Source: Talinum fruticosum
Lineage: Eukaryota > Streptophyta > Magnoliopsida > Caryophyllales > Talinaceae
Length of the DNA: 64,000 bases
Assembly: GCA_021018815.1 (NCBI GenBank)
Contig: JAITYX010000025.1
Location: 4,946,001-5,010,000 of the forward strand
Direction: 5' to 3'
The notes below the pieces were generated by a model. That model had not been told where the DNA came from, did not search any database, and saw nothing but the letters and a program-made list of their open reading frames with translations. This document shows positions 1 through 64,000 of the stretch, one piece after another. The position numbers and the translations under genes were made by a program. Numbering within the stretch: position 1 is the first letter of the stretch; every line of letters begins with the position of its first letter.

Positions 1-975
1 CATAAGTGTTCGCTGCATGCTCTGCATCTTGAAGGTTGTACTTCTTCAGCAGTTCCTTGGTATAGTTTGATTGATGGACATAGATTCCATCTTTATCTTG
101 CTTGATTAGTAGACCAAGGAAGAAATTGAGTTCTCCTATCATGCTCATTTGGAACTCCTGTCTCATTAACTCGTAAAATTTTCGACAGAGATTTTCATTA
201 GTAGCTCCAAATATTATATCATCAACATAGATCCGAGCAATAAGAAAGTCTTTCCCCTTGGTTTTTAGAAAAAGAGTTTTGTCAATCTGACACCTCTTCC
301 AAAATCATATTCAACCAAGAAATTCCTCGGTCTTTCATACCAAGCTTTGGGAGCTTGTTTAAGACCATAAAGAGCTTTTTATAACTTGAAAACATGATTT
401 TGGAAATTCTAAGTTTTCAAATCCGGGGTTGCTCAACATAGACTTCCTCTTGAATAAAGCCATTAAGAAAAGCACATTTAACATCCATTTGATACAGTTT
501 GATATTCATGCTTGATGCAAATGCCAATAGGATTCTAATAGCTTCAATCCTAGCCATCAATCCCTTCTTCTTGATTGTACCCTTGAGCCACAAGTCTAGC
601 CTTATTTCGACTACCAACCCACCTTCATCCAATTTGTTCTTGAAAACCCATTGGGTTCCTATGACTGGGTGGTCCGAAGGCCGTTTGGTCGGTGTCTAGA
701 CTTGGTTTCTTTCAAATTGATTAAGATCCTCTTGCATGGCCTCTACCCATTCAGGTTCATTTAGGGCTTCTAGTGCATTTCTGGGTTCGGTTAACGATAT
801 GAATGCAGCGAATGCACATAGATTTTGTAGAGAGGAACGAGTTCTCACCCCACTGTTGATATCGGACGGGATGTTTTTGAGTGGGTGGCTCGAAGCATAT
901 TTGAAAGCTCTACATGTTCTCTCGGTTCACCAGATTTGTAGATTGAATTGGTCGATCTTCGATGCTTGATCCGAT
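1..975 (-). pseudogene. copia reverse transcriptase (copy 1), broken, cut by window edge
   Basis: RNA-dependent DNA polymerase part of the copia pol polyprotein. Visible motifs on the minus strand are KWVFKN near 640, [16 protein letters not shown] near 465-510, a decayed LKQAPKAWYE-type stretch near 340, and the catalytic YVDD box at 218-229 followed by IIFGAT. Several frame changes and stops separate these blocks, so no functional enzyme is made. The stretch 660-975 corresponds to the linker between integrase and RT. The catalytic aspartates of YVDD are still present. Confidence 0.85.
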
Positions 976-1910
976 TGAGCTTGCTCCTCTTATTGGCTTT
1001 CAGCATTCCGAGCTAGTTCTTGAGTAGTTTCATTCTGAGTCAGGTTGTTCCGAGTGACCTCATTCCGAGTGACTTTTCCTTGACTCTTTCTAAGCTCATC
1101 TTCGCAAGATCATCATCTCGACTGAGCCTCGGATCCGAGAATGTTGACTCCCTTGGTTTTCCCCGATCAATCTCATAAAAAACAACGTGGATGTTTTCTT
1201 CCACTTTGTTAGTTCTTTTATTAAAAATGCGATATGCTTTACTATGAGATGAATAACCAAGTAAAATACCTTTATCTCGATCGAGCATCAAACTTGGTCG
1301 AGTGATCCTTACCATTGTTGTGAACATAACACTTACATCCAAAGGGTTTGAAGTAGGAAATGTTGGGTTTCTTCCCTTTGTAGAGCTCGTATGGAGTTTT
1401 CTTCGAGATAGGTCCGATGAAGCATCTCTTCGATGTGTAGTTTGTTGTGTTGATCGCCTTAGCCCGTAAATAGTAAGGTAGATCATGTTCAATCATCATT
1501 TTCCTTCCTATTTCTTTAAGAGTTCGGTTCTTTCTCTCCACTACTCCATTTTGTTGAGGAGTTCTTAGTGCTGAGAAGTTGTGAGAGATGTCATTCTTAT
1601 CATAGAACTCTGCAAATTTTGAGTAATCGAACTCCCTTCCATGGTTAGTTCGAATTCTTTTGATCCGAGTCCGAGACTTAACTTGAATTTTCCTGCAGAG
1701 CTTGCTCGAACTCTTTGAAAGCTTCATTTTTGTGCTTAAGAAAACAAACTCAGGTAAATCGTGAGTAATCATCGACAATAACAAGAACATATGATTTACC
1801 TCCGAGACTCTTGACGAGGATTTCACCACATAAATCCATATGCAACATTTCAAGCACAATGGATGTGGAAACAGCTTTGAGAGATTTGAAAGATGATCCG
1901 ACATGTTTCC
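976..1910 (-). pseudogene. copia integrase (copy 1), broken
   Basis: DDE integrase of copia pol. The core reads as one open segment from about 1904 to 1272, with the third catalytic residue in QQNGVVERKNRT and the C-terminal KPNISYFKPFGCKCYVHN block. The second catalytic position reads RTNHGREF, where copy 2 has RTDHGREF, so the aspartate has become asparagine. Downstream (1040-1270) the LGYSSHSKAYRIFNKRT block follows in another frame. The loss of the second Asp together with the frameshifts makes this copy catalytically dead. Confidence 0.85.
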
Positions 1911-2470
1911 TTTTGTGCATGCTTCATAGATTTTATCTTTCTTAATTGCACAGCTTAGGCAATCCTCTAACTAAACCATGAGATGCAAGCTTCTTAATGG
2001 TGTGCATGCTAACATGACCTAGTCTACGATGCCATGTCCAAGAATCATCATGTAGAGATGCTTTTAAACAAGATAAATTCCGACTTGGGTCGGAGCGAGG
2101 AATAGTGTAGGTATTACCCGATCTCTTACCTAAGAGCTTAGTCTCCTTGGTAGTTTCATCGAAATATAGCAGTTGGTCCGAGTGAATCTTACCTCTTGAC
2201 CTTTGTCACACAATTGAGAGATGCTATGTAGATTGTACTTCAATCCCTCGACAAGGTAGACTGGGCTCACCAGATTGTCTCATTTTCCAATCTTTCCTAT
2301 CCCAATTATCTTGCCTTATCTATCATCTCCAAATGTGACTTTGCCTCCCTTGTACTCTTCTAACTCGAAAAAAGTCTTGAATCTCCCGACATGTGGCGTG
2401 AGCATCCACCGTCTAGGTACCAATGCCTTTTTGTTCTTTTCGAGCTACCTGCAAGCCAGGAACAAACTAA
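1911..2470 (-). pseudogene. copia protease and pre-integrase domain (copy 1), broken
   Basis: Copia aspartic protease followed by the pre-integrase zinc-binding region. On the minus strand near 2390-2415 the sequence reads WYLDGGCSRHMSGD, the copia protease active-site context in which the usual DSG is DGG. Further on come a GGKVTFGDD-like stretch near 2340, a LKYNLHSISQLC-like block near 2210-2250, and the TMKKLASHGLV-like block near 1970. Several stops interrupt it. The assignment rests on close parallel with copy 2 at 60420-60960. Confidence 0.75.
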
Positions 2471-3606
2471 CCTTTCTCACTTCCTCTAACGAACCCCGTA
2501 ACCCCCTTTACTGTGGTCCTTTTCGAGGAAGAAGACTCTTGGGAACCCAGATTTGAATAACTTTGGGTTTGGTCCGATCTCGAGTTTTCCTTTTAGAGAA
2601 CTAAGTCCGTGTCTCTTTCTTTTGAAAATCTTTTCTTTTATAAACCGGTCGAGAAGGCTTTCTCCTGTAGGCTGGTCCGGGCTCAATCCTCTATTCATTC
2701 TTATGAATGGGACCGTGCTAAGCCTTCCCGAACTTCACAGCTTCTGGAGTCATTTTTGAAAAGATCCGAGTAGGAATTAGATTCCTCCTCTTTGTTAAAA
2801 CCTAGTCCTTCTTTTCCGAAGGAGACACATTGAGACCCGAAGAGCATGTCAAGGTTTTTCCGACCTTGAGTAAACTTCAAAATAAGTTCTTGAGACTCAT
2901 TGAGCTTTTGCTTCGGATGCTCATATTCTCTTCTAAGTGACTCGGACTCGGTCTCATTAGCTTGAGCACTAGTCTTGAGTTCTCTTAGAGTAAGTCTCAG
3001 CTTTTCTAATTCATTTTTCAAAGAAATGCTCTCGAAGTGATAGACAATAGTTGTTCTTTAAATTGAGAGGAATCGGAATTGAACTTCTCTTCCAAAGTAC
3101 AAATATATTTAGCTAAATCAACTTTGGAAAACTTGAGGAAATATTCAATTACCTCCCGAGGATTCGTTTCCTCGCTCTCGAGTGATCCGAATCGACTCGG
3201 ATTCATCTTCCGAGTCCGATAGTGCAATCGGACACTTTGAGTCATCCGAGTCTTCATCTTCTTCGGATGAATCTTCATCACTCCATGTGGGCATCATAGC
3301 CTTCTTCGTCTTTCTGTCCCTCTTTCTCCTTAGACAGTCTTTGACTATATGATCTTTGCTGCCGCATTCAAAACAGAAAGAGTTCTTAGTTAAAGATAAT
3401 TTTGAAGGGGAAGAGTGTTTACCTTTTCTATCCTTCTTATCTTTCTTGAAGAACTCTTCTCTTGGCCGTTTATCCCATCTCTTGTGCTTCATCATTCTTT
3501 TGAAGCCTCTAGCGATAAGTGCCATGGGATCTTCTTCCGAGTCCGATGAACTCATAGTTTCTTCTCTACTTTCCGAGGCCTTCAAAGCAATATTCTTTTT
3601 AGTCAC
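2471..3606 (-). pseudogene. copia gag (copy 1), truncated by internal deletion
   Basis: Nucleocapsid part of Gag. The segment 3606-3145 contains DSEEDPMALIARGFKRMMKH, a Lys/Arg-rich stretch and the zinc knuckle CFECGSKDHIVKDC (CX2CX4HX4C) that binds genomic RNA, then an acidic Asp/Glu/Ser run. Downstream (3021-2701) is a heptad-like charged segment consistent with a coiled coil. At 3601-3606 the frame runs straight into LTR sequence, so the N-terminal capsid-like half, still seen in copy 2 at 62100-62763, has been deleted. Confidence 0.85.
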
Positions 3607-5162
3607 CCTAGAGGGGGTGAATAGGGTGATGATGAAATTTGCTTGAAATTTAATATAGATGTGAATCCGAGGTGAGAAAGAGTCGGGGATGAGCTTAGAA
3701 AAGCACTAACTCGTAATTCAGTGAAGAGTGAAGAAACAGATTAAACGAAACTTTGAACCTGTCCGAGTCTAGAATGAACTCGTAAAGTAAACACTTAGAA
3801 GTTACGTGGAAACCCTCCCGGGGCAGAAAACCACGGACCGTGCTAATCCAAGCACGAAGTCAAATCCACTATTTTGAGTCCACAAAATACAGTAGATCGA
3901 CTTGACTCGAGTTGCTCCCTTAGACAACTCTTTACAAGTTTTCCTAGACTCGAAATTCCCTTATCCGATCTAGTACTTCCTAACTCGAGATAACCCTTAC
4001 AGTCGGGGACAAGCGAGCTGAGTTAACCCTTACAGCTCGGTCAAGGGACCTTACTTATAGAATAAGAAGGAAAGTGTTTGTAATCGAGTATAAAACCTTA
4101 CAACTCGGAATATTATGAAATACGGAATTGGAGTTGTAAGTAAAAGATTGAGAATGAATACAATGACTTTTGATCAAGTATGTATATTAACAATAGATTC
4201 GGCAATTCTTCAAGTCTTGAAAGTTGGCTTCTATTTATAGATGACCAAGCGGCTTAGCCGTTGTGTCCATCTTCGACTGGAAGTCCTTTGTGACCGTTGT
4301 AAAGGATTTTCGGCGTCACTCGGAAAATATCCGTTGAGATATGAACGTTGAGCAACGGTTCTTGACTCCTTTGGAAGTCCCAAAACCACTCGGTGGTGTC
4401 TTGAAAAATAAGGTGGAAACCACCGTTAAGCTTGGTGTTGCAAATTTCCAGCTTTGGAAACGAGACAACCCCGACACGGTGTCCGGGCCTAGGTCGGAGG
4501 TGGAAAAAGCCTTGTCTGCTTGGTGATTTAATGTTTTGAAGCCGGTTACTTTTGTAATTCAAATTTAGGATAGCCTCGTTTGAATAACCTACAAAAGCAA
4601 ATTAATTTGGTTCTCAAAGTATAAAATACTTTGGTCCAAGATTAGACAGAGATAATATTATAATTAAAATAATTAAGTGACTAATTATCCGAGTCGAAAA
4701 GAAAAGGAATTTTCTGAGTCTAATATCCATGAAACTCAAATTCCATCTTAGTTAGTCTAGAAAGCAATCAAGTCGGATAAAGAATATCGAGTAAACAAAC
4801 TTGATCTAGACTAAACAAAATTCAAACTAAAATATGTTGACTTGGAACAATGTAATTTCGAATCACGAAGTCGGACCCGAGTTTATTCCGCGAAAAGATA
4901 GTGTTTGAATCATGCGATATATCCGAGTGTTGGGTGACTCGGAACCGAGTGAGAAGTAGCATATAGAGTTATGCTTTCGAGTCAATCGGAGTCGGCGAGA
5001 ACAGACATAATAGATACTATAACACTCGAAGAAATGTTATATCACTCGAAAAGTTTCTAAGATGCATGGAATGTCTTGAAGTCAAAACCCTATAAGAGAT
5101 AAAGTCTTATAGCTGATTCCTTGATGGAACTCGAAACGAGTAAGTAAAAGACCGAGTCTTCA
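3602..5162 (-). repeat. copia LTR, copy 1 (5' LTR, first 26 bp deleted)
   Basis: The sequence aligns along its length with the LTRs at 53514-55087 and 62823-64000. It starts at the GTCACCCTAGAGGGGG motif, 26 bases inside the normal TGAAGG end, because of the gag-LTR deletion. A TATA box (CTATAAATAG on the minus strand) lies at 4231-4240, so transcription would run leftward into gag. The right end is CTTCA at 5158-5162. Beyond it begins family X sequence. Confidence 0.88.
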
Positions 5163-6920
5163 GCTTGGGCTACTTTGGCCAGGAGCCAAGCTTAGAACCC
5201 ACTACAAAAAGCTAGGGTAACAAGGAATCGACATGGTTTTCTAGCCTAGACTATGGTAGAAGTCTTGGTCAAAAAGTCAACGTTGTAGTTTTGATTCAAA
5301 ATTGTGTACTTTTCTGAAAAACTTGAGATGCATTATTAAAAAGAAAAAAATATTTAAATAAGAGTCACCAGTAAGTTTTGAATAAAAACTAACAAAATAA
5401 TCACTTTCCCAATTTGAGCTTGAACCGAAGGAAGGACCGTAAGGTACAAAAAGCTCAAATTAGGAAGGGTTTTGAAAAAGGACTCAATTGACCTAAACTA
5501 ATAATCCCGTGTTCAAGACTAAATGTACAAAATAAGAAAAGTTACTCCTTGTTTTGTCTATTTAAAAAATGACCTCTATTAATTAGAAAGGGAAGTAAAC
5601 ATTATGGTTAGAAAAACAAGCAAATATCATGCAAATAGAAAATTAAAATCAAATAAAGATTAAATATAAGCAATAAAGAAAGCAAGTAAATCCAAGTTAT
5701 TACATCGGGCGGTACAACATATATGAAATTACATCGCTTCTAAAACAACAATGTTGAAACCGAAATAACGAAAATAACTTCCAAAACCACAATGCCAAAA
5801 CCGAAATAACGAAAATAAAAGAAATAAAAGATATGATAAAACAAAACTTGAATGTTTGAATCATGCCTTTAGGTAGACGTACATGTCTATCTCTTGAGCT
5901 TGATTAAATGAGAGTTTTGCAAGTATGGCTTTCTCTTTGAGGTGCTTTTTAGTGAGAAGAATGAAGGGTGATTTGGAGAGAATGAGGAACAAAGAGAATG
6001 AGAGAAAAGGGAGAGAAGAATTTAGCAAAATGGGATTGACTTTATCTTAATTAGGTGTGTAGAAATGAGGGGTGAAAGGCCTTATTTATAGTAGTGAATT
6101 AGGTTTAGGGTTCCCTCACTTTATTCTCGCAACCGGAAGGATAACGAGAGAGTCTTACTCCTAAAAACCAGCTGAAAATCAGCTAAGAATCGACGACTTT
6201 GAACGACTCAAAAGCTTATTTTGGGGCATTGAGGACCGGTGTGGGGCGGCATGTGGTATAGGGATCCGTGCCTAGCTTGACACAATCCAATGTTAAGGTT
6301 AGAAGACTAGCGATGGTCACCTGGGCCGAATTTTGGGTCGTTCCGAGGTGTTTTGTGATGCGAGCGTGCTCTTGGCTTTAGTTTTTGGCCTTGAGTAAAG
6401 AAAAGGAAATCTTCGTTAATCTTATCTTCCCCGAGTGCACAAATGAAGCTAAGTTTACATCATCGGGCCCGCATAAAAAATAAATAAAGCATTAAAAACG
6501 TAACTTTGTATTTTATTATAGTGCCATTTTCTAAAACATTTCTTATTTTAAGTGTTTTGTCCCTTATCGGTTGTCCTTTTGAATTTAAGATCGAATTGGG
6601 AAACTAAAATTCATTTGTTAGTTTTTGGTCAAAACTGAATGGTGACTACTTATTTTTTTTTTTTTATTTCTCTCTAATAATGCATCTCAAGTTTTGATAG
6701 AAAATTAAATCATTTTTAACCTAACTTACATCAAAATGGTTTAAGATCGGTTTAAGACTCGCTCCTATAGCTCGGGTCGAAAACTTGAATTGGTTCTATG
6801 AGTAGAAAGTCGGTCCGGCTTCCTACGACAAATTTCGAGCCCGGTTCCCGGCCCTAACAACCCGAATTATTTGGCCCAGTGAGCCTTATTGCAGTGCGTT
6901 CATAATGGTTTTTTTGTTTG
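5163..6920. repeat. inverted pair of family X LTR-like fragments
   Basis: About 5163-6505 is the reverse complement of the family X repeat at 39782-41163. It includes a TATA-like site on the minus strand at 6082-6091 and the GGATCCGTGCCTAGCTTG block near 6262. About 6541-6920 repeats the downstream part of the same family on the plus strand: TTTGTTAGTTTTT, then GGTGACTACTTATT, AATGCATCTCAAG and TTGGCCCAGTGAGCC. The parts at 5211-5400 and 6600-6760 are therefore inverted copies of each other. No coding sequence is recognisable. Both outer ends abut copia LTRs. Confidence 0.7.
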
Positions 6921-8080
6921 TGAAGGTTTGCTCTCGGAGAAGCTAAGTCACCCTAGAGGGGGTTGAATAGGGTGATAAGGAAATTCGCTCGAGTTAAGCA
7001 CTAGATATGACTCCGAGGAGAATGTGAGTCAAGAATGAACTCGAAAAACACCGACTCAAAGTTAAGAGGAAGATGAAGATACGGATTGGACAGAACTTTA
7101 TATCCGTCCGAGTCTAGATTGGACTCGGAAAAGTATCAACTCGAAATTACGTGGAAACCTTCCTGGGCCAGAAAGCCATGGACCGTGCTAATCCAAGCCC
7201 AAAGTCAAATCCACTATTTTGAATCCACAAAATACGACGGAATGACTCATCGAGTTGCTCCCTTAAACAACTCCTTACAAGTTTTTCCTAGACTCGGAAA
7301 GTCCCTTATCCGATCTAGTACTTTCTAATTGAGATAACCTTTATAGCTAGGGACAACCGAGCTGAGTTAACCCTTACAGCTTAGTCAAGGGACCTTACTC
7401 ACAAAGTATGAATGTACGAGTTGGAGTTGTAAGTAGAAGATTGGGTATGAATACAAAGACTTTTGCTTAAGTAAGTGTATTGAAAGTTGGTTCAAGCAAT
7501 CTTCAAGTCTTGAGAGTTGGCTTCTATTTATAGATAATCAAGCAGATTAGCCATTGTGACCATCTTTTGACTGGAAATCCTTTGTGACCGTTGTAATGGA
7601 TTTTTGAGTCACTCGGAAAATATCCGTTGAGGTGTGAACGTTGGGCAACGGCTCTTGACTCCTTTGGAAGTCCCAATTCACAGGTGGTGTCTTAAAAAGT
7701 ATGGTTGAAACCACCGTTAAGCTTAGCGTTGTAGATTTCCAGCTTTGGAAACGAGACAACCCCGACACGATGTCCGGGCATTGGTCGAAGTGGAAAAAGC
7801 CTTGTCTGCTTGGTGATTTGACGTTTTGAAGCCGGTTACTTTTGTAATTCAAAAATAGGATAGCCTCATTTGAACAACCTACAAAAGTAAATCAATTTGG
7901 TTCTCAAAGTATAAAATACTTTGGTCCAAGATTAGGCACAGATAAAAAATTAATTAAGATAGTTAAGTGAATAATTATCCGAGTCGGAAAAGGAATGGAA
8001 TTTTCCGAGTCTAATATCCATGAGACTCAAAATCCATCCGAGACAGTCTAAAAGAGAATCAAGTCGGATAAAGGATTTGA
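6921..8080 (-). repeat. solo copia LTR, truncated
   Basis: It starts with TGAAGGTTTGCTC exactly like the LTRs at 53514 and 62823 and follows them to the AATCAAGTCGGATAAAG motif near 8071, where homology stops about 370 bp short of the expected end. The TATA box in minus orientation is at 7524-7533. No internal copia sequence is attached on either side, so this is a solo or fragment LTR. On the right it joins caulimovirid sequence directly. I see no target duplication. Confidence 0.82.
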
Positions 8081-8519
8081 AATTTTTAAAAAATTCATCA
8101 TTTAGACTTAAATAATATCTAGGTTGGCAATTAAATACACATAGAATCATTACACAAGTTTGTTTTTATTCTTGTGATTATTTGATTAATTAAACTTGGT
8201 TCGCCTAATATCACAAAGTAAAGCATAAAGATCAATACCTTTACCATAATATTGTAATGGTGTGATTGACACTTGAACACTACGAACATGCATATATCTA
8301 TATTTTTTATCCTTATTCTTAAGGATATTATCCCGATTAATGAGATTAATTTTGCTCATATCGTATCGACAATCTCTAAAATATCGATTCCATAATTTCA
8401 CACACATATTTGTTCTTTAGTTGAAATAAATATTTCTTGTATATTATATCTTTTAGGATAATTGGGATCACCCAATCTCCTTTAGCTTATTCATTTTTAT
8501 TTTCATTATCTATGACAAA
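8081..8519 (-). pseudogene. endogenous caulimovirid (virus 2): movement-protein fragment
   Basis: The translated minus strand (two frames, 8407-8186 then about 8185-8085) resembles the central part of caulimovirid 30K-type movement proteins: a KYRYMHVRSVQVSITPL block, then a glycine and aspartate-containing stretch and an arginine pair, then an NLCN-like block. The movement protein normally modifies plasmodesmata for cell-to-cell spread. Frameshifts and stops interrupt it. The right side is cut by the CACTA element at 8520 and the left by the solo LTR at 8080. Orientation and order relative to 27047-27195 and 38820-39781 suggest one viral insertion. Family assignment is by eye. Confidence 0.6.
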
Positions 8520-8770
8520 CACTACTACATAAACTACTTTTAACGACGGGTCTTTAATGATGATTAAAAAGACAAACCGTCATGAAAATTGAACAGGTGG
8601 CATTTTCGTAAATAATAGCCATTGTTTAACATATATGACGACGGTTCTAACGTAAGAACCGTCGTCATATATGTTGCTAAAACATTTAACTATGGTTACG
8701 GTAACACAACCGTCGTTAAATGTGACATATAACGACGGTTCTATGACGGAATCGTCGTCATATGTCTTTC
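8520..8770 (+). repeat. CACTA left terminal inverted repeat and subterminal repeats
   Basis: After the CACTACTACA terminus, copies of AACGACGG or its complement CCGTCGTT recur about every 25-60 bases (near 8541, 8638, 8657, 8710, 8731 and 8750). In other CACTA elements subterminal motifs of this kind bind the transposase. 8629-8672 is a perfect-looking small palindrome centred on two of the motifs. Confidence 0.82.
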
Positions 8771-9409
8771 GGATCAGCTGAAAACGCGATCTGCTTGTTT
8801 CCACGCCTACTTACAACTCTCGGTCTTATCGCTTTCTATAGTTTTCTCTCCTCCACGAACCTCTTCATCAGATTTGGAATTCATTCCTCGCCATCGGTCA
8901 ACTTGAATTGGTAAACCTCTCCCTACTCTCGTCGTGTAGATCTCCTCTCTCTTAATCTTTTATTTCATTTTAGTTTCATCTCGTTTCATTAAGTATGGAT
9001 CTCTTCAAATTCTCACCTGTCAAACCTCTCCACCCTCGCCATTGTCGGTTCTTAGGTATGAATCTCTATCCTCTCTTATTTTACGCTTTAAGTTATTTAG
9101 GAAACTATTTTATAGTTAAAGTTTAATGTATTTGCGGTAATTATGTGAATATTGACAATGTGGGTAATGTTTGAGATTGTTGAAATGTTGAATCTTTATT
9201 AAAATATTGAATATTGAGAATGTAGGTAACATTTGTTTAGTTTATTAAGTTGGAAATTCGTGAAATGTTTGAAATTTTGAGAAATGGGTTTAGAAGTTTA
9301 GGATTTATGATAATTATAGCAAAATATGATGGGTAAGGATGGTAGATCAAAAGAGTGCATCGAAATTTGTTTAGGTTTTAGAGAAATAGAAAAATAATTT
9401 GGATATAAG
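8771..9409. other. CACTA interior, left; no ORF recognised
   Basis: The CT-rich stretch 8800-9070 (repeated CTCTCCTC and CTCTC runs) looks like the transcribed leader found inside the left end of many CACTA elements, but this is inference only. 9070-9409 is AT-rich with no recognisable feature. Confidence 0.4.
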
Positions 9410-11127
9410 GTCATCCCCAAAAAGCTTCTCATAAAGATAATTTGTATTCAAATTTATTTATTTTGATGAGGTGATGTTGGGGTGAACTCATTTATCAAAT
9501 TATCAAAATTGGTATCAAAATATGGTTAGAGTTTAGAGAAATAAAAATATTTATTGTTTAGGGTTTGAGGAAATAGAAAAATTTGTGGTTATATATTTAA
9601 GGATATAAATGTGAATATGTCTAAAATTGGAAAGGTATTTGGATATAGGGATCTCCCCAAATACTTGTCATAAAGATAAATTTGTTATCAAATTTATTTA
9701 TTTTGATGAGTTGAAGTTGGGGGTATCAAATTTCCGATTTCCTTTTGGGTGCAAGTTTGTTGTAATATACATTATCGTAAATTAGAGGCCATAATTTTTT
9801 TGACGTTTACGTTATTCATAAGACAATAATGAAATTATGAATGAAATGTTTAGGCCACCCCTTAATTTCCTTTAAAACCCAAGATATAACATGAACTGGA
9901 ATTCTCTTGTTGTGATGAACAACGAGGTCGATTTTATAAGACAACATATGAAGTGTACTTTGCAACATAGGTAGAAGGTCGAGGAGTCAAATATTACTCG
10001 TTTATGACCTTTTGTTTCCATTTGACTCCTCGACCTTCTACCCTTATTTGTGGATCGACCTATGTTGCAAAGTACATTTCATGTGTTATCTTGTAAAACC
10101 GACTTCGTTGTTAATCACAACAAGAGAATTCTGGTTCATGTTATATCTTGGGTTGTTAAAGGAAATTAAGGGGTGGCCTCCACATTTCATTCATAATTTC
10201 ATTATTGTCTTATGAATTACGTAAATTTCAAAAAAATCATGGCCTCTAGTTTATGATAAATGTATAATACATCAAAATTTGAAGCAAAAAGGAAACCATA
10301 TATATATATTATTATATACGTAAACAATTTTCTTACACAACGAATAGAGAGAAAGATACATATGTAAAAATGCAAAAAAAATTGAAGAGGTATTTGGATA
10401 TAAGGATCTCTCCAATTACTTGTCATAAAGATAAATTTACTATCAAATTTATTTATTTTGATGAGTTGAAGTTGGGGGTGGACTAATTTATCCAATTACC
10501 TAAATTATCGGTTTCCTTTTTGCGTGCAAGTTTGTTGTATTATACATGATCGTAATACATGATTTTTTGAGGTTTATGTAATGTATAAAGATAATAATGA
10601 ATATCAATGAATTGTTCAGGTCATCCATTCAGTTTGCTTTAACAACCCAAGACATAAATAGAACCGGAGTTCCCATAACCCTTGTTGACTTTAACATCGA
10701 GGTCAGATTCACTAGGCAAGACATAGAGTCTATATGCAGCGTGGCTCGGACACAAAGAAAAGAAAAGGGATAAAGGATTCATTGGAGAAAAAGGTGACAA
10801 ATAATAGGGAATTATTATTAGTTTTGTGATTGTTTATCACCTGTTTCTCTCGATGAATCCTTTATCCCTTTATCCTTTCTTCATGTACCGACCCACGTTG
10901 CATATAGACTCTATGTCTTGCCTAGTAAATCCGACCTCATTACTAAAGTCAATAAGGGTTATCGAACATCAATTCTAGTTATGTCTTGGGTTGTTAAAAT
11001 GAATTAAAAAGATGACCTCAACATTTTATTTATATTAATTTGTCCTATGCATTATGTAAAATTTCGAATAAAATCATGTCTAGTTTATGATAATGTACAA
11101 AATACATCAACATTGGAAGCAAAAGAA

Positions 11128-11132
<5 letters not shown>
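9410..11132. repeat. tandem units each containing a long hairpin
   Basis: A block reading CTTGTCATAAAGATAAATTT then TTATTTTGATGAGTTGAAG occurs near 9650 and 10400, with a diverged copy near 9420. Each of the two later blocks is followed by a long imperfect palindrome: 9734-10298 (arms about 230-260 bp, pairing across about 9990-10015) and 10508-11132 (arms about 250 bp, loop near 10800-10840). The two palindromes are related to each other, sharing an AACCCAAGA(T/C)ATAA block and an ACGAGGTC/ATCGAGGTC block. This looks like a tandemly duplicated foldback unit of about 740 bp. No coding potential is convincing. Confidence 0.72.
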
Positions 11133-11209
<77 letters not shown>

Positions 11210-11213
11210 TTAT
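11131..11213. repeat. (TA)n microsatellite at left border of the viral dimer
   Basis: Uninterrupted TA dinucleotides run from 11131 to 11205, followed by a short AT-rich transition. It directly adjoins viral sequence whose last recognisable bases (complement of CGTGACTTTA) are at 11221-11230. Confidence 0.9.
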
Positions 11214-11889
11214 AAAATATTAAAGTCACGTAAAACTTAATAAATAATGAGTAAATAAATAATAAGAGATGACTATAAATAAACTTCAAATTTTATAAAA
11301 TATAAACCACGAAATTGTAAATAGAATACTTACAATATTTGTCACAAAAATTAGAAAACACTCTTAAAGAAAATCTGAAACTAGTCTTTAAAATACAAAG
11401 GAAGCAATACACTTTAGTGGAATCTAAACTCACTCGTAAAACCGATGCTTTCTCTCAATAGAGATATATCCTTATATAGCAAATGTAAGGCATCTTTTGG
11501 TAGGAAATGACAATTCTCTTTGAAAGACTACTTGTCTTTTTCCTTCTTTGTCATGACATCTTTATGTTATTACTTCGCAAAATCACATTCCTTCTTTTTC
11601 TTCTTTATGTCTTTGTGTCACACTTTGACAATTCTTTTTGAAATACTACTTGGCTTCGTCCTTCTTTGTCATGGATTTTTATCTTTATGTCCCAATTTTT
11701 GATAGCCAACTTTGTCCTTTTTCTCAAATTGTAGATGAACTTCGGTAGGATTCTTTCAAGTAGAATTCTTTCATACCTATAAAGCGACAAATGTTAGAAA
11801 ATGGTCCTTACTTTTGCCAGAGGTGACCTACAGGCTCTGTTTTTTATCACTCAAAGGGGTCTTGCGAAGAAGGACCTCCAAATGGATCA
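11214..11889 (-). promoter_or_regulatory. virus 1 left copy: intergenic promoter region
   Basis: The reverse complement of this stretch matches 18019-18290 and 25104-25730. On the minus strand it contains a TATA box (GCTATATAAG, 11471-11480) in a CATTTGCTATATAAGGA context, the place of the single pregenomic-RNA promoter of caulimovirids, followed by a leader that ends just before the point where the primer-binding site would come. Transcription from it would leave the virus and run leftward into the (TA)n tract. Confidence 0.7.
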
Positions 11890-13079
11890 GGGTGTGTAGA
11901 AGATGTTGTTGAATCAAGCATCCTCATCACTGTCTCGAATTGTCATGTGCCATAAGCTTCGTAAATAATTTTTTCGAAGTTCAGGCTTATCTTTAAGGAT
12001 TTCTAAAAGATCACGTTGCTTTTGTGATAGATCTTTCGAATGGGATTTTTGTGATCCTTTGGTACTTGAAGAATTTTCCTTTTTGTTGGAGTACATGGAT
12101 TAATAGGAGATGGTTCAATCTTGTTTGGTTTTGATGTTTCAACTGGGGTAGATTAAACAATGTATATTTCTTAGTTTTTATCTTTAGAAAATGTTGAATA
12201 TTCTCCTTGTTGCAGAGTGTAGTCTTATACTTTGGCCACCATCTAACCTTGTAGATACGAGACCATTGAAAACGGATAAGGATTCTATATGTAATTTTGA
12301 AATCAATATTCCTAACTAAAAATCCATGCAACATTGAATGTTCGAAAGAATTGTACTTCTTTTGCAAAAGGATCAAAAGTTGAGCCTTTGAGTCATTGAT
12401 CCCATCCTTCTCTAGATTCCGTCGGCAAAATAGAGGAAGTGGCACCAAAAAGGGGTCCACCAATGACAGAACCATACTCGGGAAGTTTTTAGTGCAAGTA
12501 TCATAAAAATTGAAGAATCAGGAGTGGACATCTCGGTCTATAAAGAAATACTCTATACCAAGCCATTTTGTAATCGTTGTAGTTATAATATTGTGGTTGA
12601 TAGGGGATAGAAAATTGTCTCTCTTCAAATGGATTCTTCCACTCATGGGAACCAACAACTTGTCGAATGATGCACTTGGAATAAAGTATGTAGTCCGGAT
12701 TTGTTTTGTCTTTTGTATGGGTAAAGTCAATTGAATGCGAATTTACAAGAATAAACTTGTAGAATCGTCGATCCTTTTGAGAATGGTCGGTATGAAAATG
12801 GAGGTTTCCAAAACCTCATTGGATAAATTCTCGAATAGGATCATTGGATGAAGGGCACTTATAATTTGTAAGAAACAAATGTTCTGTAAATTTAACATGA
12901 TAATGGGTAGCGGTAGGATTTGTGACGACAGCTTTGTAGGTAAAGGAGGGAAATTTGTAAGGTATTGAAATTTGTTCTCGAACTCGGTATTTTGATATCA
13001 TGAAAGGTTCCTGGGTGAGAAACCAACTGGTATCTTCAACCTTTTGTATACCTTTTCCTTTGTCCTTCCGCTTACTCAT
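11890..13079 (-). pseudogene. virus 1 left copy: second ORF (unknown function), broken
   Basis: The start ATG is at 13079-13077, inside an ATGA overlap with the TGA that would end the first ORF. The N-terminal part opens with a basic MSKRKDKGKGIQK segment and is open to 12816. Further pieces follow in other frames (12730-12518, 12475-12011, 12096-11914). The C-terminal part is rich in Ser, Lys and Gln. It aligns with 23889-25103 in the right copy. Florendoviruses have such an ORF of unknown function. I recognise no domain. Confidence 0.65.
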
Positions 13080-13084
13080 GGTTA

Positions 13085-13600
13085 CTCCTGCAAAAGTTTT
13101 GTTTTGTCACTCTTTCCTTGTAAAAAATCTCTAGTAAGAAAATCTGGAAGTGAATTGCTTTCTCCTTTGATAAATTCTATTTTGAAATCAAAAAAGATGA
13201 AATTGCTTGCCATCCGGCAAAGATTTGCTTAGAAACCAAATTTTTAACGTCCTTTTGTAAAATAAATCATCCTGAAATTTTGAAACACAAAGAACAATAG
13301 ACCAAAATTTTTTTAAGGTTAGAATAGTTTTGTTGAGGACCTAGCCATATTCCCGAATAAAATCGAACAAGTTGTTCCTTTTTGTCGGGACCTGTCATTT
13401 TTGCTTGAGTATACCGCCATATCCTATATCAGATGCATATGTTTCAACTATCATATGTGCATTTAGATGAGGTATGCTAAGACAAGGTAAAGATTTGACT
13501 CTATGTTTAATTTGTCTAACTATTTCGGTATATTGTTCTGTCCAGTGGAATGGGCTTCTTTCTAAGCCTTCTAAAAAGAGGAGCACATGTCTGTCTTAGA
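13085..13600 (-). pseudogene. virus 1 left copy: RNase H domain, broken
   Basis: A segment from 13586 to 13395 matches the beginning of the RNase H region, with a VETYASDIGYGGIL block corresponding to the first catalytic aspartate. The remainder (13390-13085) follows in other frames. RNase H removes RNA from the RNA:DNA hybrid during viral reverse transcription. It aligns with the right copy at 23400-23892. Confidence 0.7.
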
Positions 13601-14850
13601 TTCGGGAAAAATTCATAAACATAATTAGGACATCGTCTAAACCTTTGCAATTGTTTTTTATCTTTTATTTCATGTGGAAATTTCTCAGCAAAAGTGAGTG
13701 CTCTCGTAATAGGTTTTATAGTTCCTTTGTAAATATCATGTCCAAGAAATCTTATTTTTGTTAGAAATAATTTGAACTTGGAATAGCTAATCCATTTTTC
13801 TTAGTAATATGTAAGACTATCTATAAATGTTTAAAATGTTGATCAATGGTTTTGGAAAAGACCAGGACATCATCAATGTAAACAATAATAAAAGAGGTAT
13901 ATGGGTTAAAAATGTCGCTCATAATATTTTGAAATTCGAAGGAGCATTTTTTAATCCAAAGGGCATAACATTCCATTCACAAGGTGTCCAAATGCAACAA
14001 GTAAATGATGTCTTCTATCGATCAACTTCTGCAATTTGTATTTGCCGAAGCTGGATTTCATATCAAATTTTGAAAATATTTTAGTGTCAAAAAATCTACT
14101 TAGTAAATCTCTTTTGTTAGAAATCGATACCGAATCCATTGGAGAACTTTATTGAGGGGTTTGTAATTGATAACCAGTTTGGGAAATCCACATTCCTTTT
14201 CTGCAAGCATTATTAACATAGAATGCTCCACAAATCCAAGGAGACTTTGAAGATGTAATGAGTTTGTCTAAAAGTGATTGAATTTCACTTTACAATGCTC
14301 GAGAAGTTCTAAATTCATTTGAGTTCGGCAAGCTTTTATAAGAATATTTCTTTCATCAAAATCTTTTATATAAGGTAAGGAAACTATGTGCTTTTTTCTT
14401 TCCCAAAAAGCATTAGGGACATCGGAACATATCTATTTCTTTATGATTTGTTCTAGATCAAGAATTTTTTCTAAATTGAGGGATTTTGCAACTATTCTTT
14501 GATCCCGAGATAAGAAATCTCTTCTTGTAAATGGGTAATTGTAGTTTGCTTATATTATAAACTATTAATTTGTCGAAAAATAGAGGATGTTTGTAAAAGG
14601 GAGACATCTCTTTTCTTAGCAGACGATAAGAATTTAAAGGAAATTTGTTTACCCATAATATTAGTGTGCACTCCTAATTCATTAGCATAAAAAGGATAAA
14701 TTTGAGTGAGGAAAGGAGTACCAAGAATGAGATCATTGGTAATATTGTCAACGATTAAAAATACATTTTTAAAACATTGTTTTGGATATATCCTTTATTT
14801 TATTTATATCTAATGTTTAAAGGTTCTCCATTTGCGCTGTAGAGGTTTTC
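13601..14850 (-). pseudogene. virus 1 left copy: reverse transcriptase, broken
   Basis: The RT region aligns with the right copy at 22061-23290. The catalytic YIDD box lies near 13867-13880 on the minus strand, and an FSKFDMKSSF block (motif with the first catalytic Asp) lies in the open segment 14139-13951. Stops and indels divide the domain into short pieces. Confidence 0.8.
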
Positions 14851-15299
14851 TTTAGTCCTTTCACAATATTTAGTTGGAACAATTCCTCCTCTAATGCAAT
14901 TTTGATCTACTCCACTGTCAATTAGAGTAATTGTACTTATAGAGAAATCACCAACAACTAATTTGACTATAGAATACCATTTTTGGAAGGTAACTTGAGA
15001 TAAGGTTTGTAAGAATTGATCGTTTGGAACTTCTTCTATTGATATATGAGATATAGAGGTATCATCCTCTAGACTAGAAGAATTAGTCTTTTGAGATTCT
15101 AAAATAGCGAATTCGGTTTCAAGCTCAAGGTCTTTAGTTTTTATTTCTAGAATATCTTGCTTAAGGATTCTGAGTTGAGCCTTTAATTCATTAACTTCAG
15201 CTTGAATCTCTTTTGTAGTAATTTGTTGGAAATGATTTGGAATTGGGTATTTTTCATATAACTTAGAGAGATTTGGAGTTTCATGGTCGAGTTTAAAGG
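14851..15299 (-). pseudogene. virus 1 left copy: aspartic protease and upstream coiled segment
   Basis: On the minus strand near 14900-14930 the sequence reads LIDSGVDQNC, the active-site context of caulimovirid aspartic proteases. Before it (about 15060-15260) is a charged Glu/Lys/Leu-rich stretch with heptad-like spacing. The protease releases the mature proteins from the polyprotein. Stop codons interrupt it. Confidence 0.7.
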
Positions 15300-16640
15300 G
15301 TTTTGGATCTTCATTGAGAATAAGTTGTTTAAACTTTTCTAGATATTCTTTCTTTATCTCTCGGGTTAGAAATTTTTCCTATTAAATCTAATAAGAATTC
15401 CTTTTGACTTTTATCGGTGATAACGTTATGTTGCTTAGTTGGAGAAGACTCATGACTCGAGTCTTTGTCTTCCGTACTAAGGTAATAATCTTCCTCATTA
15501 TTAGAGTTAGAAGAATTGTGGGCTAAAATTGATAATAGTTTCTTTTGTAAGTTAGGATCTTCAGGAAAAAGTTCGTTAATTTTCTTTTCTATTTTACAAT
15601 GGAAAGCTTTATGACCAACCTTGCCGCACTTGTAACAAACAATTTTCTTCTTGTTATTAGGAGTATCTGTTTTTGAAGTAAAAGCTTTAGAAGGTTTTCG
15701 TTGTTTTATAGTAAAGACTCTTCCAGCTTTTTTATTTTTTCTAAACAGGGCTTCAATTTTTGTGATACCAAAGGCATCACAAAAAGTTCCCATCTCCCTT
15801 CAAGACTCGGGCTCTTTCTGATCCATATTTGGCTTGTAATTTGGTTCATTACAAAGGACAAGTCCTTCAGCTTTAACTATTCCAAAAAATTGTCCAAATG
15901 TAAAACGGCTAAAAGGAATGTCATCTCGTGTTGGAATGTTGCCTTAATTTATTAAGGATTCGTTCTCCAAAGAGTTTAGGAAGACCAACATGAATCTTTC
16001 TTTCCAAAATTTTGGGTTCCGTCTTCACGTTTAAGGACATTAGTAAGGAAAATGTCTTTGTACCATCTATAATCGCTTAAAGTTGGACATCTAAGGTGAA
16101 TAAGGACAGAATTAGCGATCGCTTGTTCTTCATTTGGGTGGCCAATGAAATGAAGCGTAATATTATGAATTAAAAGTTTAGAACCATCTTCTTCATCTCT
16201 TTCTATCTCATTTTCTTGTTTGATTTTTGTAGTGTGATTGAAGATAGAAGTTTTTCTTCGTGGGTCATGAAGTTGTCCCACCAATTCTTAAGTTATCCTG
16301 TAAAACCTAAAGCAAGTAGTGAGGCAACATCTTTAGTAGTATATCTTTTTGCTTTGTAGGCAACGATCGCCATACCCATTTTTTGTAATGTGGATAAAAT
16401 TTCATGTTAGGATTTTCCATATATGTTATGTTCATAAATAGAATTTCCATCATAATGTCCTCGCTGAAAATTCTCCTCTTTCTTCATATTGAATGTCCGG
16501 AGGAGTGCGCTTAGGGTAATAATTTCTAGTTTTGGAATTTCTTCATGATTTAATTTTGTTTATTGAAGGCTACTCATTATCCTCTTCGGAAGTGTTTTGG
16601 AAGGTCTTAATTACAAATAGCTCGTTATCCGAATCTGATG
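15300..16640 (-). pseudogene. virus 1 left copy: coat protein with zinc knuckle, broken
   Basis: The coat-protein core is open between 16284 and 15976. The C-terminal nucleic-acid-binding part is open from 15793 to 15329 and contains the knuckle CYKCGKVGHKAFHC (CX2CX4HX4C) at 15596-15637, preceded by Lys/Arg-rich sequence and followed by a Ser/Asp/Glu-rich stretch. A zinc knuckle at the coat-protein C-terminus is typical of Caulimoviridae. The first half is broken by frameshifts. Confidence 0.82.
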
Positions 16641-17379
16641 CGGATGAAGAAGAAGACTCAAGTACTTTGTAGTTGGAGAGTATTATCAAGACAACTAATA
16701 GATTTGCCTTTAAGAACGATGTCAATATCTTTTATTTGTTTAGATATGCTACCCAAAAGACTATCATTAGAATTTGAAGCAACTTTAACAAGAGATTCTT
16801 CATTTTCTTTAGGAATACTATCAAGTTTAAAGAAAGGTTTAGAAATATTGTCTATGTATTCGTAAGGTTTTTTATTACTAGTAAAACTTTCAAGAGACTT
16901 CAATTTTTTTGTATCTAATTTTGTCGATACCAAGGTTAGTTACTTTGCTATTATTAAGAATTGCATTTGTGTAGTTTGTCCGTTGATGGACCTTTTTAAG
17001 ATCATCAGCAGTAGCAGTGTCACCTCCGACCTTTTTTATAAGGTAATGCAATGACTTCTTCATCATTAATTTTGAGTGTAATTGCTTCAGTCTTGGGAGG
17101 ATGAACAGAAACAAAACTAGTGCCACTTTGAAGATGTCACACTTTTAGAAGCTGTGTTTGGACATTAATACTAGGAATCGAATAAACATTTTGAAGTCCT
17201 AGATGTGAGGAAGATGTAGGGAAACATATAAAAAGGGAATATTGGCTGATAATCTTGTCATATCGACTATCCATTTTTTTTAATTTTGGGTTTAAGGTTT
17301 TCTTAAAATTCTTGAAACCATTTTCTATAATGTATATTTTTCTAGGAATAATAATCTTGTTTTAAAAAGGACCAATTTA
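16641..17379 (-). pseudogene. virus 1 left copy: region between movement and coat protein, broken
   Basis: Open pieces at 17126-16890 and 16933-16658 align with the right copy at 19580-20395. The second piece is rich in Lys, Ser and Asp and contains SLLGSISKQIKDIDIVLKGK, nearly identical to the right copy near 20150. I assign no function beyond part of the viral polyprotein. Confidence 0.65.
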
Positions 17380-18018
17380 TTTCAAACCCTCATTTTGTAA
17401 TGACATTAATTCCTCCTCCTATCCTAGAAGACGTGAGAGAGGAACTATCCGGAACGAGCTCTGCGATGGGAGCCGTAAACCTATATCTTTGGGAATTGCT
17501 AAGAGTATATGTTCTAATAGAAGAATAATCGGAAAAGGATTTTCTAGAATTGGAAGAGCTAGGTCTTGAAATATTTTCCTTCATAGATTTAAATCGATAA
17601 GTACTCTACCATCGGGTTCTTCTATAATTTGATCTATATCTTTTTCTTCTAATTGTGTAGGAAGCTGAGCATTTTCTAGTTCGAGTTCATCCGGGATTAT
17701 AATTTCATCCCATTTAAGGAGTTTCGGGGTAAAGACAACGATGTTTCTCATCAAATATTTCAACTAAAACAGTTTCTTTGAAGTTAGAAGGAAGATGACT
17801 TAAATATTTTGTGTTAAGGTTTGTAAACATAAGTCTAAAATAAACTCTACACATAACCGCAAAGTTTTTAAAATCATAAAATTCGTCACCTTATAGGTAA
17901 ACATCTAATTTTAACGAATCAATTGTCACTGGACAGGTAAGATTAACCGGAAAATCTGGATAGCAATTGAAGAAAACTGGACCATTACAAATGTTAGTAT
18001 GAATCATAGCTAATAAAG
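17380..18018 (-). pseudogene. virus 1 left copy: movement protein, N-terminal part missing
   Basis: The pieces 17763-17581 and 17584-17390 match the C-terminal half of the right-copy movement protein at 19159-19524, and 17790-18018 matches 18895-19150 there. At 18018 the sequence leaves the movement-protein gene at the point equivalent to right-copy position about 18899 and continues as viral promoter sequence in the opposite direction. About the first 140 codons are therefore absent. Confidence 0.75.
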
Positions 18019-18483
18019 ATGCCTTACATTTGTTATATAAAGATGTATCTGTATTGAGAGAAAGCATCGGTTTTACGAGTGAGTTTAGATTCCACTAAAG
18101 TGTATTGCTTCCTCCGTAATTTGAATACCAGCTTCGATTTTCTTTAAGGAAGTTTTTTAATTTCGTGACAAATATTGTAAGTATTCTATTTACAATTTTG
18201 TGTTTCATATTTTATAAAATTTCAAGTTTATTTATAATCATCTCGTTATTATTTATTTACTCATATTTTATTAAGTTTTACGTGACTTTAGTATTTTAAT
18301 TTACGATCCCGCCAAGCTGGTATCGAGCTATTACCGCATTGTTATTATTGTCTTTGCATCTAGACGTTGGTTAAACGTTGGTCAGCCTTAAATCTGTTGG
18401 TCGACCAATAGTAGGTGGTCCTGGTTGGTAGTCCCGTTGGTCCCCGTTATTTGCAGCGAGTACTTTAGTTAGAATGTATTAAA
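18019..18483 (+). promoter_or_regulatory. virus 1 right copy: promoter, leader and tRNA primer-binding site
   Basis: TATATAA at 18034-18040 lies in the same context as the minus-strand TATA at 11471-11480. The transcribed leader continues through CGTGACTTTA at 18281-18290. TGGTATCGAGCT at 18318-18329 resembles the initiator-Met tRNA primer-binding site TGGTATCAGAGC shared by caulimovirids and many copia elements. The remaining leader to 18483 has no ORF. The movement-protein ATG follows at 18484. Confidence 0.75.
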
Positions 18484-19524
18484 ATGGCTTCTAAATTACG
18501 TGGATTATTTTCGTTTGGGTCCGATAGTAATTCTAGTGACACAATTAATAGTCAAGAAATTAGAACAGAACCTTTATTTAAGGCCTCATCACCTAATGAA
18601 TATCATAATTGGATTATACCTAAGGTCAAGCCCGAGACAATTTACAAAATAGGTAAATTTGATTTTTCCACTACTTATTTAGTCAAAACTAATGAAGAAA
18701 TTATTAGTTTACAAAATGGTCTACAAACAATTTCATTGATCAAACAGAGTCTATTAATAATCATTTAAAGGAAAATTATAGATTCATGCATATAGGTCTT
18801 GTTCAAGTTGTCTGTCAAACCTTTTGTTCAAAAAGGAATTAACGCTCCTATTTATATGGCTCTTAGAGACAAACGATTAAAAAGTGTAAGTCCTCTTTAT
18901 TAGCTATGATTCATACTAATATTTGTAATGGTCCAGTTTTCTTCATTGCTATCCATATTTCCCAATTGATCTTACCTGTGCAATGACAATTGAATTGTTA
19001 AAATTAGATGTTCATGCACAAGGTGACAAATTTTATGATTTTAAAAACTTAGCGAGTTATGTATAGAGTTTATTTTAGACTTATGTCTACAAACCTTAAC
19101 ACAAAATATTTAAGTCCTCTTCCTTCCAACTCAAAAGAAACAGTTTTACTTGAAATAGTTGATGAGAAACCTCGCTGTCTTTACCCCAAAACTCCTTAAA
19201 TGGGATGAAATTACAATCCCGGATGAACTCGAACTAGAAAATGCTCAGCCTCCTACACAATTAAAAGAAAAAGATATAGATCAAATTATAGAAGAACCTG
19301 ATGGTAGAGTACTTATCAGATTTACATTTATGAAGGAAAACATTTCCAGACCTAGCTCTTCCAATTCTAAAAATCCTTCCCCGATTATTCTTCTATTAGA
19401 ATGGATACTCTTAGCAATTCCCAAAGATATAGGCTTACAGCTCCAATCCCAAAGCTCTGTTCCGCATTGTTCCTCTCCCACGTCTTCTAGGATAGGAGGA
19501 GGAATTAATGTCATTACAAAATGA
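18484..19524 (+). pseudogene. virus 1 right copy: movement protein, broken
   Basis: The start is the ATG at 18484, the first after the leader, giving 94 open codons. A frameshift near 18750 and stops near 18840-18900 follow, and reading resumes at 19159-19524. The middle part contains an ICNGPVFF-like block near 18930, typical of caulimovirid movement proteins. The C-terminal piece is rich in acidic residues and then Ser/Thr. The protein normally forms tubules through plasmodesmata. The first half has no counterpart in the left copy. Confidence 0.75.
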
Positions 19525-20395
19525 GGGTTTGAAATAAATTGGTCTTTTTAAAACAAGATTATTATTCCTAGAAAAATATGCATTATAGAAAATGGTTTCA
19601 ACAATATGAAGAAAACCTTGAAGCCAAAATTAAAACAAAATGGAGAGCCGATATGACAAGATTATCGGCCAATATTCCCTTTTTTATATGGTTCCCTACA
19701 TTTTCCTCACATCTAGGACTTCAAAATGTTTATTCGATTCCTTGTATTAATGTCCAAACACAACTTCTTAAAGTGTGGTATCTTCAAAATGGCACTAGTT
19801 TTGTTGTTGTTCATCCTCTTAAGAGTGAAGCAATTACACTCAAAATTAATGATGAAGAAGTCATTGCATCACCTTATAAAAAAGGTCGAAGGGTGACACT
19901 TCTACTGCTGATGATCTTAAAAAGGTCCATCAACGAGCAAACTATACAAACGCAATTCTTAATAATAGCATAGCAACTAACCTTTGTGTCGACAGAATTA
20001 GATACAAAAAATTTAAGTCTCCGAAAGTTCTATTAGTAATACAAAACCTTCGAATGTGTAGACAATTTTTCTAAACCTTTCTTTAAACTTGATAGTATTC
20101 CCAAACAAAATGAAGAATCTCTTGTTAAAGTTGCTTCAAATACTAATGATAGTCTTTTGGATAGCATATCTAAACAAATAAAAGATATTGACATCGCTCT
20201 TAAAGGCAAATCTATTAGTTGTCTTGATATTACTTACCAACTACAAAGTAATGAGTCTTCTTCTACATCTGAATCAAATTTAGATAACGAGCTATTTGCA
20301 ATTAAGACCTTCCAAAACACTTCCGAAGAGGATAATGAGCAGCCTTCAATAAACAAAATTAAATCATGGAGAAATTCCAAAACTAGAAATTAGTA
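19525..20395 (+). pseudogene. virus 1 right copy: linker between movement and coat protein
   Basis: Open pieces at 19578-19973 and 20157-20393 align with the left copy at 16658-17380. The second piece is acidic and Ser-rich. No known domain is recognised. It is probably the spacer of the polyprotein and the start of the coat protein. Confidence 0.6.
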
Positions 20396-21540
20396 CCCTA
20401 AGCCCACTCCTCCGGACATTCAATATGAACAAAGAGGAGAATTTTCAACAGGATATATGATGAATTCTATTTATGAATGGAACATAGATGGAAAATACTA
20501 ACATGAAATTTTATCCACATTACAAGAAATGGGTATGGCAGCCGTTGCCTACAAAGCAAAAAGATATACTACTAAAGATGTTGCCTCACTACTTGCTTTA
20601 GGTTTTACAGGATAACTTAAGAAATGGTGGGACAACTTCATGACCCACGAAGAAAAACTTCTATCTTCAATCACACTACAAAAATCAAACATGAAAATGA
20701 GATAGAAAGAGATGAAGAAGATGGTTATGAACTTTTAATTCATATTATTACTCTTCATTTCATTGGCAACCCAAATGAAGGACAAGCGATCACTAAATCT
20801 GTCCTTACTAACCTTAGATGTCCAACTTTAAGTGATTATAGATGGTATAAAGACGTTTTCCTTACTAATGGCCTTAAACATGAAGACGGAATCCAAAATT
20901 TTTGGAAAGAAAGATTCATTATTGGTCTTGTTAAACTCTTTGGAGAACGAATTAAGATAACATTTCAACACGGATGACAGTCCTTTTAGTCGTCTTACAT
21001 TTCGACAAGTTTTTGGAATAGTTAAAGGTGAAGGACTTGTCATTTGTAACGAATTCAAATTACAAGCCAAATATAGATCGAAAGAGCCCAGTCTCGAAGA
21101 GAGATGGGAACTTTTGTGAAACTTTTGATATCACAAAAATTGAAGCCCTGTCTATAAAAAATATAAAAGCTGGAAGAGTCTTTACTAGAAAACAACGAAA
21201 ATCTTCTCAAGCTTTTACTTCAAAAACAGATACTCATAAACAAAGATTTCTAAAGAAAAAAAATTAACAAGAAGAAAATTGTTTGTTACAAGTGCGGTAA
21301 GGTGGGTCATAAAGCTTTCCAATGTAAAACAGAAAAGAAAATTAAAGAACTTTTTGCTAAAGATCCCGATTTACAAAAGCAACTATTATCAATTTTAGCC
21401 CACAATTCTTCCGACTCGATAATGAGTAAGATTATTACCTTATTACGTAAGACGAAGACTCGAGTTATGAGTCTTCTCCAATTAAGCAACTTAATGTTAT
21501 CACCGATAAAAGTCAAAAGGAATTCTTATTAGATTTAATG
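20396..21540 (+). pseudogene. virus 1 right copy: coat protein with zinc knuckle, broken
   Basis: The core is open at 20624-20977 and contains DYRWYKDVFLTN-type sequence shared with the left copy. The zinc knuckle CYKCGKVGHKAFQC is at 21284-21325, after a Lys-rich stretch, and is followed by acidic and Ser-rich sequence. A frameshift lies between the core and the knuckle. Confidence 0.82.
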
Positions 21541-22060
21541 GGAAAAATTTCTGACCCAGAGATAAAGAAAGAATATCTAGAAAAGTTAAAACAACTTATT
21601 CTCGATGAAGAACCAAAACCCTTTAAACTCGACCATAAAACTCCAAATCTCTCTAAGTTATATAAAAATACCCAATTCGAAATCCTTTCCAACAAATTAC
21701 TACAAAAGAGATTCAAGCTCTAGCTAATGAATTAAAGGTTCAAGTGAAAATCCTTAAGCAAGATATTCTAGAACTAAAAACTAAAGACCTTGAGCTTGAA
21801 ACCAAATTCGTTATTTTAGAATCTTATAAGACTAATTCTTATATTCCAGAGGATGATACCTCTATACCTCATATATCAATAGAAGAAGTTCCAAATGATC
21901 AATTCTTACAAACCTTATCTCAAGTTACCTTCCAAAAATGGTATTCTATAGTCAAATTAGCTGTTGGTGATTTTCGTATAAGTACAGTTGCTCTAATTGA
22001 TAGTGGAGCCGATCAAAATTGCATTAGAGGAAGAATCGTTCCAACCAAATATTGAGAAAG
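21541..22060 (+). pseudogene. virus 1 right copy: coiled segment and aspartic protease
   Basis: A Lys/Glu/Leu-rich segment (21744-21840) with heptad-like repeats precedes the protease active site LIDSGADQNC, with Asp-Ser-Gly at 21999-22007. The frame stops at 22055, shortly after the active site. The catalytic triad itself is intact. Confidence 0.75.
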
Positions 22061-23290
22061 GACTAAAGAAAACCTCTGTAGCGCAAATGGAGAACCTTTA
22101 AAGATTAGATATAAATTAAATAATGGATATATCCAAGACAATGACTATTGTTTTAAAAATGTATTTTTAATCGTTGACAATATTACCAATGATCTCATTC
22201 TTGGTTCTCCTTTCCTCACTCAAATTTATCCTTTTTATGTTAATGAATTAGAAGTGCACATAATATTATGGGTAAACAAATTTCCTTTAAATTCTTATCA
22301 TCTCGCTAAGCAAAGAGATGTCTCCCTTTTACAAATATCCTCTATTTTTCGACAAATTAACAGTTTACAATATAAGCAAACTACAATTGCCCATTTACAA
22401 GAAGGGATTTCTTATCTCGAGATCGAAGAACAGCTTGCAAAATCCTTCAATTCAAAAAAAAATTCTTGATCTAGAACAAATCATAAAGAAACAGATATGT
22501 TCCGATGTCCCTAATGCTTTCTACGAAAGAAAAAAGCACATAGTTTCCTTACCTTATATAAAAGATTTTGATGAAATAAATATTCCACAAAAGCTCGCCC
22601 AATTCTCGAATATTGTAAAAGTGAAATTCAATCCCTTTTAGACAAACAACTCATTAGATCTTCAAAGTATCCTTGGAGATGTACATCATTCTATGTTAAT
22701 AATGTTGCAGAAAAGGAACGTGGAGTTCCCAAACTAGTTATCAATTACAAACCCCTCAATAAAGTTCTCCAATGGATTCGGTATCCGATTCCTAACAAAA
22801 GAGATTTACTAAGTAGATTATTTGACGCTAAAATATTTTCAAATTTTGATATGAAATCCAGCTTCGTCAAATACAAATTGCAGAAGTCGATCGATAGAAG
22901 ACATCATTTACTGTTCCATTTGGACACTATGAATGGAATGTTATGCCCTTTGGATTAAAAAATGCTCCTTCGAATTTCAAAATATTATGAACGACATTTT
23001 TAACCCATATACCTCTTTTATTATTGTTTACATTGATGATGTCTTGGTCTTTTCCAAAACCATTGATCAACATTTTAAACATTTATAGATAGTCTTACAT
23101 ATTACTAAGAAAAATGGATTAGCTGTTCCAAGTTCAAAAATAATTTTATTTCAAACAAAAATGAGATTTCTTGGACATGACATTTACAAAGGAACTATAA
23201 AACCTATCATGAGAGCACTCACTTTTGCTGAGAAATTTCCACATGAAATAAAAGATAAAAACAATTGCAAAGGTTTTTAGGATGTCTTAA
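22061..23290 (+). pseudogene. virus 1 right copy: reverse transcriptase, broken
   Basis: Open pieces 22254-22469 and 22318-22641 lead into a conserved RT region: LVINYKPLN near 22735, FSNFDMKSSF near 22840, an [13 protein letters not shown] block near 22945 and the catalytic YIDDVLVF box at 23029-23052. Stops and indels separate these blocks. RT copies the viral pregenomic RNA into DNA. No integrase is present, as expected for Caulimoviridae, so integration was by host repair. Confidence 0.85.
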
Positions 23291-23892
23291 TTATGTTTAT
23301 GATTTTTTCCCGAATCTAAGACAGACATGTGCTCCTCTTTTTAGAAGGCTTAGAAAGAAGCCCATTCCCTAGACAGTAACAATATACCGAAATAGTTAGA
23401 CAAATTAAACATAGAGTTAAATCTTTACCTTGTCTTAGCATACCTCATCTAAATGCACATATGATAGTTGAAATAGCTGCGTCCGATATAGGATATGGTA
23501 GTATACTCAAGCAAAAAATGACAGATCCCGACAAAAAAGAATAACTTGTTTGATTTTATTTGGGAATATGGCTCGGTCCTCAACAAAACTATTCTACTAT
23601 TAAAAAAGAAATTTTATCTATTGTTCTTTGTGTTTCAAAATTTCAGGATGATTTATTTTATAAAAAATTTCTTTTAAGAATTAATGGAAAAGTCGCCAAA
23701 GATATTTTACAAAAGCACGTTAAAAATTTGGTTTCTAAGCAAATATTTACCACATGGCAAACAATTTTATCTTCTTTTGATTTCGAAGAGGAATTTATCA
23801 AAGGAGAAAGCAATTCACTTCCAGATTTTCTTACTAGAGACTTTTTAAAAGGAAAGAGAGACAAAACAAAACTTTTGCAGGAGTCACCTTGA
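23291..23892 (+). pseudogene. virus 1 right copy: RNase H and end of first ORF
   Basis: 23560-23892 is one open segment. It contains the NYSTIKKEILSIV block of RNase H and the C-terminal ESNSLPDFLTRDFL block, and ends at a TGA at 23890-23892. The upstream part (23330-23555) with the SDIGYGSIL block is frameshifted. The end of this ORF overlaps the beginning of the next. Confidence 0.8.
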
Positions 23893-25103
23893 GTAAGCAA
23901 AAGGATCAAGGAAAAGGTATACAAAAAGCCGAAGAAAAATAGTTGGTTTCTCACCCAGGGAACCTTTCAAGATATCAAAATACCAGTTCATAATAAATTT
24001 CAAACCCTTATAAATTTCCCTCCTTTACCCTACAAAACTGCTGTCACAAATCCTACCGCTACCCATTACTATGTTAAATTTACGGAACATTTGTTTCTTA
24101 CAAATTATAAGTCCCCTCCATCCAATGATCTTTTCCAACAATTTATCCAACGAAGTTTTGGAAACCTCCATTTTCATACCGACGAGTCTACGAGTTTATT
24201 CTTGTAAATTTGCATTCAATTGACTTTACCCATATAAAAGACAGAACAAATCCCGACTACATATTTTATTCCAAGTCCATCATCCAACAAGTTATTGGCT
24301 CCCATGAGTGGAAGAATCCATTTGAAGAGAGACAATTTTTTATCCCCTATCAACCACAATCTTACAACTACAACGATTACAAAATGGCTTGGTATAGAGT
24401 ATTTCTTTATAAACCGGATGTCCACTCTCGGTTCATCAATTTTCATGACACTTGCAACTACAAACTTACCAAGTATGGTTTTATCATTGGTGGACCCTTT
24501 TGGTGCCACTTCCTCTATTTTTCCTACAAAAGCTAGAGAAGGATGGGATCAATAGCTCAAAGGCTCAACTTTTGATCCTATTGCAAAAGAAGTACAATTC
24601 TTTCGAACGTTCAATGATGCATGGATTTTTCGTTGGGAATACCGATTTCAAAATTACCTACGTAATCCTTATCCACTTTTAATGTTCCGTATCTACAAGG
24701 TTAGATGGTGGCTAAAGTATAAGACTACACTCGCAAGAAGTAGAATGTTCAACATTTTCTAAAGACAAAAATAAAGAAATATACATTGTTTAATCTACCA
24801 TAGGCTGAAGCATCAAAACCAAACAAGATTGAACCATCTCCTATTAATCCATCTCGCTCCGACAAAAAGGAAAATTCTTCAAGTACCAAAGGATCGCAAA
24901 AATCCTGTTCAAAAGGTCTATCACAAAAGCAACGTGATCTTTTAGAAATCCTTAAAGATGAACCTAAACTTCGAAAAATTATTTACGTAAGCTTACGACA
25001 CATGACAATTCGGACAGTGATGAGGATGCCGATTCAACAAGCATCTTCTACACACCCTGATCCATTTGGAGGTCCTTGTTCGCAAGACCCCTTTGAGACA
25101 TAA
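23889..25103 (+). pseudogene. virus 1 right copy: second ORF, start codon lost, broken
   Basis: The expected ATG, present in the left copy at 13079, is TTG at 23889-23891 here, within TTGA where the left copy has ATGA. The N-terminal segment is basic (Lys/Gln/Gly). A long open piece is at 24210-24536, rich in aromatic residues. The Ser/Lys-rich C-terminal part ends with a stop near 25101-25103. Function unknown. This ORF has no homologue that I recognise outside florendovirus-like genomes. Confidence 0.65.
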
Positions 25104-25726
25104 AAAATAAAAATAAAAATAAAAAGAGCTCGCAGGTCATCCCCGACAAAAGTAAGGGTCATTTTCTAACCTTTGTCATTTTGCAGGTATGAAAGAATCC
25201 TACCGAAATTCATCTAAAATTTGCGAAAAAGGACAAAGTTGGCTATAAAAAATTGTGACATAAAGATGAAAAGTCATGACAAAGAAGGAAGAAGCCAAGT
25301 AGTCTTTCAAAAAGAATTGTCAAAGTGTAACACAAAGACATAAAGAAGAAAAGGAAGGAACGTGATTTTGCGAAGCAATAGCATAAAGACATCATGACAA
25401 AGAAGGAAAAAGACAAGTAGTCTTTCAAAGATAATTGTCATTTCCTGCCAAAAGATGCTTTACATTTGTTATGTAAGGATGTATCTCTATTCGGAGAAAG
25501 CATAAATTTTTACGAGTGAGTTTAGATTCCACTAAAGTGTACTCGCTTCCTCTATATTTTGAAGACTAGTTTCAAATTTTCTTTAAGCAAGTTTTCTAAT
25601 TTCACGTGACAAATATTGTAAGTATTCTACTTACAATTTCGTATTTTATATTTTATAAAATTTAAAGTTTATTTATAATCATCTGTTATTATTTATTTAC
25701 TCATATTTTATTAAGTTTTACGTGAC

Positions 25727-25730
<4 letters not shown>
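25104..25730 (+). repeat. virus 1 right copy: terminal repeat of promoter and leader
   Basis: 25104-25450 corresponds to 11530-11889 of the left copy (complement). 25451-25730 repeats 18015-18290 as a direct repeat, ending in CGTGACTTTA at 25721-25730. The TATA position reads TTATGTAAG and so is weakened compared with 18034-18040. Confidence 0.8.

Positions 25731-25800
<70 letters not shown>
25731..25800. repeat. (AT)n microsatellite at right border of the viral dimer
   Basis: Pure AT dinucleotides directly follow the last viral base. The tract mirrors the one at 11131-11205. Confidence 0.9.
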
Positions 25801-25809
<9 letters not shown>

Positions 25810-26440
25810 TATAATATAATATATACGTAACCAATTGGAAGCTAAAAATTCTTTGAATGGGAAGAGAGGTAGATGCTTTATTGAGGGAGTTAGTAAGAAT
25901 AATTCTTTAACTTAACTCTCTCCTTCGATCATAGAGAAAATGAGTTACGAGAGCTTCCTTTGCACTCATCAGCAATGACGCGGCGGGCGGAGGTGCCACT
26001 TCAAGCATGGGCTCAACGTCGAGTCCCCCTTGGAAAGCAGATGAATCGGTGGAGGGCCCTTTCTCTCGTTCTTCTCCGGTCCGAAGGAACTTACCGAAGG
26101 AGAAGGGGTGGAACCTCCCAAGGAAAAGAAGAGGAACCTCCCTAAGAAGAAGTGAGGTTGTGCACCTCTACCCCTACACGAACTCCAAGCAAGCAAAATA
26201 CATAAGAGGAGCATCACTTAGGGACGACGACAAAGAAAATAGAGATTGCTCGTGAGGACCAAGAACTCGTATTACTTTCCGCACTTTCTGCGGCACTTCG
26301 CTATTCTCGAGCACTTCGTTGTTCTCGGGTCATCTATTTTCCTAAATTGATCCTTTCGTAATAGATTTAGTTATGTCAGCTCACTCTTGATAGGTTCGTG
26401 GGCGAGATCATTGAATTTTTATGTTGTCCACCTCTTTGTG
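25801..26440. other. CACTA interior, right; no gene recognised
   Basis: AT-rich sequence is followed by a comparatively GC-rich patch (25970-26240) with overlapping short ORFs on both strands, none with a recognisable domain. CCTCTACCCCTACACGAACT near 26164-26185 is similar to the hairpin arm at 26490-26520. I see no better explanation for this patch. Confidence 0.4.
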
Positions 26441-26630
26441 TATTCCTTTTCGGGAAGAAAGATGCGGTATTATGTTTTTATGACTATATTGCTTATTTGG
26501 AGTTCGTGTAGAGGTAGCATGGACTCGCAAATATGATGTATTATATTGTCCATGCTACCTCTACAACAATTCCAAACAAGTAATATAGTCATAAAAACAT
26601 AACACATCTCTCTTCCTGAAAAAGTAATAT
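26441..26630. repeat. hairpin with about 82-nt arms
   Basis: 26441-26523 pairs with 26549-26630 around a loop of about 25 nt. The arms share TTATGTTTTTATGACTATAT and GTAGAGGTAGCATGGA with few mismatches. The shape resembles a plant microRNA precursor or a small foldback element inside the CACTA transposon. Confidence 0.7.
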
Positions 26631-26749
26631 ACAAACAGGAAATTCTTGTATTACTAAAAATTCTTGTATTTATGTTGGAAAATTGAGGTCGTTGGTTTGT
26701 TGCTATGTAAGTTGTGATGTATTTTGGAGTTTATTTTGTACAGGAGGAC

Positions 26750-27043
26750 AAAAAATACAAAAAAAAAAGCTATTAAAAAAATACATACCTATTACAACTA
26801 TTCTTACATTACAACCATCGTCATAAGCCTAAAACAATTTGGCTTTCTAGGCAGGACCTATGACGACGATTCGTCAAATAGAACTGTTGTCATATGTAAA
26901 TATATAGGCACCTATGACAACGAGTATTACATGAGAACTATAGTTAAAAATGCTACATACAACGACGGCCCACATACACGACACCTATTAACCGTCGTTA
27001 AATGTCATTTTTAACCGTAGTTAAAAGTGATTCCTGTAGTGTG
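26750..27043 (-). repeat. CACTA right subterminal repeats and terminal inverted repeat
   Basis: Copies of the subterminal motif lie near 26815, 26870, 26885, 26960, 26988 and 27011, in both orientations. The terminus is CCTGTAGTG(TG). It is the inverted counterpart of 8520-8770, with more mismatches than expected for a young element. Confidence 0.8.
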
Positions 27044-27046
27044 AAA

Positions 27047-27195
27047 GTCTTGACCACATAAATTTCCTAGGGTAATTTAATTATTTTTCATCATGAAACT
27101 ATTCTTTTCATATTCATTGTCTTCATATTCATCTTTCGTGACAATTCACAATATTCCTTTGTGTTTTTTAATGCAAGGTCTAATGTTTCATTTCG
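27047..27195 (-). pseudogene. endogenous caulimovirid (virus 2): acidic linker fragment
   Basis: A short piece between the CACTA element and the Athila element. On the minus strand part of it reads as a Glu/Asp/Asn/Tyr-rich segment (DEYEDNEYEKNS), which fits the acidic region after the coat-protein zinc knuckle. It lies between the coat-protein piece (38820-39781) and the movement-protein piece (8081-8519) once the two transposons are set aside. The last 5 bases (CTAAG, 27196-27200) are the Athila target duplication. Confidence 0.5.
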
Positions 27196-27200
27196 CTAAG

Positions 27201-29981
27201 TGTTAAATCGTATTTTATACGTATTTTTAGTAGTTATTTAGTTTATATTATATAGTTTATTTTATCTAATTTATCCTATTTTGACTATTTATAGGTAATT
27301 ATCAAACAAAGTGGGGAAGAAAAGAAAAGATGTTAAAAGCGGATTTTTAACTACCGACAAGCGTTCAAGAAAAGACATGAAATCGGTCCATAAAAATAAT
27401 GTGTCATAAAATATTTATTTTATGACATGATATTTTTTAAAGTCTTAATTTGAAGAGGAGAGGGAAGATAATCATACTTCTAAACCTACTAGGACTCTTC
27501 CTTAGAGTTGGATGAGAAGAAAGAGGAACCAAACCTAGAACCTCACTAGCTATTTAGTAGCTACAAAGCCTTACGTGAAGAGCTCTTGGCCGGCTGTTCA
27601 TCATCCACTTCCTTCGCTGCCTAACTTCTTTCGCTGCCCATCTTTTCTTATCCACCATCATCATAATATTTCATACAATCCCATAATCATCTTCATCATC
27701 TTCAACGTCACAGGCCAGCCATCTACATCATTGCTAATCATCGCTGACCACATATCGGTAGTATTATTTAGTATTGTAATTTTTTACTAGTAAAAATTAA
27801 ATTTTTATTATTAGATTAAAACTAAAGATTATATTTTTATTTAGATTATGTGTTTTAAATTACATCATGTGTGAGTAGTTTTTTATACTTAGTATAATCT
27901 ACTTGAAACCATGTTAAATTATTTATTTTGAAACAAAGTTTTGATCTTTATTGTCTTATTGATTCAATCCATGATTCTATGATAAGTTGATTTTAATGTT
28001 TATGATTTTATGTCTAATTAATTAGAGTGCACACTAATTAGTTTTATACAAATTCATATGATTGTTTAAAGGGTTTAAGTACGTAATCGCTTGATCTTTT
28101 AGACATAAGTATCACCCTAATTAATTATGGATGGCTCATACCCATTTCTTTTAATTAGGAAATTATCATAGATCCTTCTAAATCAATTTGCTAGTAGATT
28201 GGTTATTAGGTGCTAGATGATATTTTTCTAATACTTAATGCTCTAATTTGATTAAATTCTAGTGCTAGTGCTAGGGTTATCAATATTAGTAGGGTTTATA
28301 TTAGGGCTAGGCCTAAGTAAACTAATATTTAAGGAAAAACGGGGAAGATCCGTTAGTGATTGTCTTCTATAGTTTAACTCATGGGTAGATCAATTTGTGT
28401 GTTAATGAGAAATAATAATTTGCATGGTGGATATAGATTATACTAAGGCTCTATTTGATTCTAAGAAAATAGGTTGGAAAGAAAATTTAAATGGAAAAAA
28501 AGTGATGAGGAAAAAAAGTTAAGAGGAAATTGATTCTTTTTCTTGTGTTTGGTTCAAGGAAAAAATAGAGGGAAAAAAATTATAATTCTTTTCCAACATC
28601 TTACCCATCCACCACATTATCATGGAGAGGAGAGAAAAATATTTAATAGTATTGATTAATTGAGAGGAGAAAGAAATTTTTTAATGTTCTTTCTTAATAG
28701 AAGTCTCTCTCTTTTCTCCATTTTTCTCTCTTTGTGAGTTTTTTCTTCCATTTTTCTCTCAATTTTGGAAGGAAAATATCATTAACTAAATTGACAAAAG
28801 TTTCCATGAGTTTTTCCATTAAACTTTTTTTCTCTCATTTTTCTTCAATTCAAACATGGGAAAGAAATTTATTTTCCACATTTGTTTTCTTTCCTTCTAA
28901 TTTTCTTAGAATCAAACGGAGCCTAAGTGTTTTTATAAATTTGATATCTTTGATAATTATTTGTTTGCTTTTTAGTTATTTTCTTGAGTTTGTTAATTTT
29001 TATTTATATATTTATAGTCTTTTATTATCAAATTAATTATTCCCCCCTAAAGATCAGTGTTTTAGGTTAGTTTTGTTAATTTTATCTTAGTTTAATTTTG
29101 AGTCTTTATATATTTTAATTTTCAGATTATTTTTCTGTCATTTTTTATTATTTTTGAGTCAGTTTGTTAGAAATTAGTTTAAAAATAGTTTCTTTTACTA
29201 TTTTTCGTGTTTTATCTTCTTTTAGAATTTAGATAGAGTCCTAGTTTTATGTGATTAAATTTTAGAATTTTTGGAATTAATTTGATAATTTTCAGATTTA
29301 ATTCTTGAATTTATTTACTGCAGGTTTTTAGTTAAATAATTTCGTAAATTCGATTTTAAATTTTATTTTTATATTTTTAGGGTCTGTTTAGGTCTAGAAA
29401 ATTAGTGTTATTATTCTAGATAATTTTAGTATTTATTTTCGTAATTAATTTAATGCAGAATTTTACTTATTTAATTTTCTGTATTAGAATTTGTTTATTT
29501 TCTGCTCTAGTTTTCTGTTTCAATTATTCTAAAAAATATAAAAAAAATATTTCTGGGTTATTATAAATTTTATATTCTATCTAGGTTATTTATTTATATT
29601 GTTAGACAATTTTCTGTTAATTTTAGTTATTAAATTCTGAGTTATTCTATGTTTTAATTTTCTGTTTAAGTTTTTATTTGATTTTCTGTTTTGAATTTTC
29701 CAGAATTAATTAGGATAGTTTCGTCAAATTTAGATTATCAGAATAAAGTTGCATAATTTCAAGTCTTTCTCATGATTAAATTTAGTAATTTAGTAGTTTA
29801 ATTTGAGTTGTTTGAGTTCTACAAAGTTAAACAAAATAACTAGAGTAGGAAGTTTAATTAGATTGAAAGTTTGATTTTTACATTATCTTTTCTCGTGGAT
29901 TCGATCCCTACTTTCTTATGCTATATTGTTAATTATAAGCCTAAGTAGTGGTTTAATTTGTAGCTGTACGACAAGCTAACA
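27201..29981 (+). repeat. Athila-like 5' LTR
   Basis: The LTR is TG...CA bounded (TGTTAAATCG ... GCTAACA). Compared with the 3' LTR it carries a MITE insertion (28447-28923) and lacks about 90 bp near 27590, where the 3' LTR has 36805-36895. That gap lies between two GGC(T/C)GG-like words, as expected for a small slippage deletion. Outside these changes the two LTRs differ by only scattered substitutions. Confidence 0.92.
28447..28923. mobile_element. MITE, Tourist/PIF-Harbinger-like, in the 5' LTR
   Basis: The termini GGCTCTATTTGATTCTAAGA and (reverse complement of the other end) GGCTCCGTTTGATTCTAAGA are inverted repeats. It is flanked by TAA on both sides (28444-28446 and 28924-28926), and the 3' LTR shows the empty site at 37769-37772. 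A 3-bp TAA/TTA duplication and a GGCTC(T/C)GTTTG-type end are typical of Tourist-like elements. It is 477 bp, with long T-rich and A-rich arms and no ORF of its own. Confidence 0.88.
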
Positions 29982-29986
29982 AATTT

Positions 29987-30003
29987 TGGCACCGTTGTCT
30001 GGG
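29987..30003 (+). promoter_or_regulatory. Athila-like primer-binding site
   Basis: TGGCACCGTTGTCTGGG starts 5 bases after the LTR. It resembles the complement of the plant tRNA-Asp 3' end (TGGCGCCGTTGCCGGGG) with a few C-to-T-type changes. Confidence 0.8.
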
Positions 30004-30196
30004 AAGAAAATAATAGTTGTTAGTTTTTATTTAATTTATATTTACTACTTTTATTACTTCTTTGGGACTTTAATAGTTTATTTTCATAGTTTATTTTTAT
30101 TTAGTGTTTTGTTTTATTTTAACAAGGAGCATACATTTGAAAAAGTTGAAAGCCAAGTGTTTTTAAATCTGTTTCGTAAGTTCCGAAATTATTGAG

Positions 30197-31370
30197 ATGA
30201 CTACTTTAGGTGAGCTTGCTGCACCTAACTTGGATACACAACTTCTACCTATCTCATATCCCGCATTGGACCGACCACTAAAATTGAACTCGGATTTTTA
30301 AATATGTTACCTAAATTTCATGGACTGCTCGGTGAGGACCCATATCGTCATATCAATGAGTTTATTATTACATGTTCCACTACGCAACTTGAGGGAATCA
30401 CCCAAGACCAAATTAAGTTAAGAGCTTTTCCCTTTTCACTTCAAGCATAAGGCTAAAGATTGGTTTTATTACCTACCCCCTGCAACATTCACTACATGGA
30501 CCGAAGTTCATAAAGCATTTTTAGATAATTTTTTTCCCGCATCTAGGATAGTGTCCATTAGAAAGGAAATTTGTGGTATTAAACAGATGACTCGGGGAGA
30601 CTTTTTCCGAATATTGGGAACGTTTAAATAAATTATGTACTAGTTGTCCCCAACATCAAAATTCCGAGCATTTATTGATTCAATATTTTTATGAAGGTTT
30701 ATTTCCAATAGATAGAAATATAGTAGATGTTACTAGTGGAGGGGTCTTGTTTAATAAGACTCCAGTTCAAGCTAGAGAATTGTTTAATATTATGGCCCAA
30801 AATACTCAACAATTTGGAATTGGAGATACCCAATTGAGGAATGTTAATGAGTTCAATTTAGGTCCATCTATAGAAACCCAATTGTCCCAAATTACTGTTA
30901 AATTGGTGAACAGAGAAGAAGTAGTAGTTTGTAGTATTTGTTGTTTAGAGGGTCATGTTACTAATTCATGCCCTACACAACAAAGAGAGCATGTGAATGC
31001 TGTTTTTTCCAACCAAGGTCAAATGAACTATAACCCATTCTCCAACACTTATGAAGAGTGGAGGGACTATCATAACCTTAGGTATGGATTTGAAGAAAAC
31101 CCCTAGAATTTGATCAATTGATTGCTCAGGACAAAACTAATTATCTTTTAGAGCAAATCATTAAGAAGATGGATGACCAGAAAAAGGAGACTCGACCTTA
31201 GGTTCCAAAGCTTAGATATGACCATTAAGCGGGTTCAAGAGAGACAGACTGCCAATGTTACCATAATTAGTAACCTGCAAGCCCAAATACAATCTCAACC
31301 TTTCCAAGATCCAAAAGAAAATGTGAGTGTCATAACACTTAGTAGGGGAAAGAGTTGGAGGAACCTATGA
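30197..31370 (+). pseudogene. Athila-like gag, broken
   Basis: The first ATG after the primer-binding site is at 30197 and gives 34 codons before a stop. The retrotransposon gag domain follows in pieces: PKFHGLLGEDPYRHINEF near 30310, a frameshift near 30445, then AKDWFYYLPPATFTTW near 30455 and FFPASRIVSIRKEICGI near 30530. An open segment 30675-31106 carries the zinc knuckle CSICCLEGHVTNSC near 30930-30972. The tail (31173-31370) is a Gln-rich segment with heptad-like character. Gag would form the virus-like particle and bind RNA. Confidence 0.85.
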
Positions 31371-31499
31371 AAAACATAAAGGTAGAGCCGGAATTAAAGG
31401 TTAAGGAATCTAAACTTGACCAAAATAAAGATGACGCCTCTAATGTTAAGGAAATACGTGAAAATAAAAAGATCTTTACAAGCCTATCCCACCTTTTCC

Positions 31500-32400
31500 T
31501 AGTACATTAATAAGCACAACTCCTACGATAGACGAGGCAAATGAAGATATCATAGAAATATCTAGGAAGGCAGAAATCAACATTCCTCTCCTAGATGCCA
31601 TTAAACAAGTTCCTTGTTATGCTAAATTTCTTAAGGAGCTTTGTACTTCTAAAAGAAAATTAAAAGGAAATGAGAAGATAAACGTGGGGAGAATACATCT
31701 GTCTGTTTTTCAAAAGAAGCTCCCTCCTAAATGTAAGGACCCAGGTGTGTTCTCTGTCCCTTGTAAGATTGGAAACCTATACTTTGATAGAGCCATGCTT
31801 GATTTAGGTGCCTCTATTAACGTGATGCCTTGGTCTATTTATGATAAACTAAATTTGGGAGAGTTGAAGAAAACTGGGCTAGTAATTCGGTTGGCTGATA
31901 GGAGTAGTACTTATCCGGATGGAGTCTTAGAGGATGTCTTAGTCCAAGTCAATGAGCTTATTTTTCCTACTGATTTTTATGTATTGGACATGGGTAATGC
32001 ATGCCACGACATTCCTATTTTGTTTGGTAGACAATTTCTTAAAACATCTAGGACAAAAATAGATCCGCATGGGGAACATTGACTATGGAATTTGATGGTG
32101 ATGTTATTAAGTTCAATATTTTTGATGCCCTGAGATTTCCTACGGATGTGAATTATGTTTGTGCACTTGATACAATTGATGAATTGTCCCAAGAAGTTTA
32201 TGATTTGTCTCAAGAAGATGAATTGTTAACTGTGATTACCAAAGGGTTGGATCATTTTGTATTTCATGCTATACCCTATCATGTTAACTCAGGACTAGTA
32301 GATAGCATAGAGTCTTTATTACAGTTGCAAGTAATGGAAAGACCTAGTATGATAGAGCTGCCTGTAAATCATGAAAAGTTGCTACCCTCTCGTGTTCCCC
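31500..32400 (+). pseudogene. Athila-like aspartic protease, broken
   Basis: The open segment 31684-32082 contains the retropepsin-like active site MLDLGASINVMPWSIYDKL, where Asp-Leu-Gly replaces the classic Asp-Ser-Gly as in other plant gypsy elements, and the second half ILFGRQFLKTSRTKID. A shift near 32080 moves the frame, and MTMEFDGDVIKFNIFDALRF follows in the next segment to 32411. The protease would cleave Gag-Pol. Confidence 0.87.
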
Positions 32401-32410
32401 CCCAAAATTA

Positions 32411-33570
32411 GATTTGAAACCATTTAGGAGATAATGAGACTTTACCTGTTATAATTTCTAATGCACTAACACTTGAACAAGAAGATAAGCTTATTAAGGT
32501 GCTTAGAGAACATAGTGAAGCATTAGGGTGGACTTTAGCAAACCCGAAAGGGCTCATCCCAACATTGTGTTCACATAAAATCACATTAGAGTTAGAGGTT
32601 AAGCCTAAGAGAGACCCTCAACGGAGACTAAACCCACCTATGATGGAGGTAGTGCAAAAAGAAATTCTTAAGTGGATAGATGCTGGAGTGATCTACCCCA
32701 TAGCTCAATCTGAATAGGTTAGTCCGATTCATCTAGTTCCTAAAAAGGGGGTACAACAGTAGTACAAAATAAGGAAGATGAACTAGTCCTTATTAGAGTC
32801 CAGAGTGGCTGGAGAGTGTGCATTGACTATAGAAAATTGAACAAAGCCACAAAGAAAGATCATTTTCCCTTGCCTTTTATGGACCAAATGTTAGAAAGAT
32901 TAGTTGGGAAAACACATTATTGTTTTCTAGATGGGTATTCAGGGTATATTCAAGTCCCTATAACTCCTAAAGATCGGGAAAAGACCACTTTTACATGTCG
33001 TTTTGGCACTTATTCTTTTAGGAGAATGCCTTTTGGTTTATGTCATGCTCCTGCTACATTTCAAAGATGTATGATGAGTATCTTTTCTGAGTTTATCACC
33101 AAAATTATGGAAGTTTTCATGGATGATTTTACTGTGCATGGTGATTCATTTGATGAGTGCTTACATCATCTTACTTTAGTACTTAGGCGTTGCATTGAAA
33201 CTAATTTGGTACTTAATTTTAAAAAGTTTCATTTCATGGTTGAACAAGGGGTCGTATTGGGGCAAGTTGTGTCATCGAAGGATTTAGAGGTTGACAAGGC
33301 AAAAGTAGACATTATTCAATCTTTACCTTATCCCAAATGTGTGAATGATGTAAGATCATTTTTAGGTCATGTTGGATTTTATAGGAGATTTATTAAAGAC
33401 TTCTCAAAGATAGGCTCTCCTTTATGTGCTTTACTTGCAAAAGATGCTAAATTTGATTTTCATGAGGAATGTAAGAGGGCGTTTGATAAATTGAGGTTAA
33501 AATTGACCATTACTCCTATTGTGCAACCTCCTAACCGAGCCTTACCTTTTGAGTTAATGTGTGATGCTAG
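32411..33570 (+). pseudogene. Athila-like reverse transcriptase, broken
   Basis: The N-terminal part at 32499-32717 has an SHKITLELEVKPKRDPQRRL block and ends at a stop (TAG at 32715). The main part 32816-33570 is open and carries VCIDYRKLNKATKKDHFPLP, FLDGYSGYIQ, FRRMPFGLCHAPATFQRCM and the catalytic FMDDFTVHG box near 33115-33141, where FMDD replaces the usual YxDD. Stops near 32715 and 32760 disrupt the frame. These motifs are those of Athila-type gypsy RT. Confidence 0.9.
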
Positions 33571-33960
33571 TAATAAGGCGATGAGTGGTCGTTCTAGGTC
33601 AAAAAGTAGGGAGGATACCTCATGTAATTCATTATGCTTCTAGAACTCTTGACCAAGCACAATGTAACTATACCACAACAGAAAAGGAAATTTATGCTAT
33701 TGTTTTTGCTCTTGAAAAGTTTCGTCCTTATCTCGCTAGGTGTGAAAGTTACTGTTTATACCGATCATTCTCGCTATTAAATATCTGTTGAATAAGAACG
33801 ACTCTAAACCCAGGTTGATTAGATGGGTCTTATTACTCCAAGAATTTGAAATAGTTTTTAAAAACAAGTGAGGAGCTGAAAACTTAGTCGCAGAGCATCC
33901 GAGTAGGCTAGAAAATGAGGAAAGTAGTGACCCTTTCAGTGATTGTTTTCCTGATGAGAC
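33571..33960 (+). pseudogene. Athila-like RNase H, broken
   Basis: ELMCDASNKAM (first catalytic Asp) near 33549 closes the RT segment. A frameshift near 33595 moves to another frame with [20 protein letters not shown] and [18 protein letters not shown] (33615-33730), and a further shift follows near 33745. The tail toward 33960 (ENLVAEHPSRLEN-like) is in yet another frame. It matches gypsy RNase H. Confidence 0.82.
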
Positions 33961-35256
33961 TATATGTTGTCATAGATAGATTACCTTGGTATGCTGACAT
34001 AGTAAATTACGTAGTTGCCAAAACTTTTCCGAGGGACATGTCTAGAGCCCAAAAAGAAAAGATAAGATCTCAGAGCTAAATATTATGTTTGGGATGACCC
34101 ATACTTGTGGAAATTTTGTGGAGATCAAATTATAAGGCGTTGTGTAGATGACGAGTGAGTTTTATTCTAGTTTAACTTTCTGTCACTCATTTGAAAGTGG
34201 GGGCATTTTGGCCCAAAAAGAACAAGCACACAAATTCTTAGAATGTGGATTTTATTGGCCTTCTATTTTTCATGATGCTTATGATTTTTGCAAAAATGTG
34301 AAACATGCCGAAAGACAGGAAATGTATCAAGGAGGAATCAAATGCCCCTATATAATGTGTATGGGTGTCAAATATTTGATGTGTGGGGAGTGGATTTCAT
34401 GGGACCGTTTCCCCTTTCCTTTGGTTTTACTTACATACTCCTGTTTGTTGATTATGTGTCTAAATGGGTTGAAGCGGTAGCTACTAAAACCGATGATGCT
34501 AAGACTGTGGTGAAACATGTTAAATCTCGTATTCTAAATAGATATGGAGTACCTAGAGTAGTCATTAGTGATAGAGGGACACGTTTTTTAATAAAACTTT
34601 AGGTACCTTGCTAGCGAAATACTATGTAATTCATAAGGTATCTACAAGTTATCATCCCCAAACAAATGGCCAAGCTGAAATCTCTAATAGAGAAATCAAA
34701 GGAATTCTAGAAAAAGTTTTTAGGCCGGATAAGAAGGATTGGAGTCTTAGCTTAGATGAAGCTCTTTAGGCTTATAGAACCGCATACAAGACCCCTTACG
34801 AGGCTAGTCTTTGGAAAAGCATGGCATCTTCCTGTAGAGTTAGACCATAAATCATATTGGGCTATAAAGAAGTGCAATTTAGATTATGACCTAGCAGGAA
34901 AGGAGCATAAGTTGCAACTGCAAGAATTAGAAGAGATTCATATGGAAGCTTATGACAATTCAAGTAATTTATAAAGGTAAAGCCAAAGCATTTCATGAAG
35001 CTAAGCTTGTCAGGAAGGAATTTCAAAAGGGGAGAAAGTGTTATTGTTCAATTCACAACCGAGACTTTTTCCTGGTAAGTTAAACTCTAGATGGCTAGGA
35101 CCTTTTGAGGTAGTAAAGACTTATCCACATGGGGTCGTTGAGATTAAAAGTTATTCTACTAACAAAATTTTTAAGGTGAATGGTCATAGGTTAAAGAATT
35201 TTTATGAAGGAAGCCAAATTTGCTTAGTAGAGGAGATGCATTTAGAAGATCCATGA
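33961..35256 (+). pseudogene. Athila-like integrase, broken
   Basis: The zinc-binding region is degraded near 34148-34330 (ECGFYWPSIFHDAYDFCKN; the last Cys pair is altered). The catalytic core has the first Asp in VWGVDFMGPFPL near 34383-34415, the second in VVISDRGTRF near 34560-34590, and the Glu in QTNGQAEISNREIKGIL near 34663-34710. Frameshifts lie near 34600 and a stop (TAG) near 34770. The C-terminal segment 35038-35256 has [20 protein letters not shown] and [14 protein letters not shown], the gypsy integrase C-terminal block. It would insert element DNA. Confidence 0.87.
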
Positions 35257-36420
35257 GTTACAACGATGTCTAGCCAAAGACGGTAAACAAAGGCACTCGG
35301 TTGGGAGGCAACCCAACATTTTCAGGGAAGTTTCTATAATTTTTACTTTTATTTTACTTTTATTTTTATTTTGCATGCATTAGGGACAATGCATGAATTA
35401 AGTGTGGGGAAGTGCATCCCGCATTTTAATTCTATGAATTTTTTATCTTATCTTTTTTTAAAAAAAAATTGTAAAGAAATGCATGAATTTTAATTCTTCT
35501 TTCCCTTTGTAAGTGAGAAATTTGAACATGTTAATTGTTATTCCAAATTGTTTGAGTTGATCCTCATGTATTTCTCCAATTAGTGACAATCATAATTTTT
35601 CTATCAGTTTGATCATGTTATATAATCGTGATAGAGGCGATAAATTGACTTAAACCGCTCACCTAGACTATCGAACTTAGCAGATTGACTTATTAAAATT
35701 TTGATTTTTCTTGTTTTGCCTTTCAAAACAAAAAAAAAAACAAAATATTAGTCTGCCAACATGGGTCGGAGTTGGTGGCTCGGCGCCATTTCCCCTTAAG
35801 TTTAGGTCTCAAATTGAGCCTTATGAATGGAGTAACCTATGCTAGGAGAGTCATGCACCTTTTGGGCCGATCGATGGCTTGAACCATACTACGAAAAGAA
35901 AAAAAATAGAGTATTAACTCCAGCACCTCTATTTGGGTGAGTGGGAGACAGAGAGTGTTATATTTCTCAAACCCTATATGGGTCTCGAATATGTGCTCGA
36001 ATGGAGTTATATATATATTAAAAAAATATTTTGCAAAACAAGTTTATTATCGATTTTTAGTGAGCTATCTCGCTAATTCAGGTGTCTCTATAACCATACT
36101 ACACCTTAATTGTTCCCATCCTAAAACATTTTAGACATCTTAACCGGAATGTTCTGTTTGAAAAAGATGGATAAATTTTTGATTGTTGCTTAATTGAAAG
36201 AGATATTGTGAGGCTGATGAATAAACTCTCCGATGACAATGAAATGTTTAGTTTTTCACTTGCTTGGGAAAGACAAATTTTCATCAAACTATTTTTGAAA
36301 GAAAGGCAAACTTAGTGTATACTTTATGTTTTATGTTTATCTTTATAAGAAAGCGTAATATTAGATCGAGTCTTAGATTTCTTTGTACGAGGACGTCCAA
36401 AGTCTAAGTGTGGGGGAATT
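35257..36420 (+). other. Athila-like 3' untranslated region with two polypurine tracts
   Basis: There is no ORF of substance and no env-like gene, which many Athila elements have here. TTAAGTGTGGGGAAG at 35399-35413 and CTAAGTGTGGGGGAATTT at 36404-36421 are similar polypurine tracts about 1 kb apart. The second directly precedes the 3' LTR and is the functional type of site for plus-strand priming. Confidence 0.75.
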
Positions 36421-38819
36421 TGTTAAGTCGTATTTTATACATATTTTTAGTAGTTATTTAGTTTATATTATATAGTTTATTTTATCTAATTTATCCTATT
36501 TTGACTATTTATAGGTAATTATCAAATAAAGTGGGGAAGAAAAGAAAAGATGTTAAAAGCGGATTTTTAACTACCGACAAGCGTTCAAGAAAAGACATGA
36601 AATCGGTCCATAAAAATAATGTGTCATAAAATATTTATTTTATGACATGATATTTTTGAATTCTTAATTTGAAGAGGAGAGGGAAGATAATCATACTTCT
36701 AAACCTATTAGGACTCTTCTTTAGAGTTGGATGAGAAGAAAGAGGAACCAAACCTAGAACCTCACTAGCTATTTAATAGCTACAGCCTTACGGAAGAGCT
36801 CTTGGCTGGCCGGACACATATACCAGCTGCCCCTTCTTCGCTGCCATTCCTCAGTTGCTCACAATATCTCACACCATCACCTCTCTTGCCTGGCTGTTCA
36901 TCATCCACTTCCTTCGCTGCCTAACTTCTTTCGCTGCCCTTCATTTCTTATCCACCATCATCATAATATTTCATACAATCCCATAATCATCTTCATCATC
37001 TTCAACGTCACAGGCCAGCCATCTACATCGTTGCTAATCATCATCAACGTCATCATCCCGTGGCTGAAGAAACTAATATCGGTAGTATTATTTAGTATTG
37101 TAATTTTTTACTAGTAAAGATTGAATTTTTATTATTAGATTAAAATTAAAGATGTTATTTTTATTTAGATCACGTGTTTTAAATTACATCATGTGTGACT
37201 AGTTTTTATACTTAGTATAATCTACTTGAAACCATGTTAAATTATTTATTTTGAAACAAAGTTTCGATCTTTATTGTCTTATTGATTCAATCCATGATTT
37301 TATGATAATTTGATTTTAATGTTTATGATTTTATGTCTAATTAATTAGAGTGCACACTAATTAGTTTTATACAAATTCATATGATAGTTTAAATGGTTTA
37401 AGTACGTAATCCCTTGATCTTTTAGACATAAGTATCACCCTAGTTAATCATGGATGGCTCATACCCATTTCTTTTAATTAGGAAATTATCATAAATCCTT
37501 CTTAAATCAATTTGCTAGTAGATTGGTTATTAGGTGCTAGATGATATTTTTGTAATACTTGATGCTCTGATTTGATTAAATTCTAGTGCTAGTGCTAGGG
37601 TTATCAATATTAGTAGGGTTTATATTAGGGCTAAACCTAAGTAAACTAATATTTAAGGAAAAACGGGGAAGATCCGCTAGTGGTTGTCTTCCACAGTTTA
37701 GCTCATGGGTAGATCAATTTGTGTGTTAATGATAAATAATAATTTTCATGGTGGATATAGATTATATAAGTGTTTTTATAAATTTGATATCTTTGATAAT
37801 TATTTGTTTGCTTTTTAGTTATTTTCTTAAGTTTGTTAATTTTTATTTATAAATTTAAAGTCTTTTATTATCAAATTAATTATTCCCCCTAAAGATCAGT
37901 ATTTTAGGTTAGTTTTATTAATTTGATCTTAGTTGAATTTTGAGTCTTTATATATTTTAATTTTCAGATTATTTTTCTGTCATTTTTTATTATTTTTGAG
38001 TCAGTTTGTTAGAAATTAGTTTAAAAATAATTTCTTTTATTATTTTTTATATTTTATCTTCTTTTAGGATTTAGATAGAGTCCTAGTTTTATGTGATTAA
38101 ATTTTAGAATTTTTGGAATTAATTTGATAATTTTCAGATTTAATTATTGAATTTAATTATTGTAGGTTTTTAGTTAAATAATTTCATAAATTCAATTTTA
38201 AATTTTATTTTTATATTTTTAGGGTCTGTTTAGGTCTAGAAAATTAGTGTTATTATTCTAGATAATTTTAGTATTTATTTTCGTAATTAATTTGATGCAG
38301 AATTTTACTTATTTAATTTTCTGTTTTAGAATTTGTGTATTTTCTGCTCTAGTTTTCTGTTTCAATTATTCTAAAAAATATAAAAAAATATTTCTGGGTT
38401 ATTATAAATTTTATATTCTGTCTAGGTTATTTATTTATATTTTTAGACAATTTTCTGTTAATTTTAGTTATTAAATTCTGAGTTATTCTATGTTTTAATT
38501 TTCTGTTTAAGTTTTTATTTGATTTTTTTCTGTTTTGAATTTTCCAGAATTAATTAGGATAGTTTCGTCAAATTTAGATTATAAGAATAAAGTTGCATAA
38601 TTTCAGAAGTCTTTCTCATAATTAAATTTAGTAGTTTAATTTGAGTTGTTTGAGTTCTACAAAGTTAAACAAAATAACTAGAGTAGTAAGTTTAATTAGA
38701 TTGAAAGTTTGATTTTTACATTATCTTTCCTCGTGAATTCGATCCCTACTTCCCTATGCTATATTGTTAATTATAAGCCTAAGTAGTGGTTTAATTTGTA
38801 ACTGTACGGCAAGCTAACA
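36421..38819 (+). repeat. Athila-like 3' LTR
   Basis: TGTTAAGTCG ... GCTAACA, 2399 bp, closely similar to the 5' LTR apart from the MITE and the 90-bp gap described there. It is followed by the target duplication CTAAG at 38820-38824. Confidence 0.92.
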
Positions 38820-39781
38820 CTAAGCTCAACATAGTTTAAGCTTCCTAATGTTTTGATAAGTTTCTTGTTTTTTCTATTTTGACAGTCATTGATATAATGT
38901 CCTACTTCTCCACATTCCGAACCCTTACAACTATTATTTCATGTTGGACACTAAGCAACCTTTCTAAAAAATCTTCTTAGTTTAGGGTGTTCCATAATTT
39001 TTTAATAATATTTTCTCTTATATTTTTCACCTCTATGCTTATTAAAGCTCTTTCTTATAAACACTTCATTTTCTTCTTCTTTCAGGATCTTTTCCCCACT
39101 CGATGTCAAGCATCCCAACCACCGAGAAATTGTTTCTTCATTTTCTTCTTCTTTTGGATATCTAGACATTGGTCACTAATCCATTTTCTTAAGAAATGTA
39201 TTTTTGTTCTTAGGGTATGGGCAACATCTTCCTTTTCAAACCATCTAACATATTTCTCATTAACCATTTAATTAATGAGGTATGGTAATTTATCGTAGAA
39301 AATTCTTAGTTTAGTGTTGTTGTGACTAATTTTGTAGTATAACCGACTAAATTCAGTTATGTAATTTTGCCAGTACCTCATGTCTCATAGTTCTATATTA
39401 TTAATTTTTCTTTGCTCTCTCTAACTTTTTCTTTTGAATCAATTTCCTTACATAAAGTCTGTAAATATAGCAGACTATAATAAGTTAATTCTTTTTAACT
39501 CATCTTTTCCTACTTCATTTAGTAAATCATATCGATCGACAACGAGTACTCGGAAAGTTATGTTTATATAAATGGTATTTAGATTTAAGATATTGTTAAT
39601 TCCCCTCTTCCAATGTTTGAATATTTCTTCTCCATTACAAGTTTCATCTATATTTAACATATAACTAGTTTGGTTTATAAGAGTAAGGCTAATCTCTTCA
39701 AATGAAGTTTTTTGGAATGAATTCAAAAGAAAAATTTGTTGTTCTTCCAGCTTGGACATACCATTGTGCACAACCAAAAAG
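38820..39781 (-). pseudogene. endogenous caulimovirid (virus 2): coat protein with zinc knuckle, broken
   Basis: On the minus strand the open segment 39777-39475 leads (through a shift) to a coat-protein-like core at about 39400-39120, containing FEKEDVAHTLRTKIHFLRKW followed by a Lys-rich stretch with ISDQCLDIQ. A basic region and a zinc knuckle (CGEVGHYINDC with an upstream Cys; 38882-38929) follow. Basic region plus CCHC knuckle at the coat-protein end is the caulimovirid pattern. The spacing before the second Cys is CX4C instead of CX2C, probably decay. Stops are present. It differs clearly in sequence from virus 1. Confidence 0.68.
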
Positions 39782-41163
39782 TGTCACAATTTTAATACTT
39801 TATTGATTTGTTATCTTTGATAACCCCAATCATGAAACTTAATTTAAACTGTATTCTTGGTAAGATTGGATTAAGAAAGAACTCATTCTTTTCCCTCTAG
39901 CACTATAAAAAGTCTTATAATAGAAAACATTTCTACCGGGCAACCCATGTCGGTCCCCAACCTCAGCCTTGGATCGCACCAAGCTAGGCACGGATCCCCA
40001 AATCGCATGCCAACCCATCAAAGCACTACCCTTTTGACCCATTCAAAACTAGCATATCCTCATATGATTTCTAGTTGGTTTTTAGGAGAAAAACTATGTC
40101 GTTATTCAACCATTTGGAGGCTGAATGAGGGTATGCTAAACCTAACCCATTCCTATAAATAGGTCCCCTTACACACACTTTACTTCACACCTTATTTAGA
40201 CAAAATGAGCCCCATTTTGTTGAATTTTTCACTCTCTCCTTTCTCATTCCCTCATTTCCTCATTCTCTCTAAATCGTACCCTTTACTCTTCTCATCTAAA
40301 TCCCTCAAAGAGGAAGCCTTACTTCCACAAAAACTCTAATTTCCCTGCCATTACAATGGAGAAATCCAATCCGAGCTTAGGAGATCGATAGGTGGATCTA
40401 CCCGAGGATGCAGATCCGGACATTCAAGTTTTGCTTTATCACTTTTTACTATTTCTTTTTTCCTTTATTTAAATTTTTGTATTGTCGATTTAAGGTTATG
40501 TAATTTTTTTTACTTTCCTCCTTGCCAAATGTGATAACTTAGATTTATTACTTTCTTTAACACTTTTATTTGCATACTTTGATTTGTTTAATTTTCATAT
40601 TAGCACAATATTTGCTTATTTCTATTTTTAATACAATTTTAACTTCTCATTTTAATTAGTAGATGTTGTTTTCAAATGGAAATAATAAGCAGCAACCTTC
40701 CTCATTCCGTACTTTCACTCCCGAACACCGGATCATTGGTTTAGGCCAATAGAGTCATTTTTCAAAACCTTTTCTAATTTGAGCTTATTTATCTCTTTTG
40801 GTGGTTCCTTCGTTTAAGCACAAATAAGGAAAGTTGATTTTATTTCGTTAGTTTTTATTCAAAATTGACTTGGTGACTCCTATTTTAATATCTTTTTATT
40901 AATATGCATCTCGGTATCTTTTGAAAAATTAAACTATTTTGAAGGGCTTTCGACCAAAGCTGCTCTCACCAATCCGGGCCGGAATATCTACGCCGGTTTT
41001 CTACCACAAGTAACTCACGTATGTCTCCCATAGTAGTTACAAGCTTGGCACCTGGCCCAAGTAGTCCAAGTTGCTTGGCCCAGTGCACCTCACTATGGTC
41101 TTTCCAGAATGGTCTTTTATGTGTTGCATATCCCGAGACTTCTTACGGTATTCGAAAATAACA
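39782..41163 (+). repeat. family X LTR-like repeat
   Basis: It begins TGTCACAATTTTAATAC. The promoter-like TATA box CTATAAATAG is at 40153-40162, followed by a pyrimidine-rich leader (40225-40330). The end AATAACA at about 41157-41163 is followed by TGGTATCTAAAA, weakly like an initiator-Met primer-binding site (8 of 12). Inverted and partial copies lie at 5163-6920. I see no ORF and no clear target duplication. It is probably an LTR, solo or with a lost body. The right boundary is uncertain. Confidence 0.6.
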
Positions 41164-42140
41164 TGGTATCTAAAACTCACCAGCCAAAAATAACTTCAAA
41201 AATCTAGAGCCTTCATTCTTGGTAAATGTAGCTCCTTAAAATCAACATTCATGGGAACGTAATTCGCCCTTCGGCGCTGATCATGGTTCTTACTACCTTG
41301 GTCATAAAAAATTTAAATTTTTCTAGACGATTGTCCAAAGTTTTTAGGTTTGGAGACCATATTATTAACCAAAGTAGATTCCAAATCTTTCATCATTAAG
41401 CTCTTCGCAAACTTCATTAAACTCACTTTTTTCCACCATTTTTTCATATTTCTTGTTTAGATATCTCTTTACTTCTTCTAATGATAGAGAATTAATTTCA
41501 TCTAATTTAATCATATTCATTTGTTGATGGACCTCTTCTTCAAGAGAAATAATTCATTCTTCTTTAGAAATATTGAGTACTTCTTGCTTATCAATCATAG
41601 AACTTATCATCTTGTTTAATTTTTCCGGGTCTTGTTCATCATCAAACATCTTTTGAAGTTTATCTAGATAATAATTTTTAAATTCCATTTTTTTTGAAGT
41701 GTTTTCCACAGTTGGTTTCTCTTTAATTTTTAGGGTTTTTAATTCTTGCAAAGGAAATTGATTCTTTTTAGGGTTTTGAAATGGACATTTATGTTGAAAA
41801 GGAACACTCTTATGTAGATCAAACTTACCTCTATGAAAAACCTCATTAATTAAGAAGAGATGTATTAATGATAATTGGTTCTAAATTTCTTTAATCTGGA
41901 GTTTAATACCTTCTATTATAATTCAATGTTTAGCTCTAAAACTATATCAATGATATATTTTAATTGAGGTACTTATGTCGTAAATCCTTCAAGAGTATGC
42001 ATTATTTGAGAAAACATAGAGACATGGTAAGCAAATGATGATCCAATCATTATTTATACTAATATAATACATTAACTATAACTAACTATAATTATTATTA
42101 GGACAATGTAAACTCGATACTAGATAGAACAAGTCTTCAA
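41164..42140 (-). pseudogene. endogenous caulimovirid (virus 2): N-terminal part of coat-protein ORF, broken
   Basis: On the minus strand 41850-41554 reads as a mostly open segment with a CPFQNPKKNQFPLQELKTLK stretch, then a Lys/Glu/Asp-rich, heptad-like region that continues past a stop to about 41400 (SLSLEEVKRYLNKKYEKMVE). 41855-42140 is AT-rich with many stops and may be leader. I place it with virus 2 by strand, order and composition, not by a domain match. 41164-41300 may belong to family X or to the virus. Confidence 0.45.
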
Positions 42141-42143
42141 TAA

Positions 42144-42401
42144 TTTTTTTTTTTGGTAGAAAATTAGAATTTTCATTACCACTCTCAACACTTAATGTAA
42201 TAAGGGATCATTACGGTACATAAGTTTATGATTCACGTATCCGAATGTGGCCTTAACCACTGATTACATCGACGAAACATTTTCCCTATTTTGCTTAGGA
42301 AATCAAACCTAGCAATCATATTCTCCTTAATAGTAATAAAGGACCTAAAAGCATTAGGAGGTTTGTTGTTGAAGATCAAGTCATTGCGGCTTCTCTAGAT
42401 T
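42144..42401 (-). other. LINE 3' untranslated region and poly(A) tract
   Basis: The sequence is non-coding between the last ORF2 residues and the 11-base A-tract (minus strand) at 42144-42154. Confidence 0.75.
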
Positions 42402-45400
42402 TCATAGAACATTGCTCTGCACATGTCGCCCGATTATAGCCTTTTCTTGTCTCGACTTGTTCATGTTTTGCAGCCATCGAATGAAACAAATATATGATTG
42501 TGGTTGATAAGAAAGATGTAGCCAGCTGAAAACATATTGCCCGATAGTGCTAGCAAGGTTGCAGTCAAATAATAGATGTTCTTGTGTTTCATCGCATGAG
42601 GAACACAATGGACAGAGTTATATCTAAGGATGGTATAAATTTACCGATCTTAATGCGAACTTGGAGTCTGTCCTGCATGATAAGCCGGAGGATGAATGTG
42701 TGTTTTGGAACGTTTGCAACATTCCAAACTGTTCTTGACCAGCTAACTCCTTTATTTTGTTGTAGAAGCCATTTGTAACCACTTCGAGCTCTGTAAACAC
42801 CATCTTTTTCCTCTTTCCACCTTCCATTTTGAAATCCCAAATTCATTGAATCTTTGATTTTGGCTATTTTTTGAAATACCAGACAACTATCGGGTTTAGG
42901 AATGAACTCCCACCAGGAGCATTTCTTCGAGATAATGGGAATGAATCCACTTTACTCACAAGCGAGTCCTTTTTGTTGGCAATAGCCCAAACATATTTTG
43001 CAGCAAGTGCTTTGTTCCAAGCATTCCAAGTTTTTGAGCCCCAATCCACCCATCTTTTTAGGTAAGCATACCTGTTACCATGATATTAGAGGTCTTCTTG
43101 TGTAATGTTCATTACCATTCCATAGGAAGTTCCTACATATGGCATTTACCCGGTTAAGTACTGCTTTTGGGAGGATGAAGTTTGCTACCCAGAATCCAAA
43201 TACACCCAATAAGACATTGTTGATCGGTGTCATTCTCCCGAGCATATGAAAGGTTTTTGCTTTGCCAAGTCCTAAGTTTAGCCACAATTTTTTCCACCAG
43301 CGAGTTGACGGTCGAGATGAAGACAATCTACTTGCGAGTTATGGGGACACCCAAGTATGTAAAGGGAGTTTACCCTCCATAAATCAAGTTATTTGTAGTA
43401 GTGCAGCTTGTCCATGTCCGAAACACCAGCCACAACCATGATTGATTTTTGATGATTAATTTGCATCCCCGAGGTCATAGCAAAATTCTCAAAAGCCTAC
43501 AAAAGGCAAGTGACAAAGGATGTATTGGCTTTGCGAAAAGAATAAGATAATTTGCAAAGGACAGTTGGCATAATCTCAACTCTTTACATCTTGTGTGATA
43601 ACCGAAGGTAGAGTTCGGATTTGGAACTTGGTGTATCTATTGAAGACTTCCATAACTAGCACAAATAGTAGAGGTGACATTGGATCACCTTGTCGTAGTC
43701 CCCTTGTCCCTCTAAAATATCCATGAGATTCACCATTGAGAGTAATTGAGAAATATGCGGTTCTTAAGCGAGTTATGATCCAACTTCTAAATTTATGTGG
43801 GAACCCGAAGCCTTGTAGGATCTCTTCTATAAAACCATGTTGTACTTGAGTCGTATGCCTTTCGTAAGTCAATCTTCATGATACATCTAGCGGGGCCATT
43901 CTTCCTTGTATATCCCCTAGTGAGTTCCTGGCATAACATTACATTTTGAACCAATTCTTTTCCGGGAATGAAAGCACATTGGTTATCTTCCACTAATCCT
44001 CCAAGCACTTCTCTCAATCTCGTGCATATGAGTTTTGAGATACATTTATACAATGTGGAACAACATGCTATAGGCCCGAAATCTCCTCGCCACTTGAGGG
44101 CATGGTACTTTCGGAAGCAAGACCAAATTGTTGTGACATACTTGTTTCAGTAGCTTCCCTATTTTGAAGAAGTCTAAAACAACGTCCGTAACTATACCAC
44201 CAACTTCCTTCCAGCTATGTTTATAAAAACCACTTGTTAAACCCATCTCGGAGTTAGGGACTTGCGATCCGGAATGCTGAACATAGCTTGTTTTACATCC
44301 TTCTCGGTAAAGGGTGTACAAAGAGCTAGTTGTTGTTCAATAGAAAGGATATGACCAAATTGAAATATCTTCTTTTGTACGGAAGAGTGGGATGTATCAT
44401 TCGTACCTAGCATGCTTTGAAAGTATTGAACCATGTGAGTGTTGACCTCCATCCTACATTCAATGTTGCAACCGTTTGACTGTAGTATATTGATGAAGTT
44501 TTTCCGCCTTCTTTGTTTCATAGTTGAGAAAAAAGGCTGGAACATTGATCTCCCAGTTAATCCAGTCAGCCTTGCTCTGTTGTTTCATTAGTGTGCAGGA
44601 AGCTTCAAGAGTTTGGATATAATCCTCTCTAATTGTGGTCTCGATCTGTTGTAGCATGATGTTCTCTCGGATCATTCAAAAGGCTATCTTGCACTCGCTG
44701 ACAACCGAGCACTTAGTATCTCCCTATTGTGGTGTATGTTAGAAAATGCTTTCTTATTGAGTTGCTTTAAGGGACCCTTCATTGCTTTCAACTTCTAGAG
44801 AAGTTTGAACATTGTACAACCTTTGACTTCTGTTGCCATAGCTTTCTCAACTATAATTTTAAAAATCGGATGTGTAATCCACATGTGGCAAAATTTGAAA
44901 GTTCCCGGTGTCATACTTGTGTCATGGAATTTTACCAAGATGGGATTGTGATCCGAGATCCTTTCCGGTAGGTATTCAGCCATTGTATCATAGTGAAGCA
45001 ACCAGATGTTGATTTATGAAGCATCTGTCAATTTTGGAAAAGATCCAACCGAGTGTCTTTGTGTCTATTAGACCATGAGAAAGCTGCTCCTGCATAATTC
45101 ATTTCGGTTAATGCACAGTATTGTAGACAATATTTGAAATCTGCTATTTCTCCAGCTGTTATGACACTCCCCCTAATATGTCCTCGGGGTACAACACATT
45201 GTTAAAATCTCCAATTACACACCAAGGCTTTGTCATACCATTGCTAAGAGTCATTAGGCTATCCCATAGTGGTCTCCGTTGATAGTCCTTATTGAAACCA
45301 TACACAAATGTAACAATAAAAACCATTCCGGTCTTATAAGTCACTTCACAGTGAACATGTTGAGCTGAGCTACAAATTATACTTACTGCATAATGCCTCG

Positions 45401-45632
45401 GGTTCCAAAATACCACAATTGTTCCATTGGGGTGGTGAGTATTGGTAGTGTAATACTCTCTGCCGGCCAGGACCCTCCTGCAAATTGTCTCCTCATTAGG
45501 GCTTTTGACTTTGGTTTCCACTAGTGCCCCTAGTCCAAGATGAACCTTATTCAAGAATGACTTAACATCCTCTTGTTTATTAAGCCTATTTAGGCCTCGT
45601 ACATTCCAGCACAGAAATTTCATGGGGGTCAT
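42402..45632 (-). pseudogene. LINE ORF2: endonuclease, reverse transcriptase, zinc-binding C-terminus, broken
   Basis: The endonuclease is open from 45632 to 45159: MKFLCWNVRGLN (catalytic Asn), ALVETKV (Glu), VYGFN and WCVIGDFNNVL (Asp/Asn). The SDHNPI motif is near 44950. RT motifs are QCAFIPGKELVQN (43985), CIMKIDLRKAYDS (43890) and GLRQGDPMSPLLF (43700). The active-site box near 43545-43560 reads FANY instead of FADD, so both aspartates are lost. The C-terminus has NVPKHTFILRLIMQDRL and the CSSCDETQEHLLFDC zinc block of plant LINEs. Many frameshifts and stops occur. ORF2 would carry out target-primed reverse transcription. Confidence 0.9.
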
Positions 45633-45669
45633 TTGCCTCCACTACAGTTTGAAGGCAGTTGAAACTCTT

Positions 45670-46914
45670 TCATACTTCTTGCATAACATTAGTATTTCTC
45701 TCCAAATTTCTAGCCATAGACTTCCTTGGTACAGGGGTAAAAGCCTCTGAGTTTTGTGTGTTCTGCATTGCTTGATCCATCAGTGTGTTTTGTGTGTTCT
45801 GCGTTGCTTGATCCACTAGTGATTGATCATGATCATGCTGAACAACTACATCTTGGTCCTCATGTGTTTGGAGGGGTTCTTTTTGAACAGGCCTCCAAAC
45901 TTTGTGAGTTACAGGTTGGTGTTTCTGCTTGCATTCTGGTTCCATATGACCAAACATCTTGCAAAAGTTGCATTTTGTTGGCTTCCATTCGTATTCCACA
46001 CATTGCAAGATCAATTCCCCATTTTCAGTAGCAAACTCGATAAAATCAGGTAGTGAGTCACCAATCTTGACGTCAATGAGGAGTCTCGCATAGTTCAGCA
46101 TTAATTTCTCCTTTGTAGGTTTATCCGTCTTAATAGGCCTTCCTATCAAGCTACCAAGTTTGCTCAAGCTAGGAGGTCCCCAGTACTTGGCATCTAAATT
46201 CGGAAGTTGAACCCAAATTGGCAATTTCTCAATTTGATCCCTCTTGAATTCCAAATTTTCACTCCAAGGTTGCATGAGTACTGGTTTTTTGTCAAAAAAA
46301 ATTAGTCCCTTTTAGAGTACAGTATCTCTGTCTTCCACATTATGAAATCGAACAAAAAATAAACCATTTCTCAATGCAATAACTTTATGAATCATAAAGG
46401 ATGCCCAAATATGCTGAATGAACCCAGAGAACACCCTGTAAGGGGATTTGCACCCACAACACAGCACACAAGGGAGGAGGACCAATATTCAATCTCGTCT
46501 TTAACATCTTCCTTATCAATTACAGTATATTAAATTCCATTCATTTCAGCACAGGTAATGAAGTCCAATTCCATACCTTCATCTGTGTTCAGCATCGATG
46601 TATAGGTGGGTTGAATTGTAACTGTGGTCAGTGAAGTCTCTATCGGCGGCTGAGTTTCTAGGGCCCTTCCAACTTCCCGGCTGTCCTTAGGCGATTCCAG
46701 ACCATTTCCGACCACCCTTTGAGGCGAATTAGGTGGAGACGCCACATGATTCTGCGGGCTAGGGTTAATCGGCGGGGCAGATGGTGCTGGAGAAACAGCA
46801 ACTGCCGGGAGACCGTTACTGTAGTCACCGGTGATACAGGAACAAGGTAGGACGAGGGCTTCGGGGCCATCAACTGCGAGTGACTGTGTTTTTGGGCCGT
46901 CCTCGTTTCGCCAT
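45670..46914 (-). pseudogene. LINE ORF1: DUF4283-type protein with zinc knuckle, broken
   Basis: The start ATG at 46914-46912 gives MAKRGRPKN, an AT-hook-like N-terminus common in plant LINE ORF1, followed by a stop after 14 codons. A Pro/Ser/Thr-rich linker spans 46870-46530 in shifting frames. A DUF4283-like domain covers about 46480-46000 and includes LPIWVQLPNLDAKYW and LLIDVKIGDSLPD. The knuckle CNFCKMFGHMEPEC (CX2CX4HX4C) is near 45950-45990. The tail has Gln/Asn repeats. It would bind the LINE RNA. Confidence 0.85.
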
Positions 46915-47107
46915 GGCTTCCGCTCTCAAGGCATCGCGAGGAGTTTGAAAATTCTCCAAATATATTAAAATTTTAAGACACAAAATAACAAAATTAACTC
47001 ATATAATATTAAAGAACACTTAACATAATATATGGTGGGGTTTAGCATGAAAATTTTAAAAGTTGGGGGCAAAATGTGAATATGTCAGATGCAATGGCTA
47101 TGTTATA

Positions 47108-47444
47108 TTACAAACTATGGCACATGCCACCACTGCATAGTCTGAGGTAGTAGTTATATTTGCACATGCAACAAAAGACGAGGTGCCATAAGTCTGGGTT
47201 CGTTGAATAGTTGGCAACATAATTGAAGATCCTCTCTGTAATCTGTCCTGCCTGAAAAATTGTGGTACATACCACCACCGTACAGTCCAACAAATTAGTG
47301 AGCCCTTCCTCTACCCATTCTACGACAGCATGATCCTTGAAAATCCGCTTTTGTTGATAGAAAGGCACCAGTCAATCGACATCCAAGTTCGGCAGAGGCT
47401 CGTTCATATGAAGATGGTCCATCAACCAAATCTACAAAATGTTG
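47108..47444 (-). pseudogene. possible gene fragment, unidentified
   Basis: On the minus strand a segment from 47444 reads FVDLVDGPSSYERASAELG and CRLTGAFLSTKADF. After a one-base shift near 47345 it continues with HAVVEWVEEGLTNLL and an open frame to 47108. The amino-acid composition looks like an ordinary protein exon rather than repeat noise. I do not recognise the family. A phrase giving GGTGGTATGTACCAC and GGTGGCATGTGCCA occurs twice (47265 and 47125), suggesting a local duplication. Confidence 0.3.
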
Positions 47445-49276
47445 AAGCATCAGCCCAATGCAATCAGTAACCTAAAGCCCAACAAATTGGGTCAAGTAGC
47501 CTAACAAGCATAAAATTAAAACAAAACACGACAAAAAAACCATAAGACTAGAACCAAAGCAAGTTCTGAGGCCCGATTGTCATTGTCCAACATCTCAATA
47601 CAAAAAAAAATTATGTCACGCCTTGTAGGAATCAAATTCGGTTTGCATGGTCAACATCAGCTCACATGAAGCCAACAGTTACAAAATACTTAGTCCGGAC
47701 CCGTCTTATGCACGGAAGAATGTTGTATAATGCATAACTTAAGAAATTATTGGATTACGCAACGAATGTTGTACTTGTGAGTTTCTTTTCTCGATCATTT
47801 AATTTTATTGAATGATTTCACTTTCAACAACATTCTTATACATGTTATCCCCTCATAATGAAAACGCTTTTGTGACTCATCAAAGTTAAAAGAACCCAAC
47901 GTATAAAAATCATTAGAGCCCAATACACATTCATCTTCCAATCATTCTAAATTTCAAAAGAATAAATAAATAATCTAAAATAATAAATAAAAAAGAATGT
48001 TGAAAAATATCATCAAGGTTTTAAGATTACATACGTGATTTGGAATATTAAGAAGTCGAGTCTCTTCAAGAATCAAACAATTTAAATAATCCTAACTCAT
48101 ACAGTTGTAGAAATAGTGTGACAATATGTTTGGGTACCAAAAGGTAAATATTAGTAGAAAAATGAATAATATATGGTTGGTAGATATTGAGCTAGATGAC
48201 CTATAGATGATAATAAATATTATTATGTCACAAATTAATATTACAATACAAAGTACATCAATAAAAGAATATCAAACTTATAACTCATAACTCTTTACAA
48301 AGTCAATACTAATTTAACTTAATAGACACCTAGATAAATATTTATATGCAACCAACCTACTAAAATATCATTGACTTAAATAATACACGAACTCTTAAAA
48401 AGTATACATATACCCATAATGGGATCTCATTTTTTAAAAATTATAAAGTGAATACAATGATGTATCCATTCTTACCTACCTCTACACACAAAGATAATTA
48501 AACATATAATAACTACTTATATTGAGATTAATAGTGAAAAATATTATAATGATATAAGTGATCCAAATATATTTCACAATAATAGGTAATTTGTAACATA
48601 GTAAAGGGTATAATAGGTCAATTCGCGACGTAGGGTAATAAAATTATCTCGTATTTTGTACTTATATTGAAAATTAATCGCGATTTTAGTAGTGAATCAA
48701 TGGGGCAAAAATATTGATACAATCGAGATTTTAGAAATAGATGTTTTACTCGATTAACAACCAATTGCTTTCCTCGAGACACAACTCTTCCTCTCAATTA
48801 ATTAACATAATAAGAGTAACATGAGTTCTATTTCAAGATGCCGGAGATGTTTGATGACAAATACTCATCTTTTAATAATTTAGAAAACTTACAATAGTAA
48901 AAGATATTATTTAAATATGTTTGTCAATAATAAGTCACATATAGACATGTTAGGAAGAAACTAAAATAAACTGTATTTGTAAAAAAAAAAAAATTGATCT
49001 CGTATGTTATGCAAAAATTTTGAAACAAATGAATTTATTTAAAGTCCTATGGGCTTAATAGAAGTTGGCATATTAAGTTTGCAATCTTTTAAACATAACA
49101 CAAATTACGAACCGAAAGTACACAAATTACGAACCGAAGCAATATAATTCCTAACTTTTTATTCATTACGTTTTATTCCACAACATATTTGAATCATAAT
49201 TTTCTATCTTGTCCGCATTTTTAAGTATTAATATCAAGTATATATGTAATTGTTATATTTTTATCATATTAATTTA
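47445..49276. other. AT-rich stretch, nothing recognised
   Basis: No ORF above background, no terminal repeats and no similarity to the other elements of the window that I can see. Confidence 0.5.
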
Positions 49277-52200
49277 TGATTTATTAAGGTTTATTAAATC
49301 ATTCCGTACATAGGATCAAGGTAATAACCAAATTACTTCCTCGGATAGTTAAATATTTAAATATTATTTTTATAACATGGTCCTATTGATTTTAATTTTA
49401 AAAATTCTTATAATAAATATAATTTGAACTAATACAATTTTATGACACCAAGTCAAAAAATACCATCAACAATGAAAAATTAATAATGTTAGACAAAATT
49501 ATTATATTTCGAGCCCAAAATAATATTGCATATAAATATACATAATAATAAATAAGAGCTAATATACAATCCAAACCCTAAATAAATAAATACATAACTA
49601 TATATATTAATTTTATTTTATGTCTTAATATATTTTAATTTTCAGATTACTTTTCTTTTTCTTTTTGTTATGTTTTAGTCGGTTTGTTAGAAGTTAGAAT
49701 AAAATTAGTCTTCTTCGGTTAATTTTATTTTTATATTACTATAGGGTTTAGTTATAATCTTTTTAATCTGTTAGTATTAATTTTCTTAGTTTTTATAACT
49801 GATTTGATAATTTTTTAGATTTTTTTCTAATTTAGGTTAAAGTAGGTCATTAATTTAATAAATTTATAAATTTAGTTTTTTCATTTTGATTTTAGGTGTT
49901 TTGAATATATTCAGGTCCAAAAATATTTTTAATATTATGGTAATTTAATTATTTATTTTCTCATTTATTTCATGTAATTTATTATTTATTTTACTTTCTG
50001 TTTAAGATTATATTCTTATTTTATTATTTTTAACTCTGTTTAGTTTTTCTGGAAAACCATAAAAAAATATTTTTGAGTTTTAGGTTACTTTTATATTTTT
50101 TGGATTTTTTATTTAATTTATTATATGTGTTATTTATTACTCTTCTACTTAGTTTTGTTTTAATTTTCTATTTTATATTTTTATGAATTAATTAGGATGT
50201 TTAATTATTATTTAATTTTTATATTAAGATTAGATAATTTTATAATATATAACTTATTTAAATTTAGTTTTTTCATTTTGATTTTAGGTGTTTAGGATAA
50301 ATTTAGGTCCAAAAATAATTTTAATGTTCTGGTAATTGAATTATTTATTTTCTCATTAATTTAGTACAGCTTTATTATTTGTTTTACATTCTGATTAAGA
50401 TTATATTTTTATTTTATAATTTTTAATTCTTTTTAATTTTTCTGGAAAAGTAAAAAAATATATTTTTGGTTTTAGGTTACTTTTATATTTTGTCAGATTT
50501 TTTATTTAATTTATTATATAATTTGGTATATTTGTTATTTATTAATTTTCTACTTAGTTTTGTTTTTATTTTCTATTTTATATTTTTATGAATTGATTAT
50601 GATGATTAATTATTATTTAATTTTTATAATAAGATTAGATAATTTATAATATATAACTAATTTGATAATCTTTCATACTTATTTACGAATTTAGGTTAAA
50701 GTATGTTTTTAATTTTATAAATTTAGTTTTTTTATTTTTATGTTAGGTTTTTAGGGTATTAGGTCCATAAAATAGTTTTAATATTTTGATAATTTAATTA
50801 TTTATTTTCGTATTTATTTAGTATATTTTATTATTTGTTTAACTTTTTGTCTAAGATTATGTTTTTATTTTATTATTTTTATTTTTATTATATAAATTTA
50901 TGATTTATTAAGGTTTATTAAATCATTCTCGTACATAGGATTAAGGTAATAGCCAAATTGCTTCCTCATATAGTTAAATATTTAAATATTAATTTTATAC
51001 ATGTTCCTATTGATTTGAATTTTAAAAATTCTTATAATAAATATATTTTAAACTAATATAATTTTATGACACTAAGTCAAAAAACACCATCAATGATGAA
51101 AAATTAATAATGTTAGACAAAATTATTATATTTCAAGCCCAAAATAATATTGCACATCAATATAGAAAAAACTAAATGAGAGCTAATATACAATCTAAAC
51201 CCTAAATAAATAAATAAATAACTATATATATTAATTTTATTTTATGTCTTAATAAATTTTGATTTTCAGATTATTTTTCTTTTCGTTTTTGTTATTTTTT
51301 AGTCAGTTTATTAGAAGTTAGAATAAAATTAGTTTTCTTCGGTTAATTTTATTTTTATATTACTCTAGGGTTTAGTTAGAATATTTTTAATCTGTTAGTA
51401 TTAATTTTCTCAGTTTTTATAACTGATTTGATAATTTTTTAGAGTTTTTTCTAATTTAGGTTAAAGTAGGTATTTAATTTAATAAATTTATAAATTTAGT
51501 TTTTTTATTTTAAATTTAGGTGTTTAGGATATATTAAGGTACAACAAATAATTATAATATTCTAGTAATTTAATTATTTATTTTCTCATTTATTTAGTGC
51601 AGTTTATTATTTGTTTTACTTTTTGTTTCAGATTATATTTTTATTTTATTATTTTAATTCTGTTTAATTTTTCTGGAAAACTTAAAAAAATATTTTTGGG
51701 TTTTAGATTACTTTTATATTTTTTCGGATTATTTATATTTGTATTTATTTAGTGCATTTTATTATTTGTTTAACTTTTTGTTTAAGATTATGTTTTTATT
51801 TTATTATTTTTAATTTTATTATATTAATTTATGATTTATTAAAGTTTATTAAATCATTCTGTACATAGGATCAAAGTACTAACCAAATTGTTCCCTCGGA
51901 TAGTTAAATATTTAAACATTATTTTTATGACATGTTCCTATTGATTTTAATTTAAAATTTTTTTATAATAAATATATTTTGAACTAATAAAATTTTATGA
52001 CACCAAGTCAAAAACACCATCAATAAGGAAAAATTAATAATGTTAGACAAAATTATTATATTTTAGGCCCAAAACAATATTGTATCTCAATATACATAAT
52101 AGTAAATGAGAGAAAATACACAATGTAAACCCTAAATAAATAAATACATAACTATATATATTAATTTTATTTTATGTCTTAATATATTTTAATTTTCAGA

Positions 52201-53030
52201 TTACTTTGCTTTTCGTTTTTGTTATTTTTTAATAAGTGTGTTAGAAGTTAGAATAAAATTAGTCTTCTTCGGTTAATTTTATTTTTATATTACTATAGGG
52301 TTTAGTAAGAATCTTTTTAATCTGTTAGTATTAATTTTTTTAGTTGTTATAACTGATTTGATAATTTTTTAGATTTTTTCTAATTTAGGTTAAAGTAGGT
52401 ATTTAATTTAATAAATTTATAAATTTAGTTTTTTCATTTTGATTTTAGGTGTTTAGAATATATTTAGGTCCAAAAATAATTTTAATATTCCGGTAATTTA
52501 ATTATTTATTTTCTCATTTATTTAGTGTAATTTATTATTTGTTTTACTTTTGTTTAATTTTTCTGGAAAACTAAAAAAAAATATTTTTGGGTTTTAGGTT
52601 ACTTTTATATTTTTTTCAGATTTTTTATTTAATTTATTATATAATTTTGTATATTTGTTATTTACTAATTTTCTACTTTGTTTTGTTTTTATTTTCTATT
52701 TTATATTTTTATGAATTGATTAGGATAATTAATTATTATTTAATTTTCATATTAAGATTAGATAATTTTATAATATATAACTGATTTGATAAATTTTCAG
52801 ACTTATTTACTAATTTAGGTTAAAGCATGTTTTTAATTTAATAAATTTATAAATTTAGTTTTTTCATTTGTATTTTAGGTTTTTAGCTATTAGGTACATA
52901 AAATAGTTTTAATATTTTGGTAATTTAATTATTTATTTTCGTATTTATTTATGCATTTTATTATTTGTTTAACTTTTTGTTTAAGATTATGTTTTTATTT
53001 TATTATTTTTAATTTTTCTGAAAAATTGTA
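49277..53030 (+). repeat. tandem array of LTR-derived units
   Basis: Two anchor words recur in the same order: ATGATTTATTAA(G/A)GTTTATT at about 49277, 50900 and 51831, and CCCTAAATAAATAAATA at about 49576, 51200 and 52130. Both give spacings of about 1624 and 930 bp. Within each unit TTTTAATTTTCAGATTA and the following few hundred bases resemble the Athila LTR near 29110-29500 and 37955-38330. A sub-block around TTTAGTTTTTTCATTTTGAT occurs at about 49871, 50263, 50721, 51493, 52424 and 52854. No ORF is present. Confidence 0.72.
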
Positions 53031-53036
53031 TATATT

Positions 53037-53047
53037 GTTATATATTA

Positions 53048-53105
<58 letters not shown>
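53037..53105. repeat. (ATT)n microsatellite
   Basis: TTA/ATT trinucleotide repeats with few interruptions at the end of the tandem array. The preceding short ORF and the poly-Ile ORF through it are products of the repeat. Confidence 0.9.
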
Positions 53106-53107
<2 letters not shown>

Positions 53108-53371
53108 TTATTTTGACATGGAGTAAAAAAGTGTCCATATATGAGTGGAAACCTATTTTTTTCAATGATAAATTATTATTTTTTTATTGGACGAAACTCC
53201 TAAATTCACTCTCGGACCGCCGTGTCATCTTTTTGATAAGATTAACATTATATAATGTATAGATAGCACAAAACCAAAAACAATTCTAGGCCTAGTGAAA
53301 TCAAATCGAGGTTACCTGGACCAATAGAATTCTAACATTTATTTTTTTTAACACATACACACAAATACATA

Positions 53372-55087
<1,716 letters not shown>

Positions 55088-55104
55088 ATCTCCCCTTTTT
55101 GATG
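55088..55104 (-). promoter_or_regulatory. copia copy 2 polypurine tract
   Basis: ATCTCCCCTTTTTGATG on the plus strand gives CATCAAAAAGGGGAGAT on the element strand, directly before the 3' LTR. It primes plus-strand DNA synthesis in LTR retrotransposons. Confidence 0.85.
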
Positions 55105-55454
55105 AAAGGCATTCCATACTTAAACGAAATTTTGTTAGAAAATGATTCCGAGTGGTTGCGCATGAGATGAGATGAGTAAGGCATACTCAATGTATTAGAA
55201 CAATACTTAATGTATCGGAGCAAAAAGTAAAGTATGCTATATTAAATAATTATTATTAACAAAAAAATATGCTAGCAATAATGAACTCGAAATTAATAAT
55301 GAAATGCAGTAGTCCATTAAAAAATTCAAAAGGGCGGAAAAACTCCCCTAAACAAGACAACAAGTTTTTCGACTCTATTTCTCTATTTCTCCCCCTTGCC
55401 TTTCAGCAAAAAACAACAAGAAAAAGAAGGGAAGAAAATAGCAAGTAGTACAAC
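55105..55454. other. copia copy 2, non-coding 3' region
   Basis: AT-rich sequence between the extra ORF and the polypurine tract; nothing else recognised. Confidence 0.6.
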
Positions 55455-57153
55455 TTAGATGTCTGGATAGAAAAAAATAAATATTTCGAAAGAAGAAGAC
55501 TCGAAAGCCGAGGAATTGTGACTCAGTACATGGTGCCTATGAGAGAGAGGGAGATTTCGAGTGGAGGCGGAGGGAGTGGAGGTTCGCTGGCGCCGATATG
55601 ATCTTGACGATGTGCTTGAGCGCGGCGAAGAGAGAACCGGGATTATCGTCGGGGCTCGGCTCGAGTAGCTAACCCGGAGTGAGTGGATCGAGGGGTTCTT
55701 CCCTTGGAACCTCGTAGGCTGGAGGGGCTGCTCTGTCGACCCGTTGGAGTAGCGAGGTCTTCGACCCACTCGGATCGCTATCTAAGCCGAGTACTGCTAT
55801 TTGAGCTTGTGGAGCGAGTTTGACCCTCGGCAGTTCCCACTGCTTCTTCTTGGTGATCCTCCCTTGCCCGGATGGACCTGCCTCGGCCCGCAGGGTCCTC
55901 GGCGTCTGCTCGCTTCTGCATTTGCAGCTTCTTCTTCTTCATCCCCGCTGTCCGAGGAGGTCGGACACTGGGCTCGAAGACGCTTCGGATGCGTCCGAGT
56001 CGTCATGGTCCTGAGCCGCCTTGTACCGTCTCTCTCGAGGAGCTTGACCAGCTCCTTCTGCTCCTTTACCAATTCCCTCATCTCAAGAACTAGAGACAGC
56101 TGCTCTCGAATTTGGGATTGACCAGTCTTGAGATTGATGGTCAAATTTTGGAGAACAGATTTGAAAGATCGGAGCATGTCTCCGAAATCGAAGACACGGA
56201 GTTGATCTTGTCCATAAAAATAGGGGACAAGAGAGCGAGAGAGAGATTTTAAGGCACCCGAGGTGGAGGCACCACCAGTTGGAGAAGGGAGAGAGAGAGG
56301 AGTTGATTTCTGAGTCTATGGCGGAGAAGGAGGCCTCGGTTCCGAGTTATGCACCCGGACACCGGGTTTAGTTTCTCGGTATCCATACCCCTGCAGTTCC
56401 TTTTGCCGACCACAACGGCAGCCTCGGATACGGCGTTTGGGTCCGAGGGGAGAGGAACTTGGAATTGTTTGAAGACAAGGGTCGGAAGAGCATTGAAAGG
56501 AAGGAAGGTGTTCTTCTTGGATTGGAGTTGAGTGGCACGGCGGCCATCCGCTTAATGATGGAGGAGAAGAGGTCTACTTCGTAGCCCTCAAGAATGTCAA
56601 AAAGAGCTTTGAGGTGCTTGGAGTTGGGGTTCTCCTTGTCTGGAATGTCTGTGAGAAAAAGGTTCTCATCGGCAGAAAGCACGAAGGCGAGCTTTGACTT
56701 CAACCGAGTCATAGAAAAGTTTTTCCGGGACTCGGGGAACTCTTTGGCGTATTTTTCAAAGAAGTCGTCGGCGACTTCGATGAAAGGAATGGGTTTGCTG
56801 TTCAGGAAGAGAGAGGAGACCTTGAAGAGGCGGTGGAGGAGAGAGGTGTTTAGACGAATACTTATGTTCCGAACCCTAGAAGTTAGAACATTTTCGGAGT
56901 GAGTAAGGTGAGTGTAGAACTCGAAACGAGTTCGGGATAGATAAACTCGCTGAAGCACATGAAGTTGTATGCTCCGGTGGTTTGAATGTGGGACAACCAA
57001 GAAAGTTTGGTTGTAGGAAAGAACTTGTCGTCCAGGACAAGGTGCTTGGGTGACAATGGGTTTGGAAGGGGTGGAGCTTTACGGAGTTTTAGTGCGAGGC
57101 TTTTTGGAAGAGGAGGAGACACGGAAGTCGGGATGGTTTCCTCTTTTAGGCAT
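55455..57153 (-). pseudogene. copia copy 2, extra ORF downstream of pol, broken
   Basis: The start ATG at 57153 gives MPKRGNHPDFRVSSSSKKPR and stops after 24 codons. The reading then passes through segments 57122-56883 (DDKFFPTTKLSW, GAYNFMCFSEFIYPE) and 57000-56368 (NVLTSRVRNISIRLN, DDFFEKYAKEFPESR), resembling the domain annotated as putative plant transposon protein in other plant repeats. The C-terminal part 56177-55455 has a predicted coiled coil (EMRELVKEQKELVKLLERDG), an acidic run (SDSGDEEEEAANAE) and a Ser/Arg-rich tail. It lies where sireviruses carry their env-like gene. I see no clear signal peptide or membrane segment. Function unknown. Confidence 0.7.
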
Positions 57154-57772
57154 TTTGAGAGAAGGAAGAAAGGATGAAACTTTCGAGTAGAAAAGAGAAG
57201 GAGAGGTAGAAGAGAAGAAACGAAAAAGGTATAGAAGAAAAAGATGAGAGCAGTCGAAACTTACGAGAGATGGCTTCTTCGATGCTTGCAGACGTTCAAG
57301 GATGACTGTTCACGTAGTAATCTTCCGCGAAAAGTTTCTTTTGAGAGATATGGAGTGTAGAGTACCGAGACGAAGATCAATAGACGCTATTTATAGAAAA
57401 TAAGCGCGCCCGTCAACTATCCGTTAAATATAACTCCGTTCGACTCGACTTGTCCATCGGTCAACAAAGACCGGTGTGACGGTTCTCTTCAACGGTTAAG
57501 ATTTCATCGGTTAGAAATCCACGGCTAAAATCCGATCATAGCGCTCGAGAGAGAAAGAGAAGGATTTTGAAAATAAGATCCGAAACTCTCCACCGATCTA
57601 GAGATAGTTTCGGAACTTTGAAGTCCAAGTTTCTCTACGTCCGAGTTTGACTCAAATTGGTTTCGAGTGACTCGAAACACGAAATAACTACCAGCCCGAG
57701 TATCACTGAATCAATCGAGCTAATGATTATTAAAAGTGAAAAAACACGAAATTTGTAATCGATATCATATAA
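57154..57772 (-). promoter_or_regulatory. promoter-like region before the extra ORF
   Basis: CTATAAATAG on the minus strand (57387-57396) lies about 235 bp before the ATG at 57153, with a GA/CT-rich leader between. It is the same TATA word as in the LTR at 54165-54174, but the surrounding sequence is different. Upstream (57400-57770) no ORF is recognised. It may drive a separate transcript for the extra ORF; this is inference. Confidence 0.5.
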
Positions 57773-59300
57773 TTAAGCATTTAACATACCAAGCTCATTC
57801 CGAATAAAACAAAACTGATCTTCACCATGAGGCTTAGTAAAGATATCAGCTAATTGAAGATTAGTAGGAATGAACTCTAGTTCAATATCACCTTTTTCTC
57901 GGTGATCGCGTAAGAAGTGATATCTGACCTCGATATGCTTTGTTTTCGAGTCTTTGGACGGGATTCTTGGTGATGCTGATTGCGCTTTGGTTGTCACACT
58001 TGATTGGAGCCGAGTTGAGGAATAGTCCAAGATCCTTCAAGTGTTACTTAATCCATAGAATGCGAGCGCAACGAGCTCCAGCTGCAATATATTCGGCTTC
58101 AGCTGTTGATAGAGCTACTGAGTTACGCTTCTTTGAGTGCCAAGATATTAGGGATTGACCCAGAAATTGGCAAGCTCCGGATGTGCTCTTTCGATCAACT
58201 TTGTATCCTGCGTAGTCCGCGTCCGAGTATCCAGTAAGAGTCGGTTACGAGTCTACGGAATACCATAGACCTAAATTCCGAGTACCTGCAAGATATCCGA
58301 ATATTCTCTTCACCGCAGTGAGATGTGATTCTTTTGGATTAGCTTGAAATCTTGCGCATAGACAGACACTAAACATTTTATACGGCCTGCTTGGAAGTAA
58401 GATATAGCAAAGATCCAATCATACCTCGATAATGTTTTGGATCTATTGCTTTACCTTTCTCGTCCGAGTCAAGCTTTATCTCTGCTTGCTCATGGGTGTA
58501 GATGCGTGCTTTGCATCTAGAAGTTTGTATTTCTTCAACAATTCCTTGGTATACTTAGATTGATGAACAAAGATTCCATCCTTGTCTTGTTTGATTTGTA
58601 AGCCAAGGAAGAAATTAAGTTCCCCATCATGCTCATTTGGAATTCTTGACTCATCAACTCGGAAAATTCTCGGCACGAAGACTCATTAGTAGCACCGAAG
58701 ATAATATCATCAACATAGATTTGAACAATAAGGAAATCTTTCCCCTTGGTCTTTATGAAGAGAGTCTTGTCGATCCGACCTCTTTTAAAATCATTTTGAA
58801 CCAAGAAGCTGCTCGGTCTTTCATACCAAGCTCGAGGTGCTTGTTTAAGACCATAGAGAGCCTTTTGAAGTTTGAAAACATGATTTGGAAATTCCGAGTT
58901 TTCAAAGCCAGGAGGCTGCTCGACATAGACTTCTTCTTCAATAAACCAATTGAGAAATGCACACTTAACATCCATTTGATATAGTTTAATATGCATGCTT
59001 GGATGCAAATGCCAACAGATATTCTAATGGCTTCAATTCAGCTACTGGTGCAAAGGTTTCCCCATAATCAATTCCTTCTTCTTGATTATATCCCCGAGCC
59101 ACAAGTTTAGCCTTATTTCTAATTATTACACCATCCTTATCCAGTTTGTTCTTAAAAACCCATTTGGTTCCTATAACTGGGTGGTCGGAAGGTCGGTTGG
59201 TCGAGTCCGGACTTGGTTTCTCTCGAATTGATTGAGTTCTTCTCGCATTGCCTCTACCCATTCAGGTTCATTAAGGGCCTTTAGTGCATTTTTGGGTTCA
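57773..59300 (-). pseudogene. copia copy 2, reverse transcriptase and RNase H, broken
   Basis: RT begins near 59250 with [13 protein letters not shown] and [20 protein letters not shown], continues with [16 protein letters not shown] (59000), KALYGLKQAPRAWYE (58860) and the catalytic YVDDIIFGA box (YVDD at 58706-58717). RNase H follows with TAEAEYIAAGA-like sequence near 58060-58110 and ends with TKHIEVRYHFLRDH, VEKGDIELEF-like and LQLADIFTKP blocks (57930-57800). Stops and shifts occur near 58990, 58530 and 58200. The catalytic box is intact. Confidence 0.9.
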
Positions 59301-60420
59301 TTTAATGAAATGAATGCGGTGAATGCACATAGATTATGTAGAGAGGAGCGAGTTCTTACCCCGAGTGTTGATGTCGAGAGTATGTTCTCTAGTGGATGAC
59401 TAGAAGTAAACTTGAATGCTTTACCTGTTCTCCGATTCACAACATTTGTGGGTTGAACCACTTCATCTTGTTCCGAGTGATCTTCTTCATTGGCTTGTTC
59501 GTTACGAGTGAGCTCTTGAGTTGTCGCATTACGAGTTTCCTCGTTCGAGTGACCTCATTTTGAGCGAGGTTGAGTCCGAGTCTTTGTAGTCTCGGCGTCA
59601 TCATCATCTCTAGAGAGCTTCGGTTCGAGTATGATGACTCACTTGGCTTCTCCTGTTCAAACTCATCAAACACTACGTGGATGCTTTCTTCCACTTTGTT
59701 AGTTCTTTTATTAAAGACACGATAAGCTTTACTATGAGAAGAGTAACCCGGAAAAGTACCTTCATCCGATCTAGCATCAAACTTGGTCGAGTGATTCTTA
59801 CCATTATTGTGAATAAAACACTTGCAACCAAAGGGCTTAAAGTATGAGATGTTTGGCTTCTTCCCTTTGTAGAGCTCGTAGGGTGTTTTCTTCAGAATGG
59901 GTCCGATGAGGCATCTGTTTAAAATGTAGTTAGTCTGTGTTGATTGCCTCGGCCCGAAATAGTAAGGCAAATTGTGTTCAATCATCATCGTCCTTACTAT
60001 TTCTTCAAGGGTTCTGTTCTTTCTCTCTACTACTCCATTCCGTTGAGGAGTTCTTGGTGCTGAGAAGTTGTGAGAGATTCCATTCGATCGCGGAACTCCG
60101 AGAATTTTGAGTAGTCGAACTCCCTTCCATGGTCGGTTCGAATCTTTTGAATCTGAGTCCGAGACTCAACTTGAATCTTTCTACAGAGCTTGCTGAACTC
60201 CTTGAAGGCTTCATTTTTATGTTTGAGAAAACACACCCAGGTAAATCTTAAAAAGTCATTAATAATGACAAAAATGTAGGATTTACCTCCGAGGCTCTTT
60301 CTTGGGATTTCACCACATAGATCCATATGTAGTAGCTCAAGCACCTTTGTTGTCAAAACAGTCTTGAGAGACTTGAATGAGGATCTAACTTGTTTCCCCT
60401 TGTACATGCTTCATAAATTC
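59301..60420 (-). pseudogene. copia copy 2, integrase, broken
   Basis: The core has LLHMDLCGEI (first Asp, near 60320), IRTDHGREFDYSKF (second Asp, near 60130) and a VERKNRT-like block (Glu, near 60010). The C-terminal part 59988-59437 has KPNISYFKPFGCKCFIHN and PGYSSHSKAYRVFNKRTNKV. Shifts are near 60095 and 60020. 59301-59437 is the linker to RT. In contrast to copy 1 the second Asp is present. Confidence 0.88.
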
Positions 60421-60960
60421 TGTCTTTCTCAAAGACACGATTAGGTAAACCCCTAACCGGACCATGAGATGCCAGCTTTTTGATAGTATGCATGCTAATA
60501 TGACCTAATCTACGATGCCAAGACCAAGAATCATCATGAAGAGATGCTTTTAAGCGAGGATAAATTCTGGCTTGGGTTAGAGAGAGGAATGATATAAGTG
60601 TTACTGGATCTCTTACCCGAGAGCTTTATCTCTTTGGTGGTCTCATCCGAGATGTAGCACTTAGATTGAGTGAATCTTACCTCCTAACCTTTGTCGCATA
60701 GCTGGGAGATGCTAAGCGGATTGTATTTTAGTCCTTTGACAAGGTAGACTGGGTTCACCAGATTGCTTCCATTTCCAATCTTACCAATACCCACTATCTT
60801 GCCTTTGCTGTCATCTCCAAAAGTCACTTTTCCTCCTTTGTATGATTCTAGCTCATAAAACGAGTCCTTGGTCACCTGACATATGTCGTGAACATCCACT
60901 TGTCCAGTACCAATGTCCTTTTGATCTTTTACGAGTGACCTGAAAAAGCAGAGAGAATCT
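60421..60960 (-). pseudogene. copia copy 2, protease and pre-integrase region, broken
   Basis: Near 60885-60925 the active site would read LDSGCSRHMSGD, but one extra base after GAC shifts the frame inside Asp-Ser-Gly. The open segment 60899-60684 then carries GGKVTFGDDSKGKIVGIGKI and LKYNPLSISQLCDKG, the usual sequence between protease and integrase in copia elements. Zinc-binding residues of the pre-integrase region follow toward 60420 in broken frames. Confidence 0.82.
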
Positions 60961-62763
60961 AACCCTTCTCACTTCCTCTAACGAACCCAGTAACATTCCT
61001 TACTGTGGTTCTTTTCTGAGGAAGAAGGTGTTTTGGAACCCAAATTTGAATGACTTTGGGTTTTGTCGGATTCTGAGTCTTCCTCTCGAGAAGCTGAGTC
61101 CGTGTCTCTTTCTTTTGAAAACCTTTCCTTTTGAAACAGGAGAGAATGGTTTCTTTTTGTAAATAGTTACGGGCTTAGTCCTCCCTTCATTTCGTGAATG
61201 GGATCGTGCTCAGCTTTCCTGAACTTTACGAGTTCGGAATCCTTTTGAACAATTCCGAGTAAGAATTGGATTCTTCCTCTTTGTTGAAACCAAGACCTTC
61301 TTTTCGAAAAGAGACACATTGTGATCCTAAGAGCATGTCAAGGTTCTTCGACCTTGAGTAAACTTTAAAACCAGATCTTGAGACTCAGTGAGCTTCCTTT
61401 TTAGTTGCTCATTTTCTTTCCTGAGCGGCTCGGACTCGGTCTCATTAGATTGAGCACTAGTCTTGAGTTCTCTCGAATGATAGTCTCAATTTTTCTAATT
61501 CATTTTTCAAAGAAGTGCCCTCGAAGTAATTAACTCAAGTTGTTCTTTGAATTGAGAAGAATCGAATTGGACTTTTCTTCCAACGTAAAAATATACTTAG
61601 CTAAATCAACTTTGGAGAACTTAAGAAAGTATTCGATTACCTCCCGAGGATTTGTTTCCTCATTGTGCGAGTCCGAGTCGACTCTGTTCAGCTTCCGAAT
61701 CGAAATTGCCATTAGACATTTCGAGTCATCTAAATCCTCATCATCTTCCGATGAATCCTCATCACTCCATGTTGCCATCATGGCTTTCTTCTTCTTTCTG
61801 TCCCTTTTCCTTTTTGGACAGTCCTTGACAATGTGGTCTTTGCTACCACATTCAAAACAACCAGAATTCTTAGTCAAAGAAAATTTAGACGGGAAGTAAA
61901 CTTACCTTTTCTGTCTTTCTTATCTTTCTTGTAGAATTCTTCTTTTGGCCTTTTGTCCCATCTTTTGTGCTTCATCATTCTCTTAAAGCCTCTTGCAATG
62001 AGTGCCATGGGATCGTCTTCCGAGTCGAAGAGCTCGGATTTGCTTCTTTGGATTCCGAGGCTTTCGGTGCTAAGTTTCTTTTGGTACGCCCTCAACATCC
62101 TCTTCTTTTAGATGGATCTCATGAGTTAGAAGCTTTCCGATGAGCTCGTCCGGCTTTAAGAGTGAAAGGTTGTGAGCCTCCTCTATGGCAGTCACCTTCG
62201 GACCCCATCGTCTCTTGGGTAGGCTTATGAGAATTTTCCAGGCACATTTCTTCATGGGAAATTTTCTTTCCCGGAGATTTGAGATTATTGGTAATCTCGG
62301 TGAAGCGAATGAACATCCGAGTAATGTTCTCCTCTGTCTCCATTTTGAAAAGCTCATATTTATGAAGATACTCGACTGATCTTTGCTTGTCTTACTCGAC
62401 TTGTACCTTCGTAGGTGTTGACTAAAGTATCCCACACCTCTTTAGCAGAGTCACGAGCGGAGACTCGATTATATTCTTCTCGAGCTTATGGCGCACATAA
62501 GGATGTTCATTGCTTTGAATTTCTTTCCGAACTTCTCTGCTTCTCCTGGTGTGAACTCAGCCTTCGTCTTGGGAATGATTCTGAATTCATCTGTCTTCAT
62601 TGGAATATAGTTTCCTTGTTATATGATTTCCCATACCTTTTCATCATGATCCATAAGAAAACATTCCATGAGCTTCTTCCAAGTGCCCAAAGTTTGATCC
62701 TTTGAATTTTAGTGGCTCGTTGGAAGATCTTCCTTTGTCGAACTCTCCGGTGTTCTGAGCCAT
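60961..62763 (-). pseudogene. copia copy 2, gag, broken
   Basis: The start ATG is at 62763-62761, 41 bases past the primer-binding site, opening MAQNTGEFDKGRSSNEPLKF. The UBN2-type gag domain runs to about 62100 in shifting frames and includes ITAIEEAHNLSLLKPDELIG-like sequence near 62170. DPMALIARGFKRMMKHKRWD (62015-61960) and the zinc knuckle CFECGSKDHIVKDC (61818-61859) follow, then an acidic Ser/Asp/Glu stretch. A charged coiled-coil-like tail extends toward 61000. It supplies the N-terminal half that copy 1 has lost. Confidence 0.87.
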
Positions 62764-62803
62764 TTGATCTTTAAACCTTTGGATTGTTAGATCCTTTCTA
62801 AAA

Positions 62804-62820
62804 GGCTAGGCTCGATACCA
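62804..62820 (-). promoter_or_regulatory. copia copy 2 primer-binding site
   Basis: TGGTATCGAGCCTAGCC on the element strand, two bases inside the LTR end, resembles the initiator-Met tRNA site TGGTATCAGAGC used by most copia elements. Confidence 0.88.
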
Positions 62821-62822
62821 AT

Positions 62823-64000
62823 TGAAGGTTTGCTCGGGGAGAGTCCGAGTCACCCTAGAGGGGGTGAATAGGGTGATAGAAGTTTTTCGTGGAAGCTTTA
62901 GCTCTTCTGCCAAAAACAGACAGAGACCAGTTCCGAGCCTAACAACGAGGTCAAAAAGATTGGACTCGAAGGCTATTAAGCGGAATGAGCAAGAGCCGTA
63001 AAAATGTCCGAGTCTAGAATGAACTCGGAAAGATAAGACCTAGAGATTACGTGGAAACGCTCCCGGGGCATAAAACCACGGACCGTGCCAATCCGGACAC
63101 GAAGTCAAATTCATTATTTTGAGTCCACAAAATACCGTGAATCGATCGAACCCGAGTTGTTCCCTTAGACAACTCTATACAAGTTTTCCTAGACTCGAAA
63201 TTCCCTAATCTGATCTAGTACTTCCTAGCTGAGATAACCCTTATAGTTAGGGACAACTAAGCTGAGTTAACCCTTACAGCTTAGTCAAGGGACCTTACAA
63301 AGAATGTAAGAAAGAGTTTGTAATCGAGTACAAGACCTTACAACTCGAAAGTAATGAATTACAGAGTGGGAGTTGTAAGTTGAAGATTGAAAGTAAATAC
63401 AATAACTTTGAGCAAGTATGTGTATTAGCAATATGTTCGGCAACCTTCAAGTCTTGTGAGATGGCTTCTATTTATAGATGACCAGGCAGAGTAGCCGTTA
63501 TCTTCATCTCGCTGACCGAGAGTCCTCTCGTGACCGTTGATAGAAGCTTTCGAGTCACTCGAAAGTATCCGTTGTAATGTGAACGTTGGACAACGGTTTA
63601 ACTCTCTTGGAAGTCCTAAAACCATTAGCGGTGTCTTGAAACATAAGGTGGAAACCACCGTTAAGCTTAGCGTTCAGCTTTTCCAGATTTGGAAACAGAC
63701 ATGCCTCGACACAATCTACTAGGACTGGAGCGAGAGAAGGTGAAGAGCCATGTCTCGCTGGTGATTTGACGTTCGAAGCCGGTTACTTTTGTAGTTTGAA
63801 ACGTGTATCCTCGATTGAATAACATACAAAAGTAAATCAATTTTGGTTCTCAAAGTATAAAATACTTTGGCCTAAGATTAGACACAGATAATAAAATAAT
63901 TACGATAAATAAACCAACCGATTATCCGAGTCGAAACGAAATGGAATTTTCCGAGTCCAATATCCATTATACTCGAATTCCATCCGACTTAGTCTAAGCG
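62823..64000 (-). repeat. copia copy 2, 5' LTR (cut by window edge)
   Basis: It starts TGAAGGTTTGCTCGGGG and matches 53514-54710 along its length. The TATA box (minus) is at 63468-63477. Its end and the target site lie to the right of the window. Confidence 0.93.

What the first reader, a model, noticed from the sequence alone, without database searches (positions are those of the whole stretch)
11131..25800. Head-to-head pararetrovirus dimer bounded on both sides by TA microsatellites
Two copies of one florendovirus-like genome lie in opposite directions (11214-18018 minus, 18019-25730 plus). Both outer ends stop at the same viral point, CGTGACTTTA, about 30 bases before the primer-binding site, and both touch (TA)n tracts. 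Endogenous caulimovirids are known to lie at TA repeats. Here the whole dimer sits inside one such tract, which suggests a single repair event at a broken TA repeat that joined two viral molecules.
Basis: partly seen in the sequence, partly recalled or inferred. Interest (0 to 1): 0.8.

Follow-up and report, generated by a model that had tools for sequence, protein, structure and literature searches.

The report
Paired viral fossils inside TA repeat
Two back-to-back fossil copies of an extinct plant DNA virus lie inside a single run of TATATA in a plant chromosome, and other copies in the same genome suggest that the virus was often captured at such repeats by the ends where it starts copying itself; this is a clear case of a phenomenon that is largely known already.

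Summary
A minus-strand copy (11213-18018) and a plus-strand copy (18015/18019-25734) of a florendovirus-like pararetrovirus lie head-to-head. [quoted passage not shown]

Strongest new result: a paralogous empty site. The host flanks are two halves of one very-high-copy repeat. In 10 of 10 virus-free copies fetched, they are separated only by a TA-rich tract. The dimer therefore entered one TA tract without loss of flanking DNA.

In the same genome, 41 right-end contexts were read: 21 end, all at -42..+3 of the PBS (18 on a dinucleotide repeat, 3 on inverted viral DNA). Of 40 left contexts, 21 begin on a dinucleotide repeat (7 at the PBS, 14 about 550 bp upstream) and 9 are head-to-head joins. 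The virus thus integrated mainly by ends that match reverse-transcription priming, sometimes with LTR-like terminal repeats.

The central join has 5-nt microhomology. Two molecules or one self-copied strand is not settled; mosaic arm ancestry leans to two.

Precedents: TA-flanked florendoviruses (Geering 2014) and the cotton eCPRVE head-to-head pair. Verdict: a new member of a known kind, unusually informative about mechanism.

The parts
10518..11130 (+). Host: palindromic half of a very-high-copy repeat, left flank of the dimer
   Evidence: Inverted self-match 10506-11124; 1531 first-look candidates, 40 scored, 78 matches in the genome
11131..11212 (.). Left part of the host (TA)n tract
   Evidence: junction
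11213..18018 (-). Minus arm: viral copy running from the equivalent of plus 18895 to the right end at p = -20
15329..15793 (-). Open piece of the minus arm with a zinc knuckle
   Evidence: PF00098, above its cut-off
18015..18019 (.). Head-to-head junction, 5-nt microhomology AAAGA, no TA
18019..25734 (+). Plus arm: terminally redundant viral copy (one unit of about 7440 bp plus about 276 bp)
18019..18294 (+). Left copy of the plus arm's terminal repeat; TATA-like TATATAAAG at 18034
18318..18328 (+). Met-tRNA primer-binding-site-like TGGTATCGAGC
   Evidence: identity as Met-tRNA PBS from general knowledge of the family
19578..19973 (+). Open piece matching DUF7588
   Evidence: PF24496, above its cut-off
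20624..20977 (+). Open piece resembling the caulimovirus coat domain
   Evidence: PF22909, E 3.4e-05, below its cut-off
21744..22055 (+). Open piece resembling retropepsin
   Evidence: PF00077, E 0.0085, below its cut-off
23560..23892 (+). Open piece matching RNase H of reverse transcriptase
   Evidence: PF17917, above its cut-off
25180..25230 (+). Position equivalent to the second left-end cluster seen in other copies (start of the LTR-like repeat)
25455..25734 (+). Right copy of the plus arm's terminal repeat, right end at p = -24
25731..25825 (.). Right part of the host (TA)n tract
25826..26000 (+). Host: other half of the same repeat, right flank of the dimer
   Evidence: 82-93% identity over 93-178 bp in 10 of 10 virus-free copies, directly after the left flank and (TA)n

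Best explanation
[quoted passage not shown] Two such molecules, one of them terminally redundant, were joined left side to left side by microhomology (AAAGA). The inverted dimer was captured as filler at a break inside the (TA)n tract of one copy of a high-copy host repeat, its AT-rich right termini annealing to TA. Shown: the arrangement, both outer ends, the microhomology, and the TA tract without virus in paralogous copies. Inferred: the break, the order of the steps, and that two molecules rather than one took part. Decay, and probably gene conversion between the arms, followed.
For: Empty paralogous site in 10 of 10 copies fetched. Both outer ends at p -24 and -20. 21 of 21 right ends among 41 contexts at p -42..+3. 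5-nt microhomology and no TA at the centre. Distal parts of the arms group with different copies. C97 is a second dimer whose two outer ends are right ends on TA. Discontinuities at the priming sites of caulimovirid DNA are established (PMC7660458, passages).
Against: The arms share 18 private variants in 24 pieces, rank 2 of 132 pairs, and are sisters in 4 of 7 pieces, which a single self-copied molecule would also give. Neither inner end of the window's dimer is at a natural left end (v25455 and v18895). Some copies break elsewhere (L009 near v22400, L028 at v19607, L076 at v25490). The paralogous test is not an orthologous one.
Confidence: 0.6

Rival explanations
1. Snap-back: one minus-strand DNA folded back at its 3' (left) end on a short homology and was copied by reverse transcriptase, giving an inverted dimer with both outer ends at the minus-strand start; the dimer was then captured at the TA tract.
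For: Both outer ends are right ends; microhomology at the centre; excess of private variants shared by the arms; sister arms in 4 of 7 pieces; in several other joins one arm starts at a natural left end and the other is cut inside (L037, L042, L045).
Against: Arms should then be sisters along their whole length; in 23450-24350 the minus arm groups with L009 (support 0.96) and the plus arm with C58 (0.76), and at 24350-25100 they are not sisters either. The low-divergence block 22930-23138 suggests gene conversion as the source of part of the sharing.
Confidence: 0.2
2. Two successive insertions at the same TA tract, the second next to the first, with loss of the TA and viral sequence between them.
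For: Elsewhere a TA tract lies between two viral copies (L017), so repeated use of one tract happens.
Against: There is no TA at the centre of this dimer; both flanks rebuild one repeat copy. It needs an additional precise deletion.
Confidence: 0.12
3. Inversion after insertion: two direct copies in TA tracts, one flipped by recombination between the self-complementary (TA)n tracts.
For: (TA)n is its own reverse complement, so such flips are conceivable; direct copies with TA between them exist (L017).
Against: It predicts a TA tract at the centre; there is none.
Confidence: 0.04
4. Assembly artefact.
For: Long inverted repeats and long TA tracts are hard to assemble; no reads were available.
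Against: The arms differ by 8-10%; the flanks rebuild one repeat copy; 8 other head-to-head joins among 40 left contexts.
Confidence: 0.04

Closest known systems
Endogenous florendoviruses flanked by (TA)n (Geering et al. 2014, PMC4241990; passages seen)
   Same: Unit of 7.2-8.5 kb, Met-tRNA site, (TA)n flanks that existed before insertion (shown there with empty orthologous sites in Oryza), copies longer than one unit, end joining at TA breaks proposed
   Different: There the association was counted within 1 kb of (TA)n; here the viral ends are mapped to bases and cluster at the PBS and at a second point. The passages seen mention no head-to-head dimer (terms head-to-head, inverted and breakpoint: 0 hits in the main text).
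eCPRVE head-to-head pair in cotton (PMC10458927; passages seen)
   Same: About 15-kb head-to-head pair of caulimovirid copies, delimited on both sides by Met-tRNA PBS motifs
   Different: Arms 98.98% identical, another putative genus, no TA tract reported in the passages seen (term TA dinucleotide: 0 hits)
[quoted passage not shown] passages seen)
   Same: Junctions concentrate in the intergenic region and at positions matching the discontinuities of the open circular DNA; integration from open circular DNA proposed
   Different: Other genus; no head-to-head dimer in the passages seen
Petunia vein clearing virus with quasi terminal repeats (PMC8256270, passages; Kuriyama 2022 known from a reference entry only, paper not held)
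   Same: LTR-like repeats in an endogenous pararetrovirus
   Different: Other genus; here the repeat is bounded by two clusters of integration end points
LTR retrotransposons
   Same: In part of the copies, terminal direct repeats of about 530 bp directly followed by a tRNA PBS
   Different: No integrase match in the 10 pieces scanned, ragged ends, targets are dinucleotide repeats, no recognisable target-site duplication

Membership tests
Caulimoviridae | Coat, retropepsin and RT/RNase H domains of the caulimovirid type | tested here: inconclusive
   RNase H, zinc knuckle and DUF7588 above cut-off; caulimovirus coat domain and retropepsin below cut-off; ORFs are broken and only 10 open pieces were scanned
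[quoted passage not shown]
   TGGTATCGAGC at 18318; other copies read TGGTATCAGAG-like variants; plus arm terminally redundant; L009 circularly permuted
Florendovirus | Genome of 7.2-8.5 kbp | tested here: met
   Unit about 7440 bp; range from PMC4241990
Florendovirus | AP-RT-RH1 phylogeny within the florendovirus clade | not tested
   The genes are broken and pieces find few relatives; one IMG/VR scan with a protease-region piece found none
Florendovirus | Polyprotein ORF1 plus an ORF2 of 45-58 kDa without homologues | tested here: inconclusive
   An open piece downstream of RNase H (12011-12475, minus) has no Pfam match; the ORFs were not read through
Florendovirus | Frequent (TA)n flanks | tested here: met
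LTR retrotransposon | Terminal direct repeats adjoining the PBS | tested here: met
   In part of the copies, e.g. C17 (L012 + L013); in the window the left repeat is shortened to 276 bp
LTR retrotransposon | Integrase and target-site duplication | tested here: inconclusive
   No integrase match in 10 pieces (not exhaustive); a duplication cannot be recognised inside (TA)n

The most novel reading that the evidence does not exclude
This virus integrated mostly as a retrovirus-like linear DNA. Its right end is the minus-strand start at the tRNA site. Its left end is either the PBS or a second fixed point about 550 bp upstream (v25178-25230), so that many proviruses carry LTR-like repeats although no integrase was seen. 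Left ends of two molecules often join, three times at one preferred homology (PBS -7/-8 to v25185/6), which would make head-to-head dimers a regular product of replication or repair rather than an accident. Dinucleotide tracts supply the break.
Probability: 0.35. Interest if true: 0.75.

Novelty: new member of a known kind. Interest (0 to 1): 0.55.

Why it matters
How integrase-free plant pararetroviruses enter chromosomes is called speculative in a 2023 review (PMC10377300, section 3.1 read). Here one genome gives dozens of junctions at near-base resolution, with paralogous empty sites. The viral ends match reverse-transcription priming sites and the host ends are dinucleotide repeats, so the hypothesis 'linear viral DNA joined at a broken TA repeat' can be tested by counting. 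Head-to-head dimers also form long inverted repeats, which in other plants are reported to feed siRNA production (PMC10377300, passages).

Tried and rejected
One exact viral end point: rejected. Right ends among the 41 contexts spread over p -42..+3; outside that set L058 lies at -59 and L080 at about -46.

A simple self-copied strand: disfavoured by the mosaic ancestry of the arms. alone had pointed towards it. My notebook (entry) says 5 of 7 sister pieces; one search gives 4 of 7.

A deletion shared by the two C97 arms as proof of sister arms: withdrawn. The short form also occurs in L079, L080, L082 and L086 and so marks a subfamily. The 94.5% identity of the two C97 right ends (311 bp) was not tested against its own subfamily.

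The second left-end cluster as pgRNA start or polypurine site: not decided. A TATA-like box lies about 280 bp downstream, a conserved purine run (GAGAAAAAAGGA type, about v25224) just downstream, and a splice-acceptor-like CAG|G just upstream. PPT, TATA and splice readings rest on recalled consensus.

First attempt at a right-flank paralogue, with unit 1 inside the window: not significant by shuffling (126 of 2000 and 3041 of 5000 shuffles as good). Superseded by the virus-free copies.

Mid-genome query for truncation density: not usable, because only the 40 best-scoring of 316 candidates are listed. Five of the 9 copies fetched from it were uninformative.

Outer ends of other dimers: 12 stretches fetched at predicted places, most missed the arms' ends; only C97 was completed; L078 held no virus.

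IMG/VR scan with a protease-region piece: 13 pattern matches, no relative by tblastn. Rfam: nothing in the window at gathering scores. A genome-wide count of the PBS-7/v25186 join could not be run (tool busy).
Full report
What is there. Two decayed copies of one caulimovirid-type genome lie head-to-head: a minus arm at 11213-18018 and a plus arm at 18019-25734, 89.35% identical over 6939 aligned columns. The plus arm is longer than one genome: its first 276 bp (18019-18294) repeat its last 280 (25455-25734), giving a unit of about 7440 bp. A PBS-like TGGTATCGAGC starts at 18318. Ten open pieces were scanned against Pfam. RNase H, a zinc knuckle and DUF7588 pass their cut-offs; the caulimovirus coat domain and retropepsin match below theirs; several pieces match nothing. 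I call the virus florendovirus-like because unit length, PBS and TA flanks fit Geering 2014 (PMC4241990, passages); RT phylogeny was not tested.

Outer ends. Counting p from the first base of the PBS, the plus arm ends at p = -24 and the minus arm at p = -20, each running into (TA)n. The window holds only 3 TA tracts of 16 nt or more; 0.25% of host bases lie within 10 nt of the third.

The empty site. The left flank belongs to a palindromic host repeat of very high copy number: 1531 first-look candidates, 40 scored, 78 matches listed. I fetched 250 bp at and beyond the same point in ten of the listed copies, chosen because their match reached the end of the query. All ten read left flank, TA-rich tract, then the window's right flank from 25826 on, at 82-93% identity over 93-178 bp; in L090 the match starts 19 bases later. 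The tract is about 15-118 nt in these ten, against 84 + 95 in the window. So the dimer lies inside the TA tract of one repeat copy with no other host loss. This is a paralogous test; no orthologous one was possible.

The same virus elsewhere: right ends. A query of 25450-25730 gave 41 matches (40 of 148 candidates scored, so a lower bound). I held the context of all 41. 19 run on through the PBS. 18 end at p -42..+3 on a dinucleotide repeat (17 TA, one of them short, L057; 1 GT, L059). 3 end there on inverted viral DNA (L023, L051, and L015 after a spacer of 46 nt). 1 is an internal duplication (L014).

Left ends. A query of 18330-18600 gave 40 matches (40 of 85 candidates scored), again all held. 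7 begin at about p -22..+8 on a dinucleotide repeat (L017, L023, L032, L033, L041, L044, L048). 14 begin at about v25190-25230 on one (L013, L014, L016, L024, L025, L026, L030, L034, L039, L040, L046, L047, L062; L018 is the outlier at v25288; L040 touches only a short TA run; L039 and L062 are rearranged just inside). 9 are head-to-head joins (window, L022, L029, L031, L037, L042, L045, L063, L064). The last 10 continue into more viral DNA, are complex, or in one case (L038) begin on other sequence (L009, L010, L015, L022 plus, L028, L035, L036, L038, L043, L061). I assigned the classes by reading the junctions, and positions near AT-rich tracts are good to a few bases only.

Bias check. These samples were found with end-region queries. 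Of 9 copies found by a mid-genome query and read at the predicted right end, 4 reach one, and those 4 sit on a dinucleotide repeat (L079 on a short one) at roughly p -46..-5; 5 were uninformative. Breakpoints elsewhere do exist, also on dinucleotide repeats: L009 is a permuted copy opened near v22400 between GT and AT tracts, L028 stops at v19607, L076 at a TATA-like box.

Reading of the ends. Caulimovirid virion DNA has discontinuities at the priming sites of both strands, and minus-strand synthesis is primed by Met-tRNA (PMC7660458, passages). Right ends and PBS-type left ends therefore fit linear or nick-opened viral DNA with a few bases trimmed (inference). The second left-end cluster gives copies with LTR-like repeats of about 530 bp that run straight into the PBS; C17 (L012 + L013, split by a later insert) has both ends on TA. 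Which priming event sets that left end is unresolved.

The centre. The window's junction shares AAAGA between the arms and has no TA. Three other joins, L022, L029 and L063 (mirror image), link PBS -7/-8 to v25185/6. In L022 and L063 the homology GCTTNGC is evident, in L029 it is imperfect. By eye their terminal repeats are of different sub-types, so they look independent. A genome-wide count of this join could not be obtained. C97 is a second dimer: both outer ends are right ends on TA (a short tract on the left), and both flanks belong to the same repeat family as the window's left flank.

One molecule or two? In 250-bp pieces the window's arms share 18 private variants (9 transversions) over 24 pieces, rank 2 of 132 pairs with at least 8 shared pieces, 0.75 per piece against a mean of 0.19 (20 loci plus the window). 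Rank 1 is C53 plus/minus, also an inverted pair of one cluster. The arms' mean identity, 0.9245, is ordinary (rank 36 of 132). Trees on seven pieces make them sisters in four (three over 18950-21650, one at 22550-23450; supports 0.68-0.996) and not in three. At 23450-24350 the minus arm joins L009 (0.96) and the plus arm C58 (0.76). In 22930-23138 the arms differ at 3 of 209 sites, the least of 66 pairs, which suggests gene conversion. The three terminal repeats of the locus differ by K2P 0.094-0.106 from one another, close to the divergence between copies, so most change came after insertion.

Compared with what is known. TA-flanked florendoviruses and end joining at TA breaks are in print (PMC4241990, PMC10377300). 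A head-to-head pair delimited by PBS motifs is in print for cotton (PMC10458927). Ends at discontinuities are in print for rice (PMC526188). In the searches made (of the papers opened I saw passages, and one section of PMC10377300) I saw no base-level map that joins these with an LTR-like left end. A 2026 paper states that endogenous pararetroviruses lack flanking LTRs (PMC12904150, passages), while quasi terminal repeats are noted for petunia vein clearing virus (PMC8256270, passages). Many papers of the field are not in the library, so absence here is weak. Verdict: a new member of a known kind, with an unusually clear record of the mechanism.

Noticed in passing
window 9384-11130; L053, L073, L077, L088-L097: A very-high-copy palindromic host repeat with an internal (TA)n tract flanks this virus at three places (window C25, C97, C9); it may be a standing capture site.
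   Followed up: partly
L017 5190-5330: A TA tract of about 100 nt lies between the right end of one viral copy and the PBS-type left end of another in the same direction.
   Followed up: partly
L033, L059, L009, L046, L086: Viral ends also meet GT/TG or CA tracts, so the host target is dinucleotide repeats rather than TA alone.
   Followed up: partly
L009 1803-9205: A circularly permuted near-unit copy opened near v22400 between GT and AT tracts; perhaps a plus-strand discontinuity.
   Followed up: no
window 27201-37149: A direct repeat pair (27201-27594 and 36421-36810, 96.7%, with a further stretch at 27583-27825 and 36883-37149) encloses gag- and RT-like pieces: probably a young LTR retrotransposon.
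   Followed up: no
window 1272-1967, 45670-46308, 59437-60162: Fragments matching a retroviral SH3-like domain and integrase core (two places) and DUF4283: transposon-rich surroundings.
   Followed up: no
window 25160-25190 and equivalents: The second left-end cluster begins just after a splice-acceptor-like stretch (TTCTAAC...TTTGCAG|G in other copies); meaning unknown.
   Followed up: no
window 53402-53505: The third long TA tract of the window, with no viral sequence found at it.
   Followed up: no
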